A stretch of 64,000 bases of DNA from Shewanella dokdonensis. Lineage in GTDB: Bacteria; Pseudomonadota; Gammaproteobacteria; Enterobacterales; Shewanellaceae. The translations under genes and the position numbers were made by a program. How positions within the stretch are numbered: the first letter of the stretch is position 1; the number at the start of each line of letters is the position of its first letter. The stretch spans positions 2,356,001 through 2,420,000 of the forward strand of contig NZ_CP074572.1 of the NCBI RefSeq assembly GCF_018394335.1, written 5' to 3'. Under the pieces are notes generated by a model. It did no database searches. It had not been told where the DNA came from and saw nothing but the letters and a program-made list of their open reading frames with translations. Shown here one piece after another: positions 1-64,000 of the stretch.

Positions 1-13
1 TTCTGGCAGAAAG

Positions 14-711
14 TTATTTGATAAAAGCGAAGGCATCACCATACAGGTGAGCTTCATCTACGCCCATCTCACGGAACATCTCGCGGGCGGCACCTACCAT
101 TGGGAAACGGCCAGCGATGTAGATGTCGTACCCCACCAAACTAACAAAGTCCTGGCGTATCTGCGCCAACAACAGGTTGGTTTTACCTGACCAGTTGGCC
201 GTTGCTTGCTCGACAACTGGCACGAAGTGTAGCCAAGGATGCTGTTGTTGCCATTCCTGGGCGATACTCTGGTAATACATGGCTGCTGGTGTACGGCAAC
301 CCCAATAGAAGGTGGTTTCTAACTGTTGTCCCAGCGCGATTTGCTGCTCGATAATGCTCTTGATATAGGAAAAGCCAGTGCCGCCAGCAATCAACAGTCG
401 CGGTCGGTTGCTTTGATGGCGCAAAAGGCTTCACCCGCAGGGGCTTCAATTTCGATAGTCTCATGGTTTTGCAGTCGTTCAACGACTTGCATCGGGTAAC
501 TCTCGCTGACGGCGGCGCCAATGTGTAGCTCCAGCAGTTCACTGCCGGGCGCTGAAGCGATAGAGAATGGCCGTTTATCTTTGTCGCCCATTACAATACT
601 CAGATACTGGCCTGCGGCGAAGGTCAGCGGGGTTTGTGGACGCAGCAGCACTTGATACACGGCGTCATTAAAGGGCGTCACTTTTTCAACTTTGCAGCGA
701 ATGCTGTTCAT
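14..711 (-). CDS. fre: NAD(P)H-flavin reductase Fre (frameshifted)
   Basis: Reduces free flavins with NAD(P)H in the cytosol, supplying reduced flavin to other enzymes. The N-terminal half carries the flavin-binding barrel, with a RPFSIAS motif near residue 50. The C-terminal half carries the nucleotide-binding domain, with the LLIAGGTGFSYIKSI motif of the Fre/LuxG family. The reading frame breaks near 398-403, between ATDR and RLLIAGG; one added base (CGC to CGCC) joins the halves into about 232 residues, close to the E. coli length. The start is placed at MNSIRCKVEKV, because the longer upstream start adds a non-conserved tail. It follows ubiD by 41 bases on the same strand, the usual ubiD-fre arrangement. 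The break is probably a sequencing error. Confidence 0.9.
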
Positions 712-752
712 CGGTTTACCTTTATCTGCCGGACTTTGCCGGTTTGTCACAG

Positions 753-2234
753 TTACAGCGTGGGTGCATCATCAATGCCCAACTGCTCCCAAATTTGGTC
801 AATTTTCTGTTTTACTGCCGCATCCATTTGGATAGGCGTGCCCCATTCACGTTGGGTTTCGCCCGGCCACTTGTTAGTGGCATCCAACCCCATCTTGGAG
901 CCGAGTCCGGAAACTGGAGAAGCGAAGTCCAGATAATCAATCGGGGTGTTATCAACCAGTACGGTATCGCGGATAGGATCCATGCGGGTAGTGATGGCCC
1001 AGATCACATCTTTCCAGTCGCGGCAGTTAATGTCATCGTCTACCACCACAATAAATTTGGTATACATAAACTGGCGCAGGAACGACCAAGCGCCCATCAT
1101 CACCCGTTTGGCGTGCCCTGGATATTGCTTGCGCATGGAGATCACCGCCATGCGATAGGAACAACCTTCTGGCGGTAGATAAAAATCGACAATCTCCGGA
1201 TATTGTTTGCGCAGGATGGGCACAAACACTTCATTTAATGCCAGCCCCAACATTGCCGGTTCATCGGGTGGCCGGCCAGTATAAGTGCTGTGATAAATGG
1301 GGTCACGGCGATGAGTAATATGGGTCACGGTAAATACCGGGAAGGTATCGGTTTCGTTGTAGTAACCAGTGTGATCGCCATAAGGGCCTTCAACCGCAGT
1401 TTCCTGCGGATCAATATAACCTTCCAGTATGATTTCGCTGGTGGCTGGCACTTCCAGATCGCAACTCAGCGCTTTGGTCACTTCAGTGCGCTCGCCCCGT
1501 AGCAAACCCGCAAATGCGTACTCGCTCATGGTGTCTGGTACTGGGGTCACCGCGCCCAGAATGGTCACGGGATCGGCACCTAATGCCACCACCACCGGAT
1601 ATTTTTCTCCGGGGAATTTTTCGGTGAAATCTTTAAAATCCAGCGCGCCACCGCGGTGTGACAACCAGCGCATGATCAGCTTATTCTTGCCCAGCAACTG
1701 TTGACGGTAGATGCCGATATTCTGCCGTTTCTGCCGCGGACCTTTGGTGATGGTTAATCCCCAAGTCACTAACGGTGCCGCATCTCCAGGCCAACAGTGC
1801 TGTATTGGCAGTTGCGTCAGATCGACCTGATCGCCACTCAGCACCACTTCCTGACAAGGCGCTTTGCGTACCGATTTGGGCGGCATGTTCAATGCTTGTT
1901 TGAACAGTGGCAGTTTTTCCAGTGCATCACGAAAACCACGTGGAGGTTCCGGCTCTTTTAAAAAGCCTAAGAGTTCTCCCACTTCCCGCAATGCCAGCGG
2001 ATCTTCTTTTCCCAATGCCATTGCCACCCGTCTTGGTGTGCCAAACAGGTTCAGCAATACCGGCATGGATTTACCCACGGGGTTTTCAAATAGCAGTGCT
2101 GGCCCACCGCGGCGCAATACTCGGTCAGCGATCTCGGTCATTTCAAGATGTGGATCAACCGGATGGCTGATGCGTTTCAGTTCACCTTGCTGTTCAAGAT
2201 GATCGAGAAAACTGCGTAAATCCTTAAAACTCAT
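753..2234 (-). CDS. ubiD: 4-hydroxy-3-polyprenylbenzoate decarboxylase UbiD
   Basis: Decarboxylates the prenylated 4-hydroxybenzoate ring in ubiquinone biosynthesis, using the prenylated flavin made by UbiX. The 493-residue product is full length for the family (E. coli about 497). Family motifs are visible: ALLFENPVG near residue 47, [13 protein letters not shown] in the middle, and [15 protein letters not shown] near residue 280, which contains conserved acidic residues of the active-site region. The start [19 protein letters not shown] is the standard one. It is probably cotranscribed with fre. Confidence 0.96.
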
Positions 2235-2405
2235 ATGGAATTAGGCCCAGCACGCAAAAATGTGATGGCGCGCACTATAGCATTTTTCTGCTGGCGAGGT
2301 AACTGCTAAGGCGAAAAGCGATGGGCAATGGGGGATTGACGGGTGCATAACCATCATGACTGGAGTAGCATGTTATTTAAGCATTAGCGGTGATAGGAGA
2401 AGGTT

Positions 2406-2888
2406 ATGTCAGCAATTCATTCGGCTAAATATCGCATCGGTCTGTTGCTGTGTGTTGCCTTAGCTGCCAGCTTTAGTTTGCCGGCCAGTGCCGGACATCG
2501 GCCGCACCCGCCCCGTTACCATCATTATCATCACAATCATCATTACAATAACTGGGGCTGGAATCTTGGGCTGAGCGCTTTATGGTTGAGTCCTTGGGTT
2601 TGGGACAACTACAGTTGGCAACAGCCCCGTTATATGGCGCCAGCAGCGCAACCGCTACGTCCTGCTTCGCCATCGGTCGCTACCACAGTAACAACTGTGC
2701 CGACGCAGGTAACAACTGGCTATCGGGTGGTGAATGTCGGCCCTCAAGGTCGTAGTGAGCTACCCGCGAATGCCAAAGTCATTCAGCAAGATGGTCGCAC
2801 ACTTTACCAATGGCAGGGACAGCTCTATCGGTTTGACTGGAATATCCAGCAGTATGTGCCTGTCGGCGATGCCTCAGCATCTGAGTGA
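2406..2888 (+). CDS. His-rich exported protein, unknown function
   Basis: 160 residues with a signal peptide (RIGLLLCVALAASFSLPASA, cleavage near residue 30). The mature protein opens with a striking run of His, Tyr and Asn residues (residues 31-48, over half His), then Trp-rich and Pro/Thr-rich stretches. It ends in a compact region with the pattern G-x-x-L-Y-x-W-x-x-x-L-Y-R-F-D-W. A GGAGAAGGTT ribosome site precedes the ATG. The C-terminal Tyr-rich part resembles small envelope proteins of unknown function (DUF6515-like), but I cannot place it firmly. The His run suggests metal binding; that is inference. It is convergent with aroQ. Confidence 0.7.
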   Translation: MSAIHSAKYRIGLLLCVALAASFSLPASAGHRPHPPRYHHYHHNHHYNNWGWNLGLSALWLSPWVWDNYSWQQPRYMAPAAQPLRPASPSVATTVTTVPTQVTTGYRVVNVGPQGRSELPANAKVIQQDGRTLYQWQGQLYRFDWNIQQYVPVGDASASE

Positions 2889-2922
2889 TATTAAGGCGGC
2901 GATGTTAAATATCGCCGCAATA

Positions 2923-3363
2923 TTATTGCTGCAAATGTTTAATCGCGGCCGCGAGAGCAAAACTGTAGCCTTGGGCACCCAAACCGACAATCACGCCTTT
3001 GGCCTTATCTGAGAGATAAGAGTGATGGCGGAAGGGTTCGCGGGCGTGGATATTGGACAGATGGATCTCAATAAAAGGTAAATCTACGCCCAGCAATGCG
3101 TCTCGTAATGCCACGCTGGTATGGGTAAAACCGCCGGGATTAATGACCACAAACGCCGCATCGGTGGCATGAATTGCATCGATCAGTTGAAACTCAGCAT
3201 TAGACTGCAGATGTTCCAGCGTAAACCCGGCATCTGATGCCTGCTGCATCAAGTCGGTGACAATATCGTTTAATGTCTGATGCCCGTAGATTTCCGGTTC
3301 CCGCCGCCCCAGCAGATTCAGATTGGGGCCGTTGAGCAGCAGTATTTTGGCTTTATCTCTCAT
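2923..3363 (-). CDS. aroQ: Type II 3-dehydroquinate dehydratase
   Basis: Converts 3-dehydroquinate to 3-dehydroshikimate in the shikimate pathway. The 146-residue product starts with [21 protein letters not shown], which carries the catalytic Arg and Tyr. It also has [17 protein letters not shown] and the [20 protein letters not shown] segment containing the catalytic His. Length and motifs are typical. In many gammaproteobacteria accB and accC follow aroQ; here the next gene downstream is the convergent His-rich protein. Confidence 0.96.
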
Positions 3364-3441
3364 GCGATGTCCTTGGCAATGGCAATGTCGCCAGTGGTTG
3401 ATTTCAGCAAATCCCAGGTGATTTGTCGACTCCCACTGCGG

Positions 3442-3858
3442 TTATGTGGCGATCTTCTGTTGCCGCATGGATTTGATGGCACCACGTTTCTTTTTGCTAT
3501 CGACGCGTTTTATCTGGCTGGAACGGGTCGCTTTGGTGGCAATGCGCTTTTTTTGCACGCGAGTGACACTCAGGATCAGCTCACAAAACTGCGCCAATGC
3601 TTGCTGACGGTTGTCATCTTGACTACGGCTTTGCTGGCACTTGATGATGATTTTGCCACTGGCACTGATACGGTGATCGCTCAGCTGTAACAGTTTTTGC
3701 TGATAAACTTCTGGCAACGATGAGGCGCGGATATCAAAGATCAGTTGTGCCGCGGTGGAAACTTTATTGATGTGTTGACCACCGGCACCACTGGCGCGGA
3801 TAAACTGCCAGTCTAATTCCTGTTCAGGGAGTTGTACCCGATTGGAAATTTTAATCAT
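3442..3858 (-). CDS. arfB: Peptidyl-tRNA hydrolase ArfB (YaeJ), ribosome rescue
   Basis: Rescues ribosomes stalled on mRNAs without a stop codon by hydrolysing the peptidyl-tRNA. The 138-residue product has the release-factor catalytic GGQ motif (ASGAGGQHINKVSTA, residues 23-37). Its C-terminal tail is rich in Lys and Arg (RSSQIKRVDSKKKRG...), as needed to enter the empty mRNA channel. It lacks the codon-recognition domain of true release factors. Length matches E. coli ArfB (about 140). Confidence 0.93.
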   Translation of the reverse strand: MIKISNRVQLPEQELDWQFIRASGAGGQHINKVSTAAQLIFDIRASSLPEVYQQKLLQLSDHRISASGKIIIKCQQSRSQDDNRQQALAQFCELILSVTRVQKKRIATKATRSSQIKRVDSKKKRGAIKSMRQQKIAT

Positions 3859-3987
3859 CGTCCCGTTCAGTGCAAAAAAGTGGTGAGTAAGCTGTGGGGC
3901 AGTTTATCACTAATGGTGCGATGATGCAGATCGCAACCCCCAGCCGTGACTGTTATGATGCCCAGAGTCTTTGCTGCAGGAGCGCAT

Positions 3988-4365
3988 ATGCTGTGTCAAA
4001 TCCCGGAAATTACCAAGGGCGTGATCAGTTTGTTTGTCAGCGGTCGTTTAACGGCACTGGACTATCGCACCAAGCTACAACCTGCCATCAAAAGTGCTCG
4101 CGACAACTGGGGCCAAGTGTGCCTGTATATTGAAGCCGATGTGCTGCTGGAAGGCTGGGAAACTAAGTCGTTGTCGGGTATCGGCGAAGTGCAGTTACCC
4201 AGATTTGATGCGCTGGTACTGGTTGGTGGCCCCGATTGGGTGGGCAATGCGGTGCGATTGCTTGGACCTTTTGTTGCCGGCGAGATTGCCTGGTATCCGT
4301 TGGAGCGTAAAACCGAGGCTATTCAATGGATCCACAAACGTTCGCAAGTGGTTGCGCGCGGATAA
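3988..4365 (+). CDS. SpoIIAA-like (DUF3478/STAS fold) protein
   Basis: 125 residues starting at MLCQIPEITKGVISLFVSG, chosen because a GCAGGAG ribosome site lies 5 bases upstream; a longer start at 3946 has none. The pattern I-x-x-x-V-x-G-x-L-x-x-x-D-Y, then a middle acidic strand and a final ERKTEAIQWI, fits the SpoIIAA-like family of small cytosolic proteins. The molecular role is unknown. The next gene downstream is a small lipoprotein. Confidence 0.75.
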   Translation: MLCQIPEITKGVISLFVSGRLTALDYRTKLQPAIKSARDNWGQVCLYIEADVLLEGWETKSLSGIGEVQLPRFDALVLVGGPDWVGNAVRLLGPFVAGEIAWYPLERKTEAIQWIHKRSQVVARG

Positions 4366-4433
4366 GTAGTGTGGAAATATGGCGGGCTCTGGTAAGCTAG
4401 CACCAGGATAACTGTTCAAAACAAGGAAATATT

Positions 4434-4604
4434 ATGTCCAAATTAACCATTGTTACTTTGTCTTTGCTGTTAGTAAGCCTGCTCAGTGCTTGTGCGCCAG
4501 AAGTCGGCAGTGAAGCCTGGTGCAAACAGATGAAGGAAAAGCCCTCTGGTGACTGGACGGCTAATGAAGCCAAAGATTACGCCAAACACTGCGTATTCAA
4601 ATAA
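4434..4604 (+). CDS. Small lipoprotein, DUF3012 family
   Basis: A 56-residue gene read directly from the sequence. It starts with ATG after an ACAAGGAAAT ribosome site. The N-terminus is a lipoprotein signal peptide with a lipobox ending LLSAC at residue 20. The mature part (APEVGSEAWCKQMKEK, GDWTANEAKDYAKHC) matches the conserved core I know from DUF3012, a family of tiny lipoproteins of unknown function. Two further cysteines (residues 29 and 53) could pair. TAA stop at 4602-4604. Confidence 0.85.
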   Translation: MSKLTIVTLSLLLVSLLSACAPEVGSEAWCKQMKEKPSGDWTANEAKDYAKHCVFK

Positions 4605-4616
4605 GTTTTATCCTCT

Positions 4617-5033
4617 ATGATAGTTACCGGCCGTTGGCTTTCCTGGTGTTTGGCATTACTGCTGATGCTGCAATTTGCAGTATCAGACATTGGTACTCAC
4701 CAGTTGCATGCCGGTAACAGCTACGAAGAAACACTGCAACATAGCCATTTACAGATTACCCAGCCAATTGTCGCCGTGGCCGATTGTGAACGTCATGATG
4801 GTGAACCGCTGGCGGCTGAACCATCGGCGATGCATCATCTGCCACATCAGGAGCTGCAACAGGTAGATCTGTGTCTGGACTGCCCCTGTCACGGTGGTCA
4901 TATCTCACTGCCTATACAGCCCTTGTTCGCTCATGCCTTGCTGGTTTCCCACTCACTCAGCGCAGCAATGGCCTCCTATCTGCCAGTCGCTTCTGAACCT
5001 GCTTACCGCCCTCCGATTGCTGTAATTGTCTGA
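4617..5033 (+). CDS. Exported His/Cys-rich protein next to RND metal efflux genes
   Basis: 138 residues with an N-terminal hydrophobic segment (WLSWCLALLLMLQFAVSDIG) that could be a signal peptide. The mature region is His-rich and has CLDCPCHGGH near residue 84, a likely metal-binding patch. Small proteins of this type (DUF2946-like) are often found just before heavy-metal efflux genes. Position, 12 bases after the DUF3012 gene and about 110 before the membrane fusion protein, supports a role in metal handling. No enzymatic motif was recognised. Confidence 0.65.
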   Translation: MIVTGRWLSWCLALLLMLQFAVSDIGTHQLHAGNSYEETLQHSHLQITQPIVAVADCERHDGEPLAAEPSAMHHLPHQELQQVDLCLDCPCHGGHISLPIQPLFAHALLVSHSLSAAMASYLPVASEPAYRPPIAVIV

Positions 5034-5145
5034 ACCATTTTGTCTTGGGTTAACGTCCATGTCGGACGTGGACGCGTCAGATTAATTGCAGAACAACTGC
5101 ATCATCAGCAGGCATTTCCTGTGAGCGCAGTTGCAGGAGTATTTC

Positions 5146-6245
5146 GTGATCCTTTCAAAAATTTCAACCAAGTATCAGGTGATAGTGCTGGTTATTGGGT
5201 GGCTACATTTTGCCGCTAAAGCCGATGACCACAGCGATGAACATGCACCACCATTATTAACGCTGAGTGCAGAACAGCAGCAGTTGGCGGGTATTCAGGT
5301 GGCTCCCGCCAACAGTGGTTTTAGCCCGCAGCTGGTGGCCAATGCTGTGTTACAGGTTGACCGTGAGCGCACTTTCACCTTAACACCGCAACTGGATGTG
5401 ATAGTGAAACAGCGTCATGTCGTGCCTGGGCAACAGGTGGTTATCGGCCAGCCATTATTGACGCTGAGCGGCGTTGAGGTGGCCAAGGCGCAGGCCGATT
5501 TCATCAATGCCGCCAGTAACTGGCAGCGCATCAGTGCTATGAGTGCTACGGCGATCAGCGATAGTGAGCGGCAGCGGCGCTGGTGGCTAAGGAACAGTGC
5601 CGCGCGGTACTGCAAGCGTTGCAGATGACAACCGCACAGATAGCTGCGCTGAAGGCTGATCCGACACTCATCGGCAGTTATCAACTGTTGGCACCTATCA
5701 ACGGGCGGGTACAACAGGACAACACCCGTTTAGGCGAACTGCAAGAAGCCGGTAGCGTCTTGTTGCAACTTACGGATGAATCCTCTTTGTGGGTGGTGGC
5801 AGAGATGACTCCACAGCAGTCGGCACAACTGACGCAGGCTAATGAACTGCTGGTGAGCGTCGGTGCCACTATGGCTCGCGCCAGTATCATAGGTCGGGCA
5901 CACGAGCTTTCTAGCAGTACCCGCACCGAAAGGCTGATTGCGCAACTCGATAACCGCCAGACTTATTGGCATGCCGGCCAGTTTGCCGAGGTCTTTCTGC
6001 CACAGCCAGAACAACCCGGAGTGTTATTACCCGATGCGGCGCTGAGTCGCAGCGAAGACGGTGATTGGCAGGTGTTTGTCGAAACGGCCGCAGGATTCAG
6101 GGCACAGGAAGTACAGGTACAACAGCAGCAGCGTGGGATGAATCTGGTGACGGGGATCGCGCCCGGTACGCCAGTCGTAATTGCTGGCGCATTCTTCCTG
6201 GCATCAGAACTGGCAAAGTCCGGTTTTGACGTGCACAACCACTGA
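5146..6245 (+). CDS. czcB: RND efflux membrane fusion protein, CzcB/CusB type (frameshifted)
   Basis: Periplasmic adaptor that links an inner-membrane RND pump to an outer-membrane channel. A GTG start at 5146, 6 bases after GCAGGAG, gives a signal peptide (IVLVIGWLHFAAKA). The mature part begins with a His/Asp-rich segment (DDHSDEHAP). It also has the barrel-sandwich halves VVPGQQVVIGQPLLTLSG and LLAPINGRVQQDNTRLGE. The frame breaks near 5577-5583; one added base restores VAKEQCRAVLQALQ and about 366 residues. The gene is followed directly by the RND transporter. Substrate (Co/Zn/Cd or Cu/Ag) cannot be fixed from this protein. Confidence 0.87.
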
Positions 6246-6255
6246 GGGCGGCCAT

Positions 6256-9200
6256 ATGTTATTTACCCTAATTCAACAGGCGGTGCGCAATCGTCTGTTA
6301 CTGTTGCTCGCCTTATTTGCGCTGCTGATCGCCGGGATTGTGGTGGTGCCCAAGCTGAATCTGGACGCATTTCCTGATGTGTCTAACGTGCAGGTTACGG
6401 TCAATACCGAGGCCGAAGGCTTAGCCGCTGAAGAGGTGGAAAAACTCATCAGTTACCCGGTGGAGTCCAGCATGTATTCGCTGCCGGATGTGACTGAAGT
6501 GCGTTCGTTGTCGCGCACCGGGCTGTCAGTGGTGACTGTGGTCTTTGCCGAAGGCACCGATATTTATTTCGCCAGACAGCAGGTATTCGAACAGTTAGCA
6601 ACGGCTAGAACCTTGATCCCCGCTGGGCTGGGAACCCCAGAGATTGGCCCCAACACCTCAGGACTCGGCCAAGTATATCAGTATGTGCTGCGGGCAACGC
6701 CAGCAAGTGGGGTGGACGCCGCACAGTTACGCAGTCTCAATGATTACTTGGTGAAACTGTTGTTGATGCCGGTTGCTGGCGTTACTGATGTGTTGTCGTT
6801 CGGTGGCGAGGTCCGCCAGTATCAGGTGCGGGTCGATGCCAACAAACTGCGAGCATATCATTTGAGTTTGGCGCAATTACAGCAGACGTTGGAGGAGAGT
6901 AACCGCAATGCGGGTGGCTGGTTTATGCCCCGAGGTGAAGAACAGTTAGTGGTGCGTGGTTATGGCTTGTTACCCGCGGGAACCGCAGGTTTGGCAGCCA
7001 TTGCCTCGATTCCTGTCGCCGAACGTGACGGCACCCCAATCACTGTGGCGGATGTGGCGACCGTCGATTTTGGTGGCGAAATCCGTGTAGGCGCCGTCAC
7101 TATGACTCGCCGGGCAGATAATGGTGCGATCGAGCCCCTTGGTGAAGTGGTGGCTGGCGTGGTGCTAAAACGCATGGGCGCGAATACCAAGGCCACCATT
7201 GACGATTTGGTCGCCAGAGAGCAACTGCTTCGTCAGGCGTTGCCACCCGGTGTTAGCTTTGAGGTGTTTTATGATCAGTCTGAACTGGTCAAGAAAGCGG
7301 TAACGACAGTTGTCGATGCATTGTTACTAGCATTTTTATTGATCATCGTGATTCTGGCGCTGTTTTTGGTGAATCTGCGTGCCACCTTGCTGGTGCTGAT
7401 CTCTATTCCGGTATCCATCTTACTGGCATTGCTGGTCATGGCGTATTTTGGGGTATCTGCCAATCTGATGTCTCTCGGCGGACTGGCGATTGCCATCGGC
7501 ATGTTGGTCGATGGTTCGGTGGTGATGGTCGAGAATATCTTCAAACGTCTCTCGCAGTCCTCCGCGTCACCCGCAATGTCTGCATCGGCCAGTTTGCCTG
7601 CTGACAGTATTAGCTCCTGTGTCTTGCAGGCGGCAAAAGAAGTCTGTCGTCCGGTATTTTTTGCCACGGCCATCATCATTGTGGTGTTTGCCCCTTTGTT
7701 TGCTCTGCAAGGTGTTGAAGGCAAATTATTTCAACCTATGGCGATCAGCATTATGTTGGCAATGCTGTCGGCGTTGCTGGTGGCGTTGTTGGTCGTCCCG
7801 GCGATGGCGGTATTGCTATTTCGGCGTGGTGTAAAAGTACGTACTAGTCCATTGCTGGCGTTACTGACACCAAGTTACCAAAAGTGTTTGTTGCGGGTAA
7901 TGCAACGCCCCAAAACCACATTGATGGCGGCGTTACTGCTGTTGTTGGGCTGTTTGGCATTGTTACCGCAGTTGGGCACCGAGTTTGTTCCAGAACTGGA
8001 AGAGGGCACTATTAACCTGCGGGTGACATTGGCACCGACTGCCAGTTTAGCGACCGCACTACAAGTGGCACCGCAGTTAGAAAAAATGCTACTGGAATTT
8101 CCAGAGGTGGAATATGCGTTGTCGCGTATCGGTGCCCCAGAACTCGGCGGCGACCCAGAGCCAGTCAGCAATATTGAAATCTATATCGGCCTTAAACCGA
8201 TATCTGAGTGGCGTTCAGCAGCCGATCGCCCGTCATTGCAACGACTGATGGAACAGCGACTCAATGCCTTTCCAGGACTGCTGCTGACTTTCTCGCAACC
8301 GATAGCAACGCGGGTGGATGAGTTGCTGTCTGGGGTCAAATCGCAGTTGGCGATTAAGCTGTTCGGGCCGGATTTGACTGTGTTGGCCAGTAAAGGGCAG
8401 CAGTTGGCGGCGTTGGTGGAACAGGTGCCAGGTGCGGTAGATGTTGCACTGGAGCAGGTCAGTGGCGAGGCGCAGTTGGTGGTGCGTCCCAAACGGGAGT
8501 TGCTGGGGCGATATGGTATCAGCGTGGCTGAGATTATGACCTTGGTTAGCACTGGTGTGGGCGGTAGTAGTGCCGGGCAGATCATTGATGGTAATGCGCG
8601 CTATGACATCAATTTACGTCTGGCCGCCGCCTATCGTAGTAGCCCTGATGCTCTGGCAGATTTGCAGTTGGCTGCAAGCAATGGTGCTGTAGTGCGCTTA
8701 GGGGAAGTGGCCGACATTGATGTGGAGCTGTCGCCGCCGAATATCCGCCGCGATGATGTACAGCGGCGGGTAGTGGTGCAGGCCAATGTAGCGGGAAGAG
8801 ACATGGGGTCTGTAGTCGCGGATATTTATGCCTTGGTGCCTAAAGCCGAGTTGCCCCCGGTTACACCGTGGTGGTTGGCGGACAATATGAAAATCAGCTA
8901 CGGGCGCAACAACGTCTGACATTCGTGGTGCCGTTATCTGTGGTACTGATTGCACTATTGCTATATTTTTCATTCGGTAGTGTCTGGCAGGTGGGGCTGA
9001 TCATGGCCAATGTGCCGTTGGCGCTCATTGGTGGCGTGTTGGCACTCTGGTTGAGTAACACTTATTTGTCAGTCCCCAGTGCTATTGGGTTTATCACCTT
9101 GTTTGGGGTGGCGGTACTCAATGGTGTGGTATTGGTGGATGCGATCAATCAACGACGTGAGGCTGGCGAGGCGTTGTCACAGGCCGTTTATGAGGGAACG

Positions 9201-9410
9201 GTTGCGCGACTGCGCCCGGTTTTGATGACGGCAATGACATCTGCCTTGGGGCTGATACCTATTCTGTTCTCTGCCGGTATCGGCAGTGAAATTCAACGGC
9301 CCTTAGCCATCGTGGTATTGGGCGGATTGTTGAGTTCAACTGCACTGACGTTGCTGGTATTGCCAACCCTTTATCTGGCGCTTTATCGCTGGCGTGCACG
9401 GCCGCAATAA
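6256..9410 (+). CDS. czcA: Heavy-metal efflux RND transporter, CzcA/CusA family (frameshifted)
   Basis: Inner-membrane proton/metal antiporter of the HME-RND class. The ATG at 6256 replaces a longer upstream start and gives the typical N-terminus (LLALFALLIAGIVVVPKLNLDAFPDVSNVQV). The transmembrane motif GMLVDGSVVMVEN near residue 415 matches the HME signature region. Residues before it are AIAIG rather than the DFG seen in CzcA proper, so the metal is uncertain. The frame breaks at a run of five C at 8854-8858. A sixth C restores GYTVVVGGQYENQLRAQQRL and about 1051 residues, normal for the family. The last transmembrane block (FITLFGVAVLNGVVLVDAIN) is intact. No outer-membrane channel gene accompanies the pair. 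Confidence 0.92.
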
Positions 9411-9536
9411 TCCCTGCCGTCGCCGACAGTTACACTGGTGGCTGTTGGCGACTGTACATGGCAAACCGGGCTTGTTCGTGGTCAAATAGGCGTTGGGCAG
9501 CAGCATTGCATATAAGCGGATAAGCAGGGAAAACAG

Positions 9537-10276
9537 ATGGATATAGCAAGCTGGTTCAATATCAGTAACACGCTGGTCAATATTCCCATTGGGGCTGGCT
9601 ATGCCATGTCATGGATTGAGGCGGTCGGAACCGTGTTCGGCTTATTGTGTATCTGGTTTGCCAGCCAAGAAAAGACTATCAATTATCTGTTCGGCTTAAT
9701 CAACGTCAGTCTGTTCGCGATGATTTTTTCCAAATCCAGCTTTATGGCTTGCTATTGCTGCAACTGTTTTTCTTCTGCGCCAATGTTTACGGCTGGTACG
9801 CTTGGACGCATCCGGCCGGGCAACAGGGCCAGCTATTACAGGTGCGCTGGCTGCCACGCCGCAAGTTGCTACTGACAAGTGTGCTGGTGTGTATCGCAGT
9901 TATCGCCCTGACCATGTATATCGACCCGGTGTTTTTCCGCTTGGCTCATTGGAGTGTTGCCGGGCTGCAGTGGTTAGGTATCACCGTACCATTACCTGAA
10001 TTACAACCCGATCCATTCCCGTTCTGGGATGCCATGGTTACCGTCTTGTCTGTGGTGGCACAAGTGCTGATGACCCGTAAATATGTAGAAAACTGGATTT
10101 TATGGGTGTTGATCAACCTGGTTAGTATCGGGATTTATACCGCGCAGGGGGTTTATGCCATGGCGATTGAATACACTATCTTGTTGTTTATCGCGGCTAA
10201 CGGTACCCGAGAATGGATAGCCTCAGCACGTAGCAATGGCAGTGCACACGGCTTTGCCAGAGGCGCATCAATATGA
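9537..10276 (+). CDS. pnuC: Nicotinamide riboside transporter PnuC (frameshifted)
   Basis: Inner-membrane facilitator of nicotinamide riboside uptake for NAD salvage. After adding one T to the run at 9724-9729 the protein is about 246 residues with seven to eight hydrophobic segments. It has PnuC features: AMSWIEAVGTVFGLLCIWFA near residue 25, FFCANVYGWYAW in the middle, and ENWILWVLINLVSIGIY near the C-terminus. The break is probably a homopolymer sequencing error. The stop overlaps the start of the nucleoside phosphorylase gene by 4 bases, so the two are translationally coupled. Confidence 0.88.
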
Positions 10277-10998
10277 ACATACAACCCCATATTCAGCTAA
10301 CCTCCGCGCAGGCTTGTGAGCGAGTTATCCTTTGTGGCGACCCGGCGCGGGTAGCTAGGATCGCCACCTTACTCGCCGATGTTAAACCGTTGGCCAGCAA
10401 CCGCGAGTTCACCAGTGTTAGTGGCGAGTTTCAAGGGCATCAACTGCTTATTTGCAGTACCGGGATTGGTGCTCCTTCTGCCATTATTGCGCTAGAAGAA
10501 CTGATCAAATGTGGTGGCAAACGCTTTATCCGCGTGGGCTCCGCGGGGGCACTGCAATCTCATATTGCGCTCGGGGAACTGATTATTGCGGAAGCGGCCG
10601 TACGTGATGATGGAGGTTCGGCCAGCTATGCTCCTGTTGCCTATCCGGCGCTAGCAAACCGAGTACTGGTTAACGGCTTGAGTGACTATCTGCGGCAGCA
10701 TCAGCAGCACCATCATCTCGGGATTGTGCGCTCCCATGACAGTTTTTATACCGATCAAGAGCTGGACATCTGTCGCCGTTGGCACCAACTAGGGGTGTTA
10801 GCTGCCGATATGGAAACCGCCGCCTTGCTGACGGTTGGCCGCATACGTGGAGTCGCTGTCGCTGCGGTGCTCAATAATGTGGTGCTTTATGGTGACAATA
10901 CCGTCGAAGGGGTCAACGACTACACTGCGGCTGAACCGTTATTGATGCATGGCGAGATGCTGGCTGCCAGAGCCGCGCTGGCGGCGCTATGTTGTTAA
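10273..10998 (+). CDS. Nucleoside phosphorylase, PNP/UDP family
   Basis: 241 residues with the phosphorylase signature: VILCGDPARVARIATLL at residue 18 (phosphate-binding Gly-Asp-Pro), STGIGAPSAIIALEELI near residue 66, RVGSAGAL near 91, and ADMETAALL near 180, which holds the ribose-binding Met-Glu. Uridine phosphorylase and DeoD-type PNP both belong here. Overlap with pnuC suggests the substrate is imported nicotinamide riboside or a related nucleoside; that is inference from context. A hairpin with a short T tail follows the gene. Confidence 0.88.
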   Translation: MNIQPHIQLTSAQACERVILCGDPARVARIATLLADVKPLASNREFTSVSGEFQGHQLLICSTGIGAPSAIIALEELIKCGGKRFIRVGSAGALQSHIALGELIIAEAAVRDDGGSASYAPVAYPALANRVLVNGLSDYLRQHQQHHHLGIVRSHDSFYTDQELDICRRWHQLGVLAADMETAALLTVGRIRGVAVAAVLNNVVLYGDNTVEGVNDYTAAEPLLMHGEMLAARAALAALCC

Positions 10999-11040
10999 GT
11001 GCCTTCGTGAGCGTGAAGCATCCGTTGCTCATGCTGACTT

Positions 11041-11072
11041 AAATACCGGCGGCCTCTCGCCTGCGGTATTTT
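11041..11072 (+). terminator. Rho-independent terminator after the pnuC operon
   Basis: AAATACCG and CGGTATTT pair around a GC-rich inner region, followed by TTTT. It lies about 40 bases after the phosphorylase stop. Confidence 0.6.
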
Positions 11073-11532
11073 CAATGACGTTGGCGGCCGAACATATGGC
11101 TGCTTGCTCATAGGCCTTAAGGGGTTACCTGTGCATGAATTAGTTTCCCCGCTTATATAGCAACGCAATCAAAGCAAGGTGAAACGTGCGCTCAATCTAG
11201 CCAGTCTGTGATGTCGCCACCGGACTCGCAGGGCGGTCACTGCCAGTCACAAGATTCTGCGGTATATCATCCAGGAACGCTGCCGATACCTTTCTATTTA
11301 GTAGAACTATTTCCGCCAAAAATCCCCATTTTTTATTGTTTCTCAATAGCGTTATGCTCTCGATTGAGATCACAAAAACGGTTGTCAATGTGAGTTCGAT
11401 TTGAACCGTTGTTGCGGGTAACACCAGTGCTACCTGCAGAAAAACGCTCCGCCAACGTGATTTATTATGGTGACAGCGTCTCTGACATCAGCATGACACC
11501 TGTGATGTTGATAACCGAAAGGAGTCAAGTCT
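11073..11532. other. Intergenic region before the alcohol dehydrogenase
   Basis: About 460 bases with no convincing gene; the short ORFs here have no ribosome site or family resemblance. An inverted repeat AACGGTT (11377-11383) / AACCGTT (11404-11410) with a 20-base spacer could be an operator. Ribosome site GAAAGGAG precedes the ATG at 11533. Confidence 0.4.
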
Positions 11533-12660
11533 ATGAGTACACAAAATTTCTATGATATTAAAGCGGCTGTTGTGCGTGGCAAAGGTGAATCCTTTGTGCT
11601 GGAAAATGCTCGCATCCGTGCACCAAAAGATGATGAAGTCTTGGTAAAAATTGTGGCCACAGGTATGTGTCACACTGACATGATAGTGCGTGATCAATAT
11701 TATCCAGTGCCATTGCCCGCTGTGCTCGGTCATGAAGGCTCCGGTGTGGTCGCCGCCGTCGGTTCTCAGGTGAAAGACTTGCAAGTAGGCGATCACGTGG
11801 TGCTGACTTACGGCTATTGTAGCCACTGCGAACATTGCGGTACTGGCCATGCAGCATATTGTGATGAGTTTTATCCGCGTAATTTTAGTGGTGCGGATCC
11901 TCATGGAGAAACCGCCATTACCGATGCCAATGGTCAAGCTCTGCACGATCATTTCTTTGCTCAGTCTTCATTTGCAACCTATGCCTTATCGCTTGAATCC
12001 AATGCTGTGAAGGTTCCCAATGATGCACCACTAGAACTGCTTGGCCCGCTGGGATGTGGTATTCAGACAGGGGCTGGTGCAGTGATCAATTCCCTACAGG
12101 TCAGCCCTGGTAGTAGTTTTGTGTCATTTGGAGCCGGCGCTGTAGGGTTGTCAGCCGTACTGGCGGCTAGAGTTGCTGGCGCGACCACCATTATCGCCGT
12201 AGATGTGGTGCCATCTCGGTTGGCGCTGGCCAAAGAACTAGGGGCAACCCATGTGATCAATAGTAAGGAGCAGGATCCGGTTGCGGCTATCCGTGAAATT
12301 ACCGGTGGGGGTGTTAATTATGCCCTAGAATCTACTGGTATTCCGGCGGTATTGCGTCAGGGGATCGACAGTCTGGGACTCCTTGGTGCTATTGGTGTTG
12401 TGGGGGCTCCTGCTTTAGGAACTGAAGCCAAATTTGATGTGAATGAACTCCTGTTGGGCGGGAAAACTATTCGCGGTATCGTGGAAGGGGATTCCACTCC
12501 TAAACAGTTTATCCCACAATTGGTACAACTCTATCAGCAGGGGCGTTTCCCGTTTGATAAACTGGTGAAATTCTACCCGTTCGAGCAGATTAATCAGGCC
12601 GCAATTGATAGTGAAAAAGGTATTACCCTGAAACCTATTGTTAGGATCGGTGCGTTATAA
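11533..12660 (+). CDS. Zinc-dependent alcohol dehydrogenase, aryl/benzyl alcohol type
   Basis: 375-residue NAD-dependent medium-chain dehydrogenase. Catalytic zinc ligands are visible in GMCHTDMI (Cys, residue 43) and LGHEGSG (His-Glu, near 65). The structural zinc lobe is CSHCEHCGTGHAAYC, with four cysteines near residues 97-111. The Rossmann motif is SFGAGAVGLSAVLAA near residue 198, followed by a conserved Asp (VDVV), which favours NAD. Overall pattern is closest to aryl-alcohol (XylB-like) and class III-like dehydrogenases. It stands alone as a transcription unit with its own ribosome site and a downstream hairpin. Confidence 0.9.
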   Translation: MSTQNFYDIKAAVVRGKGESFVLENARIRAPKDDEVLVKIVATGMCHTDMIVRDQYYPVPLPAVLGHEGSGVVAAVGSQVKDLQVGDHVVLTYGYCSHCEHCGTGHAAYCDEFYPRNFSGADPHGETAITDANGQALHDHFFAQSSFATYALSLESNAVKVPNDAPLELLGPLGCGIQTGAGAVINSLQVSPGSSFVSFGAGAVGLSAVLAARVAGATTIIAVDVVPSRLALAKELGATHVINSKEQDPVAAIREITGGGVNYALESTGIPAVLRQGIDSLGLLGAIGVVGAPALGTEAKFDVNELLLGGKTIRGIVEGDSTPKQFIPQLVQLYQQGRFPFDKLVKFYPFEQINQAAIDSEKGITLKPIVRIGAL

Positions 12661-12677
12661 CTTGTTGTTGGAATACC

Positions 12678-12704
12678 GGGCAGGGAGCATATCCTTCCCT
12701 GCCT
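12678..12704. terminator. Hairpin after the alcohol dehydrogenase gene
   Basis: GGCAGGGA (12679-12686) pairs with TCCCTGCC (12696-12703). No long T tail follows, so termination is plausible but not certain. Confidence 0.45.
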
Positions 12705-12867
12705 GTTCAAGGCTACAGCAGGACTCAGTGTTGATATTACACTTGAATCTTATCAGAGAGCACCTTATACAGTCATAAGTGTTTGTCTAAGCAGTATTTA
12801 TTCCTTTATCGCCGCTAATTTACAACCGCAGAGCCGGGCAATTTTTGCCTGGAATTTGAGAGTACGG

Positions 12868-13647
12868 TTAATAACCAATAGATACCTCAGCGGGGTAGCG
12901 GTGCTTAATGTTTTCGACGGTACCATCAGCAATCATTTGCTGTAACACATTATCGAAGTTATCAGCCAGTGACTGGAAATCTCGCTGGCGAGTGAACGCC
13001 AGATAACTGTTAACGGTTTCTACTGCGGGTTGCAGAATCCTAACCTTGTCCTGTTGTTGCAATTGGTTTAGTAGTGCCATGCCAACATCGCGACTATTGA
13101 TCACCATGTCCACTCGTCCTGCTAATAACTTCTTGAAGTTGATGGTGAAATTTCTAGCTTCTTCAATTTGCTGTAGTTTTTTGTCGTTGACGGCGTTGTC
13201 AAATAGCGGCCCGTAAGAGGTTTTACTGACAATCCCTATCCGATACTGCGCGAGTTCTTCGATGCTGCCGCTATATTGCAGTGGCGACTCTCGGCGTACA
13301 AATAATACAAATGTTTGGCGGATCAGTGGGCGGTGGGTATATAACAGCTTGTTTTCTCTAGCGGGTGTTTTTTTCAGGGTGAAGTAACCATCTACCTCTC
13401 CGTGGTTGACTAACAGCAAGCCACGAGGAACCGGGAAAAACTCAATCACAATGGGTTGTTGTAAGCGGTTGAAGGCCTCGCACACAATGTCTGCTACCAA
13501 TCCCTTCGCGCGGTGATCTTCTTCATAGATAAAGGGAGGATAGTTTAGGGTAGCAAAACGCAGTGGCGGTTGTGGTGAGGTAGACGCGACCGTAGGGAGT
13601 GCCAGCAACATCAAGAGTGTAATTGTGCAGGCTCGCAAGAAATACAT
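12868..13647 (-). CDS. Periplasmic solute-binding protein, SBP family 3
   Basis: 259 residues with a signal peptide (ITLLMLLALPTVAST). The mature protein begins LRFATLNYPPFIYEEDHRAKGLVADIVCEAFNRL, the amino-acid-binding-protein fold start. It also has the hinge-region pattern ELAQYRIGIVSKTSYGPLFD and ends with a DGTVENIKHRY segment. No ABC permease or ATPase lies nearby, so it may be an orphan receptor or sensor. Ligand unknown. Confidence 0.82.
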   Translation of the reverse strand: MYFLRACTITLLMLLALPTVASTSPQPPLRFATLNYPPFIYEEDHRAKGLVADIVCEAFNRLQQPIVIEFFPVPRGLLLVNHGEVDGYFTLKKTPARENKLLYTHRPLIRQTFVLFVRRESPLQYSGSIEELAQYRIGIVSKTSYGPLFDNAVNDKKLQQIEEARNFTINFKKLLAGRVDMVINSRDVGMALLNQLQQQDKVRILQPAVETVNSYLAFTRQRDFQSLADNFDNVLQQMIADGTVENIKHRYPAEVSIGY

Positions 13648-13763
13648 GAGTGGTTTCCTCAGCTTTCGTGGTAAATCTGTGGTGCGATTCCCTTCATTGT
13701 CAGTTTAACGGTTGTCAATGATGCAGCAATATTCTCTGTAATTATAGACAAGTATAAGTAATA

Positions 13764-13792
13764 CAAAAAAAGACCGGTGGATACCGGTCTTT
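13764..13792 (-). terminator. Rho-independent terminator of the first TonB receptor gene
   Basis: On the minus strand AAAGACCGGT pairs with ACCGGTCTTT (10 bp, 4-base loop), followed by a T run read from the A tract at 13765-13771. Confidence 0.9.
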
Positions 13793-13816
13793 CGAGTAGA
13801 GGGCAAAGTTGGTGAG

Positions 13817-16219
13817 TTAGAAGGTATAACGACCTTCAACAAAGTAGTAGCCACCATTAAAGCCAAAAGGCGTGTTGGTCAGCGGGTAAACAAAGATGCC
13901 GTTAAAATTATTATCTGCTGGCCGCTTCTGCGGGTAAGTATCAAATAGGTTTTGTGCACCCACTGTGACGGTGAAGTTGTCGGTAGCTTGGTAGGCAACA
14001 GACAAATCCACTGTGGTTTTACCTTTGTACTCTACATCTTCGCTACTGTAGGCAATGGTATAAGGGCCAAAGTAACTGAAGCGCAGACTGGTGGTGAAAT
14101 CGCCCAGATGATGGGTGAATCCTAAACTACCAGTATGGTGTGAAGTAGAATCAGTCATACGCACCTGTTCGATGTGATCAAACAGCTGATCCTGCAATCC
14201 ATCAAGGATAGTGGGCAGGTGGATGTCCTGAATCTCTGTGTTGTTGTACGCGTACGCCAGATTGGTCTGCAAATCGCCAAAGCTGCCGAGGTCAAAGCGT
14301 TGGCTGACAACCAAATCTACCCCACGGGTACGGGTATCTACCGCGTTAATGAAGAAACGTGCCGATTCGGCATTAGTGCCAGCAAGCGCCGCAGCGACCA
14401 CCGCTGAATCGTCCGGTGTCAATGAGCTTGAGAGTACAATTCTGTCATCAATATCAATCTGATAGCTGTCCAGTGTCACCGTCAGGCCATTATCTCCGGT
14501 GTAAACCAACCCCAAACTATATGAAGTTGACTCTTCCGGACGTAGCTTGCCCACCTGTAATGCCTGAGTGACAGAAGACAGGTTGTTAAAGGTGCCTGAT
14601 TCGGTGGGCACCAGATCGCCAGTTACAGGATCAGGATTGAACAGCGTGGAGATATTGGTGAAATACAGCTGTTGCACGCTAGGTGCGCGGAACCCGGTAT
14701 TTGCTGTTGCGCGTACCGCAAAGTGTTCTGTCAGATCATAACGAGCCGCCAGTTTCCAACTGACTTTATCGCCAAAATCGGAATAGTCTTCATAACGTGT
14801 CGCCGCCGACCAGTAAAAGTCATCGGTTAGCTGGTTTTCCAACTCGGCATAGACGGCGGTGTTATGGCGCTGTTCATCAACTGCCGATTCAGGTGTGAAA
14901 CCGCTGAATCCCTGGCTGCCACTGGGTTTGCCTTGATAGTCCCCATTAGCATATGATGCTTCATCGCCAGCCTGGATCTGATAACCGTTTTGCCGCCAAG
15001 CCGCTCCAAGCGCCAACATGATTTCTGAATCGTTAAAGAAATCAAAATAGCGTGAGCCGTCTAATGTCAGATCGTATTCATCGGTAGATAACGTCCCAGC
15101 ATCAAAGTTGGTTGGGCTGGTCGGGCCGAGTGAGGCGTTGAGGGAGTTTTCTACCCGGTAATTAAAGCTGTTCTTGCCATAACCCGCAGAGCTGTCCAGA
15201 TGCCACTTGCCCCAGTCAAACTCATAACCCAGCAGTGCCGAATAATCTTTGATTTTAGGTGCAAGCTGCGGCAAAAAGCCGTCAGGGTAGATTTCTGGGA
15301 CATTTCCAGCTTGTAACGCGCGCCGATAGAACGCCCCAGACTTGGTTTCACGCTGGCTATAACCGGCATAGCCGTAAAGTTTGCCACTGTCCCCGAAATA
15401 CTGGGCTGCATTGGCAAACAGTGAAACGTTGTCGTATTCCGCATCACCTACTTGATGGTTTTTACGGTTAAAGGTTGCTTCCCGAGGATCTTTACTGCCA
15501 TCTGGCAGCCGTGGATACTGGTCTCGGGGATCTAATCCGGCACGGTTAGTGCTGTTTTTGTGCTGAGCCTCCAGCGATACATTCACAAAACCGTTTTGAC
15601 TGAAACTAATCCCTTTGTTGGCACCTACTCGCCATTGTTCGCCATCACCTTGGTAAGTCTGGCCTAACTGAGTGGTGATCATGCCGCCGTCTTTGGCATC
15701 TTTCAGTACCACATTGATGACGCCGGCGATGGCATCGGAACCATATTGGGCTGACGCACCATCACGTAATATTTCAATCCGTTTGATAGCGGTCATTGGA
15801 ATGGTGTTGAGATCCACATTGGAGGCGCCTTTACCAACAGTACCGGAAAGATGTACCAAGGCTGAGCTGTGATAACGTTTGCCATTGACTAACACCAGCG
15901 TGTGGTCGGGTGACAGACCACGTAGATTGGCTGGTCTGACGGCATCAGAACCATCCGTCACCGCGGAAAATGGAAAACTGTAACTGGGTGCCGCAAACTG
16001 CAACGCTTTGGCAGTTTCGGTCAAGCCTGTTGCTTGCAGTTGCTCGGCGGTAATGATGTCTACCGGCGCGACACTGTCAGTTGCTGTCCGCACCGCGATG
16101 CGAGAACCAATCACTGCAATTTTTTCGATATCGCTGTTGTTGGCATTATCTGCTGCCAATACTGCGGGTGTGATTAATTGGCCGGCAATGGCCAATGCCA
16201 CTAAATTATAACCTTTCAT
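13817..16219 (-). CDS. TonB-dependent receptor (paralogue 1)
   Basis: Outer-membrane active-transport receptor of about 800 residues. The start is placed at MKGYNLVALAIAGQL, giving a clean signal peptide. A start 27 bases upstream is possible. The plug domain has IAVIGSRIAVRTATD (TonB-box region), LRGLSPDHTLVLVNGKR and RIEILRDGASAQYGSDAIAG near residues 130-160. The barrel ends with FGFNGGYYFVEGRYTF, a terminal aromatic as expected. It is very similar along its length to the receptor at 17774-20176. Substrate unknown. Confidence 0.93.
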   Translation of the reverse strand: MKGYNLVALAIAGQLITPAVLAADNANNSDIEKIAVIGSRIAVRTATDSVAPVDIITAEQLQATGLTETAKALQFAAPSYSFPFSAVTDGSDAVRPANLRGLSPDHTLVLVNGKRYHSSALVHLSGTVGKGASNVDLNTIPMTAIKRIEILRDGASAQYGSDAIAGVINVVLKDAKDGGMITTQLGQTYQGDGEQWRVGANKGISFSQNGFVNVSLEAQHKNSTNRAGLDPRDQYPRLPDGSKDPREATFNRKNHQVGDAEYDNVSLFANAAQYFGDSGKLYGYAGYSQRETKSGAFYRRALQAGNVPEIYPDGFLPQLAPKIKDYSALLGYEFDWGKWHLDSSAGYGKNSFNYRVENSLNASLGPTSPTNFDAGTLSTDEYDLTLDGSRYFDFFNDSEIMLALGAAWRQNGYQIQAGDEASYANGDYQGKPSGSQGFSGFTPESAVDEQRHNTAVYAELENQLTDDFYWSAATRYEDYSDFGDKVSWKLAARYDLTEHFAVRATANTGFRAPSVQQLYFTNISTLFNPDPVTGDLVPTESGTFNNLSSVTQALQVGKLRPEESTSYSLGLVYTGDNGLTVTLDSYQIDIDDRIVLSSSLTPDDSAVVAAALAGTNAESARFFINAVDTRTRGVDLVVSQRFDLGSFGDLQTNLAYAYNNTEIQDIHLPTILDGLQDQLFDHIEQVRMTDSTSHHTGSLGFTHHLGDFTTSLRFSYFGPYTIAYSSEDVEYKGKTTVDLSVAYQATDNFTVTVGAQNLFDTYPQKRPADNNFNGIFVYPLTNTPFGFNGGYYFVEGRYTF

Positions 16220-16334
16220 ATTATGTAACTTCTTAATACTCCCCATCTTTTGTGCGCAAGCTTACCACTGCACCAATGTGGGGCGGTATACATAATGGTG
16301 ATAAATCAGAGCATATGATTATAAAAAATTACAC

Positions 16335-16431
16335 TTAACCTTATAAAAAGATATATAAAGTGTGTGGTTATAAATGAATTATCCTTAATAAAGAATCGTT
16401 TCTGAATAATTGTGATTATCCTTATAAATAA
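16335..16431. promoter_or_regulatory. Three TTATCCTTATAAA-like direct repeats
   Basis: Copies at 16335-16350 (TTAACCTTATAAAAAG), 16379-16393 (TTATCCTTAATAAAG) and 16416-16431 (TTATCCTTATAAATAA) lie between the divergent TonB receptor gene and lysozyme-inhibitor gene. They may be binding sites for an unidentified regulator. Confidence 0.4.
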
Positions 16432-16499
16432 TGGGCTGGAACGCCTCTGTGGCAGTTTATCAGCTGTTGTTAACGGGCGGACTTGCAGGAGGATATATG

Positions 16500-17126
16500 A
16501 TGAAAGGTATAACAGGCGTAATACTGAGTGCTGCGGCACTATGGCTGTTTGCTCCCTCAGCAATGGCCGCGAACGCTGAAGCACCTTCGTTTGACTGTAA
16601 CTTAACGCAGACGGCGAGTTCCGATGTTAAAAAATGGGTATGTGGCAATCCGCTATTAGCGCAGTTAGATCGTAAATTAGCCTATATTTATCAGCAAGTT
16701 CAGGCTAAAACAGCACTGGAAGATTTGCCCTTGCTCGACAGTAACCAACAGCAATGGGCTCGGGCACGTGATGCCTGTATGTCAGCGCCTCAGGCAGATG
16801 TGTGTGGTCGTCGTCATTATCAGCAGCGGATCGCCACCCTGCAGGCGCGCTATCAATTGGTGCCGTCACAAGGCCCGTTCACTTATGTCTGTGATAATGT
16901 TCCATCAACTTGGCTAGTTGCACAGTTTTTTGATACCGAGCCGAATGTGGTGCGTGCCAAGGTGGGCAACGATGAAGTGTTGTTGTATCAGGTGCCCAGC
17001 GCCAGCGGTGCTAAATACCAAGATGCTCAGCACTTGCTATGGGAACATGCGGGTGGGTTGACATTACGCTGGGGAGATAAAGTTGCCGAAACCCAATGCC
17101 ATAAAAAAGCGGATGGTCTTAATTAA
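16500..17126 (+). CDS. Exported lysozyme-inhibitor fusion: LprI-like plus MliC-like domains
   Basis: About 208 residues. The second of two adjacent ATG codons (16500) is 7 bases after a GCAGGAGG ribosome site; 16497 is an alternative. A signal peptide ends at SAMAA. The first domain (about residues 28-115) has the LprI/DUF1311 pattern of four cysteines with Q-x-x-W-x-x-x-R-D-x-C. The second (about 125-205) has the MliC pattern: YVCDN, then F-D-T-E-P, VPSASGAKYQD, and a final TQC. LprI and MliC are both known lysozyme-inhibitor folds, so the role would be protection of peptidoglycan in the periplasm. That role is inference. Confidence 0.78.
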   Translation: MKGITGVILSAAALWLFAPSAMAANAEAPSFDCNLTQTASSDVKKWVCGNPLLAQLDRKLAYIYQQVQAKTALEDLPLLDSNQQQWARARDACMSAPQADVCGRRHYQQRIATLQARYQLVPSQGPFTYVCDNVPSTWLVAQFFDTEPNVVRAKVGNDEVLLYQVPSASGAKYQDAQHLLWEHAGGLTLRWGDKVAETQCHKKADGLN

Positions 17127-17150
17127 TTGATAACGGCTTAATGGCGACAT

Positions 17151-17179
17151 AAAAAACAGCATATCACATGCTGTTTTTT
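17151..17179. terminator. Bidirectional terminator
   Basis: AAAAAACAGCAT (17151-17162) pairs perfectly with ATGCTGTTTTTT (17168-17179) around a 5-base loop. It sits between two convergent genes and serves both. Confidence 0.92.
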
Positions 17180-17184
17180 ATGCG

Positions 17185-17661
17185 TCAGTCTTCAATTCTA
17201 ACCTTGATGACCACTTTTTTTACCCTGGATTCGCCGTCTAGATGACAACAAGGCATATGTGCATCATTAGGGAAAAATAGGGCAAACATACCGCTGCGTA
17301 AAGCGACATAGCTGGCACGCGCCTGGTTTTGTGAGTAACTGAACTCTTCAAAATCGCGGCTACTGTCATAAGCGGTACAAGGTGTCTGCTGCTGCGGTAG
17401 TGGCAGATAACCAAATTCCTCTTCGCCACTGACAATATATTGCACATCAATATACTTGCGGTGCACTTCAAAAGGTTCGGTACCGCGGGCGACAGTGCTG
17501 TAGTCACTCACAATGGCAAATAGTGCTTTACCTTCAAGTTCATAGACGCCGTTATCAAGCTGGCTAAGGTCGGTCGCAGCCAGATATTCCAGTGCTGTAG
17601 CAATGCGTGGATGTAGCGCACCGTATAAGGCGCGGTTGGTGAGGGTGTCGATGATCATCAT
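17185..17661 (-). CDS. YhcH/YjgK/YiaL family protein
   Basis: 158 residues of the DUF386 beta-sandwich family, linked in other bacteria to sugar-acid and sialic-acid metabolism. Family features: GVYELEGKALFAIVSDYSTV near residue 38, EVHRKYIDVQYIVSGEE near residue 66, and FALFFPNDAHMPCCHLDG near the C-terminus, with conserved His and Asp likely binding a metal. AGGAG precedes two tandem ATGs (17661 and 17658). It lies between two TonB receptor genes, so a link to imported glycans is possible but not shown. Confidence 0.85.
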   Translation of the reverse strand: MMIIDTLTNRALYGALHPRIATALEYLAATDLSQLDNGVYELEGKALFAIVSDYSTVARGTEPFEVHRKYIDVQYIVSGEEEFGYLPLPQQQTPCTAYDSSRDFEEFSYSQNQARASYVALRSGMFALFFPNDAHMPCCHLDGESRVKKVVIKVRIED

Positions 17662-17723
17662 GTTCTCCTAGCGAAAGCGCGCCTAGTATATCCTTGCCGC
17701 CATAAAAGTGTATGGCCACACAT

Positions 17724-17752
17724 AAAAAAACAGGCCGACAACTGTCGACCTG
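17724..17752 (-). terminator. Rho-independent terminator of the second TonB receptor gene
   Basis: On the minus strand CAGGTCGACA pairs with TGTCGGCCTG (one G-T pair), followed by seven T. Confidence 0.88.
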
Positions 17753-17773
17753 TTGGGTTATCTGCAACAAGGC

Positions 17774-20176
17774 TTAGAAAGTGTAACGTGCTTGCAAATA
17801 GTAGTAACCGCCATTCATGCCAAACGGGGTGTTACCTACTGGGTATTTGAAGATCCCGCCAAAGCTCTGATCGGTAGGTTCGGTCTTGGCTCTATCTGGA
17901 TACACATCAAACAGGTTTTGTGCACCAACCGTGAGAGTCAGATTATCTGTTGCCGTATAAGCCACAGAAAGATCTGTGGTGGTTTTGGCACCATAATCAA
18001 GGTCAGCACCAGTGGACAAGCCCACTTTATAGTCACCAAAGAAATTGAAGCGCAGATTGGTTTTGAAATCACCATAGTGGTGGGTCAAATTCAGACTGCC
18101 TTTATTCTGCGGTGAAGAATCGGTCATTCGCACCTGTTCAACATGGTCAAACAGTTGGTCTTCCAGGCCGTCTAACAGCGATGGCAGATGAATATTGCGG
18201 ATCTCATTCTTGTTATAGGCGTACACCATGCTGGCGGCAAGATCACCGTAACTTCCGAGTTCAAAGTTCTGGCTAACCACCAGATCTACCCCTTTAGTGC
18301 GGGTATCAACACCGTTGATAAAGAAGCGGGCAGATTCGGCATTAGTGCCTGAAAGTGCCGCGGCAACGGCTGCTGAGTCACTCGGTGTCAGTGAACTGGA
18401 CAAGATAATGCGGTCATCAATATCAATCTGGTAGGCGTCCAGTGTGATCGTCATGCCGTTATCTCCGGTATACACCAGACCACCGCTGAACGAGGTGGAT
18501 TTTTCCGGTTTCAGTTCGCTGACGCCCAGTGCCTGTGCCACGGGTGACAGGCTGTTGAACGTCCCGGATTCTGTTGGGACTAGCTCTCCGGTATCAGGAT
18601 CGGACACAAACAAGGTCGAGATATTGGTGAAATATAACTGTTGCACGCTGGGGGCGCGGAAACCGGTATTGGCGGTGGCGCGGAAGGCTAACTTATCGGT
18701 CAGATCATAGCGTCCGGCCAGTTTCCAAGTGGTATTGCTACCAAAGTCAGAATAGTCTTCATAACGCACCGCTGCTGCCCAGTAGAAATCTCGCGTCAGC
18801 TGGTTTTCCACTTCAGCATAAAGCCCGGTATTGTGACGACTTTCATCCACTTCTGAGGCTGGCGTGAACCCGGTAAAGCCCTGGCTGCCCGCCGAGCGGT
18901 TATCGTAACCACCATTGGCATAGGAGGCGGCTTCACCCGCTTCAATCTGATAAGTGTTATTACGATAAGCTACACCCAGCGCCAGCAGCAGCTCCGAATC
19001 ATTATAGAATGGCAGGTAGCGCGAAGCATCCAGCGTCAGGTTGGTTTCTTCGGTGGTCAAGGTGCCATCGTAGAAGCTGGTCTGACTGTCAGGGCCATAA
19101 GACGCGTTGAGGCTGTTTTTAACATAGTATTCAAAGTCATTACGGCCAAAACCTGCGGCGGCATCCAGTTTCCATTCTCCCACACTAAAGGCATAGCCGA
19201 CGGTGGCAGAGTAGTCCTTAATCTTAGGGGCCAATTTGGGCAAAAAGCCGTCTGGGTAAATATCCAGGATGTTACGCGCATCTAAGGCGCGACGATAAAA
19301 CGCGCCAGATTCGTTTTCTCGGTGACTGATACCACCGAAGAAATACAGTTTATCATCGCCAAAATACTGCGCACCGTTAAAAAACAAGGCCAAGTTTTCA
19401 TACTTGCCGTCACCAATCTGGTGGTTTTTACGGTCGAAAGTGGCTTCCCGTGGATCAGGGCTATTATCTGCCAGTGAAGGATATTGTTGGCGCTGATCCA
19501 ATCCGGCGCGATTGGTTGGATTCTTGTGGTGAGCTTCCAGTGAAATATCCACATGTCCGTTTTCACTGAACTTTATGCCTTTATTAAGACCTGCGCGCCA
19601 CTGCTCGCCATCGCCAGCATAGGTTTGCCCGCCTTGCAGTGAAATTTCAGCGCCTTCGCTGGCGTCTTTCAGCACAATGTTTATCACCCCGGCTATAGCA
19701 TCGGAACCATACTGTGCAGAGGCGCCATCGCGCAGGATCTCGATGCGTTTAATGGCCGACATCGGGATGGTGTTCAAGTCCACGCTCGAAGAGCCACGAC
19801 CTGCGGTGCCGTTGAGGTGCACCAGTGCCGAACCGTGATAACGCTTGCCGTTGACCAACACGAGTGTGTGATCTGGCGAAAGTCCTCGCAAACTGGCTGG
19901 CCGTACCGCATCAGTACCATCGGTAACGGATGATGATGGAAAACTGTAGCTCGGTGCGGCAAATTGCAGGGCTTTCGCGGTTTCAGTCATCCCGGTGGCT
20001 TCCAGCTGTTCCGCTGAAATAATATCGACAGGTACCGCAGTATCTGTGGCACTGCGAACCGCCAGACGGGAACCTACCACAGAGATTTTTTCGATGTTGC
20101 TATTATTGTCCGCCGCGTAGACTGCTGGCAGAACGAGCTGGCTGGCAACCGCCAGAGAGATGACAGAGAGACGCAT
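17774..20176 (-). CDS. TonB-dependent receptor (paralogue 2)
   Basis: 800-residue outer-membrane receptor with signal peptide (LSVISLAVASQLVLPAVYA) and an AAGGGG ribosome site. It shares plug and barrel motifs almost block for block with the receptor at 13817-16219: ISVVGSRLAVRSATD, LRGLSPDHTLVLVNGKRYHGS, RIEILRDGASAQYGSDAIAGVIN, and a C-terminus ending ARYTF. The many identical stretches mark a gene duplication. Substitutions are scattered, including loop segments such as the EINRNIHLPSLL area, so the two may differ in specificity. Its own promoter region (20177 onward) differs from that of paralogue 1. Confidence 0.93.
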   Translation of the reverse strand: MRLSVISLAVASQLVLPAVYAADNNSNIEKISVVGSRLAVRSATDTAVPVDIISAEQLEATGMTETAKALQFAAPSYSFPSSSVTDGTDAVRPASLRGLSPDHTLVLVNGKRYHGSALVHLNGTAGRGSSSVDLNTIPMSAIKRIEILRDGASAQYGSDAIAGVINIVLKDASEGAEISLQGGQTYAGDGEQWRAGLNKGIKFSENGHVDISLEAHHKNPTNRAGLDQRQQYPSLADNSPDPREATFDRKNHQIGDGKYENLALFFNGAQYFGDDKLYFFGGISHRENESGAFYRRALDARNILDIYPDGFLPKLAPKIKDYSATVGYAFSVGEWKLDAAAGFGRNDFEYYVKNSLNASYGPDSQTSFYDGTLTTEETNLTLDASRYLPFYNDSELLLALGVAYRNNTYQIEAGEAASYANGGYDNRSAGSQGFTGFTPASEVDESRHNTGLYAEVENQLTRDFYWAAAVRYEDYSDFGSNTTWKLAGRYDLTDKLAFRATANTGFRAPSVQQLYFTNISTLFVSDPDTGELVPTESGTFNSLSPVAQALGVSELKPEKSTSFSGGLVYTGDNGMTITLDAYQIDIDDRIILSSSLTPSDSAAVAAALSGTNAESARFFINGVDTRTKGVDLVVSQNFELGSYGDLAASMVYAYNKNEIRNIHLPSLLDGLEDQLFDHVEQVRMTDSSPQNKGSLNLTHHYGDFKTNLRFNFFGDYKVGLSTGADLDYGAKTTTDLSVAYTATDNLTLTVGAQNLFDVYPDRAKTEPTDQSFGGIFKYPVGNTPFGMNGGYYYLQARYTF

Positions 20177-20593
20177 ACAACCCCTTATTTCACTTTGAGT
20201 CAGTTTCTATTTGTTATGTCATTTTTGTTACTTATTCACAACAGTTAATAACAAATTAAGGAATGAAAAATCAAGAGAAAAAAGCTACCAATTTGTTGTT
20301 AATACTATGTAAACAGTAAAAAATTGAATTTTATTTATAATATGCAGGGTTTAGGTATTGTATATGCCATTTTTATCAATTTAACGATTGTAACATTGAG
20401 CATTGTGTAAAATCTCACCATCAATTTTTAATTGAACCTTAAAATGTAAATTTTCCTCTGAGGACGTTATTGGTTTTTTCTCGTGGTGACAGGCTGCGGT
20501 AATCTGACAAAAGGTCTGCCGCGATTGCGGCATCTGTAGGCCAGCTTCATGCTTTGCGCTACAATCGCGTTGACGCAGATAAGCAGGAATTTC
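20177..20593. other. AT-rich intergenic region between divergent genes
   Basis: About 415 bases without a gene. It holds the promoters of the second TonB receptor (minus) and the pseudouridine synthase (plus). An imperfect inverted repeat, GTTAATAACAAATT near 20245 and AATTTGTTGTTAATAC near 20290, could be an operator. Nothing else was recognised. Confidence 0.4.
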
Positions 20594-21529
20594 ATGAATC
20601 AAACGGTCAGAGCGGTGCATCCATCTTGGGTGGTATTGCCGCAACAACAAACTGACAAGCCTACCGTGTTGGCTTTTCTATTGGCGCGTTTCCCGGCTAT
20701 TAGTGAAACTACTTGGCGCCAGCGACTGCAACAGGGCAAGGTTCATTGGCAGGACGGTGAGCGGATCAACGAACTAACGCCGTACCGACCCGCACAGCGG
20801 GTGTATTATTACCGCGAAGTGGCAAGTGAACCCCATATCCCGTTTCAGGAACAGATCCTGTATCAGGACTCGCAATCGCTACTGGTGTTCAAACCCCATT
20901 TCTTACCTGTGACACCTGGTGGGCACTTCGTCAATGAATGCCTAGTGGCCAGACTGCGTGCTCGTACTGGCATCGATACGATTGTCCCAGTACACAGGTT
21001 AGATCGTGATACTGCCGGGGTGATGTTGCTGTCGGTCAGTGCCGCTAGTCGCGATGCCTATCATGGGCTGTTTCGTAATGGGCAGATCCACAAACGTTAT
21101 CAGGCGTTGGCACGCTTAACGCCCGCCATACAGCAACAGCTGCCGCAAGGCTGGTTATCGACGCCGCGCTGTTGGACGGTCAAAAATCGTATTGAACGGG
21201 GCCAACCTGGGTTCACCATGCGCATCGTTGACGGTGTACCTAACAGTCATTCAGAGATCCGTCTGTTGGCGGTGAAAGCGGATATCGGTCTGTTTGAGCT
21301 ACAGCCGATCACAGGTAAAACCCATCAGCTACGACTGCATATGTTATCGCTGGGCATGCCGTTGCTGAATGACCGTTACTATCCAGAGCTACAACCGCTT
21401 CAGGCCGATGATTTTTCTCGCCCATTAAAACTGGTGGCCTGCGAGCTGAGTTACCGCGATCCGCTCAATGGCGAACTACGGCATATTGACTGTGAAGGTC
21501 TCGCCGCAGAGCTGGCGCTCGATAGCTAG
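20594..21529 (+). CDS. RluA-family RNA pseudouridine synthase
   Basis: 311 residues starting at MNQTVRAVHPSW, 7 bases after AGGAA; a longer start at 20549 lacks a ribosome site. It isomerises uridine to pseudouridine in rRNA or tRNA. The catalytic motif PVHRLDRDTAGVMLLS (residues about 134-149) contains the essential Asp. KRYQALARL, LQPITGKTHQLRLHMLSLGMPLLNDRYYPEL and a family-typical C-terminus are present. An N-terminal S4-like stretch may exist (LQQGKVHWQDGERI). The exact target cannot be assigned. Confidence 0.88.
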   Translation: MNQTVRAVHPSWVVLPQQQTDKPTVLAFLLARFPAISETTWRQRLQQGKVHWQDGERINELTPYRPAQRVYYYREVASEPHIPFQEQILYQDSQSLLVFKPHFLPVTPGGHFVNECLVARLRARTGIDTIVPVHRLDRDTAGVMLLSVSAASRDAYHGLFRNGQIHKRYQALARLTPAIQQQLPQGWLSTPRCWTVKNRIERGQPGFTMRIVDGVPNSHSEIRLLAVKADIGLFELQPITGKTHQLRLHMLSLGMPLLNDRYYPELQPLQADDFSRPLKLVACELSYRDPLNGELRHIDCEGLAAELALDS

Positions 21530-21592
21530 TTCGTCAGTGTTCTGCATTATTGGTGTTTTTTGTGTTTAAGGTTCGTGTCTAAGGAGTGTTAG

Positions 21593-22156
21593 ATGACTTT
21601 TTCTCGCCTCGATCCCCACACTGCATTGATTGTTATCGATCTGCAATATGGCATTGTTGCTTTGCCTACCTGTGGTGATGCCAATGCGGTTGTCACTACG
21701 GCGGCGCAAATTATTCAAGCGTTTCGACAGCAGCAACGCCCTGTGGTGCTGGTGAATGTGGCTGGTGGGGCGCCGGGGCGTACCGAGCAAGCGGTGCGCG
21801 GTGGCACCTTGCCCGACAATTGGGCAACGCTGGTGCCTCAATTAGCTCAGGCTCCTACGGATATTCTGGTGACCAAACACAACTGGGGCGCTTTTATTAA
21901 CACGGATTTGCACCAGCAACTGCAAGCGCTTGGCGTTACGCAGGTGGTGGTCATCGGCATCGCTACCAGTATTGGGGTTGAGTCCACCGCCCGTCAGGCG
22001 TTTGAGCTGGGTTACCATGTCTCTTTAGTGACAGATGCGATGACAGATCTCAATCAGGAAACCCATCGCAACAGTATTCAGCGGATCTTCCCTCGGCTCG
22101 GCGAAACGGGTACGGCCAAAGCGCTACTGGCGTTATTGGCGGCATCTCCGGCTTAA
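21593..22156 (+). CDS. Isochorismatase-fold hydrolase lacking the catalytic Cys
   Basis: 187 residues with the alpha/beta fold start TALIVIDLQYGIVAL (conserved Asp), the conserved Lys in ILVTKHNWGAF, and IGIATSIGVESTARQAFELGY near residue 125. In thiol hydrolases of this family the last motif carries the nucleophilic Cys. Here the aligned position is Gly (TSIG instead of T-x-x-C), as in true isochorismatases. The substrate is unknown. The ribosome site is AAGGAGTG. Confidence 0.8.
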   Translation: MTFSRLDPHTALIVIDLQYGIVALPTCGDANAVVTTAAQIIQAFRQQQRPVVLVNVAGGAPGRTEQAVRGGTLPDNWATLVPQLAQAPTDILVTKHNWGAFINTDLHQQLQALGVTQVVVIGIATSIGVESTARQAFELGYHVSLVTDAMTDLNQETHRNSIQRIFPRLGETGTAKALLALLAASPA

Positions 22157-22229
22157 GTGGCGAGGATACATATCCTGGCGCATTAGCCCAGGAGCAAGCG
22201 TGGTGGCGATATTTTGCCGCGCCGCACGG

Positions 22230-22813
22230 TTAAAACAGTGGGGTGTATTTCATCAATTCACCTAGGGCATGCACCCCAAGTTTTTTCATGGTGTTGGCGC
22301 GGTGAACCTCTACAGTCCGCAGCGACAAGAACAGCGCTTCTGACATCTGTTTGTTGGTCTGCCCCTGGATCAGTAACTGCAATACCTGCCGTTCTCTGGG
22401 GCTGAGGGTGTTAAAACGCGCCTGTAGTTGTTGTTCCTCCCAGATCTTACGACTGCTTTCCAGTGCCTTGTCGATGGCCGCGGCCAAGGCTTTACCATTG
22501 ACGGGTTTTTGAAAAAATCACAGGCGCCACGGCGGAAAGCTTCTACTGCCATTGGCAGATCGCCATGACCCGTGAGAAAAATGATACCTAACGGGCTATC
22601 ACACTGTAGTAACCGCTGTTGCAGCGCCTGACCGGTGATTTCCGGCATTCTTGCATCGAGAATGACGCAGCCGGGTTGTTGTAGCGGGCAGTGCGCCAGA
22701 AAACTCATACCATCGGCAAATCCTTGTACCTGATAACCAAACTGGCCCAGCATGAAACTGAGTGAATCACGGATGGCGGCATCATCATCCACCAGATAGA
22801 TTGTTTGTTGCAT
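22230..22813 (-). CDS. Response regulator, FixJ/TtrR/ThsR type (frameshifted)
   Basis: Two-component regulator with receiver and LuxR-type DNA-binding domains. The receiver has YLVDDDAAIRDS, the phospho-acceptor Asp in CVILDARMPE, FLTGHGD and, after frame repair, DFFQKPVNGK with the conserved Lys. The output domain has LSPRERQVLQLLIQGQTNKQM and LRTVEVHRANTMKKLG. The frame breaks at the A run 22512-22517 (a T run on the coding strand); one added T restores about 194 residues. It is divergent from the TtrS/ThsS-like kinase with about 180 bases between, so the two are partners. Confidence 0.87.
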
Positions 22814-22990
22814 CGGGGCTCTCATCCTCATTATTGCCTCAAGAGTAATGCGCCCCCGCGATCGCCACAAATCAGAAACGCTGGCTTTTGGACACAGATC
22901 ACCCGCTTTTTACTAAGCGTTTGCAGTGATTCAAGGATTTGCTGTAACGGCTGTATTAGGCTGAATGCAACTAAATCCAATGGGGCGATT

Positions 22991-24820
22991 ATGAAGCGGT
23001 ACTGGTGGATGCTGCTATGGTGGTTGTGCAGCAGTCAGAGTCAGGCAATGCACTCCATTGCCGATGGTGAAATGGGGATGATCCCATTGAAGCTGTGTTT
23101 CGGGTGGCGGTGCTGGCCAATCATGGTGAAGCGCAGGCCAAACAGCGCTGGCAGCCGATGATGGATTATCTCAGTAACCGGCTGCCGGGAAATCGTTTCG
23201 AAGTGGTGCCGCTGAATTTTACCCAGATGGACCAGCAACTGCTGGATCACCGTATTCAGTTTATTGTCACCAATCCCGGCCAGTACCTCAGCCTCAGCAA
23301 CCAATTACCTTTGTCTTGGTTGGCCACCATGCGTAGCCGTAAACATAACGGCGCAACTTATGCCATTGGCTCCACCATTATTGTCAGTGCTAGCAGCCCG
23401 ATTACTCGCTTGGAGGATCTGCGCGGAGCCTCTGTGGTGGGCAGCGATCCCCAGGCGCTCGGAGGCTATCAGGCGGCGGTGGGGCTGCTTAATCGGCGCG
23501 GCATTGAAGCCCGCTCTTTTTTGGTGACATCCATTTCCTAGGTTTCCCACTGGAGCCCTTGGTGTATCAGGTGCGTGACGGTACGGTTGATGCTGCCATC
23601 ACGCCTTACTGTACTTTAGAAGAGATGGTCGATGGGGGCTTGGTGAAACGTGAAGATTTCCGGGTGATCAATCGCCAGCGCTCAGAAGGTTATGATTGCG
23701 ATGCCAGCACTCCGCTGTATCCCAACTGGTCTTTTGCCGCCTCAGATCAAGTACCTAGCCACATCACGCAAGCCATCACGCAAGCATTGTTTGAATTGCC
23801 CGCCGATTCGGAGGCCGCTATCCGTGCCGACCTTATGGGCTGGACTGCACCAGTGAGCCAACTGGCGGTGATCAAACTGTATGACGAACTGCAACTGCAT
23901 GGTGGGCCGCCCCTTTGTACGATGCGGCTCGCAAGTGGTTTCGCTTGCATCGGGATCTGGCCATGCTGCTGTTGGCGATTTTCTTTTTGGCACCGCTATA
24001 CCATTTATGGCTGGAATATAAAATTCGCCAGAAAAACGAGTTTTTGCTGCTGACCGAACGGCAACTCAAGGATAAAGAGCTGCAACTGGAACGGATGCAG
24101 AGTGCCGCCATTGTTGGGGAAATAGGGGCGGGCTTGGCCCACGAACTCAACCAACCTATCGCGGCGATTACTCAGTACAGTGAAGGCGCCTTAATGGCGT
24201 TGGAACGGCTTGGACAACATGACCCAGATCACCAGCAACTGCATGATGTGCTGACGAAAATCTATAACCAGTCGATGCGCGCTGGTGGGGTAGTACATCG
24301 TATTCGTGGACTGTTGCGGCGTCGCCGTAATGGCAACGTGCCACTGTTGATCTTACCGTTATTGCAAGAAGCGCTGGCGCTGTTTCAGCGCGCAATGGCG
24401 CAGCAGCAAGTCGCAATGCAACTGCACATCAACGGCGATGAGCAAGCCATATTGGGTGATAGCGTCGGACTGAGTCAGGTGCTGGTGAATCTGCTGAAAA
24501 ATGCCTTGGACGCCATGGAAAATAGCCGCGAGCGGCAGCTACACATTAGCATCGATTATCAGGCATTTCCGAGCGAGCGGGAGCAGGCATTGCAGCAGCC
24601 TTGGTTATTGTTGGAAGTGAAAGATACTGGCAGTGGCTTAACGGCGCCGGTTAGCCAGTTAATGGAATCTTTTGCCACCACCAAGGAACATGGCCTTGGC
24701 TTGGGGCTCGCTATCTGCCGAGAAGTCATGACCGAACACCAAGGGATACTGCAACTGGAAAACCGTCTTGACCGCCAAGGATGCCGGGCGCGGTTGTGGC
24801 TGCCATACCAGCGCAACTAA
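22991..24820 (+). CDS. TtrS/ThsS-like sensor histidine kinase with PhnD-type periplasmic domain (three frameshifts)
   Basis: Membrane kinase of the tetrathionate/thiosulfate sensor family. The product is assembled from three breaks: four G at 23074-23077, the T run at 23517-23522 and three T at 23914-23916. Each is repaired by one added base, giving about 610 residues. A signal peptide (WWMLLWWLCSSQSQA) is followed by a PhnD-like binding domain (FRVAVLANHGEAQAKQRW ... FIVTNPGQYLSLS). Then come one transmembrane segment (LAMLLLAIFFLAPLYHLWL), a coiled linker, the H-box AHELNQPIAAITQYSEG, the N-box LVNLLKNALDAM and the ATP box ending HGLGLGLAICREVM. TtrS and ThsS share this design. Neighbouring sulfur-oxyanion genes support that role, but tetrathionate versus thiosulfate cannot be decided. 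Confidence 0.86.
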
Positions 24821-24823
24821 CCA

Positions 24824-25966
24824 TTAGCGGATAGTTTGGATCAGTTCCCAGCGGCTGCGACAAAATTCCACTATCAGGCCAGCCAGTAGTCCGGCGGCCG
24901 GATTAACCGTCAAGCTGACAATGGCCGTGGCAGCGATGACCGCCATGCAGAATGGCCGACCATCCAGTAGCCGTTTTGACCAAGCCAATTGCAAGCCAGC
25001 AATCGACAGCAAACTGCCAAGAATTGCCATCGGGATCAGACTCAGTAGCCAAGCGACAGACTCGCCCCAGCTCAGGGCAATCGCGACACAACTGAGGCCA
25101 AAGATTAACGGTGCCCACATCCGCCGTGCGCCAAAATGATATTGCACGGCCAAACCTCCCGCACCGTGACACATGGCAATGGCGCCTAATGGTGCCAACA
25201 ACAGATTGGCCAGCCCAGAACTGGTGGCAAAGGCTTTGGGCGTGAAGCGCTCGGCTTCTTCAGGGAATTTTTCCTTAGCCACGGCTGATGTGGCAATCAC
25301 CGCATTGGTCAGTGTCATCGCCAACTGTGGGAGTACCAGCAACGTGAGAGCTTGCGACCACTCTGCGGCTAACGGCCAGTGGAGTTGCCACGGAGTCTGA
25401 TTAAAGTGAAAACTGGCTACATCGCCGCCATGCTGATATTGCCACCACATTCCGGCAACCAATACCAGCGGCATGGAGACATAACGCAGCGGCATAAAAC
25501 GGCACAGGAAAATCAACGCAAATGCGCCAAAACCTATGAGGGGCGTAACCGCCATCATCTTACCGCCCATCAACAGCAGTTGGATGCCGATGGCAAACTG
25601 GATCCCTACGCTGATGGCCTGGGAAATCTGCCGAGATAGCCAGGTAATGGCACCACTGTAGGCTAACAACAATAGAATTGCGCCCATCAAGATGCCGCTG
25701 GCCTGCATGATCCCCGGTGTCAGCCCTTGAGCAATCACCAGCGCCGAGATCACTTTCATCGGTTGGATTGGGATTGGGCGCCGGTAGAACAGCGCTACAG
25801 CCAGCGCAAAAATACCGAAGCCGAAAAAGATCCCTTGGGGTGAAAACTGGTTTAGGGCAATCAGCCCCAGCACTAACGGCAGAAAGGTGCCCAGATCGGC
25901 AAACGCGCCACTGAATTCCCCTAGTGTGCGGTTGAAGTTGACAGAAACAGGACTGGATGGAGTCAT
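24824..25966 (-). CDS. Molybdate/sulfate transporter, MOT1 family
   Basis: About 380 residues with ten or more hydrophobic segments. The opening (NRTLGEFSGAFADLGTFLPLVLGLIALNQ) and the motif RRPIPIQPMKVISALVIAQGLTPG are typical of MFS_MOT1 molybdate transporters, distant SulP relatives. The start could also be 25993; neither has a strong ribosome site. It lies between the sensor kinase and the octaheme cytochrome operon, near a molybdopterin enzyme. Supplying molybdate for that enzyme is therefore likely, by inference. Confidence 0.83.
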   Translation of the reverse strand: MTPSSPVSVNFNRTLGEFSGAFADLGTFLPLVLGLIALNQFSPQGIFFGFGIFALAVALFYRRPIPIQPMKVISALVIAQGLTPGIMQASGILMGAILLLLAYSGAITWLSRQISQAISVGIQFAIGIQLLLMGGKMMAVTPLIGFGAFALIFLCRFMPLRYVSMPLVLVAGMWWQYQHGGDVASFHFNQTPWQLHWPLAAEWSQALTLLVLPQLAMTLTNAVIATSAVAKEKFPEEAERFTPKAFATSSGLANLLLAPLGAIAMCHGAGGLAVQYHFGARRMWAPLIFGLSCVAIALSWGESVAWLLSLIPMAILGSLLSIAGLQLAWSKRLLDGRPFCMAVIAATAIVSLTVNPAAGLLAGLIVEFCRSRWELIQTIR

Positions 25967-26128
25967 ATAGGTTGCCGTTGTAACAGATGCCACAATAACC
26001 GCAATAACAGTGCCAGTTTTTTAGCGGTGTTAATGCCGTAGATTCCGGAATTTTCTGGCATTTACGCTTTGAGTTTAGCTGCGCTGGGACAGTTTGGCTG
26101 AAGGTTTGGTCTTATTGTCTGGAAAGGT

Positions 26129-26162
26129 GGACCAGTTCCTGAGCAGGGATTGGAACTGGTCC
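26129..26162. terminator. Perfect 11-bp inverted repeat after the octaheme cytochrome operon
   Basis: GGACCAGTTCC (26129-26139) pairs with GGAACTGGTCC (26152-26162) around a 12-base loop. There is no T tail. It lies downstream of the octaheme cytochrome gene and could be a terminator or mRNA 3'-end stabiliser. Confidence 0.5.
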
Positions 26163-26213
26163 TAGTCGGGAGCACTTATCATGTCCGACCAAACAAGGAA
26201 CGTTTGTTACGCT

Positions 26214-27586
26214 TTATTTGCTATGCAATATACCTTTCACTTTCATCGGATCACCTTGATAACCCAGTGCTTTCCAGTCCAGACGACCATTAGCACTGTG
26301 GCAATCGGCGCATTTGAGCGCTTGTGCTTTAGGTGACACCATATGGTTGATGCGCCACCACATCTCGGTTGCCGCAAAACCATATTCGCCACTATATGTC
26401 GCCCCTACTGCCTTCATCGGGTCGCTTTCTGCCATACCCAAGCGTACGGCTTTATCCCAATCGAAGTCACTCCAGTAACCGCCTTTACCGTAAGTTTTCG
26501 GATTGAGGAAGATATGGTTCTTCTTGTCGTAGATCTGCTTACCGGTAAATACCTTGAACGGATAGATCTTGGCTTTTGCATCTTTGATATCGCCCAGTGG
26601 ATAAGCCAGTTTAGTGACTTTACTTGGGTCCATCTTGTCTCCGGCCATATAGGCATCTGCCTTGCCGTTGTACCAGGCGTAGCTGGGTTTCACCATCTTG
26701 CCCCAAGTGAACGAGCCTTTTTCTTGAGGTAAGTATGACGGCCGTATTCATCCACTGCGTCTTCTCTGTCTTCACCCGCAGTTGACCAGTCCCAAGTCAG
26801 TTTGGTGGCTTCTTGGCGGGCATAGAACGGAATATGGCAGGTCTGACAGGAAACCGTAGCGGTATGGGCGTTCAAGCGCTTATTAGCGTGTGGCGCGGCA
26901 TCGTGACAGTTAGTACAGCCGATATGATCTTCACCGCCAGGCGATACGCCCATGGCATTGCCGCTGATATCGTGGTCTTTGGTGTGGTGGCAATCCTGGC
27001 ACTGGAAGTCGTTACCATCGGCATCCATGTGTACGTCCAGATTTTTGTCTGGGTAGGCCATGGAAGAATCCAGATCGCCGTGTTTTACTGCATCACCTCC
27101 ACCGCCGTAGAAATGGCAGGAACCGCAGTTATCACGTACCGGCTTACCAACATTTTGTGCCACTTTTACCAAGTCGACATTTTCAAACACTTCACCCGCA
27201 ACGGTTTTGGTATAGGTGCCGGTGGTGTCATGGCAGGCCAGACAGTCCACTTTGGTTTCGTCAGTGAAATCAAAGCTGTTGTCTTTCCAGCCATAACCTG
27301 CGTGACAGACTGTGCAACGGGGTTGGTTGCCCGCAATAGATACACAGAAGTTGTTAATCGCGTTTTTCTTGCCACGTATTACGCTGCGGCCCGGTAATTG
27401 CTGTTGCAGCTCCCAAGTCCAGTGAGAGCTTTTCATCACATCTTTTGCTTCCTTTTCATGACATTGCAGACAGGCTTTGGTGACTTCTGGGCCGTTGGCA
27501 TAGGGCCCTTTTAGTACCTCTTGGTGTGGCGCTGACGCACTGGCACTTCCGGCCGCCAGCAACAGGAGTAACGCAAGTGATCTCAT
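26214..27586 (-). CDS. Octaheme c-type cytochrome, tetrathionate reductase family (frameshifted)
   Basis: Periplasmic octaheme cytochrome of about 457 residues after repairing one break at the T run 26718-26722 (an A run on the coding strand, KKK-GSFTWGK). A signal peptide ends at SASA. Eight CXXCH heme sites are visible: CLQCH, CTVCH, CLACH, CGSCH, CQDCH, CTNCH, CQTCH in the first part and CADCH near the C-terminus. Number, order and C-terminal sequence fit the Shewanella OTR family, which reduces tetrathionate, nitrite and hydroxylamine in vitro; its physiological substrate is unsettled. It is the last gene of a minus-strand operon with a DUF3373 barrel and a monoheme cytochrome. A 7-bp GC hairpin abuts its ribosome site. 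Confidence 0.9.
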
Positions 27587-27599
27587 AAGTGTGTCTCCT

Positions 27600-27617
27600 G
27601 CCCCGGTTGCCCGGGGC
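27600..27617 (-). promoter_or_regulatory. Hairpin abutting the ribosome site of the octaheme cytochrome gene
   Basis: GCCCCGG and CCGGGGC form a perfect 7-bp stem with a 4-base loop. On the coding strand it is followed directly by the AGGAG ribosome site (27595-27599). It may stabilise or process the mRNA, or tune translation. Confidence 0.6.
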
Positions 27618-27629
27618 TGTTGTATGGGG

Positions 27630-29357
27630 TTAGAAGTTAACGGTCAGCGACGCGTTGACATCAAACGCGGTGTCAATCACGGGTAACAGTGAATAAGCGG
27701 TGCCATTAAGCACATCACTGACTTTCTGTGGCGCACCTACAGGAGTGCCACTGCCGGTGTATTCATAGTCGTAGTAAAGCCCCGCCAGCTTGATGAACAT
27801 ATGGGGGTTAACATCAAAGATGTAATACCCTTCAACCACATGACCGCGAGTGGCCAGTTTGCTGCCGATTGGGTCATCCTGTGCTTGGGTAAATGGTGTC
27901 CAGTATTTGGAGCCGTAGTTGTATTCCAGCCCAAATTTACCGTATGGCGCGGGGATCTGCATGCCCACATAAATGCCGTAGCCATCGTGATTTTCGTTAC
28001 TGTCAGCGGTGGATGGTGACATGATGATTTCGCTGCCATCATTGTTCAGTTCGGCGGTAAATACCGCATCGGACAACAAGCCGCCGAACATGCCAGCATA
28101 GCCATTACCAACGGTACGGGTCCAACCGAATGAGGCGAAGAACTTCATCTCATCATCGGTTTCGTAGGAGTAACCTACGCCACCCAGATACATATCACCG
28201 ATCACTCCGCTAGGTTGGACGCGCGTGACGAAATTGAAGTTGTCAAACTTCTGCAGATCTTGATACATGGTCGGTGCAAAGATAGAGGCCAACTGGTTAG
28301 GAAAGGCCATAGTGCCTTTGAAACCGTCATTGATATCTTTGGCCGCGAACAGGGTAAATTGCAGGAAGTGATTGCCATCGTTAATGGCATCAATGTTAAA
28401 GCCACCCAAGTGGGTATCTTTGGTAATGGTGTCACCAAACAGCTCACCATTGCCCCACTGTGATTCAAAGCCTTGACCATAACAGAAACGCACGACTTGA
28501 CCTTCAACCCCGGTCAATTCACCGAGTTTGTAACCGATAGTCATGCCATCAAAGTTGAAGTTAACCAGATGCCCAGACGGTGTGCCGCCACGCAGTTCGT
28601 TTTCACGGTAATGGCTGGGCGGGCCATAGGTGGAAGGCCGACGGCCAATGGACAGATAAAACTCGGAACCACCAATGTTACGCCAGTCAAAATAGGCGCG
28701 TTCTACCCGCAGCCAGTCACCTGAGGTATTCGACGAGTCGGTGCCATCCATGGTGAATGCGCGCCAGGAATCGAACACCTGCACTCCGGTAGAATCGCCC
28801 CAGTTTTTGTACATGCTGAGACGGCCAGCAAAGTCTACGTTGTCCCATACTTGGGCTTTCATGTTCAGCCGCAAGCGGGTGTTATAGTAAATATCGTTAT
28901 CGATATCCTGCCGACTCTTGGCGGCCAGCACATAAGGCATGATGCCGCTCAATTGACCACTCTGGAAGGCAGTTGCCAGTGCCGGATTGGCGGCCATCAT
29001 TTTCCCTAATGGTGAATTGACGTTGGCAGGATCGCCATATTCTCCAGCCATAGCGCGGGCGCCAAAGTCACTGAAATTCATCAATATTGCTGGATTCCAG
29101 GTGACATCCTGATAGTGCAGTGAATGGGCTCTAACACGAAAATCACCGGTAAAAGTGATGCGGTCAAGGGCAGCGTGGCGTTCGGTTTTATTGACCCGGG
29201 AGTTGAGGCTCTCTAACTCTTCGGTAATCTCCGCCAGTTGCTGTTTCAGCTCAGCAATCTTGGCGTTATCAGTTACTTCTGCGGCATAAACAGCAGGGCT
29301 AGCCATGGCGGCAAGTCCTAAAGCCTGGGCGACAACAATTGCGACTAACGTGCGCAT
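27630..29357 (-). CDS. DUF3373-type outer-membrane protein, likely porin
   Basis: 575 residues with a signal peptide (IVVAQALGLAAMASPAVYAAE). A short coiled-coil follows (residues about 30-62, leucine heptads and SRVNKTERHAAL). A long alternating aromatic/polar region then starts at RITFTGDFRVRAHSLHYQD and ends in Phe (VNASLTVNF), as in beta-barrels. The N-terminal RITFTGDFRVR and C-terminal FGLEYNYGSKYW patterns match what I know of DUF3373 proteins, found with multiheme cytochromes in Shewanella and relatives. It sits between a monoheme and an octaheme cytochrome gene. Its function is not established; a substrate channel or electron conduit is possible. Confidence 0.78.
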   Translation of the reverse strand: MRTLVAIVVAQALGLAAMASPAVYAAEVTDNAKIAELKQQLAEITEELESLNSRVNKTERHAALDRITFTGDFRVRAHSLHYQDVTWNPAILMNFSDFGARAMAGEYGDPANVNSPLGKMMAANPALATAFQSGQLSGIMPYVLAAKSRQDIDNDIYYNTRLRLNMKAQVWDNVDFAGRLSMYKNWGDSTGVQVFDSWRAFTMDGTDSSNTSGDWLRVERAYFDWRNIGGSEFYLSIGRRPSTYGPPSHYRENELRGGTPSGHLVNFNFDGMTIGYKLGELTGVEGQVVRFCYGQGFESQWGNGELFGDTITKDTHLGGFNIDAINDGNHFLQFTLFAAKDINDGFKGTMAFPNQLASIFAPTMYQDLQKFDNFNFVTRVQPSGVIGDMYLGGVGYSYETDDEMKFFASFGWTRTVGNGYAGMFGGLLSDAVFTAELNNDGSEIIMSPSTADSNENHDGYGIYVGMQIPAPYGKFGLEYNYGSKYWTPFTQAQDDPIGSKLATRGHVVEGYYIFDVNPHMFIKLAGLYYDYEYTGSGTPVGAPQKVSDVLNGTAYSLLPVIDTAFDVNASLTVNF

Positions 29358-29364
29358 ATTTTAT

Positions 29365-29386
29365 CTCCTGACCGGAAGCCCCGGTC
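29365..29386 (-). promoter_or_regulatory. Hairpin abutting the ribosome site of the DUF3373 gene
   Basis: GACCGG (29370-29375) and CCGGTC (29381-29386) form a stem that is immediately followed, on the coding strand, by the AGGAG ribosome site (29365-29369). Confidence 0.55.
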
Positions 29387-29470
29387 TTTTTCAGGCAGCA
29401 ACAGGCCCTGGAGCATGCTCCATCGTGTTGCTGTCAGTTTGTCGGATGGTTTTGGGCTTAGGTGCCGGGA

Positions 29471-29797
29471 TTAGCCGCAGGTTTGGGGCTGCGCAGAATC
29501 CGCTGCATGGTCATACAGGAATTGCTGAATATCTTTCAGATCCTGCTCACTCAGTTTCTGGAACACTTCTGGTTTAGCTTTATGCTTGTCTTTATCGAAG
29601 AAACGATCCCATTGCGCCATGGTCTTGCTCATAGGAGTCAGTTCTCCGGCAGCATCGCTTTTACTGTGGCAGACTTTGCACTCTTTCTTGTACAGATGTT
29701 TGCCTTTCTTGGGATTGCCGCCATCGGCAGCGTTGGCACCTGCCGCCAGCACTGTGGCCAGCAGTAATACACCGAGCTGGATTGTGGTTTTCATCAT
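29471..29797 (-). CDS. Monoheme cytochrome c
   Basis: About 108 residues, starting at MMKTTIQLGVLLL with GAGGA upstream. The signal peptide ends near ANAADG. One heme site is present, CKVCH (in YKKECKVCHSKSDAAGEL), with a later Met (LTPMSKTMAQW) as possible distal ligand. It is the first gene of the operon with the DUF3373 protein and octaheme cytochrome. It probably shuttles electrons to the octaheme enzyme; that is inference from the operon. Confidence 0.9.
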   Translation of the reverse strand: MMKTTIQLGVLLLATVLAAGANAADGGNPKKGKHLYKKECKVCHSKSDAAGELTPMSKTMAQWDRFFDKDKHKAKPEVFQKLSEQDLKDIQQFLYDHAADSAQPQTCG

Positions 29798-29809
29798 CAA
29801 AGTCCTCAT

Positions 29810-30375
29810 GTTGCGAATTAATGCATCATTCCTTTACGGATGTTGCTGTTGTTTTATTTCGGTTAACAATTTAGCAGAGGGATAAATATGAGGATTTGAC
29901 GGTGATCACTTTCATGAATTTTTCTAATTGAAAAAAATATCATTGAAAAAATCTAATTAAACAATATTTCTAATATATAATATTTAAACAAATCAATATG
30001 ATATGTTTTAATTTATTAAATTATAGAAAATAGATATTGCAAGTGATATCACATTTTTATCGGGGTGACGAAGTTAACAAAAGTTAATATTAGCTATTTT
30101 GTAGACAGCTAAATAACTATTTTACGCTTTAGTTAATGCGTAAATAGAATGTAATTCCGTTCACATATTGAGGGCATAAAGCCGAACTTCTTATGCCTTG
30201 GATCACATCCACCGGCACATTGTGGTTTACCACAATACCCACATAATATTCATGGATTAACAATCTACTCGAAATCCGCGCAGATGCAGTTGCAATACAA
30301 CCCGTGTAATGCGTCTGAGTAAAAACGATTCCGAGAGAACTATTCGTCTTCCGTGGAAGATGATGGAGGTTAACC
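29810..30375. promoter_or_regulatory. AT-rich divergent control region of cytochrome and psrABC operons
   Basis: About 565 bases with no gene, very AT-rich between 29930 and 30130. Two dyads stand out: GTGATCAC (29902-29909) and GTGATATCAC (30043-30052). Neither has the 6-base spacer of a CRP site. They are candidates for binding by the FixJ-like regulator or an anaerobic regulator. A TCTTC/GAAGA hairpin (30347-30360) lies just before the psrA ribosome site GGAGG (30365-30369). Confidence 0.5.
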
Positions 30376-32650
30376 ATGATAAAGCTTGATCGACGGGCTT
30401 TCCTTAAAGGTGCCGGTGCCACAGGTGCATCCTGTGCCTTGACCGGTGTGATCCCCGGCTCCATTGCCGCTGTCGGTGCGCCCGCACTGAGTGGCAGCGC
30501 CGAAGCGGTACCCAGTATCTGTGAAATGTGTTCCACCCGCTGCCCCATTTCTGCTCGAGTAGTGGATGGTAAAACGGTATTCATCCAGGGGAACGCTGAA
30601 GCCAAAGCCTTCGGCGGTAAAGTCTGCGCCCGCGGTGGTGCTGGCCACAGCTTGCTATATGACCCACAGCGTATTGTTAAGCCGATGAAACGCGTGGGTG
30701 AGCGTGGTGAAGGCAAATGGCAAACCATCAGTTGGGAAGATGCCTACAGCGAAATTGCCACCAAACTGAACGAACTGAAAAACAAATATGGCCCAGAAAC
30801 CGTGGTGTTTTCTTCCAAGTCTGGTTCAGAACACACCCATATCTTCAATATGGCGAACGCTTTTGGCAGCCCGAATACATTTACCCATCTGTCCACTTGC
30901 CCTGGTGGTTATGAAGTCGCCGCTCATGCTATCTATGGCACTAAGCTCAAACGCGATTTAAGCAACAGTAAGTTCATCATCAACTTCGGTCATAACCTCT
31001 ATGAGGGGATCAACATGTCCGAAACGCGGGCGCTGATGAAGGCGCAGATGGACAAACATGCCAAATTGGTGGTGTTTGATCCGCGTTTTTCAGTGGTAGC
31101 CTCAAAAGCTGATGAATGGTATCCGGTTCGCCCTGGAAGTGACGTTGCAGTGGCGCTGGCGATCAGCCAAGTGTTGATTGCTGATAATCTCTATGACAAG
31201 GCGTTTGTTGAACGCTATGTGGACGGTTTTGAGCAGTTTGCCGCACAGGTGGCTGGATACACGCCAGAATGGGCGCAGCAACTTTCTGATGTGCCAAGGA
31301 TATCCGCCGGATTGCCCATGAACTGGCGAAAGCGGCGCCACACGCAGTGGTCGATTTTGGTCATCGCAGCACCTTTACCCCAGAAGAGTTTGAGCTGCGC
31401 CGGGCAATTTATGCCGCTAACGTGCTGATTGGCAATTTTGAGCGCAAAGGGGGTTGTACACTGGCAAAAAGGCTAGCAGCTACAACAAATTCGCCGGGGC
31501 TGAGGTTGCGCCGTCACTGGCAAATCCAGGCGTGAAAATTCCTAAACCTGAAGCCAAACGTATCGATCAACTGGACGAACAATACGCACTGACTTGGAAG
31601 ATGGGCGGCGTTTACCAATCGATTATTGATACCGTAGAAAGCGGCAAACCTTATCCGATTCATGGCTGGGTGATGACCCGTACCAACCCGATGCAGACTG
31701 TGACAGACCGCAGCAAGGTGGAACAGGCGCTGCAGAAGATGGAACTGGTCGTTTGCTGCGATCTGTATGTCAGTGAAACCGCGGCGTTTGCCGATTATAT
31801 CCTGCCGGAATGCACCTATCTGGAACGGGATGAGGAGATTGCCGATAAGTCAGGCAAAAACCCCGGTTACTACGTGCGCCAACAGGTGGTTGATGTGATT
31901 GGCGAGGCTAAACCCGCTTGGCAGATCTTCCGTGAATTAGGCATTAAGCTGGGCTTACAAGCCTACTATCCGTGGGACAATATCCAAACCTTGCAGTTGG
32001 CTCAGGTCAACAAAGATGATGCGCTGCTGAAACTCATCAAAACTAAAGGCTATGTCAGCTACGGTAAGCCACTGATGTTGCGTGAACCGCAGATGGTGGC
32101 TGACTTTGTGACGGCCTATCCTGGCGCTCGGGTGGCCGATGAAGACGGTACTTATGGCAGTGCCGTAAAATTCAAAACCCCGAGCGGCAAAATTGAGCTT
32201 TACTCCGCCGAAGTGGAAGCGATGGCGCCAGGGCGCGGCCTTATCGCTTACCACGATGTTAAATTGAAGCAGCCCGATGAGCTGTACTTCATTCAGGGCA
32301 AGGTGGCTGTGCATACCAATGGTGCCACTCACAATGTGCCTATGCTTGCCAATCTTATGTCAGATAACGCCGTGTGGATCCATCCAGATACTGCGGCCAA
32401 ACATGGCATCAATAGTGGTGACAATATCCGTCTAACTTCCAGTGTTGGCAGCGAAATCGGCCATGCGCTGGTCACCAAGGGCATTCGCCCAGACACCGTA
32501 TTTGCTTACATGGGCTTTGGTTCCAAAAACAAGGAACTGACCCGTGCCAGCGGTAAGGGGCTGCATTGTGGCAATCTGCTGCCACATGCAACGGCACCTG
32601 TCTGTGGTATGTGCGTACACACTACTGGTGTGAAATTGGAAAAGGCATAA
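30376..32650 (+). CDS. psrA: Molybdopterin oxidoreductase, thiosulfate/polysulfide reductase catalytic subunit (two frameshifts)
   Basis: Catalytic subunit of a periplasmic sulfur-oxyanion reductase. A twin-arginine signal (LDRRAFLKGAGATG) opens the protein. The 4Fe-4S site follows as ICEMCSTRC and a later KVCARG. The LSTCPGGYEV segment near residue 177 probably holds the Cys ligand of molybdenum. Breaks at 31296-31297 (AA) and 31454-31455 (TT) are each fixed by one added base, giving about 758 residues, the size of PsrA/PhsA rather than the much longer TtrA. The C-terminal dinucleotide-binding domain (GNLLPHATAPVCGMCVHTTG) is intact. psrB and psrC follow. In Shewanella this enzyme type reduces thiosulfate and sulfur. 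Confidence 0.88.
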
Positions 32651-32663
32651 CGGGAGGCCGACG

Positions 32664-33236
32664 ATGAGCAAAAGATATGTCATGGTGCATGATGAAAACA
32701 AGTGCATCGGCTGTCAGGCGTGCAATGTTGCCTGCCGCAGTGAAAACCAAGTGCCAGAAGGCGTCACCCGTCTGCAAGTTAGGGTCGAAGGCCCATTCGG
32801 TGACGTGCCTTTATTGCATTTCAAATATAACCGGGTGTCTTGTCAGCAATGTGAAGACGCGCCTTGCGTTAAGGTGTGCCCCACTGGGGCGGCATATGTC
32901 ACTGCCGATGGTATCGTGTCGATTAAACAAGATAAGTGCGTTGGCTGCCAGTATTGTATCGCTGCCTGCCCTTACAAAGTGCGCTTTATCAATCCGCTCA
33001 GCCACACCGCTGAAAAATGTAATTTCTGTGCCGATACCCGGCTAGCGCGCGGCGAACAACCGGCCTGTGTCACCGTGTGCCCCACTAATGCACTGGTGTT
33101 TGGCGATGCCAATGATCCTCATAGTGAAGTGAGCCAACTGCTGAACAGCGCGCCAACTTACCGCGAAAAAGTCCATCTTGGTACGCAACCAAGGGTTTAC
33201 CGTATTCCTGCCCGCAAAGGAGGGATTGAAGCATGA
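32664..33236 (+). CDS. psrB: 4Fe-4S ferredoxin subunit PsrB/PhsB
   Basis: 190-residue electron-transfer subunit with four cysteine clusters: CIGCQACNVAC, CQQCEDAPCVKVC, CVGCQYCIAAC and CNFCADTRLARGEQPAC...C. It passes electrons from the quinol-oxidising membrane subunit to the molybdoenzyme. It has no signal peptide, which fits co-export with the Tat-dependent catalytic subunit. It starts 13 bases after psrA with GGGAGG upstream. Confidence 0.92.
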   Translation: MSKRYVMVHDENKCIGCQACNVACRSENQVPEGVTRLQVRVEGPFGDVPLLHFKYNRVSCQQCEDAPCVKVCPTGAAYVTADGIVSIKQDKCVGCQYCIAACPYKVRFINPLSHTAEKCNFCADTRLARGEQPACVTVCPTNALVFGDANDPHSEVSQLLNSAPTYREKVHLGTQPRVYRIPARKGGIEA

Positions 33237-34171
33237 ACAATATCTGGGGTGATATGTCACAGTACAATCCTGTGACCTGGCATTGGGTGATTGCCGTATA
33301 CCTGTTTCTGGCCGGGCTTTCTGCAGGCAGTTTACTGATCGCCATTGTGATGCGCTGGGTCAAGGGTGACCGTGAGGAGAGTCCCATCCTCAAGGCCGCC
33401 GCACTCATTGCACCCGTGGCTATCTGTCTGGGGATGCTATGTCTGGTCTTTGACCTGACCCGGCCGTTCCATTTCTGGTTGATTCTTATCCACTATAACT
33501 TCACTTCGGTGATGTCTATCGGGGTGCTGGCGCTACTGGTCTTTATTCCATTGAGCTTCCTCTATGCGTTGGTGGTATTCCGTGGGCAACTGGCAGCTAT
33601 CGGTTTAGGTTTCCTTCAGGGGCTGGCCGATGTACTGAATGGTCTCAGAAAACCAATTGAAACCTTGTTGTTTGCGCTGGCGGTGATCGTGGGTGCTTAC
33701 ACTGGTTTCTTGATCTCAGCGATGAATATCTATCCGATGCTCAATACTGCAATTTTGCCAGCGCTGTTCTTGGTGTCAGGGATTTCTGCTGGTGCGGCCG
33801 CCAATGCTGTCGTTGCATTGCTGTTGTTCAAAACCCCGGCGCATGATCATGAGCTTGGTCGCCTGCATGGGATTGAACTGCCCGTTGTTGGCATTGAGAT
33901 TCTGTTCCTGTTTATGCTGTTTTGTGGCCTGTACTTCAAGGGTGGCGCCGCAGCGCTGGCGTTGGCATCGCTGACAACTGGCACTTGGGCGGCAGTATTC
34001 TGGACGCTAGTAGTAGCGGTTGGTTTTGGGGTTCCGCTGTTATCATTGCTGTTACCGGCACCGCAACGTCATGGCAAAGGCGTGATGTTGTTAGGGGCGC
34101 TGTGTAGCCTAACCGGGGTGCTGGCACTAAGACACTTCATCCTGTATGCCGGTCAAAGTTACCTTGGCTAA
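33233..34171 (+). CDS. psrC: NrfD-type quinol-oxidising membrane subunit PsrC
   Basis: 312 residues with about eight to nine transmembrane segments. The NrfD signature region is WHWVIAVYLFLAGLSAGSLLIA near the N-terminus, followed by LTRPFHFWLI near residue 80. NrfD/PsrC proteins oxidise menaquinol and anchor the FeS and Mo subunits; the Salmonella PhsC alternative is a diheme cytochrome b and looks different. The start overlaps the psrB stop by 4 bases. A strong terminator follows. Confidence 0.92.
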   Translation: MNNIWGDMSQYNPVTWHWVIAVYLFLAGLSAGSLLIAIVMRWVKGDREESPILKAAALIAPVAICLGMLCLVFDLTRPFHFWLILIHYNFTSVMSIGVLALLVFIPLSFLYALVVFRGQLAAIGLGFLQGLADVLNGLRKPIETLLFALAVIVGAYTGFLISAMNIYPMLNTAILPALFLVSGISAGAAANAVVALLLFKTPAHDHELGRLHGIELPVVGIEILFLFMLFCGLYFKGGAAALALASLTTGTWAAVFWTLVVAVGFGVPLLSLLLPAPQRHGKGVMLLGALCSLTGVLALRHFILYAGQSYLG

Positions 34172-34192
34172 ATCATTTATGTGATGAAAATC

Positions 34193-34221
34193 AAAGCCCT
34201 CGCTTCAGTGAGGGCTTTTTT
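34193..34221 (+). terminator. Rho-independent terminator of psrABC
   Basis: AAAGCCCTC (34193-34201) pairs with GAGGGCTTT (34210-34218), followed by T residues. Confidence 0.93.
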
Positions 34222-34295
34222 ATGTCGCTTTTTCTGAAGAGTCATTGGGTAACAACTATCTTTAATTGAACAAACAGCGGCTGGGGAGAGACGGG

Positions 34296-35495
34296 ATGAA
34301 ACTGAAGACACTGGCGTTACTATGCGCCACGACATTGAGTTGTGGGCCATTATGGGCCGGACAAGATGTGTATGAAGCCAGAACCGATGCTATGGGTGGT
34401 GCTGGTGTGGCGGCAGGCGACAGAATGGTAGCGGGCTTTATCAACCCGGCATTACTGAGCCTAACGGAGCGCCAAAGCGATGACGTCAGTCTGCTGTTGC
34501 CAACCTTAGGCGCAGACGGTGCTGATAAAGACAAAATGGTCGACAAGTTTGATGATGTGCAAGATAACTATGATGCTTTGGAACTGGCGATAGATAACCG
34601 CGATGTTGAGGGAATGATCCATTATCGCGATCAGCTCTTGGGAAACCTACAGTCATTAGTCGGCAATAGCGCTTACGCCAGTGCTGGTTTGGGGCTTGCC
34701 GTGGTCCTGCCCTCTAGTAAGCGCTTGTCGGTTGCTATCATCGCCAAGAGTTATCTCGATGGCTTTGCGTTGGCCGATATCAGTGAGTCCGATCTGTCGT
34801 TACTGAGTACATTGGATCCGTTAAATCCGCCGTCGCTGGATGACTTGTCGTCTCAAGGGCGCGTGATTGCCGGGGCGGTTTCTGATGTTGGGGTGGCGTT
34901 GAGCAGTGGCTTCACTGTGGCAGATATGCCGCTCACCGTTGGGATTACTCCTAAATTGCAGCGGCTGGATACGTTCAATTATGCGGTGTCTGCCAACAAT
35001 TTTGATGTCAATGATTTCGACAGTGACGATTATCGTAACGATGACACAGGTTTTAACCTGGATGTTGGGGTCGCGTTGCAACCCATGCCGGGGCTGACTT
35101 TGGGACTCAGCGGTCGTAATCTAGTGAAGCAAGATCTGCAAACCATGGTTTCGGAAGGTCGGCAACTCACTTACCAGATCAAACCCATGGTAACCGCAGG
35201 TGTCGCTTATGAATGGCGGGCCGTGACCTTGACCAGCGATATCGACTTGACGGAAAACAACAAGTTTGCCGAGCTGGAAGGACCGAAATATTGGCGTGTT
35301 GGTGGTGAAGTCAAGGCTACTGACTGGTTGGCTGTGCGGCTCGGTTATCGGCAGGACCTCAACGATGTCACCACCGATATCTATTCAGTGGGAACGGGTA
35401 TCGCTATCGGCAAGTTCTTTAGATTAGATCTGACCGGGATGTTTGGCAGCGATAACGCTATCGGCGGCGCGTTACAGACCTCGTATCACTTCTAA
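34296..35495 (+). CDS. TraF-like outer-membrane protein (TraF_2 family)
   Basis: About 399 residues starting at MKLKTLALLCATTLSCGPLWAG, a signal peptide preceded by GGGGAGAG; a start 30 bases upstream is less likely. The mature part has the FadL-like motif ARTDAMGGAGVAAGDRMVAGFINPALL. An acidic coiled stretch follows, then repeated amphipathic strands (GGEVKATDWLAVRLGYRQDLND) and a C-terminal aromatic (SYHF). This family is often annotated as conjugal transfer protein TraF, but it is a chromosomal outer-membrane barrel found widely in Shewanella and Vibrio. The role is unknown. Confidence 0.75.
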   Translation: MKLKTLALLCATTLSCGPLWAGQDVYEARTDAMGGAGVAAGDRMVAGFINPALLSLTERQSDDVSLLLPTLGADGADKDKMVDKFDDVQDNYDALELAIDNRDVEGMIHYRDQLLGNLQSLVGNSAYASAGLGLAVVLPSSKRLSVAIIAKSYLDGFALADISESDLSLLSTLDPLNPPSLDDLSSQGRVIAGAVSDVGVALSSGFTVADMPLTVGITPKLQRLDTFNYAVSANNFDVNDFDSDDYRNDDTGFNLDVGVALQPMPGLTLGLSGRNLVKQDLQTMVSEGRQLTYQIKPMVTAGVAYEWRAVTLTSDIDLTENNKFAELEGPKYWRVGGEVKATDWLAVRLGYRQDLNDVTTDIYSVGTGIAIGKFFRLDLTGMFGSDNAIGGALQTSYHF

Positions 35496-35517
35496 AACTG
35501 CTGCTCTATGGGCGTTG

Positions 35518-36254
35518 TTAGGATAGCAACGCCCACAGGGATTTGAGTGCCAGCAGTAACGCGCTGGCGCCACACAGCGCTAATGTCAGCAAACGGGTGC
35601 GGCGTTTATCTACTCGGGGTAACAAGATGCCTGAGGCGATAAACCCGAGCACTACCGCTGGTAATAGCAACATTGATAGCAGCAGATCACGCCAACTGAC
35701 CATACCGGAGAACGTCAGAACCAGCAGACTGATACAGGTACTGACCATAAAGAAGGCCGACAATGCCGCGCGAAATTTCCCAGCTTCACGCCCGGTGAGC
35801 AGTAACGCCATTGGTGGGCCGCCTATACCGGCGACCGTGCCGAAAACGCCTGAAAAAGCCCCGGCAATAAACAAGTTGCGGCGAGTGACCGCCACGCTGA
35901 ATTTTTCAGGCTCATCACTACTGCCGCGCCAACAATGGCCGCAATAATCAAGCCAAGCACCGCGCGAGGTGCCAATAGCAAAGAGACCCCTAACAAGCTG
36001 CCGGGGATCCGGCCAGCCAGCGCGTACTGTAATCCGCCCAGTTCCAAATTGCCGCGTTCACGCAGTAGCGTCAGCAGAGCAATGGAAAAACTGAGCATAA
36101 TCACCGGCACGGGCACCAGTTCTGGGTCAACAATATAAAGCAGCGGGGTAGAAACTACTGCCAGACCGAAGCCTAGCAAGCTTTGGGTGACGGCACCGAT
36201 GACAATAATCAGCGATGCCAGCAATAAGGTAACAGGATCAATCAACGACCACAT
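35518..36254 (-). CDS. TauE/SafE family sulfite/organosulfonate exporter-like permease (frameshifted)
   Basis: Inner-membrane protein of about 245 residues after one added base near 35900 (TT to TTT on the coding strand, giving SLKNFSVAVTRRN). It has the TauE N-terminal pattern IGAVTQSLLGFGLAVVSTPLLY and, in the second half, the repeat FSGVFGTVAGIGGPPMALLL, with seven to eight hydrophobic segments. Members export sulfite, sulfoacetate or related anions, though most are untested. It is convergent with the TraF-like gene and lies beside metJ. Confidence 0.85.
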
Positions 36255-36322
36255 AACTGCGGGGGATTGCCGGAACGTCTGCGGCAGTTAACAAAGTGGA
36301 TAAGCTTGGGGGCGCAATACAT

Positions 36323-36637
36323 TTACTCCATTTCTTCCCATTCAATACCCATCTCTTCCATCATCTTTTTCGCTTCTGACGGGATGCTGTCTGGTTGATC
36401 CTTGGACAGATCGACATCATTGGGTAATGGCTGCCCTGTGTAAGCATGTAGAAATGCTTCACAAAGCAGTTCACTGTTAGTGGCATGGCGCAGGTTATTG
36501 ACCTGGCGACGAGTGCGCTCATCCGTTAGCACTTTCAGTACTTTTAACGGAATAGACACAGTGATTTTTTTTACTTGTTCGTTTTTCTTCCCGTGTTCAG
36601 CGTAAGGGCTGATGTACTCGCCATTCCATTCAGTCAT
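36323..36637 (-). CDS. metJ: Methionine repressor MetJ
   Basis: 104 residues, the same length as E. coli MetJ. Ribbon-helix-helix segment [40 protein letters not shown], with the beta strand that reads the met box. It represses methionine genes when bound to S-adenosylmethionine. It is divergent from metB with two clusters of met boxes between them. Confidence 0.97.
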
Positions 36638-36744
36638 GTTGCACCTGCTATGTCGCTAATTCGCTGCCGATTTTAAACTCTTACACCCTACAGTCAAATA
36701 CAGAGCCATAATACTGTATCACAAAAACGGAATTCTATACATTT

Positions 36745-36823
36745 GGACGTCTAAACGTCTTTATGCCTATTGACGCCAAAGGGTGACTTGGTAGAATTTA
36801 GCCATCCAGACATCTTTATGGTG
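36745..36823. promoter_or_regulatory. MetJ operators between metJ and metB
   Basis: Consensus met box is AGACGTCT. Cluster one has GGACGTCT (36745-36752), AAACGTCT (36753-36760) and TTATGCCT (36761-36768) in tandem 8-base register. Cluster two has AGACATCT (36808-36815) and TTATGGTG (36816-36823). They would control both divergent genes. Confidence 0.85.
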
Positions 36824-36852
36824 TTTCTCGAAAAGAATTTAAGGAGTCGAAA

Positions 36853-38012
36853 ATGACAGTACGGAAAATGGCCACTATCGCTGTCCGTCAGGGTATTGAG
36901 TCCGATAGCCAGCATGGTGCAGTGGTTCCGCCCATCTATCTTTCGACCAACTATGCTTTTGACGGCCATAAGCAGCCACGGCAGTTTGATTACAGCCGTT
37001 CCGGTAATCCCACCCGCAATATTCTCGGCAATGCCATTGGTGAGCTGGAACAAGGGTGCCCAGCGGTGATCACTGCCAGCGGCATGGCAGCCGTGACTTT
37101 GGTGGTCAGCCTGTTGGGGCCAGACGACCTGCTGGTGGTGCCTCACGACTGTTACGGTGGTTGTTATCGACTGTTTACCAATCTGGCGAAAAAGGCCAGT
37201 TCCAGTTGGCTGTGGTAGATCAAACCGACACCGAAGCATTGCAGCAGGCGCTTGCCCGTAAACCTAAAATGGTGTGGCTTGAAACTCCATCAAATCCTTT
37301 GCTGCGCGTCATTGATATAGCCGCCGTGGCCGCAACCTGTAAAAAAGTGGGCGCGCTGCTGGTGGCCGATAATACTTTCCTGTCACCCGCGCTGCAGCAG
37401 CCATTACAGTTGGGGGCCGATATTGTGGTGCACTCCACCACCAAATATATCAATGGTCATAGTGACGTCATCGGTGGTGCGGTAATCGCCAAAGATCCAG
37501 CGCTGGCTGAACAGCTGCACTGGTGGTCTAATACGCTAGGGCTAACCGGTGGTGCTTTTGACAGTTATCTGACGTTGCGCGGTTTACGGACACTGGCATT
37601 ACGTATTCAGCAGCACCAGAGTAATGCCGCTAAAATCGTCGAACTGTTGCAACACAGTGCCCAGGTGCAGCAGGTGTATTATCCGGGATTACCAGAGCAT
37701 CCTGGTCATGCAATTGCGGCCAAACAACAGCAGGGATTTGGTTCCATGGTCAGTTTTGAACTGATAGGTGGCGATGCTGAAGTCACCGCATTTCTCGGTG
37801 CTTTACACTATTTTTCTGTGGCAGAAAGCCTCGGCGGTGTGGAGAGCCTGGTCGCCGTGCCCGCCACCATGACTCACCGGGCGATGGAGCCCGCTGCTCG
37901 CGCCGAAGCGGGTATTAAAGATACACTTATTCGCTTGTCTGTTGGCATTGAAGATCCGCAGGATCTGTTGGACGACATTGCTGCGGGTTTAGCCGCAGTT
38001 GCCGCTTGTTGA
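36853..38012 (+). CDS. metB: Cystathionine gamma-synthase MetB (frameshifted)
   Basis: PLP enzyme joining activated homoserine and cysteine to cystathionine in methionine synthesis. About 386 residues after adding one A to the run at 37189-37193 (LAKKGQFQLAVVDQ). Motifs: YSRSGNPTRNILGNAIGELE near residue 53, ASGMAAVTLV, and the PLP lysine in HSTTKYINGHSDVIGGA near residue 197. ESLGGVESLVAVPATMTHR and the C-terminal IRLSVGIEDPQDLLDDI are intact. It is followed by metL after 18 bases, as in the classic metBL operon. Confidence 0.93.
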
Positions 38013-38030
38013 GTTGGGGAGCATTGATTG

Positions 38031-40423
38031 ATGGCACGTAGTCACTTACATAAATTTGGTGGTAGTAGTCTTGCCGATCCTGACTGTTACCGGCGGGTGG
38101 CCCACATCCTGCTGACCCACGGGCGGCCTGATGATCTGATAGTGGTTTCTGCCGCAGGCAAAACCACTAACTTCCTGTACAAACTGCTGGCACTGCGTGA
38201 GCAAGGCCAACTGTGGCAGGAAGAATTGCAGGTGCTGATGAGCTATCAGCAAAACCTGATTGAGCAGTTATTGAGTAACTCACAGGCAAGGCAGTTGCGG
38301 GAACGCTTAGCCAATGATCGCGCCACGCTGATGAGTCTGCTGGCGCTGGATATACGTAGCGACTATCAGTGCAACCAAGTGGTGGGTTTTGGTGAGCGTT
38401 GGTCAGCCCGGCTGATGGCGGCATTGTTACGCGAATCTGGCGTGGCCGCCAGCAACATTGATGCGCGCGGTCTGCTGGTTGCCGATGAAGCCGCCGTGCC
38501 GAAAATCCGTGTCGAAGAATCCCGCGCCAAGGTGCAGCAAATGCTGCAACAACACCCCGATGAACGGCTGGTGGTCACCGGTTTTATCTGCGCCAATCCG
38601 GCCGGAGAGATGTTACTGCTGGGGCGTAATGGTTCTGACTTCAGTGCCACCTTGATTGCCAGTCTGGCCGACATTGATCGGGTAACAATTTGGACTGACG
38701 TTGAAGGGGTGTTTAACGCCGATCCTAACAAAATTCAGGACGCCAGATTACTGCAAAGCATGTCGCTGGCAGAGGCTGATCGGTTGGCACGGCTAGGTTC
38801 CCCGGTATTGCATTCCCGCACCTTGCAACCGCTGTATAACACGCAAGTGAGTTTGGCGGTGCGTTCCAGTTATGCGCCGCAAACCGATTTTACGCTGGTG
38901 GCGCCGCACAACGATGTTGCCAGCGCACCGGTTGTGACTAGCCTCGATGAAGTGCTGACGGTTACGCTGCAACTGCAATCCTCATGGGAAACACTGGCCG
39001 AAGCGTTAGAACATGCCGGGTTGCAACCCTTAGCACATTGGTCGTTGGGTAAACAGAAACATGAATTGGCATACACACTGGAATCCCGTAAACAGCTGTT
39101 GGCCTTGTTACAGCAACTCACTGACACGCTAGGGATCAGCGATATTGAAAGCCATACCGGTTTTGGGTTGGTGGCGCTAGTGAGTGCCGCAGCAGCACAA
39201 TATCGGCGCAGTTTTGCACGGTTGCTGAGCCGCGAAGCCCGGCCTTTGTATCAGGATGCTTTAAGTCTGGTGACCTTAGTGCCACTACAACAGGTGGCCT
39301 TGCTGACCCAGAAAGTCCATCGTCGCTGTGCGGGCCCGCGCAAACGTGTCGGCATCATTTTGCTGGGCGTTGGTAATATTGGTGAAGCCTGGGTGACATT
39401 GTTTGGCAAATCTGCCGCGCAACTCAACCGCCAGTTGGAAGCCGATGTGGCGCTAGTGGGATTGGCTAGCTCCAGCAAAGCTCTGTTTTGCAATGCGGGT
39501 ATCGCAGTCACCGATTGGCAGGCACGCTTTGAGGCAGAAGCCACACCGTGGCAATACGAGCATCTGTTTGAACAAGCGGATGCGCTTTCATGTGATGAAT
39601 TGATTGCACTCGACATCAGCGCCAGCGCTAGTTTGACCTTGCAGTACCCGGAGTTTTTGCTCACGGAATTCACATGGTCAGCGCTAACAAACTGGCCGGT
39701 TCTGGGCCATTGGCCTTCTATCGTGAACTGAAGCAGATGTTGGGAAATCGCCGTTTGTTCTGGCGCTACAATGCCAGTTGCGGCGCTGGCTTGCCGGTGC
39801 AGCATGCGCTCAATGATCTGCATAATAGCGGCGATCAGGTGCAGGCAGTGGGCGGGATCTTTTCCGGCACACTCTGCTGGTTGTTTGAAAACTACGATGG
39901 GGTGCGACCATTCTCGGAACTGGTGTTAGAAGCCAAAGCGCTGGGTATTACCGAACCAGACCCTCGCGATGATCTTTCTGGCCGCGATATGCAGCGCAAG
40001 CTGTTAATTTTGGCTCGGGAAATCGGCCTGGAACTGGAGCTGGAAGATATCCGCCTCAGTTCATTGGTGCCCGCACATCTGGCCGAGATTTCAACCGCGG
40101 ATTTCCTGCAACGGCTACCTGAGCTGGATAGCGAACTGGCACAGCAGTATGCAGCGGCCAATGAGCAGGGCAAGGTGCTGCGTTATGTGGCGGCATTGGA
40201 ACGCACCGAGCAGGGCGCCAACGCTGAAGTGGCACTGCAATGGGTGGAACCGAGCCATCCCTACGCTAACCTGACACCTGGCGATAACGTGTTTGTTATC
40301 CGCAGCGCGTTTTATCAGGGCAACCCGCTGATCATTCGCGGCCCCGGCGCTGGCCGTGAAGTCACCGCCGCGGCAGTGCAGTCAGATCTCGTACAGATCT
40401 GCCGCGATTTGTTAGAAGATTAA
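38031..40423 (+). CDS. metL: Bifunctional aspartokinase II / homoserine dehydrogenase II (frameshifted)
   Basis: Catalyses the first and third steps of the aspartate pathway to homoserine. Starts at ATG 38031 with GGGGAG upstream. Kinase domain: HKFGGSSLADPDCYRR at the N-terminus and LLGRNGSDFSATLIA near residue 200. ACT-like middle, then the dehydrogenase domain with GVGNIGEAWVTLFG (NAD(P) site) and, after repair, HMVSANKLAGSGPLAFYRELKQ. One G is missing near 39659 (TTTTTGCTC should read TTTTTGGCTC). Repaired length is about 797 residues. It is the second gene of the metBL operon. Confidence 0.93.
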
Positions 40424-40454
40424 TATGGCACCGATGTGCCAATTCTTCTATGCA

Positions 40455-40483
40455 AATAAGGCTCCTGAGGGAGCCTTATTATT
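40455..40483 (+). terminator. Rho-independent terminator of metBL
   Basis: AATAAGGCTCC pairs perfectly with GGAGCCTTATT around TGAG (40455-40480), followed by ATT. Confidence 0.88.
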
Positions 40484-40486
40484 TCG

Positions 40487-40553
40487 GGTCGTATGTGCGC
40501 GAACGTGTGAGCGCCGCAGGGGGACGTAGACCCCGAATGACGCGGCTTGTTAT
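40487..40553 (-). other. Damaged terminal attC-like site
   Basis: On the minus strand it begins TAACAAGCCGCG, overlapping the stop of the neighbouring gene. It contains the arms TTCGGGGTC and GACCCGAA, with TGCGGCGCTC in the middle. The expected closing GCGTTA is absent; the sequence runs into the metL terminator instead. It may be the array boundary. Confidence 0.45.
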
Positions 40554-40930
40554 GTGTGAATTTCAAATCGAAGCTCCCTGCCGAATATTTTTATGCAACC
40601 GATATCGCCTTCAAGCACAAATCCTTCGTTTAAAACTATTAAAGAATCTATGTTTCCGTAGTCAACTGAACCACCAGCATCTGTGGATGTAATCACTGCA
40701 TCTTTTGCCTTTAAACCAGATACTGCTTTTACATTTTCAAACCATAAGATCGCTTTACGATAGCAAGTATATTCATCGGGTTTTGGTTCAACGTTATACG
40801 CTGAATCTGGCCATATGCTCACTTCCAACTCAAAAGACAAACGATCACTTTCATGACTCCAATCCAAAATGAAAGAGTCATTTAGATCAATACCCTTAAA
40901 AGTTTCCAACTGACGCCAATCCATGTTCAT
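40550..40930 (-). CDS. Cassette gene 1, hypothetical protein
   Basis: 126 residues (or 124 from the second Met, MDWRQLETF). No signal peptide or membrane segment. Acidic, with many aromatic residues and a regular strand-rich pattern (FILDWSHESDRLSFELEVSIWP ... CIKIFGRELRFEIHT). This looks like a small all-beta cytosolic protein, somewhat like polymorphic-toxin immunity proteins, but I cannot assign a family. The stop codon overlaps an attC core. Confidence 0.6.
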   Translation of the reverse strand: MNMDWRQLETFKGIDLNDSFILDWSHESDRLSFELEVSIWPDSAYNVEPKPDEYTCYRKAILWFENVKAVSGLKAKDAVITSTDAGGSVDYGNIDSLIVLNEGFVLEGDIGCIKIFGRELRFEIHT

Positions 40931-40936
40931 TCACAC

Positions 40937-41023
40937 ATAACGCCTAAATTTAGCGCGGAAAGCCGCGCAGCTGGTTGACGTCGCAGCCAGCATTTTTTGC
41001 TGGCGTTAAATTTTGTTTGTTAT
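40937..41023 (-). other. attC recombination site
   Basis: Read on the minus strand, the outer arms are TAACAAACAAAATTTA and TAAATTTAGGCGTTA, which pair imperfectly. Inner arms include GCCAGC AAAAAA TGCTGGC and a GCGCGG/CCGCGC pair. TAAC...GCGTTA ends, length about 86 bases and gene-flanking position fit an integron attC. Confidence 0.8.
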
Positions 41024-41313
41024 GTTTTGGGTAATTGAACCCAACCAAGCAAAAGCAAAACAGCGTATGTTAGTACGCCACCACAAACAGCTATAAAAAT
41101 TAATCCAGCAGGCTTTTGATACCAACTTAAAATATTCGGTTTATGATGTTCAAGCGCGGCAAGTGCAGAATTAACCCGTGGAATTAAAGTATTTGGAGGT
41201 GTAAATTGACTTTGGCAACTAAGTAGAAATGTTTTTAACCTATTATATTCGGCTAACGTCAAGTTTGGCTTAGTAGCATCAGAAATTGCTTGTTCAACAT
41301 CTTTAATCCGCAA
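41020..41313 (-). CDS. Cassette gene 2, small membrane-anchored protein
   Basis: About 97 residues from a TTG start at 41313 that sits 4 bases after AAGGAGAGAT; the next upstream TTG (41337) lacks this site. The N-terminal two thirds are polar and helical (EQAISDATKPNLTLAEYNRLKTFL). One C-terminal transmembrane helix follows (AGLIFIAVCGGVLTYAVLLLLGW). Its stop overlaps the attC. It shares one cassette with the upstream gene, since no attC lies between them. Confidence 0.6.
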   Translation of the reverse strand: MRIKDVEQAISDATKPNLTLAEYNRLKTFLLSCQSQFTPPNTLIPRVNSALAALEHHKPNILSWYQKPAGLIFIAVCGGVLTYAVLLLLGWVQLPKT

Positions 41314-41349
41314 TCTATCTCTCCTTAATTTACCCAAGCAATATACAAA

Positions 41350-41613
41350 TTAAAAATACTTATTTTTTGTCACTCCGTTCTTCACGCTAAATGACATTGC
41401 GTAAGCCATCATAGAGGACTCTGCATCTTCATATGTTTTTGCATGTCGAGACGATGGGCTATAGCCGCCCCATAAATGACTAATATCCCAAGAGTAAGCA
41501 CCCATATTAGCTATAGGCTCCAAATCACGCATGATCCGTGACTTTAAAGATTCCTCTATGCCATCGACATGAAAAATAAACTCTTTAACAATTTCTCTTG
41601 GGGAACTGACCAT
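41350..41613 (-). CDS. Cassette gene 3, hypothetical protein
   Basis: 87 residues starting at MVSSPREIVKEF with AGGAG 7 bases upstream. Soluble, with a Trp/Gly/Ser-rich centre (WDISHLWGGYSPSSRHAKTYEDAESS). No family recognised. It is the first gene of a two-gene cassette, which is less common than single-gene cassettes. Confidence 0.6.
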   Translation of the reverse strand: MVSSPREIVKEFIFHVDGIEESLKSRIMRDLEPIANMGAYSWDISHLWGGYSPSSRHAKTYEDAESSMMAYAMSFSVKNGVTKNKYF

Positions 41614-41633
41614 GGTATTTCTCCTGATTAAAC

Positions 41634-41701
41634 ATAACGCCCGCAGCACGGGAAAAATTGGAGCGCAGCGAAAATTTTGTCCAAGTGCCAGCGCTTGTTA
41701 C
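41634..41701 (-). other. attC recombination site
   Basis: On the minus strand it starts TAACAAGCGCTGGCAC and ends GTGCTGCGGGCGTTA, which pair imperfectly. The middle is AAAATTTTCGCTGCGCTCCAATTTTT. About 66 bases, typical attC layout. Confidence 0.82.
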
Positions 41702-42183
41702 ATTGATGACTTGAGGTGATGCGCATTCTTTTTAACCTCTTCCGCCAGGCCTTTAACTTGTTTCATAGCACCAGTTGAAGATTCAACCTCGATGGAAGCT
41801 ACGGACTCTAAATTACAAGTTCCGAAATCGAAATTGGTACTATCTAGCAAGAATTCAAAAAACTGGCTTTCGCTTAAGCATGGGTGGCCAAGATCACGAT
41901 TCTCAAAAGGTGAATCCGCTCTCTGGCCTATAGAGTTAGTGATTCTAAATTTATGAACTTGCCCGTCTGTACAAGTAAAGACAAGGGAATACAGCGTTAT
42001 TGGTCTTCGACCGGAATTCACGACTTTTATGTAAATACCATCGACCATATTGTCAAAGCTTTCCCTATATGAACCAGATACATCAAAACTTGTCCGATCA
42101 CGAAACATGACGTAGAAGGCAATGCAAAGGCTTGCCACCGAAATGCAGATGCTTATGTAGGGCAATGCCTCTTTCATGCTCAT
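41698..42183 (-). CDS. Cassette gene 4, membrane-anchored hypothetical protein
   Basis: 161 residues. One N-terminal transmembrane helix (LPYISICISVASLCIAFYVMF) followed by a beta-rich soluble domain (FDVSGSYRESFDNMVDGIYIKVVNSGRRPITLYSLVF) and a charged C-terminal helix. The VVNSGRRPITL pattern is common in membrane-anchored cassette and phage-defence-associated proteins, but no function can be given. The stop codon overlaps the attC site at 41634-41701. Confidence 0.62.
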   Translation of the reverse strand: MSMKEALPYISICISVASLCIAFYVMFRDRTSFDVSGSYRESFDNMVDGIYIKVVNSGRRPITLYSLVFTCTDGQVHKFRITNSIGQRADSPFENRDLGHPCLSESQFFEFLLDSTNFDFGTCNLESVASIEVESSTGAMKQVKGLAEEVKKNAHHLKSSM

Positions 42184-42602
42184 GATAGTCGACTTACCCC
42201 TTCAACGTAACAGCTTATTAGTGCGCATGCGCGTTTACCTCGTTGGACCAGTGAAAACGCGCACAGTTAACTATCTGTATACAAAAAACTTATCAGCATT
42301 CTGTTAAATATACTATCTGGAAAAACGCGCACGCGCGTTTCCCAAACCTATTATCTAATCCGTGAAATTTATAGGTGACTGATTTTAAGCCTATTTATTT
42401 GGGCTGAAATGTGAAAACGCGCACGAAGGTAGGATAAAAATTGTTCAATATCGCCATCATTTGAATATGACTGTATGCCTGTCCAGCTTTTAGGCATTGC
42501 AAAGAATGGCAACATTTGAGTGAAATGAGTGAAAAGTTATAGGCGAGAATGTCTGCGTTTGACTACGTCACAGACAACGAGTTAACTCGCTTTGGGGCAT
42601 TC
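42184..42602. repeat. Intergenic region with repeated AAAACGCGCAC elements
   Basis: About 420 bases without a gene. Related elements at 42221-42236 (GTGCGCATGCGCGTTT), 42251-42264 (GTGAAAACGCGCAC), 42319-42343 (GGAAAAACGCGCACGCGCGTTTCCC, nearly palindromic) and 42411-42424 (GTGAAAACGCGCAC, identical to the second). ACTATCTG also occurs twice. It lies at the 5' end of the cassette array and could hold a promoter, an operator array or an old attI remnant. Confidence 0.6.
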
Positions 42603-43351
42603 TTAATCTAAGATGCAGCGGCATTTGGGAAATGAACTACATCCCCAAAATTCGTGTCCTGCATTGCTGCCTGATTTCACTGTTCTAAGTACCATTGGCT
42701 TGCCACATTTAGGGCATATTTTTTGTGTATGAACTTCTGCTTCATCCATAACATGTGATGTTAGTTGCGCAGTGTTGGTCTCATTTCCATCACTATAGGC
42801 TTCTGGCGCAATGATAACCTCGCTATTTGCGATACGGTCTGAAGTGCTTATTGCATCTTTAATCAGCTGCCTAAGATCGGCAATGACATAAGCTCTTGCG
42901 GCTTTAATCCTGAGTAAAGAAAATCCAGCTGATGCACATGCACTATTTACGAACTCATCACGTTGCTGAGCTTTTTGGTGTTATGACTCACATCATCAAG
43001 TTCAACGCCGAGTATTAGCGAGCAATCGTCTTTATTGCATAGAACAAAATCAAAGTGCTTTGACGACACTTTATTAAATGCCCGTTGCCAGTTTCTTCGA
43101 TTCATTCCTGATATAGGCACCAGCACATCTGCAATCCGCACTTTAGCAAATACCAAAGCATCATTTCCTACTGCTTGAACTAATGCGCCAAAAAAAGAAC
43201 GTTCAGCTTTTGTTAGTAAGTATTGCGTTGATTGATATGAGTATGCGGCTTGATGCGGTTTACTACCTAAAAGCTGTGGAGCGACGAGCAGAACGATAAA
43301 AACCAGCATAAATAGCAGTGCAATATCCATATTTAAATCTGTCCAATTCAT
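42603..43351 (-). CDS. DUF2726 protein with C4 zinc finger (frameshifted)
   Basis: About 249 residues once one base is added at the T run 42972-42976 (an A run on the coding strand). An N-terminal membrane helix (IALLFMLVFIVLLVAPQLL) is followed by a DUF2726 domain: LTKAERSFFGALVQAVG, then VLCNKDDCSLILGVELDDVSHNTKKAQQRDEFV, a PD-(D/E)XK nuclease-like core. The C-terminus is a topoisomerase-type zinc ribbon, CPKCGKPMVLR ... FWGCSSFPKCRC. Such proteins are suspected nucleases of unknown target. The frame break is probably a sequencing error because the second half stays fully conserved in pattern. Confidence 0.75.
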
Positions 43352-43395
43352 GTTGTAAGCGGCTAATTGTAGATACTCTGTAGCATTACTAAAAT

Positions 43396-44558
<1,163 letters not shown>

Positions 44559-44574
44559 GCCTCGGCTGCTGCTG

Positions 44575-44601
44575 AAAAAGCCTGCAATTGCCAGGCTTTT
44601 T
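44575..44601. terminator. Bidirectional terminator between metF and the chemoreceptor
   Basis: AAAAAGCCTG (44575-44584) pairs with CAGGCTTTTT (44592-44601). It serves two convergent genes. Confidence 0.92.
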
Positions 44602-44619
44602 GGTTGCTGATGACACGGG

Positions 44620-46530
44620 TTACAGGCGGAACTGCCCCAGCAATTGCTGTAACCTGGCGGACAGTTTTGCCAGTTCACCGCTGGCTTCGGCAATCTGTGC
44701 GGCACTATCACTGCTGTGCGCCACTGCATCGTTGATATTACTGACGTTATGATTGATTTCTGCCGATACCGCTACCTGTTGATTGGCGGCGCTGGCGATC
44801 TGGATATTCATTTGAGTGATGGTTGAAACGGCGCTGCGGATCTGTTCCAGTGCGTCACCGGCTTTACCCGCCTGCTGTACACATTCATCGGTTGTCTGAT
44901 TACTCTGCTGCATTACCGTTACCGCCGAACGGGCACCCTGTTGCAGATTCTCGATGATTTGTTGGATCTCTGCGGTGGATGCCTGAGTGCGGCTCGCCAG
45001 CGAACGAACTTCGTCGGCCACTACCGCAAAGCCTCGGCCTTGTTCACCGGCGCGCGCCGCTTCAATCGCCGCATTTAACGCCAGCAGATTCGTCTGTTCA
45101 GCAATGGTGCGGATCACCTCCAGCACGGTATCAATCGCTTGGCTGTCCTGCGCGAGTTGGTCGATGGTATTAACCGCGTTACCAATCTCCTGTGCCAGAC
45201 TATCGATATGTGCCTCCACCTGCTGCACCACCTGTTTACCAGCATCACTGGCCTGATTGGCTTGTTCCGCTGCGGTTGCCGCATCGGTGGCGTTGTGTGC
45301 CACTTCCTGCACTGTTGCTGCCATTTCATTCATGGCAGTGGCCACTTGCTCAGTTTCTTGCTGCTGCTTATCGGTACTACGGCGGCTATCTCCGGTGATC
45401 CCCGACATTTCCTCAGCAGAGGTTGCCAGCGATTCGGTCACCTGCGCCACACTTTGCATGGTGCTGTGGATTTTGCTGGCGAAGCGGTTGAAGGCCTGTG
45501 CCAGCTCGGCAATTTCGTCCTTGCTGTGCACCTTGATGCGCAGGGTCAAATCACCTTCACCTTCCGCAATATTGTTCATGGCACGCGTGGCTTCGCCGAT
45601 AGGGCCGGTGATGCTGCGGGCGATAAATACCGCAATGGTCGCACCAATCAACAAGGCCAGCAAACCAATCCCTGCTAATTTAAGGTTGATATGCCACAGC
45701 GCCTGTTCGGTATGGCTGCGATCCATAGCGATCGCCAGCACGCCAATGGCTTTACCGGAAAAGTCCTGAACTTGATGCAGATAAACCACATGACTGAGGT
45801 GATTAATGTCACTACGAAAATGTGCTGTTTGCCCTTGCATCACCTGCATGAGCAACTTGCTGTTGGTAAACTGCGGCAGTTCAAAGGTGCCAGCAAAGCG
45901 CTTGAAATCACTGCCATTAGGGATCAGCAAGGCAATTTCTGCTTGGTAATTTTGCTTGAATTCATCAAAGAATGGCTGCCCAAATGACATGCCAAACTCC
46001 ACTGAACCGATATGTTTGCCGTTATAGCTGACGGGCGCCAATCCACGGATACCAAGTCCAGCAACGCCTTTTTCCAGCCCCATTATCGGTTGGCGAGTGT
46101 TATTGGTCTGCACGACGGTTTCACGGAAAGAAGACAGATCGTCACCAAACTTTTCGGGTTTATGTACCCTTAAAAATGAGGTGGCAGGTGGGGTGTGAAA
46201 CTGGAACTGTTGCACTGCAAATTCCTGTTTCAGCGGCTTGAAAATCAGTTGGCTCCGGGCATTGAGTTGCTGCCGCTGCCCGCTGGCAAACTCCGCTTGC
46301 ATCTCTGGGGTATTGGCGACCACAGTTGCCAGCGCTTCGGCTAGCTTGCCTGAACTCTGGATTTCGGCAGTGGCCGTCTGATACAGCTTTTGCAGTTCCC
46401 GCTGTTCCGACCGCGCGATTTGTGTTGTGAACTGGGATAACACCAGTGGCATGATGAACGTCATCACCACCAACAACATGACACATACCCCCAGAATGAT
46501 GCGGGTGCCTACCTTTAGTCTGGAAAACAC
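44620..46530 (-). CDS. Methyl-accepting chemotaxis protein with large periplasmic sensor
   Basis: About 636 residues from a GTG start, 7 bases after GGAGG ([14 protein letters not shown]); a longer ATG frame upstream has no ribosome site. Transmembrane helix one is at residues 9-30. A periplasmic Cache-like double sensor of about 270 residues follows ([24 protein letters not shown]). Then come a second helix ([20 protein letters not shown]), a HAMP domain and the signalling domain with the conserved tip [38 protein letters not shown]. It sends attractant or repellent signals to CheA. Ligand unknown. Confidence 0.92.
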
Positions 46531-46683
46531 AGTCAACCCTCCGGACAGAAAACAACTCAATAAGCACCAAGTATAAACAGTCAGATTTTTCTCAAGTGTG
46601 TGAAACAACTGCTTTTTTAATGTTATTTGTGGGGAGATACGCAATATTCGCCGTAGATCACCTTTCTGGTTTTACGGCGGGCT

Positions 46684-46727
46684 ATTTACTTAGCAAGCTA
46701 AATAAATATAATACTTAGCCTGCTAAA
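46684..46727. promoter_or_regulatory. Twin MarR operator palindromes
   Basis: TTAGC-AA-GCTAA at 46690-46701 and TTAGC-CT-GCTAA at 46715-46726, centres 25 bases apart, flanked by symmetric A/T bases. They lie 15-50 bases before the marR start and are probably its own operator. Confidence 0.82.
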
Positions 46728-46740
46728 TATTTAGGAACCC

Positions 46741-47205
46741 ATGATGGATAAAATGCGCGATCATCTGCGCGAACTGTCATTGGCTGAACATCTGGGGCGT
46801 AGCCACAGATTATGGCGCATGGCAGCGGATGCGGAACTGGTACCTCTGGGATTAACCCATCCACGTTGGACAGCGCTGTGGAAGCTGCGGCGTATGGGCG
46901 ATGGTGTTGCTCAGAAAGCGTTGGCAGATGAGTTGGAGATTGAACTGCCATCGTTAATGCGTACCTTGGCACAACTGGAGCAGCAACAGCTGATCCGCCG
47001 CCATTGCTGTGATCAGGATAAACGTGCCCGTATTGTTTGGTTAACCGATGCCGGACGGCAACTGCTGGAGCAGATGGAAACCCTGATTATACAGGTGCGT
47101 TTAGAGCTGCTGGAAGGTATCAGCGAAGCCGAATTAAGCCAGTTTGAACAGACATTGCAACGTATTAGCCACAATGCTCAACGCAAGTTAGCGGCTAAAA
47201 AATAA
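46741..47205 (+). CDS. MarR/SlyA-family transcriptional regulator
   Basis: 154-residue winged-helix regulator. Recognition region QKALADELEIELPSLMRTLAQLEQQQLIRRHCCDQDKRARIVWLTDAGRQLLEQME is typical of SlyA-like proteins. The ATG at 46741 or 46744 follows AGGA. The operon continues with a HlyD-type protein and a DUF2955 transporter, so it probably represses its own efflux operon until an aromatic or lipophilic ligand binds. Confidence 0.9.
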   Translation: MMDKMRDHLRELSLAEHLGRSHRLWRMAADAELVPLGLTHPRWTALWKLRRMGDGVAQKALADELEIELPSLMRTLAQLEQQQLIRRHCCDQDKRARIVWLTDAGRQLLEQMETLIIQVRLELLEGISEAELSQFEQTLQRISHNAQRKLAAKK

Positions 47206-47230
47206 CAGATTCAGGAGATTTACCCGTTCT

Positions 47231-48289
47231 ATGACGCCAGACCAACAGTTTGCCCGCATGATCAAATTATCCATGTTCGGGTTTGCGATGACGTTTGCCT
47301 ATTTCATGTTGGCGGATCTGAAAATTCCGCTGACACCGCAGGCGATGGCTACTCATTTAGTCACTAAAGTTGCACCACAGGTGGCTGGCAAGGTGGTGCA
47401 GGTGGCCGTGCATAACAACCAGCAGGTACAGCAGGGTGAGTTGTTGTTTGTGATTGATCCACAGCCTTATCAGCTGGCATTGCAGCAGGCCCAATTAGCG
47501 CTGGAACAAGCGCAGCAGGATAACGCCGAATTGGACGCCTCTATTGCGGCGGCGCAGGCTAGTGTTACTGCCAGTGATGCAGCGCTGGCACAAGCCCAGC
47601 GCGAGGCTAAGCGTTTGGCCGCCTTGTATGATGAACACAGTGTGTCGCGTCAGAGTCTGGAACAGGCGCAGACCACAGTACGTACTGAGATGGCGGCGTT
47701 GGCATCGGCACATGCACAACTGGCAAAGCTGCGAGTTTCGCGTGGCTTGCCGGGGGAGCAGAATCTGAAACTGCGCCAGGCACAGAATCAACTGGCGACA
47801 GCGCAATTGAATCTGGCCTATACCCGTGTGACCGCCGCTGAAGACGGGGTGGTCACCAACCTGCAATTACAGCAGGGCAGTGTGGTTAACGTGGCAACGC
47901 CTGTGCTGGCTTTGGTGTCGCAACACACCGATATTATTGCGGATTTTCGTGAGAAAACCCTTAAGGATATCGCTCCTGGCAGCGAAGCCTGGGTCGCATT
48001 TGATGGTGAACCTGGGCGTCTGTATGCCGCAACCGTCAGCAGTATTGATGCGGGCGTTAGCGCCGGCCAGTTTGCCGCCGATGGTTCGCTGGCAACGCCA
48101 ACGGAATCTGACCGTTGGGTGCGTGACGCGCAACGGTTGCGACTGCACCTGGATTTGCGTCAGCACGAACAATTACAGTTGGCCGCCGGAGCGCGTGCGA
48201 CCGTGCAGTTGCTGCCTGAACACGGGGTCTTGCGGTTTCTGGCGCACTTGCAGATCAAGTTCATTAGTTTGCTGCACTATATCTACTGA
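47231..48289 (+). CDS. HlyD/EmrA-type membrane fusion protein
   Basis: 352 residues. One N-terminal helix (LSMFGFAMTFAYFMLADL) anchors it in the inner membrane. The lipoyl-like half motif VAPQVAGKVVQVAVHNNQQVQQGELLFVIDPQPY follows, then a long coiled-coil hairpin rich in Ala and Gln (residues about 85-190). The second half (YTRVTAAEDGVVTNLQLQQGSVV) and a C-terminal barrel complete the fold. It partners the DUF2955 permease 8 bases downstream, as in aromatic-acid exporter pairs. Confidence 0.9.
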   Translation: MTPDQQFARMIKLSMFGFAMTFAYFMLADLKIPLTPQAMATHLVTKVAPQVAGKVVQVAVHNNQQVQQGELLFVIDPQPYQLALQQAQLALEQAQQDNAELDASIAAAQASVTASDAALAQAQREAKRLAALYDEHSVSRQSLEQAQTTVRTEMAALASAHAQLAKLRVSRGLPGEQNLKLRQAQNQLATAQLNLAYTRVTAAEDGVVTNLQLQQGSVVNVATPVLALVSQHTDIIADFREKTLKDIAPGSEAWVAFDGEPGRLYAATVSSIDAGVSAGQFAADGSLATPTESDRWVRDAQRLRLHLDLRQHEQLQLAAGARATVQLLPEHGVLRFLAHLQIKFISLLHYIY

Positions 48290-48297
48290 GGCCGCAG

Positions 48298-49326
48298 ATG
48301 TTATTGCGTAATCAGCCGTTGACGGCAAATGATCTGCGACAGTGCCTGCGAGTGGCCTTTGGTGCCACTCTGGGTTTTGTTCTTTGTAAGTTGATGAACT
48401 GGAACTACGGCGTATTTTATGTAGTGACCCCCATGCTGTTATTGGGGCTGGTGCCGACCATGAATGGCCATGCCGCGCGGCAGTTACTGGCCGCCGGGGT
48501 TGTCAGTGGTATTGAAGTGGGGATTGTCGGTGGCCTGTTCGGTGGGCATCCAGGCTTGATGACACCGCTGGTGTTCCTGTTGTTTCTGTATCGTTTTGCC
48601 TGTATGTCGAAGGGCAGTCTGTTCCTGTTTGGCGCCAATGGCGTCATTAACCTCAGTATCATGCTGCATTTTGCCAGCTACCCGGTGACAGATCTGAACG
48701 ATCTGATCTGTAGCAATCTGCTGGCTTGCGTGCTGTCCGTAATTATTGCCTATCTGATGACGGCATTATTTCCTGATGTGACAGCTCGCGCCGCCCACAG
48801 CGCTGAACCCAAGCAACCCCATAGGATGCGGCATGAAGCGCTGCTCGGTGCCAGCATGGCAACGATTTCATTTCTGGTGTTTCAGCTGTGCGATCTGAAA
48901 GACTCATTGTCTGCGCAGGCAACCACCTTGCTGCTGTTATTTCCCATGCACTGGAATGGTGCGCTGGGCTATGCCAAAAAACGCGCGATGGGCACCATTC
49001 TTGGGGTGATTTATGGGCTGTTGGTGCAGTTATTACTGTATGACTGGTCAGGGCTACTGCTGCTGGTCGCGCCGCTGTTATGGTTGGGCACCATGTTGTT
49101 TGCGCAGGCGCATGTGAAAGAAGCCGCAGGCTCAGGTGTAGGTTTTGGTGCCATGACCACCTTAGGTATTCTGTTTGGTCAGTATCTGACACCCGGCAAC
49201 GACCTGTTCTTTAGCGCGCTATACCGTATCTCCAGCATCATGGGCGCCATTGTTGGCACGCTGTGTATCTGCTACTTAATCCATCGCTTGCTTAATAGCT
49301 TTGACGCTACCCGCTTCGGGCAATAA
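48298..49326 (+). CDS. DUF2955/FUSC-like inner-membrane exporter
   Basis: 342 residues with two similar halves of membrane helices (residues about 17-160 and 180-330), joined by a short polar linker. N-terminus DLRQCLRVAFGATLGFVLCKLMNWNYGVFYVVTPMLLLG is typical for DUF2955, which belongs with the aromatic-acid exporter-like (FUSC) group. It is the last gene of the MarR-HlyD operon. Its substrate is unknown. Confidence 0.86.
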   Translation: MLLRNQPLTANDLRQCLRVAFGATLGFVLCKLMNWNYGVFYVVTPMLLLGLVPTMNGHAARQLLAAGVVSGIEVGIVGGLFGGHPGLMTPLVFLLFLYRFACMSKGSLFLFGANGVINLSIMLHFASYPVTDLNDLICSNLLACVLSVIIAYLMTALFPDVTARAAHSAEPKQPHRMRHEALLGASMATISFLVFQLCDLKDSLSAQATTLLLLFPMHWNGALGYAKKRAMGTILGVIYGLLVQLLLYDWSGLLLLVAPLLWLGTMLFAQAHVKEAAGSGVGFGAMTTLGILFGQYLTPGNDLFFSALYRISSIMGAIVGTLCICYLIHRLLNSFDATRFGQ

Positions 49327-49342
49327 GCGGTTTTCGGCCATG

Positions 49343-49366
49343 AAAAAGGAGCCATGAAGGCTCCTT
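49343..49366 (-). terminator. Terminator of deaD
   Basis: AAGGAGCC (49346-49353) pairs with GGCTCCTT (49359-49366). Read on the minus strand it ends in five T, so it serves deaD; it may also slow the convergent operon. Confidence 0.8.
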
Positions 49367-49386
49367 AGTATTGGAACTTGAGCGTA

Positions 49387-51228
49387 TTACTCTTTGCGCT
49401 CACGGCGTTTAGGACGACGTTCGCCTTCAACACGAGGTTTGCTACGTTCAGTGCGTGGGCTGCGTTCGCGCTCAGAATAGCCGTGTCCTTCGTCGTCGTG
49501 CTTACGGCTGCGACGGGGTTTGCTGCCAGTATCCATTTGGGTGCCGACTTCTTTGATATTGATCGGGCGGCCACAAACGCGCACTTTTTTCAGGTGCAGC
49601 AGGATATCTTTTGGCATACCGGCTGGCAGATCTATGGTGGTGATCTGATCAAACAGTTGGATCTGGCCGATGTAACGGCTGTCGATATTGGCTTCGTTGG
49701 CAATAGCACCAACGATGTTACCTACACCAACCCCATGATCGCGGCCTACTTCCAGCATGTAACGGCACATCTTGATGTCTGGATTGTCTTTTAGCGTGTC
49801 AGCGCTGCCAAGATCGGTTGGCGTGGCGCGATTGCTGCTGCGACGACGGTTGCTACGGTCATCACCGCTCTGGAACTTGCTGTCTTGCACATCACGCTGC
49901 CGCTCCTGCATGGCCGGCAGTTGCAGTGGACGTTCTTGCTGTACCTGATACAACAAAGCCGCGGCTAGGATATCGGTATCGACTTCCAGTTGCTGGCATA
50001 GCTGTGCTACCGCGCCTTTCATAAAGTCGAGCTGTTGACCATTGATGACTTCAGCCACCTGATCGCCAAGACGGGACAAACGACGTTCCGCTACGGTTTC
50101 TGGGCTTGGGACTTTCATCGGTGAGATACGGCTGTTAGTGGCCTTTTCGATCATCCGCAGCATGCGCATTTCACGATTAGTCACAAACAGGATCGCCATA
50201 CCACTGCGGCCAGCACGGCCAGTACGACCAATGCGGTGTACGTAAGCTTCGGTATCGTAAGGGATATCGTAGTTGATCACATGACCGATACGTTCTACGT
50301 CCAGACCACGTGCCGCTACGTCAGTGGCGATCAAAATATCCAGTTTGCCATTTTTCAACTGGTCAACGGCGCGTTCACGTGCTTGCTGGTTCATATCACC
50401 ATGCAGCGGTGAACAGGCATAACCGCGGGCATCGAGTTTTTCAGCCAACTCAACACAAGAGTTACGGGTACGCACGAAGATGATAATACCTTCGGTGTTT
50501 TCCACTTCCAGCACTCGCACCAAGGCTTCCAGTTTGTTGTGCTGTGACACCTGAATAAAACGCTGTTCAATTGAGTCAACGGTCGCATGGCTAGAGGCAA
50601 TACTGATGTTGATTGGACTGGCCAGATGCTTGTTAGCAACACGTTTGATCTGCTCAGGCATGGTGGCAGAAAACAGCGCCAGTTGGCGGTCATCTGGAGT
50701 CTGATCAAGGATCCATTCGATATCATCGATGAAACCCATTTTCAGCATTTCATCCGCTTCATCCAGTACCAACGCTTTGATGGTATCGAGTTTGAGTGTG
50801 CCGCGGCGCATGTGATCCATGACCCGACCTGGTGTACCAACCACTACCTGAGGGCCGCGACGCAGCGCCTGTAACTGTTGGTGCATGCTTTGCCCACCAT
50901 AGATAGGCAGTACATGAAAGCCCTTAAGGTATTTGGCATAACTGGTGAAAGCTTCTGCGACCTGTACGGCCAGTTCCCGGGTTGGCGCCAATACCAAAAT
51001 CTGCGGGGCGGTTAATTTATGATCAATGGCGTTGAGTAACGGTAAAGCAAAAGCACCGGTTTTACCGGTACCAGTCTGAGCCTGGCCCAGAATATCTTTA
51101 CCCTCCATTAGAGGTACGATACTGGCGGCCTGGATAGGGGTTGGATGCTCGTAGCCCAATTCGTTCAGGGCGCGCAGCAACTCCTCGGAAAGCCCGAGTT
51201 CACGGAAAGTCAGTTCACTGGATGACAT
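49387..51228 (-). CDS. deaD: DEAD-box RNA helicase DeaD (CsdA)
   Basis: 613-residue ATP-dependent RNA helicase used in ribosome assembly and mRNA decay at low temperature. Motifs in order: AQTGTGKTGAFALP (Walker A), PTRELAVQV, TPGRVMD, VLDEADEML (DEAD), FSATMPEQ, ATDVAARGLD and HRIGRTGRAGRSG. A DbpA-like RNA-binding domain follows near residues 480-560 (MCRYMLEVGRDHGVGVGNIVGAIANEANIDSRYIGQI), and a Lys/Arg-rich tail ends the protein. Length fits DeaD rather than shorter relatives such as RhlE or SrmB. Confidence 0.95.
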   Translation of the reverse strand: MSSSELTFRELGLSEELLRALNELGYEHPTPIQAASIVPLMEGKDILGQAQTGTGKTGAFALPLLNAIDHKLTAPQILVLAPTRELAVQVAEAFTSYAKYLKGFHVLPIYGGQSMHQQLQALRRGPQVVVGTPGRVMDHMRRGTLKLDTIKALVLDEADEMLKMGFIDDIEWILDQTPDDRQLALFSATMPEQIKRVANKHLASPINISIASSHATVDSIEQRFIQVSQHNKLEALVRVLEVENTEGIIIFVRTRNSCVELAEKLDARGYACSPLHGDMNQQARERAVDQLKNGKLDILIATDVAARGLDVERIGHVINYDIPYDTEAYVHRIGRTGRAGRSGMAILFVTNREMRMLRMIEKATNSRISPMKVPSPETVAERRLSRLGDQVAEVINGQQLDFMKGAVAQLCQQLEVDTDILAAALLYQVQQERPLQLPAMQERQRDVQDSKFQSGDDRSNRRRSSNRATPTDLGSADTLKDNPDIKMCRYMLEVGRDHGVGVGNIVGAIANEANIDSRYIGQIQLFDQITTIDLPAGMPKDILLHLKKVRVCGRPINIKEVGTQMDTGSKPRRSRKHDDEGHGYSERERSPRTERSKPRVEGERRPKRRERKE

Positions 51229-51404
51229 TAGATTGTAGCCTTGTGGGTGCGTTGAAAACGCAAAAGAATTTTACAGCAGGAAAATCAACCCCGCGTCGAC
51301 TTTCCATTTCAAAAGCGGCGGATTATAACGCTATGCGCAACAAATATCCAGCGCTGTTGCCAAAGTATAGTGTAAATTCGCCACCAGTCTGTAGAAAAAG
51401 AACA

Positions 51405-51436
51405 CTTCCTTACCCTTGGCGTGTTGGGTAAGGAAG
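51405..51436 (-). terminator. Terminator after the sulfite-locus heme lyase operon
   Basis: CTTCCTTACCC (51405-51415) pairs perfectly with GGGTAAGGAAG (51426-51436). On the minus strand it is followed by TGTTCTTTTTC. Confidence 0.65.
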
Positions 51437-51510
51437 CTGGCGAAAACACGCTAGTGCCAGTAACGGCGCTAGCTGTGGCCCAAGTTGCGCTACCGACCAT
51501 AGCGCATGCG

Positions 51511-52074
51511 TTATGGTTGCTCCTCAGTTATTTGTTGTGCCAGCTGTTGCAGGTATGGCGCCACGCTGGCATCCGCCCAGTCAACATACCCGCGCACAAA
51601 GCCAACGAGTTCTCCATTACCATTCAGTAAAAATGTGGCCGGGACGACATCGGTGGGCAGAATGTCTGCCACTTGCTGCTGTGGGTCGAGCCATAACTGT
51701 GGAAACTGTAATTGGTGCTGTTGCAGAAATGGCGGCACTAAGGTCAGATCTTCATCAATCGATAGTGGCACTACGCTGAGCTGCTGTGGATCGAGTTGCG
51801 GTATTAACTGTTGTAGATGCTGTAAGTCACGCACACACAAAGTGCACCAGGTGGCCCACAGACTGAGCACTGTCATGCGCCCATTATTTTCGGTGAATGT
51901 ATGGGGTGTGCCTTGCAAGTCTCTCAGCGTAATCGGTGCTAAAGGTTGCGGGTGTTGCAGCGTTACCAACTGCCGCAGCACCATAGGCTTGGGCAGCGTA
52001 TGCGCGTTGGCTTGTGCGTAATCTACCGACAGTAGCCATAGCAGTAGCAATAGCCAACTTAAATAACGTTTCAT
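51511..52074 (-). CDS. Periplasmic thioredoxin-like protein of the sulfite-reductase heme lyase
   Basis: About 187 residues starting at MKRYLSWLLLLLWLLSVDYAQA, a signal peptide; the ATG overlaps the stop of the CcmH-like gene. TlpA/DsbE fold with active site LWATWCTLCVRDLQHL (CTLC) and a later cis-Pro region (VVPATFLLNGNGELVGFVRGYVDW). It would keep the apocytochrome or CcmH cysteines reduced for heme attachment. It forms one operon with the CcmF-like and CcmH-like genes, divergent from sirA. Confidence 0.88.
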   Translation of the reverse strand: MKRYLSWLLLLLWLLSVDYAQANAHTLPKPMVLRQLVTLQHPQPLAPITLRDLQGTPHTFTENNGRMTVLSLWATWCTLCVRDLQHLQQLIPQLDPQQLSVVPLSIDEDLTLVPPFLQQHQLQFPQLWLDPQQQVADILPTDVVPATFLLNGNGELVGFVRGYVDWADASVAPYLQQLAQQITEEQP

Positions 52075-52457
52075 GCGGTTTTTTCTCCTTGACGGCGCCC
52101 GAGTACTAACAAGCTGCCGCAGCCCAGAACCAGCAAGACCGGCGCTATCCATAGCAGTGCTGTTGCTGGCGTCAGTGCCGGTTGGTAGCGAATGCGTTCA
52201 CCATAGCGCTGCACCATGAAGTCGATGATCTGCTCTTGGCTTTGGCCTTGTTGCAGCATTTGGTAAATCTGTGCTTTCAGCTCTGCGGCAATAGGCGCTT
52301 CCGATTCATACAGACTCTGGTTGATGGCGGCTGGGCAACGTAACGCCTTGGCAATGTCATTGCTGAGGCGGATGAGGTTTTGCTCGGCACTTGCTAGCGG
52401 CAAACTCAATAGCAGTGCCAAGGCCAGCAGTAGCGATAGCCGCTTATGGTGACTCAT
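52071..52457 (-). CDS. sirF: CcmH/NrfF-like heme lyase subunit lacking the second Cys
   Basis: About 128 residues. It has a signal peptide (LSLLLALALLLSLPLASAE), a CcmH helical domain and a C-terminal membrane helix (ALLWIAPVLLVLGCGSLLVLG). The conserved motif is normally LRCPxCQNQS; here it reads LRCPAAINQSLYES, so the second Cys of the pair is missing. The rest (EAPIAAELKAQIYQMLQQGQSQEQIIDFMVQRYGERIRYQP) is canonical. The start overlaps the CcmF-like stop by 14 bases. The symbol follows the Shewanella sir locus and is tentative. Confidence 0.85.
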   Translation of the reverse strand: MSHHKRLSLLLALALLLSLPLASAEQNLIRLSNDIAKALRCPAAINQSLYESEAPIAAELKAQIYQMLQQGQSQEQIIDFMVQRYGERIRYQPALTPATALLWIAPVLLVLGCGSLLVLGRRQGEKTA

Positions 52458-54348
52458 AGGCCACTCCTTGGTGCATGGTTTTATGGGGGATGACAATCGG
52501 CAACCGCCGATAAATGCGCGGGCAACAGGCGCACAAAGCGGCTGGCAGCAGTAACAATCCGCCTAGCCACAGCCAACTGATCAAGGGTTTGATGCTGATA
52601 CGCACCAGATAAACGCCGGGTTCCAACTCTTGCCCAAGCGAGACATAAAAATCTTGTAGCCAGCCGTGGTATACCGCCGCTTCGGTGACTTCCATACCGT
52701 TGCTGCGAAAGGTCTGTCGCTGTGGCTGTAACTTAGTGAGCAACTGCTCTTGGCCGCGATACAGTTCTATTTCTGCGGCAATGGCGTGATAAGCCCGTTG
52801 CTCCAGCGTCAAGGTATCGCGGTAGACAAAACTGTAGCTGCCAAAGCTGCTATGCAGCGTGCGTCCCTGATCGGCACTCATGCGTAGCAGCGCTTCGGTT
52901 TCGTATTGACTACTGCAAGTGCCACCCAAAATTGCAATGGCGACCGCCACATGGGCAATGCGTCCAGCAATGGCGGGGTGCTTGGCATGTGGGTAAAACC
53001 ACAGTTGGATTTCTGCCAGCAATAACCAACTGGCGGCGGCAATGCCCAGAAAAGTAAACCCTGGGCTGTGACCCGGAAACAGCAACACCCACAGCCCACT
53101 GAGTAGCAGCCAAGGCAGTAGCAGCCAAGCATTGCCATGTCGTCGCACAAAGCTCCAGCCCATCAGCAATGTCATCAGCAACAGTAGCGGGACAAAAATC
53201 ATATTGAAATAGGGCGCACCGACCGACAAGGTGCCTAATCCCAACATGTCACAGAACAATGGATATAGCGTTCCAAGCAGCACGGAAAATGCGGCTGCCA
53301 GCAGTAATGCAATGCCTAATAGCAACGGAATTGCAGCGGCTTCGCCATAGCATTTCAGCTGTGAGCAGCGTCTGCCATAGAGCCATAACGCAGGTAGCAG
53401 AAACAACGCCATCAACAGCAACAGTAATGCGCCTCTTCCGCTGTTGCTGGTAAACGCATGGACTGATTGCACAATCCCTGAACGCACCAGAAAAGTGCCC
53501 AGCAGACAACTGCCAAAAGTGATGATCCCCAGCAGCAGGCTGAGCCGTGCCAGTTGTGGTGACGGCTGTTTGGGCAACAGGCAATGTAACAGGGCGCTGC
53601 TCAACAGCCAGGGAATAAACGCGGCATTTTCTACCGGATCCCAGAACCACCAACCACCCCAGCCCAGTTCAGTGTAAGCCCACCAAGCACCCAAGACATT
53701 CCCCGCACTGAGGAATAACCAGCTCAGCAAACTCAATTGTCTGAGCGCGCGCCACGCCTGATGAAATCTGCCATCCAGTAAAATAGCCACGCAGATGGCA
53801 AACAGCGCGCCTAGCAGTGCATAGCCCGCAAATAACAAAGGGGGATGCAGGATCAAACCGATATCTTGCAGAATCGGGTTGAGATCGCGCCCCTCTGGTG
53901 GCACGGCGGGCAACAGTCTGGCAAAGGGATTAGCGGTTAGCAGTATCACTATTCCAAATGCACCACTTAACGCCGCCAAGATCGCCAGCGCTTGCCGTTG
54001 TAGTTGTGGCAACTGGCTGCGCCGAAAATACTGTAGTAACCCGCCAAGCAGCAGTAACCACAGTAGCAATGAACCTTCGTGACTGCCCCAAACGGCGGCC
54101 ACCTTATACAGTAGCGGTAGCTGGCTGTTGCTGTTATCGGCAACATAACGCACTGAAAAATCATCAGTAATAAAGCAGTAACTCAGTAACAGATAACTGG
54201 CCGTCAGTGTCAGCGTGGCACTATCGGCCAGCAACTGACTCAGCCTGAAGTTGCTGCGGTTGTGTGGTAGCCATAGCAGACTGCACGCTGTGCCCCACAT
54301 CAGCGCTGTCGCCAGGATCAGTAATAAGTGTCCGGTTTCCGCCGTCAT
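52444..54348 (-). CDS. sirE: CcmF/NrfE-like heme lyase for the sulfite reductase
   Basis: 634-residue membrane protein with about 14-15 helices. The WWD heme-handling motif is TELGWGGWWFWDPVENAAFIPWL near residue 225. Conserved His residues are visible in WGSHEGSLLLW, DIGLILHPPLLFAGY and SGIVQSVHAF. In Shewanella a dedicated lyase of this type attaches the heme at the CX15CH site of SirA, which the general Ccm system does not handle. Position divergent from sirA supports this. A small hairpin precedes its ribosome site. The symbol is by homology of position and is tentative. Confidence 0.9.
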   Translation of the reverse strand: MTAETGHLLLILATALMWGTACSLLWLPHNRSNFRLSQLLADSATLTLTASYLLLSYCFITDDFSVRYVADNSNSQLPLLYKVAAVWGSHEGSLLLWLLLLGGLLQYFRRSQLPQLQRQALAILAALSGAFGIVILLTANPFARLLPAVPPEGRDLNPILQDIGLILHPPLLFAGYALLGALFAICVAILLDGRFHQAWRALRQLSLLSWLFLSAGNVLGAWWAYTELGWGGWWFWDPVENAAFIPWLLSSALLHCLLPKQPSPQLARLSLLLGIITFGSCLLGTFLVRSGIVQSVHAFTSNSGRGALLLLLMALFLLPALWLYGRRCSQLKCYGEAAAIPLLLGIALLLAAAFSVLLGTLYPLFCDMLGLGTLSVGAPYFNMIFVPLLLLMTLLMGWSFVRRHGNAWLLLPWLLLSGLWVLLFPGHSPGFTFLGIAAASWLLLAEIQLWFYPHAKHPAIAGRIAHVAVAIAILGGTCSSQYETEALLRMSADQGRTLHSSFGSYSFVYRDTLTLEQRAYHAIAAEIELYRGQEQLLTKLQPQRQTFRSNGMEVTEAAVYHGWLQDFYVSLGQELEPGVYLVRISIKPLISWLWLGGLLLLPAALCACCPRIYRRLPIVIPHKTMHQGVAYESP

Positions 54349-54759
54349 GTCCGTCTCCTTGTTTCCCGGTTCTGTTCCGGAAGTCCTGCTACTGCCGCTG
54401 AATCTAGCGGATATCCATCAGCAAACTGTGATCCCGTTGCGGTTGCCATCAGGCTTGTGAATTTTTCACAAATTCAGCCGGATTTTGAGATTTTTTGAGA
54501 GTTAAAAACCGTGGTTTTACAACTGAATTCTTCACAGTGATAAAAATTAAACCCATTGAAATAAAACAGTTTTTATCGTTTGAGAATTTCTGAGATGTGA
54601 CAGATTTTTCAGTGTGCGCCAGCGCAGATTTTTACGGTGGAGGCTTGCCCATTATTGCCCGGTGTCGGCTCCGGGAGTGACCAACATGCAGGCTAGTTGT
54701 GGGGCACTGGCTGTTCCGGAACAGACCAACATCATTTAAAAATATGCGAGGAGAGAGTG
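54349..54759. promoter_or_regulatory. Divergent control region of the sulfite-respiration locus
   Basis: About 410 bases without a gene. A CRP-like dyad TTGTGA-ATTTT-TCACAA sits at 54455-54471. Its half sites match CRP, but the spacer has 5 rather than 6 bases, in a T run where a base may have been lost. A hairpin at 54363-54382 (TTCCCGG/CCGGAA) directly abuts the sirE ribosome site AAGGAG. CRP control of sirA is known in Shewanella oneidensis. Confidence 0.55.
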
Positions 54760-56791
54760 ATGAAACCATGGAACCCCAAAACAGTTGCTGGTGCACTGTT
54801 TTGCCTGGGCACTGCTATAGCAGTTGGCCCAGTGATGGCGAACTCTGACAGTAAACCGGGACATAACAACAAGAGCATGAGCGAAGCCGCGCTGGAAGTG
54901 ATTGCTCACCCGGATCTGACAGAACCCACCCGCGGCGTGAAAACGCTGGACGATTATGTAGTGCAGGAAAAGGAGCTGTTCGACTTTTTGTTTGAGCACC
55001 ATCCTATCTTTAAATATGCCGCAGAAGGCCGGATAAAGGGCAATATCAGGTATCTGACCGCGGCGAAGAGTACCTGGAAGCGGGCGGCAGTGCCAAATAC
55101 GCCAAACGTGTCGGGCATCCTGCCGCCGTGCAATATCGTCTGGGGGCTAAGTCGATTCTGGATTATCCCAACAAGTTTGTTGGGCCGGAAAAATGCGGCG
55201 AGTGTCACCAAGTGCAGTATGAAAAGTGGAAACGTTCACGTCACGCCCAATCAATCCGTTTCCCAGGTGAACATCCAGAAGTGGATAACGATCTGAAGAA
55301 AAAACTGTACGGGTCGCAGGCATCAATTCTGGCGGACGGTATCACCCCTGACACCATCTATGCCACCATTGGCACACCACGTACCAAATACGGTTATATC
55401 GATAACTGGCTGGTGCGCGGTTCCTACCATATTGAAGGCGGTTTGCTGAAAGACGGTACTGGCACCTTGGTGGCCGGTGGTAACCAGTTCTCCCGTGGCT
55501 GGGCTGAGTGGTTGACCCCAGAAATGGCCAAAAAGATCAAAAAAGTGATTCCTGATTTCCCAACCGAAATGAAAGAGTTCGGCGGCAGTGGTTCGCACCA
55601 ATGGGGGATGACTTCCTACGGCGCCAGCTATGGCAAGAACTTCCTGTTCCAGCCTGCCAGTTCCTACTGCGAGGTGTGCCACACCTTCAAATTTGACTTC
55701 AAAACTAAAGATGAATTTTTTGCCGCACTTGGCGATGCCAAGAAACTGCAAGAACACACCATCAGCCGTGGTATCGCTTGTGAAGAATGTCATGGCGCCG
55801 GTGGTCATCTGGCCGGCGGTATTGGCGGCGGAATGCCTTCCAACTGCGAACGTTGTCACCAGCGCTTCAATTACATAGATGCGCAGGCCGAAACTCCACA
55901 GGGCAAAGACAAACTGGAATATGCCTTTAACGCCAAGTTCAAGTCTGCTTGTCCTTCCTGTGGTACTGAAGGGGCGCAGATGTTTATGTCTGAACATTAT
56001 GACAAAGGCATGCGCTGCTCTACCTGTCACGACCCACACGAAGTGACCGCTAACGACTGGAAATCGGGTTTCACCGTGCCAGGGCTGAAGAAACAGTGTG
56101 TGGATTGCCACGAAGCGCAGGCGGAAATGGCGCGTAATACTACAACTCACAGCAAATCTAGCTGTACTGCTTGCCATATGCCGAATATGGGTAGCTGTGA
56201 AAACTTCACTGCAATTCAGTATCCAGACCATGCCGGTTTCGATGCGGTGCGTAAGTCTCACCTGTGGAAAATTGACATCAGTCCAGATCGCAAGAGTCTG
56301 AATCCGCCAGAGGGCCAGCCACGTAAGAGCACTACCAAAGGCTGGACCATTGCCAAGGATGAAAACGGTCACGGTTATATCGACCTGATGTGGAGCTGTG
56401 CGCGTACCTCGGTTTCTGACCACGACGTGGTAGACAACAAAGGCTGTCATAGCCAGTTCCAGTCCAACATGGGCGCTTCACTGCAGTTCAAAGATCAACA
56501 GCAGATCTACGGCAAAGTGATGGCTTGGCAGACCCCGGTAAAAGACACCTTTGCCAAAGTGGAAAGTGCGGTCAAACAGGTCAATCGCCAGTTGCAGAAA
56601 GCCAATCTGTCAGTGGCTGACAAGACTCAGGTGTTGTTGCTGACTGAAAAAGCCAGCGATGCACTGGAGCTGGTCAGAAAAGACGGTTCCTGGGGGTTCA
56701 CGCACCGCGTTACACCCGTCAGCGTCTGGATGCCGCATTGACCTACGTCACACAAGCGCAGGCCATTATCAAGGGCAGTAGCAAGCTGTAA
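54760..56791 (+). CDS. sirA: Octaheme sulfite reductase SirA (MccA family; two frameshifts)
   Basis: Periplasmic terminal enzyme that reduces sulfite to sulfide. After adding one base at 55035-55037 (AAA) and one at 56692-56696 (GGGGG) the product has about 677 residues. A signal peptide ends near VMANSD. Seven CXXCH sites are visible: CGECH, CEVCH, CEECH, CERCH, CSTCH, CVDCH and CTACH. An eighth atypical site spaces Cys and CH by 15 residues (CARTSVSD...DNKGCH), the SirA hallmark CX12NKGCH. A CPSC segment between hemes four and five may help bind copper, since MccA is a heme-copper enzyme. The GAGGAGAG ribosome site supports the start. Confidence 0.92.
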
Positions 56792-56801
56792 ATGTCAAAG
56801 C

Positions 56802-56836
56802 CAGGCTTCCGGTGTGATGCCGGAAGCCTGAGGAGG
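56802..56836 (+). promoter_or_regulatory. Hairpin fused to the rhodanese ribosome site
   Basis: CAGGCTTCCGG (56802-56812) pairs perfectly with CCGGAAGCCTG (56820-56830), 11 bp. The AGGAGG ribosome site starts at the next base (56831). It separates sirA from the downstream genes and may stabilise or partly terminate the sirA message. Confidence 0.7.
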
Positions 56837-56844
56837 ACGGAATC

Positions 56845-57263
56845 ATGAGCAAGTGCTGTGGTTGGGTATTACTGCTGGGGCTGACCGCCATGAATGTGTG
56901 GGCGGGGGCGGTGGTGAACCGCGTCCAGCAGTGCGCTATGACCAAGAATTAAACCAGATTTCGATGCGGGAAGCTGAGTCGTTGCTGGGGCAACCCGGCG
57001 TGCATTTTTACGATGTGAATACTCTGGAAATCTGGGCCGATGGTTATATCCCCGGGGCGGTGTTTTTTAATGTGCGTGACTGGAAAAAACTGCTGCCGGA
57101 AAACAAGCAGGCAACGCTGGTGTTTTACTGCGTTAACCGCCTGTGTACCTCTAGCGTGCTAGCGGCCAGAGCGGTGATGAAACTGGGTTATACCGATGTA
57201 CGACAAATGCCAGATGGGATCTACGGCTGGCGCATCTCCGGGCGACCGGTAGCCAAACCCTGA
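56845..57263 (+). CDS. Periplasmic rhodanese-like protein (frameshifted)
   Basis: About 139 residues. ATG at 56845 after AGGAGG begins a signal peptide (WVLLLGLTAMNVWAG); the frame then shifts at the G-rich stretch 56900-56912 and one added G restores it. Rhodanese fold: ISMREAESLLGQPGVHFYDVNTLEIWADGYIPGAVF, then the active-site loop FYCVNRLCTSSVLAARA. This has the catalytic Cys, and a second Cys five residues later. A role in sulfur transfer or in handling sulfite-pathway intermediates is likely but unproven. Second gene of the sir operon. Confidence 0.82.
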
Positions 57264-57311
57264 TCTCGTTTTTAACGAGCAATAACATGGCAACAAGCAG
57301 GAGTCATTACT

Positions 57312-58046
57312 ATGTGGCGTAACAGAATATTTTGGCTGAGTGGCCTGGCATTATGCGTCAGTGTCGCCAGCTATGCAGGTGAACTGAAAACCCAACAGGA
57401 CAAAGAGTCTTACAGCATGGGACTGTCCTTGGGAAATTACCTGTCCAACGAGCTTTATCAACAGCAACAACTGGGAGCCAAGGCCGATGTGGCACTGGTG
57501 ATTGAAGGTTTCGTCGATGCACTGAAAAACCAGGGCAAACTGACCGATGATGAAACCGTTAACCTGTTGAACCAACGCGCAGAAACCTTAAATCAGGCAC
57601 GCGCTGCCCAGCGTAAACAAGTGGCGGAAAACAATCGCACCGCCGCCGCGGCCTTCTTTGAAAAAAATGCCAAGGTTGCCGGTGTTACCACTCTCAAAAG
57701 TGGCTTGCAGTATCAAATGCAGCAGCAAGGCACTGGCGATGTGCCCAAGCCAGAAGATGTCGTGACCGCCAAATACCGTGGCACGCTGCTGGATGGTACT
57801 GAATTTGAAAACAGCGGTGAGCAACCAGTACGTTTTGCGCTGATGACCATGATCCCAGGATTAGAAGAGGGGATCCGCCAATTACACACTGGTGGTAAAG
57901 CTCGCTTCTTTATTCCGGCGGCACTGGCATACGGAGCCGATGGTGTTGGCGAGGTGCCACCGCAAGCGGCGCTGATCTTCGATGTAGAGCTGGTCAAAGT
58001 GGAAAAACCGGCCAAGAGTCATGGCGGCATGATGCCGGGCATGTAA
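57312..58046 (+). CDS. FKBP-type peptidyl-prolyl isomerase, periplasmic
   Basis: 244 residues with signal peptide (LSGLALCVSVASYAG). N-terminal dimerisation helices (residues about 25-125, like FkpA/Mip) are followed by the FKBP domain: VTAKYRGTLLDGTEFENS, MIPGLEEGIRQLHTGGKARFFIPAALAYGADGVG and PQAALIFDVELV. The tail is Gly/Met/His-rich (SHGGMMPGM), which could bind copper. In Shewanella sulfite loci an isomerase of this kind follows the octaheme gene and probably helps it fold. Confidence 0.93.
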   Translation: MWRNRIFWLSGLALCVSVASYAGELKTQQDKESYSMGLSLGNYLSNELYQQQQLGAKADVALVIEGFVDALKNQGKLTDDETVNLLNQRAETLNQARAAQRKQVAENNRTAAAAFFEKNAKVAGVTTLKSGLQYQMQQQGTGDVPKPEDVVTAKYRGTLLDGTEFENSGEQPVRFALMTMIPGLEEGIRQLHTGGKARFFIPAALAYGADGVGEVPPQAALIFDVELVKVEKPAKSHGGMMPGM

Positions 58047-58058
58047 CAGGAGACGGCG

Positions 58059-58736
58059 ATGGAAACTGCTCTGCTGCTGTTAATACTGCTGTTGCCGCTG
58101 CTGCTGTGGTGGTTGGCGCGGCGTCATAGTGGCACTCAAGAACCCAGTTTCGGGGGCTTGGGGCTGGTGCTCTGCATCAGTATTTGTAGCGCCTTGGCTT
58201 ATGTTCAACTGGGGGCTTTTGGCCAATGGCAGCAGGCTTATGTCGATCAGCACATCGACTTGCAACTGGCCGGGCGCATCACCGAGGCCCGGCGACAGTT
58301 AGCTAAAACACCGCAGCAACCGCAACTGATGCTGGAGCTGGTGGCGCTATACAACCAAGGCGGGCTCTACCCAGAAGCGGTGGCGCTGCAACAGCAACTG
58401 ATTGAGATCCAAGGCCAACAACCTGAGCTGTTAGCGCAGTTGGCGGAGCTGCAATATTACCGCGATCAGCGGCAACTCAGCGACAGTACCTGTGAGTTGC
58501 TGGGGCAAGTCTTCCGTCAACAACCGGCACAGCTGCAAGCTCGTATGTTGCTGGCGAACGCGCTGTTTCAACGTCAGCAATATTTGCCGGCAATTGCGCA
58601 GTGGCAGTGGCTGTTAGCGCAGCCACAGTATGCCGATTACCAACAGCCGTTGCAGACGGCGATTGAGCATGCCCGTAAGTTGTTGCGCCAATCATCCAAC
58701 CGCACGCTGGTGGCCGACAACCTCAGACAAGGATAA
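58059..58736 (+). CDS. CcmI/NrfG-like TPR protein
   Basis: 225 residues. Two N-terminal membrane helices (LLLILLLPLLLWWLA and LVLCISICSALAYVQL) precede a periplasmic domain of tetratricopeptide-like helices (residues about 70-210), very rich in Gln and Leu. This layout is that of CcmI/NrfG, which presents apocytochrome to the heme lyase. It probably completes the dedicated lyase encoded on the opposite strand. Confidence 0.8.
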   Translation: METALLLLILLLPLLLWWLARRHSGTQEPSFGGLGLVLCISICSALAYVQLGAFGQWQQAYVDQHIDLQLAGRITEARRQLAKTPQQPQLMLELVALYNQGGLYPEAVALQQQLIEIQGQQPELLAQLAELQYYRDQRQLSDSTCELLGQVFRQQPAQLQARMLLANALFQRQQYLPAIAQWQWLLAQPQYADYQQPLQTAIEHARKLLRQSSNRTLVADNLRQG

Positions 58737-58746
58737 GGACAATACT

Positions 58747-59241
58747 ATGATCAAATGGTTAGTTTTGGCGGCTGTGTTGTTATGCGGCTGCAGCCCAGCA
58801 GAACCGCAAAATCCCTATATGCCTGAAGCCATTCAGGCTCATGACCGTTGCCACCTGTGTGGCATGGTGATCCAACAACATCCTGGCCCCAAGGGCGAAC
58901 TGTTGATGAGTGACGGCTTAGTGCCCAAGTTTTGCTCGACCCGCGATATGTTCAGCTTTGCTTTACAGCCAGAAAACCAGCGGCGCATCAAGGCGATGTA
59001 TGTACACGATGCTGGGCGTACCGATTGGGAACATCCAGACGACAGTGCCTTTATCGATGCATCCCAAGCTTGGTATGTCTATGGTTCGCGCCGTAAAGGT
59101 GCCATGGGGCCGTCATTAGCACCATTCTCCAATCGCGAGGCCGCCGAGGCTTTTGCCGCGTCTTGGGGCGGAAAGGTGTTGAGCTATCAAGAGGTTAACC
59201 TCAGTTTGTTGGAGGGCGCATTAATGCGCTCAGGCAGATGA
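58747..59241 (+). CDS. nosL: NosL-like copper-binding lipoprotein
   Basis: 164 residues. A lipobox (LLCGC near residue 15) marks a lipoprotein. The NosL core is visible: DRCHLCGMVIQQHPGPKGELLMSDG, then a Cys in PKFCSTRDMF, and the C-terminal AFSNREAAEAFAASWGGKVLSY-like segment. NosL binds Cu(I) and helps assemble the copper centre of N2O reductase. No nosZ is near; here it follows sirA genes, so it probably delivers copper to SirA. Its stop overlaps nosD by 4 bases. Confidence 0.9.
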   Translation: MIKWLVLAAVLLCGCSPAEPQNPYMPEAIQAHDRCHLCGMVIQQHPGPKGELLMSDGLVPKFCSTRDMFSFALQPENQRRIKAMYVHDAGRTDWEHPDDSAFIDASQAWYVYGSRRKGAMGPSLAPFSNREAAEAFAASWGGKVLSYQEVNLSLLEGALMRSGR

Positions 59242-60521
59242 TGCGTTGGGCGCTTATCGGATGCTTATGCTGTTGCGGCTGGTGCCAAGCGGCCAACTGG
59301 CAAGCACAGCCTGGGCAAGCACTGCAGCCATTGCTGGACAGCACCGCTGCCGGTGACACCCTAGTGTTGCCCGCCGGGCGCTATCCAGGGCCACTGACGA
59401 TTTCTCACCCGCTCATCATACATGCGGTGCCCGGTGCGACGTTATTTGCGGATGGCAGTGGCAGTGCTTTGCTGATCAGCGCCGCAGATACGCAGGTCAG
59501 CGGCTTGACCATCCGTAATTGGGGTAGTGATGTTTTCAGCTTAGATGCCGGCGTGCAATTGTTGCCGGGGGCCGACCGTGTGCGCCTGAGCCGCTTGACC
59601 TTGCAAGGGCCAGGTTATGGCATCTATGCCGAAAAACTCATCGCACCGGTGATCGAAAATTGCCGCATTCTGGGCGAACACCGCCTGTATGTGCTGGATC
59701 GTGGTGATGGTATCGCCATGCGTTACGTCGAGGCGCCGCAGCTTCATCACAACCATATGCAGGATGTGCGCGATGGCATCTATCTGGAAGATGTCAGCCA
59801 CAGCCGTGTTAGCCACAACCTGTTCCAAGGGCTGCAATATGGCCTGCACTATATGTATACCCACGATGACTTAGCCTGGCAGAACCGTGCCGAAGCGGTC
59901 AGTGGCGGTTATGCCTTGATGAGTTCCAGAGCCATTACCTTAAAGGACAACCAAGTCAGCGAGGCGGTGGACTTTGGCATTTTGCTGAATGTTACCCGCG
60001 ATAGCCAACTGCTGGGCAATCGGGCGGTACAGGTGCGTAACTCCCGAGGTAAAGCAGAAGATGGCAATCTGGGGAAGGCCCTGTTTATCTATGATGCGCA
60101 CGACAATGTGATCCGCGGTAATGATTTTGCGAACAGTGATATCGGCATCAGCGTGGCCCTGGGTGCCGAGGGCAATCACTTCTACGGCAACAGTATTAGC
60201 AACAACCAGATCCAGGTGCGCTATATCGGCACTCAAGCACTGGAATGGAGCCATGAACAACGCGGCAATTACTGGAGCAGCTATCAGGGTTGGGATCTCA
60301 ATGGCGATGGTGTGGGTGAGCAGCCCTATCAGCCCAACGATGCGCTGGATAGATTGCTGTGGTTGTACCCATCAGCCCAGCAACTGCTTGAGAGCCCGAT
60401 TGTGCAGCTACTGCGTTGGCTCAGCAGCGCGCTGGCATTGCAACCTAATGTGGGTATCACCGATTCGTATCCATTGATGCAACCCGCACCGTGGCAGGAG
60501 ATAAATGATGCAGACCATTAA
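59238..60521 (+). CDS. nosD: NosD-like periplasmic beta-helix protein
   Basis: 427 residues with a signal peptide (LIGCLCCCGWCQAANW). The body is a right-handed beta-helix of repeating turns (residues about 50-340), e.g. HHNHMQDVRDGIYLEDVSHSRVSHNLFQGLQYGLHYMYTHDD and RGNDFANSDIGISVALGAEGNHFYGNSI. The C-terminal region GNYWSSYQGWDLNGDGVGEQPY is characteristic of NosD. NosD works with NosF and NosY in maturation of copper enzymes in the periplasm. Start and stop overlap both neighbours. Confidence 0.93.
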   Translation: MMRWALIGCLCCCGWCQAANWQAQPGQALQPLLDSTAAGDTLVLPAGRYPGPLTISHPLIIHAVPGATLFADGSGSALLISAADTQVSGLTIRNWGSDVFSLDAGVQLLPGADRVRLSRLTLQGPGYGIYAEKLIAPVIENCRILGEHRLYVLDRGDGIAMRYVEAPQLHHNHMQDVRDGIYLEDVSHSRVSHNLFQGLQYGLHYMYTHDDLAWQNRAEAVSGGYALMSSRAITLKDNQVSEAVDFGILLNVTRDSQLLGNRAVQVRNSRGKAEDGNLGKALFIYDAHDNVIRGNDFANSDIGISVALGAEGNHFYGNSISNNQIQVRYIGTQALEWSHEQRGNYWSSYQGWDLNGDGVGEQPYQPNDALDRLLWLYPSAQQLLESPIVQLLRWLSSALALQPNVGITDSYPLMQPAPWQEINDADH

Positions 60522-61401
60522 TGCCTGCGAGCTGGCGATTTGCCTCGGCGGTCAGCCGCGATTACAACAGGTCAGCTTGCAGTTACACAGTGGTGAGCTG
60601 TTGGCGCTGCTTGGGCACAACGGTGCCGGTAAATCCACGTTAATCAAACTGTTATTAGGGCTGTATCAGCCAGATAGTGGTTCGCTAACCGTTTTGGGGG
60701 ATAAACCCGGCAGACAGCCGTTGCAGGTGGGTTATCTGCCTGAAAATGTCAGCTTTTATCCACAGATGCAGTTGGGTGAACTATTGCAGTATTTTGCGGA
60801 TCTGAAAGGGATTAATCGCCGTCGAGTCAAACAGTTACTGGCAGAGTTTGGCTTGCAGCACTGTGCCAAACAACCATTACGCGTATGTTCCAAAGGGGAG
60901 CGGCAACGGCTGGGGTTAGCTCAGGCATTATTGAGTCAGCCAGCGCTGTTGCTGCTGGATGAACCCACGGTTGGGCTCGATCCGTTAGCCTCAACTTTTA
61001 TGTACCAGACCTTGCAAACGCTGCGCTCCCAAGGTTGCAGCATAGTCGTCTGCACCCATGAACTGGCGCTGGTGGAACCTGTGTTGGATCAACTGCTGAT
61101 ATTAGAGCATGGGCGAGTGGCCGCCAGCGGGACATTGCCAGCGCTGCAACAGCAGGCGCAACTGCCGTGGCAGATCCGGCTGCCATCGGGTCATGCTTGG
61201 CATACCGATCCGCTGTTGGCGCCTTGGCTGCGTGAGCAGCAGTTACTCTTTCCGGCATCATTACTGCCGCAATTAAGCCAGCGACTGACTCAGCATTGGC
61301 ACTGTGTTGATTACCAGTTGCAGCCACCGGATCTGCGTCAGCTCTTCTGCCACTTTTTAGCTGGCACAGATGCAAGGGCAACACTGGCGGAGGCGGTATG
61401 A
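60505..61401 (+). CDS. nosF: NosF-like ABC transporter ATPase
   Basis: 298 residues. Walker A GHNGAGKST near residue 38, ABC signature CSKGERQRLGLAQALL (a Cys replaces the usual Leu-Ser start), Walker B ALLLLDEPTVGLDP, and switch His in VVCTHELALV. It powers the NosY permease. The first of two ATGs (60505, 60508) is inside the nosD gene, so the genes are translationally coupled. Confidence 0.93.
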   Translation: MMQTINACELAICLGGQPRLQQVSLQLHSGELLALLGHNGAGKSTLIKLLLGLYQPDSGSLTVLGDKPGRQPLQVGYLPENVSFYPQMQLGELLQYFADLKGINRRRVKQLLAEFGLQHCAKQPLRVCSKGERQRLGLAQALLSQPALLLLDEPTVGLDPLASTFMYQTLQTLRSQGCSIVVCTHELALVEPVLDQLLILEHGRVAASGTLPALQQQAQLPWQIRLPSGHAWHTDPLLAPWLREQQLLFPASLLPQLSQRLTQHWHCVDYQLQPPDLRQLFCHFLAGTDARATLAEAV

Positions 61402-62177
61402 AAAATATGGTCTGTGTTATCGCATGGCGGGAATTACAGGAAGCTCGTCGCAGTCGCTGGCTATGGCTGGCGGCCTGCATCTTTGCCTTGCTAACCCTGG
61501 CCGTCACCTTTGGCAGCAGCGCTGTCAGTGGGCAACTGCGGTTACCGCCATTGCCACAACTGATGAATTCTCTGGTGACACTGAGCTGTTTTCTGCTGCC
61601 GCTGTTGGCCTTGTTGCTGGCGGCCGATGCGTTTGTTGCTGAAGCGGAAGCTGGCACTATGTTGCTGATGTTGACGTATCCCATCAGCAAGGCGCAGTGG
61701 CTGGCGGGTAAACTGTTAGGGCAGGGCAGCGCTTTACTGTTGGCTTGTCTGGTGGGCTACGGGCTGCTGTGGTTGTTACCATTATGGTCGTCCATTCATT
61801 GGCAACAGCTGTGGCGGCCATTGTTAACCTTGCTTTGGAGCGGCTGGCTACTGACGCTTATCTGTCTGCTGGCGGGTTACTGGGTCAGCCTGCATGTGCG
61901 CAGCCGCAACCAGGCATTGGCCTGGGTACTGCTGCTCTGGTTATTACTGGTGTTGCTGTACGATCTGGCCTTGCTGATTTTAGCCGTGGCTAGCGACAGC
62001 CATATGGCACCAGAACTGCTGCAATGGCTGCAACTGCTGAATCCCGCCAGTGGCTTTCGATTACTCAATCAACACCCTCGCCAGTTGCCGTCATTACTGC
62101 TATACCTGCAACCTTGGTTGTGGCTTGCCGGGTTATGGTGGCTGGCGCTAAGAGCATTTCGCCAGCGGCAGTTGTGA
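61398..62177 (+). CDS. nosY: NosY-like ABC transporter permease
   Basis: 259 residues with six hydrophobic segments. It starts VIAWRELQEARRSRWLWLAACIFALLTLAV, the ABC-2 permease pattern seen in NosY, and has the loop LAADAFVAEAEAGTMLLMLTYPISKAQWLAGKLLGQ. It overlaps nosF by 4 bases. In the nos system the transporter is thought to supply sulfur or support copper-site assembly; here it likely serves the sulfite reductase. Confidence 0.9.
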   Translation: MKNMVCVIAWRELQEARRSRWLWLAACIFALLTLAVTFGSSAVSGQLRLPPLPQLMNSLVTLSCFLLPLLALLLAADAFVAEAEAGTMLLMLTYPISKAQWLAGKLLGQGSALLLACLVGYGLLWLLPLWSSIHWQQLWRPLLTLLWSGWLLTLICLLAGYWVSLHVRSRNQALAWVLLLWLLLVLLYDLALLILAVASDSHMAPELLQWLQLLNPASGFRLLNQHPRQLPSLLLYLQPWLWLAGLWWLALRAFRQRQL

Positions 62178-62321
62178 CCGGGTTAACGCTGCGATGTTTA
62201 TCCATGTTAGCCAAAGGGGTATTTGCGCAAATCATCACATTATCTGGGTGGTTCTACCGTTACTATGCGCCGTTGTATATCTGGCTCAAGGAGCCGAGTC
62301 TGCTAAAATTATCAAGGAGTT

Positions 62322-63606
62322 ATGATGCAACCGCTCACTCCCTATTTGGCGCTCGATAACAAGGCTCAGCAGTTACTGGATCAGCGGGATAACTCGGTGA
62401 TCCCATTGTCTTATTCGGAAGCGCAGATCCTGCATTGTTTGCTGGAAAAGCCTGAGGCGATTTTCAGTAAAGAGGCATTGCTGGCCGTCGGTTGGCCCGA
62501 CCGGGTCGTGGCTCTGACTTCTCTGACGCAATGTATTAGTACCTTGCGGAAAAAGCTGGAACCTTATCCCGAGATCCAGCTAAAGACGGTGGCGCGCCGT
62601 GGTTATGAACTGACCATCTCCGCTAGTTCTCATGTGCATATGCTGGCGCTCAACGATGGTCGGGCGATCCGCAAAGCATTGGTGGGTGTGTCCTGGTCGG
62701 TGAAACTGTTTGGTATCACCTTGCTGACGCTGGTTTTATGTCTGTGGTGGTACTTCAGTGATGCCCATGTCATGCTCAAACATCTGCATCATTGGCCAGG
62801 CTGATAGGCAAATTCTGCTGAATGTCGGTGGTTTTCACGGCATGGCACGGCTGTATCATCTCGACAGTGTTACCTCGTTACATCCGTCAATGTGGCAGAA
62901 GCATCTGGCACCGGAAGGTAACCAAATTGAGGGGATGACCCACTTCGGTGCTTTTGCCGCAACAGATGGCAATAACTATTCCTTCACTATCTGCCCCGGT
63001 GCTGATACCGGTGAATGTGCTGGCGAGGGCATTATCAATATCACTGCGATCAAGGCCGAGCCTGCCGGGCTGAATATGCAGCAGTTTATTCCGCTCAGTA
63101 AGCAGATGGAGCAGCGCATTCGCTATAACCGGATTATTTTGCCGCCAGCTGAAAGTAACGCTGAAGTTACTGAACATAACTACCATGCCGATATCTATTT
63201 CCCGGTGGCGGGCGAACTGTTGGTACGTACCGATCTCAGCATGTCGCTGGTGTATGAAAATAGTGATAGCGGCCAGTTCTATTTTTCTGCCTGTCTGACC
63301 GATCAGAACTGCATCACTACCCCTATCAAATACCAGTTGCGTGGCCGTTTTCAGCAGTATCGTAGTGAAATTTCCGGCCAGCCAGCGGATGTGTTCCAAG
63401 TGACAGTGACCCAAAAAGAGCTGATTAAGCCAGATAACGTCAGTCACTCAGCAATGGATTTTTACCGGGAGATCCGCAAACACGATATCCGCGATGAAGA
63501 GCTGTATTTTTACCGTATCTATAGCGACCAGAAAACCGCCGTATGGCTGGTGCCATTGATGGGCAATATTGTGGCTTGGACGACTTACAACCAGGTGAGT
63601 CTCTGA
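62322..63606 (+). CDS. ToxR/CadC-like membrane transcriptional regulator (frameshifted)
   Basis: About 427 residues if one base is removed near 62796-62797 (CC to C). An N-terminal OmpR-type winged helix is present: VIPLSYSEAQILHCLLEKPEAIFSKEALLAVGWPDRVV, then TSLTQCISTLRKKLE and VARRGYEL. One membrane helix follows (LFGITLLTLVLCLWWYF, near residue 130). The remaining 280 residues are periplasmic and unfamiliar, with two cysteine pairs (CPGADTGEC, CLTDQNC). Unlike other breaks in the window this one needs a deletion, so a true two-gene arrangement is not fully excluded. AAGGAGTT precedes two tandem ATGs. It may sense a periplasmic signal for the sir operon. Confidence 0.75.
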
Positions 63607-63608
63607 TA

Positions 63609-63637
63609 ACACCAAGGCCCATTTAGGGCCTTGGTGT
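63609..63637. terminator. Hairpin between the ToxR-like regulator and uvrA
   Basis: ACACCAAGGCCC (63609-63620) pairs perfectly with GGGCCTTGGTGT (63626-63637), 12 bp. It lies between convergent genes; no T tail is seen on either strand. Confidence 0.65.
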
Positions 63638-63653
63638 GCACAGCAAAAAAACG

Positions 63654-64000
63654 TTATTGCAACAGTGGTTTGAGGAAGCGGGCGGTATGTGATTCCGCAT
63701 GCTCGGCCACCTGTTCCGGTGTGCCCGCTACCAGAATGGTGCCGCCGCCTGAGCCGCCTTCTGGCCCTAAGTCTACAATCCAGTCTGCGGTTTTGATCAC
63801 ATCCAGATTATGCTCAATCACCACAATAGTGTTGCCTTGGGCTTTCAGTTTATGCAGTACATCCAGCAGCATTTGGATATCGGCAAAGTGCAGCCCTGTG
63901 GTGGGTTCATCCAGAATATACAGGGTCTGGCCGGTATCGCGTTTAGACAGTTCCTTGGCTAACTTCACCCGCTGCGCTTCACCGCCAGACAGCGTGGTGG
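63654..64000 (-). CDS. uvrA: Excinuclease ABC subunit A, C-terminal end (partial)
   Basis: The gene runs off the window edge; about 115 C-terminal residues are present. The edge codons give [22 protein letters not shown] (second ABC signature), then [23 protein letters not shown] (Walker B), [23 protein letters not shown] (switch His) and the tail [12 protein letters not shown]. UvrA recognises damaged DNA in nucleotide excision repair. Confidence 0.96.

Follow-up and report, generated by a model that had tools for sequence, protein, structure and literature searches.

A NosLDFY-type gene set in a Shewanella sir operon that probably supplies copper to the sulfite reductase SirA

Gene content of the sir locus

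The right end of the window (the whole 64,000-nucleotide stretch of DNA analysed here) is a respiratory sulfite reductase (sir) locus. On the plus strand it starts with sirA (54760..56791), which encodes an octaheme sulfite reductase of the MccA type and whose frame is broken at two places. sirA is followed by genes for a rhodanese-like protein (56846..57263; Pfam Rhodanese, 39 bits; frame broken near the start), an FKBP-type peptidyl-prolyl isomerase (57312..58046; Pfam FKBP_C and FKBP_N) and a TPR protein (58059..58736). The TPR protein was assigned as a SirG-like apocytochrome chaperone; its TPR scores were below the curated cut-offs, it gave a weak match to NrfG, and its place matches that in relatives. 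Then come nosL (58747..59241), nosD (59238..60521), nosF (60505..61401) and nosY (61398..62177), all on the plus strand, with frame overlaps of 4 bases (NosL/NosD), 17 bases (NosD/NosF) and 4 bases (NosF/NosY). NosL, a Cu(I) chaperone lipoprotein, scored 166 bits with its Pfam model (cut-off 24) and matched solved NosL chains with an E of 1e-40, the best by sequence being 7znq/7osf, while 7o0y was the best solved match of NosD, NosF and NosY. NosD, a periplasmic beta-helix protein of the sir clade (see the trees below), scored 145 bits in Pfam (cut-off 23.6) and 367 bits with the NCBI NosD model TIGR04247 (cut-off 300), and matched 7o0y_A with an E of 8e-93. At the place of NosF an ABC ATPase was found (115 bits, cut-off 25; 7o0y_B, E 2e-56) with the signature SKGERQR, and at the place of NosY an ABC-2 type permease (103 bits, cut-off 27.2), whose sole solved match was the NosY chain 7o0y_D (E 7e-36). 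Walker A and B of NosF and the lipobox Cys and CXM motif of NosL are intact. The Pfam assignments and the overlap lengths agree with the sequence-only reading, in which nosL, nosD, nosF and nosY follow sirA, rhodanese, FKBP and TPR genes with overlapping frames.

The locus is larger than that reading had drawn it, as it also takes in heme-lyase-type genes on the minus strand (51511-54348) and a sirR-like regulator gene (62322-63606). The minus-strand genes encode a SirH-like thioredoxin-like protein (51511..52152; Pfam AhpC-TSA/Redoxin; place as in relatives), a SirF-like CcmH-like protein (52071..52496; Pfam CcmH, 115.5 bits) and a SirE-like heme lyase of the CcmF/NrfE kind (52444..54348; Pfam CcmF_C and Cytochrom_C_asm). 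For the last, NrfE models scored best in the profile search yet stayed below their own cut-offs. The Pfam scan of these minus-strand neighbours thus found a dedicated heme lyase near sirA. The regulator (62322..63606, plus strand; Pfam Trans_reg_C) has a ToxR-type DNA-binding domain and lies in two overlapping open pieces. Promoter- and terminator-like sites in the locus were no more frequent than expected by chance and are uninformative on transcription.

The nearest named relative was Shewanella fodinae KCTC 22506 (L014). Its best SirA segment was 100% identical and its locus shared 87.6% DNA identity with the window over a 12.3 kb alignment, so the window appears to come from a close relative of S. 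fodinae, though it is not certain that the species is the same. sirA, the rhodanese gene and the downstream regulator gene are each frame-broken in the window, and uninterrupted in S. fodinae (678, 139 and 427 aa, respectively). The breaks are likely assembly errors, because further genes of the window also look broken, for example those for a molybdopterin oxidoreductase and an aspartokinase/homoserine dehydrogenase.

SirA as an MccA-type enzyme

The sequence-only reading had taken SirA as a homologue of the heme-copper enzyme MccA, and our analysis bore this out. The open piece of SirA at 55128-56741 matched MccA of Wolinella succinogenes (4rkm) with an E of 1e-198 over 524 residues, and the window SirA carries seven CXXCH motifs and one CX15CH. 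The heme motifs and both copper cysteines are common to this SirA and W. succinogenes MccA (4rkm, 4rkn). We take the copper-holding cysteines of MccA to be residues 399 and 495 (chain positions 411 and 507). Both were Cys throughout an alignment of 57 rows, made up of MccA, the window protein and 55 proteins from named loci. In the count of heme motifs, the exact pattern CX12[NA]KGCH was missing in 19 of the 57 rows, although the two Cys columns of that heme site were Cys in at least 90% of the rows. In the MccA structure, the copper is reportedly held between the two cysteines with no sulfide cluster.

Absence of nosZ and distribution of the Nos set

No nosZ was found in the window genome by a search that was positive in 12 of 127 Shewanella genomes, which served as its control. 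An earlier search of the window genome, run without a positive control, also gave no match, and none of the 14 Shewanella, Ferrimonas and Paraferrimonas-type genomes tested by name had nosZ. A Pfam scan of the operon showed no nosR among its products, and a search for the NnrS family (without control) gave no match. The genome had a single NosD match. Hence a nosZ hidden elsewhere in the genome that depends on this set, which had been raised as a possible refutation, was rejected. Of the marks of an N2O reductase assembly set, neither nosZ in the cluster or genome nor a grouping of the NosD with nosZ-linked NosDs was found, and we did not file the set as an N2O reductase set because nosZ is absent from the genome.

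Among the 127 Shewanella genomes, SirA occurred in 71, nosZ in 12 and a strong NosD in 76, with 101 NosD genes in total. PF05048 matches with an E of 3.5e-13 or worse were excluded from NosD; among the matches listed, these were mostly ORFs of about 880-920 aa. Our results revealed that 86 of the 101 strong NosD genes lie near sirA, at 3.6-7.3 kb (match start to match start), and 12 lie beside nosZ; the other three are within 2.6 kb of a contig start, where linkage is not visible. Strong NosD was found in 70 of the 71 SirA genomes, the exception being a genome in 260 contigs (G342), and in none of the 50 Shewanella genomes that lack both SirA and nosZ. Each of the six genomes that encode both enzymes carries one NosD at sirA and another at nosZ. 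In the 115 nosZ-less genomes, Fisher's test gave a p of 4e-32, with kinship ignored. In 24 genomes there were two sirA matches, accompanied by two sir NosDs in 19 and by one in five, and some second sirA copies keep NosL alone; a single NosDFY set is thus probably able to serve two SirAs, some of these genomes being drafts.

At the level of single genes, 53 SirA ORFs longer than 640 aa were considered in the named loci, shorter pieces (e.g. that of L054) being left out. For fourteen of them, the next SirA or the end of the locus was reached without a NosD. Six of these came from Enterobacterales or Campylobacterota, three had NosL only (L061 and the first copies of L025 and L048), two were upstream tandem copies (L043, L044) and three stood at the end of a contig or of the locus (L022, L023 and the second copy of L048).

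Outside Shewanella, the set was found at sirA in Ferrimonas, Paraferrimonas and another genus of the family (G030); SirA itself was present in 8 of 295 genomes of the order sample. In the phylum sample NosD was present in 64 of 398 genomes, and 38 NosD regions from it contained a NosZ-like gene in 35 cases, sirA in one and neither in two. A further client of NosD was considered and rejected, since only these two of the 38 fetched regions lacked both genes and one of them, L155, with a glutaminase, a porin-like gene and other genes, had no recognised copper enzyme within 11.5 kb. The NosD region of the other one (L186) was divergent.

In the available flanks of the SirA/MccA loci of Leminorella, Budvicia, Helicobacter and Campylobacter, of which four had their neighbours scanned in part, no NosL, NosD, NosF or NosY was found. 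The copper cysteines are kept in the enzymes of these genera. Likewise, unlike the window, none of the campylobacterotal MccA relatives L052-L056 had NosLDFY in its available flanks, and two of them that were scanned had a heme lyase of the ResB/CcsA type. NosL was missing genome-wide in five of seven such enterobacterial and campylobacterotal genomes and NosD in six, the seventh having a NosD within about 3 kb of a nosZ. We therefore rejected the idea that every MccA-type enzyme needs NosLDFY. As the cysteines are kept without NosL and NosD, copper may reach such enzymes by another way, or may be less critical there. A passing remark in one research paper calls copper not crucial for sulfite reduction (PMC6703420). 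The proposal of the sequence-only reading that the Nos-like set acts on SirA thus stood in part. The set tracks SirA, there is no hidden nosZ, its NosD forms a clade of its own and diverges together with SirA, and the copper cysteines are in place; however, the arrangement is not general to the enzyme family.

A separate NosD clade and its residues

The phylogeny that had been suggested as a check, of these NosDs against those of nosZ operons, set the sir NosDs apart. In a quick tree of 95 NosDs, which warned of long branches (L015 and L057 included), 46 sir NosDs fell on one side of a branch with a support of 100. The NosDs linked to nosZ in Shewanella were placed elsewhere in this tree, among nosZ-linked NosDs of the same order. 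A careful tree was built from 63 of the 95 NosDs, after 32 had been removed by hand (near-copies, a divergent group and the long-branched L015). Here the 26 sir rows stood together with a support of 100/100, and did so in all of the 200 bootstrap trees. The gene order also differs, nosL being first in the sir set (L-D-F-Y) and last in the Shewanella nosZ clusters examined (Z-D-F-Y-L), among which one cut-off region did not show NosL. Furthermore, SirA and NosD distances were correlated (r 0.72, 39 pairs; none of 2000 permutations as high), and the mean identity of sir NosDs was 49% where that of SirA was 76%. This co-divergence and the co-occurrence, counted with kinship ignored, demonstrate joint inheritance rather than contact.

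For the residues, 47 sir NosLs were compared with 33 of the nosZ type. The lipobox Cys and the Met of CXM were invariant in both sets, and the Cys of CXM was present in all sir rows and in 97% of the nosZ-type rows. Another Met, found in 33 of 33 nosZ-type NosLs, was present in 70% of the sir NosLs and is Ala in the window. Between 46 sir and 42 nosZ-type NosDs, four positions were switched with more than 90% conservation on each side (window residues 157, 200, 307 and 310), and a His present in 95% of nosZ-type rows (window residue 305) was not the common residue in the sir rows. These four positions and residue 305 are candidate sites for the choice of client.

Proposed function and rival explanations

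The existence of a NosLDFY lineage dedicated to SirA is well supported at the sequence level. We consider it probable that nosL-nosD-nosF-nosY of the sir operon is a distinct copper-insertion lineage that serves SirA, with copper as cargo. Copper as the cargo, SirA as its recipient and the order of hand-over are all suggested by analogy with the N2O reductase system. NosL of P. denitrificans is a Cu(I)-binding protein, without which CuZ is starved of copper (PMC6530538). By analogy, the NosL lipoprotein would hold Cu(I) and pass it to NosD on the ATP-driven NosF/NosY complex. ATP hydrolysis would switch NosD, which would then deliver Cu(I) to periplasmic SirA, and the copper would occupy the two-cysteine site next to the active heme. 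This loading may occur around the time at which the dedicated heme lyase finishes heme attachment. Points against the proposal are the MccA-type enzymes that keep the cysteines in genomes without NosL or NosD, the published remark on copper in sulfite reduction, the divergence of the sir NosDs and the NosL Met that is Ala in the window.

It has also been proposed that NosDFY of the N2O system carries sulfur (PMC6530538), and the rhodanese gene adjoins sirA here and in relatives. On these grounds NosDFY might work with the rhodanese and carry a sulfur species, either to mature SirA or to handle sulfur intermediates, with NosL alone handling copper. However, the rhodanese accompanies SirA/MccA also at loci without NosL, NosD, NosF and NosY, and therefore the rhodanese and the Nos set are not one travelling unit. 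The copper site of MccA, with copper between two cysteines and reportedly no sulfide cluster, makes the sulfur alternative weaker. nosL, encoding the Cu(I) chaperone, moreover lies directly 5' of nosD with overlapping frames, and we regard sulfur as an unlikely cargo. Nos-type copper proteins might also act on other periplasmic copper enzymes, in which case the set would be a general copper supply, or serve another cuproenzyme, and be merely co-regulated with sirA. Against this, strong NosD was absent from all 50 Shewanella genomes without SirA and nosZ, and only two of the 38 phylum regions had NosD with neither enzyme; we hold such a role to be quite improbable.

The sir Nos genes could also be the relic of a lost nosZ cluster, which would fit a genome without nosZ, the faster divergence of NosD and some relaxed residues. 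However, they have been retained next to sirA in the vast majority of the SirA genomes of the genus, the NosL and ATPase motifs are intact, the sir NosD clade is apart from the nosZ-linked NosDs of Shewanella, and the order is L-D-F-Y as against Z-D-F-Y-L. Such an origin is disfavoured by conservation, clade and gene order, and we give it very little credence.

A more far-reaching reading is that a NosLDFY lineage has exchanged the Cu4S enzyme N2O reductase for a heme c-copper enzyme as its client, and that the choice of client perhaps resides in NosD around residues 157, 200 and 305-310. We put the chances of this at about even. In case it is true, NosDFY would carry copper and not sulfur, and would be a periplasmic Cu(I)-loading machine that can be re-targeted.

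Relation to known systems

The sir locus and its copper-type genes are already known from S. oneidensis. The abstract of the 2011 SirA paper reportedly mentions a ten-gene locus with copper transport proteins. For S. oneidensis MR-1, the main text of PMC6976685 describes the operon sirAIGCDJKLM and the regulator SirR, with no mention of either copper or NosL. The MR-1 locus (sirEFH, sirAIGCDJKLM, sirR) has the heme lyase genes, sirA, the chaperones and the downstream ToxR-type regulator in common with the window. However, the window lacks sirC and sirD, as do L014, L016 and L017, whereas most relatives have these two genes between the TPR gene and nosL. The SirCD spacing was checked in the 20 SirA genomes with the closest SirA. 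The gene order in Shewanella sp. ANA-3 (L018) suggests that sirJKLM of S. oneidensis are the NosL, NosD, NosF and NosY homologues. In the open-access literature we found no paper testing sirJKLM, which does not prove that there is none.

All four parts of the window set are homologous to NosLDFY of the N2O reductase of Pseudomonas stutzeri (7o0y, 7znq), with the CXM and ATPase motifs kept; it differs in that the genome has no nosZ and that NosD stands in a separate clade with switched positions. What is added here is the exclusivity count, the separate clade and co-divergence of NosD, the comparison of residues and the finding of lineages that lack the set, none of which we found in the open-access papers searched. 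To our knowledge, published work links NosDFY to a single client, and it has been argued whether copper or sulfur is its cargo. A sister set at an enzyme with copper and without a sulfide cluster would allow these two views to be told apart. The results also carry a warning for annotation, as the sir NosD passes the NCBI cut-off for 'nitrous oxide reductase family maturation protein NosD'. One paper assigned the nosL, nosD, nosF and nosY genes that S. oneidensis MR-1 carries to nitrous oxide metabolism (PMC2886065), and these are presumably the sir genes.

Discussion

The sir operon of S. dokdonensis lacks sirC and sirD, the quinol-oxidase genes, between 58736 and 58747, where the TPR gene ends and nosL starts, a position that is occupied in most relatives. 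The two genes were likewise absent from the operon in three named relatives, Shewanella fodinae KCTC 22506 (L014) and the loci L016 and L017. Furthermore, gene spacing, checked in those 20 genomes whose SirA was closest, suggests that they are also missing in 11 of these. About 20 kb from sirA lies a psrABC/phsABC-like operon (30376-34171), which consists of a molybdopterin subunit in two open pieces, a 4Fe-4S protein and an NrfD protein. Among the regions compared, its NrfC-like and NrfD-like proteins came closest to the Shewanella sp. ANA-3 proteins SirC and SirD, with 49% and 47% identity, respectively, and might substitute for them.

Two complete sir operons were found in tandem in some Shewanella, with NosLDFY present in each operon; in two Ferrimonas, there were two SirA modules and one NosLDFY set. 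The loci with tandem operons or SirA modules in the two genera were L021, L030, L033, L034, L037, L043 and L044. The NosF signature in the window (60505-61401) was SKGE, while the last place was Met in 93% of the aligned sirA-linked rows and in all of the nosZ-type rows. In the phylum-wide sample, an apparently orphan nosD-F-Y-L set was observed in L155, and neither nosZ nor sirA was found around it in the 11.5 kb region. A sir locus was present in L049, a record titled Marinobacter nauticus, whose NosD grouped in the tree with that of Ferrimonas balearica; the organism name on this record may be wrong.

Multiple genes in the window, including metabolic genes, seemingly carried frame breaks (37056-40423, 54760-57263 and 62322-63606), a pattern that points to indel errors in the one-contig assembly.
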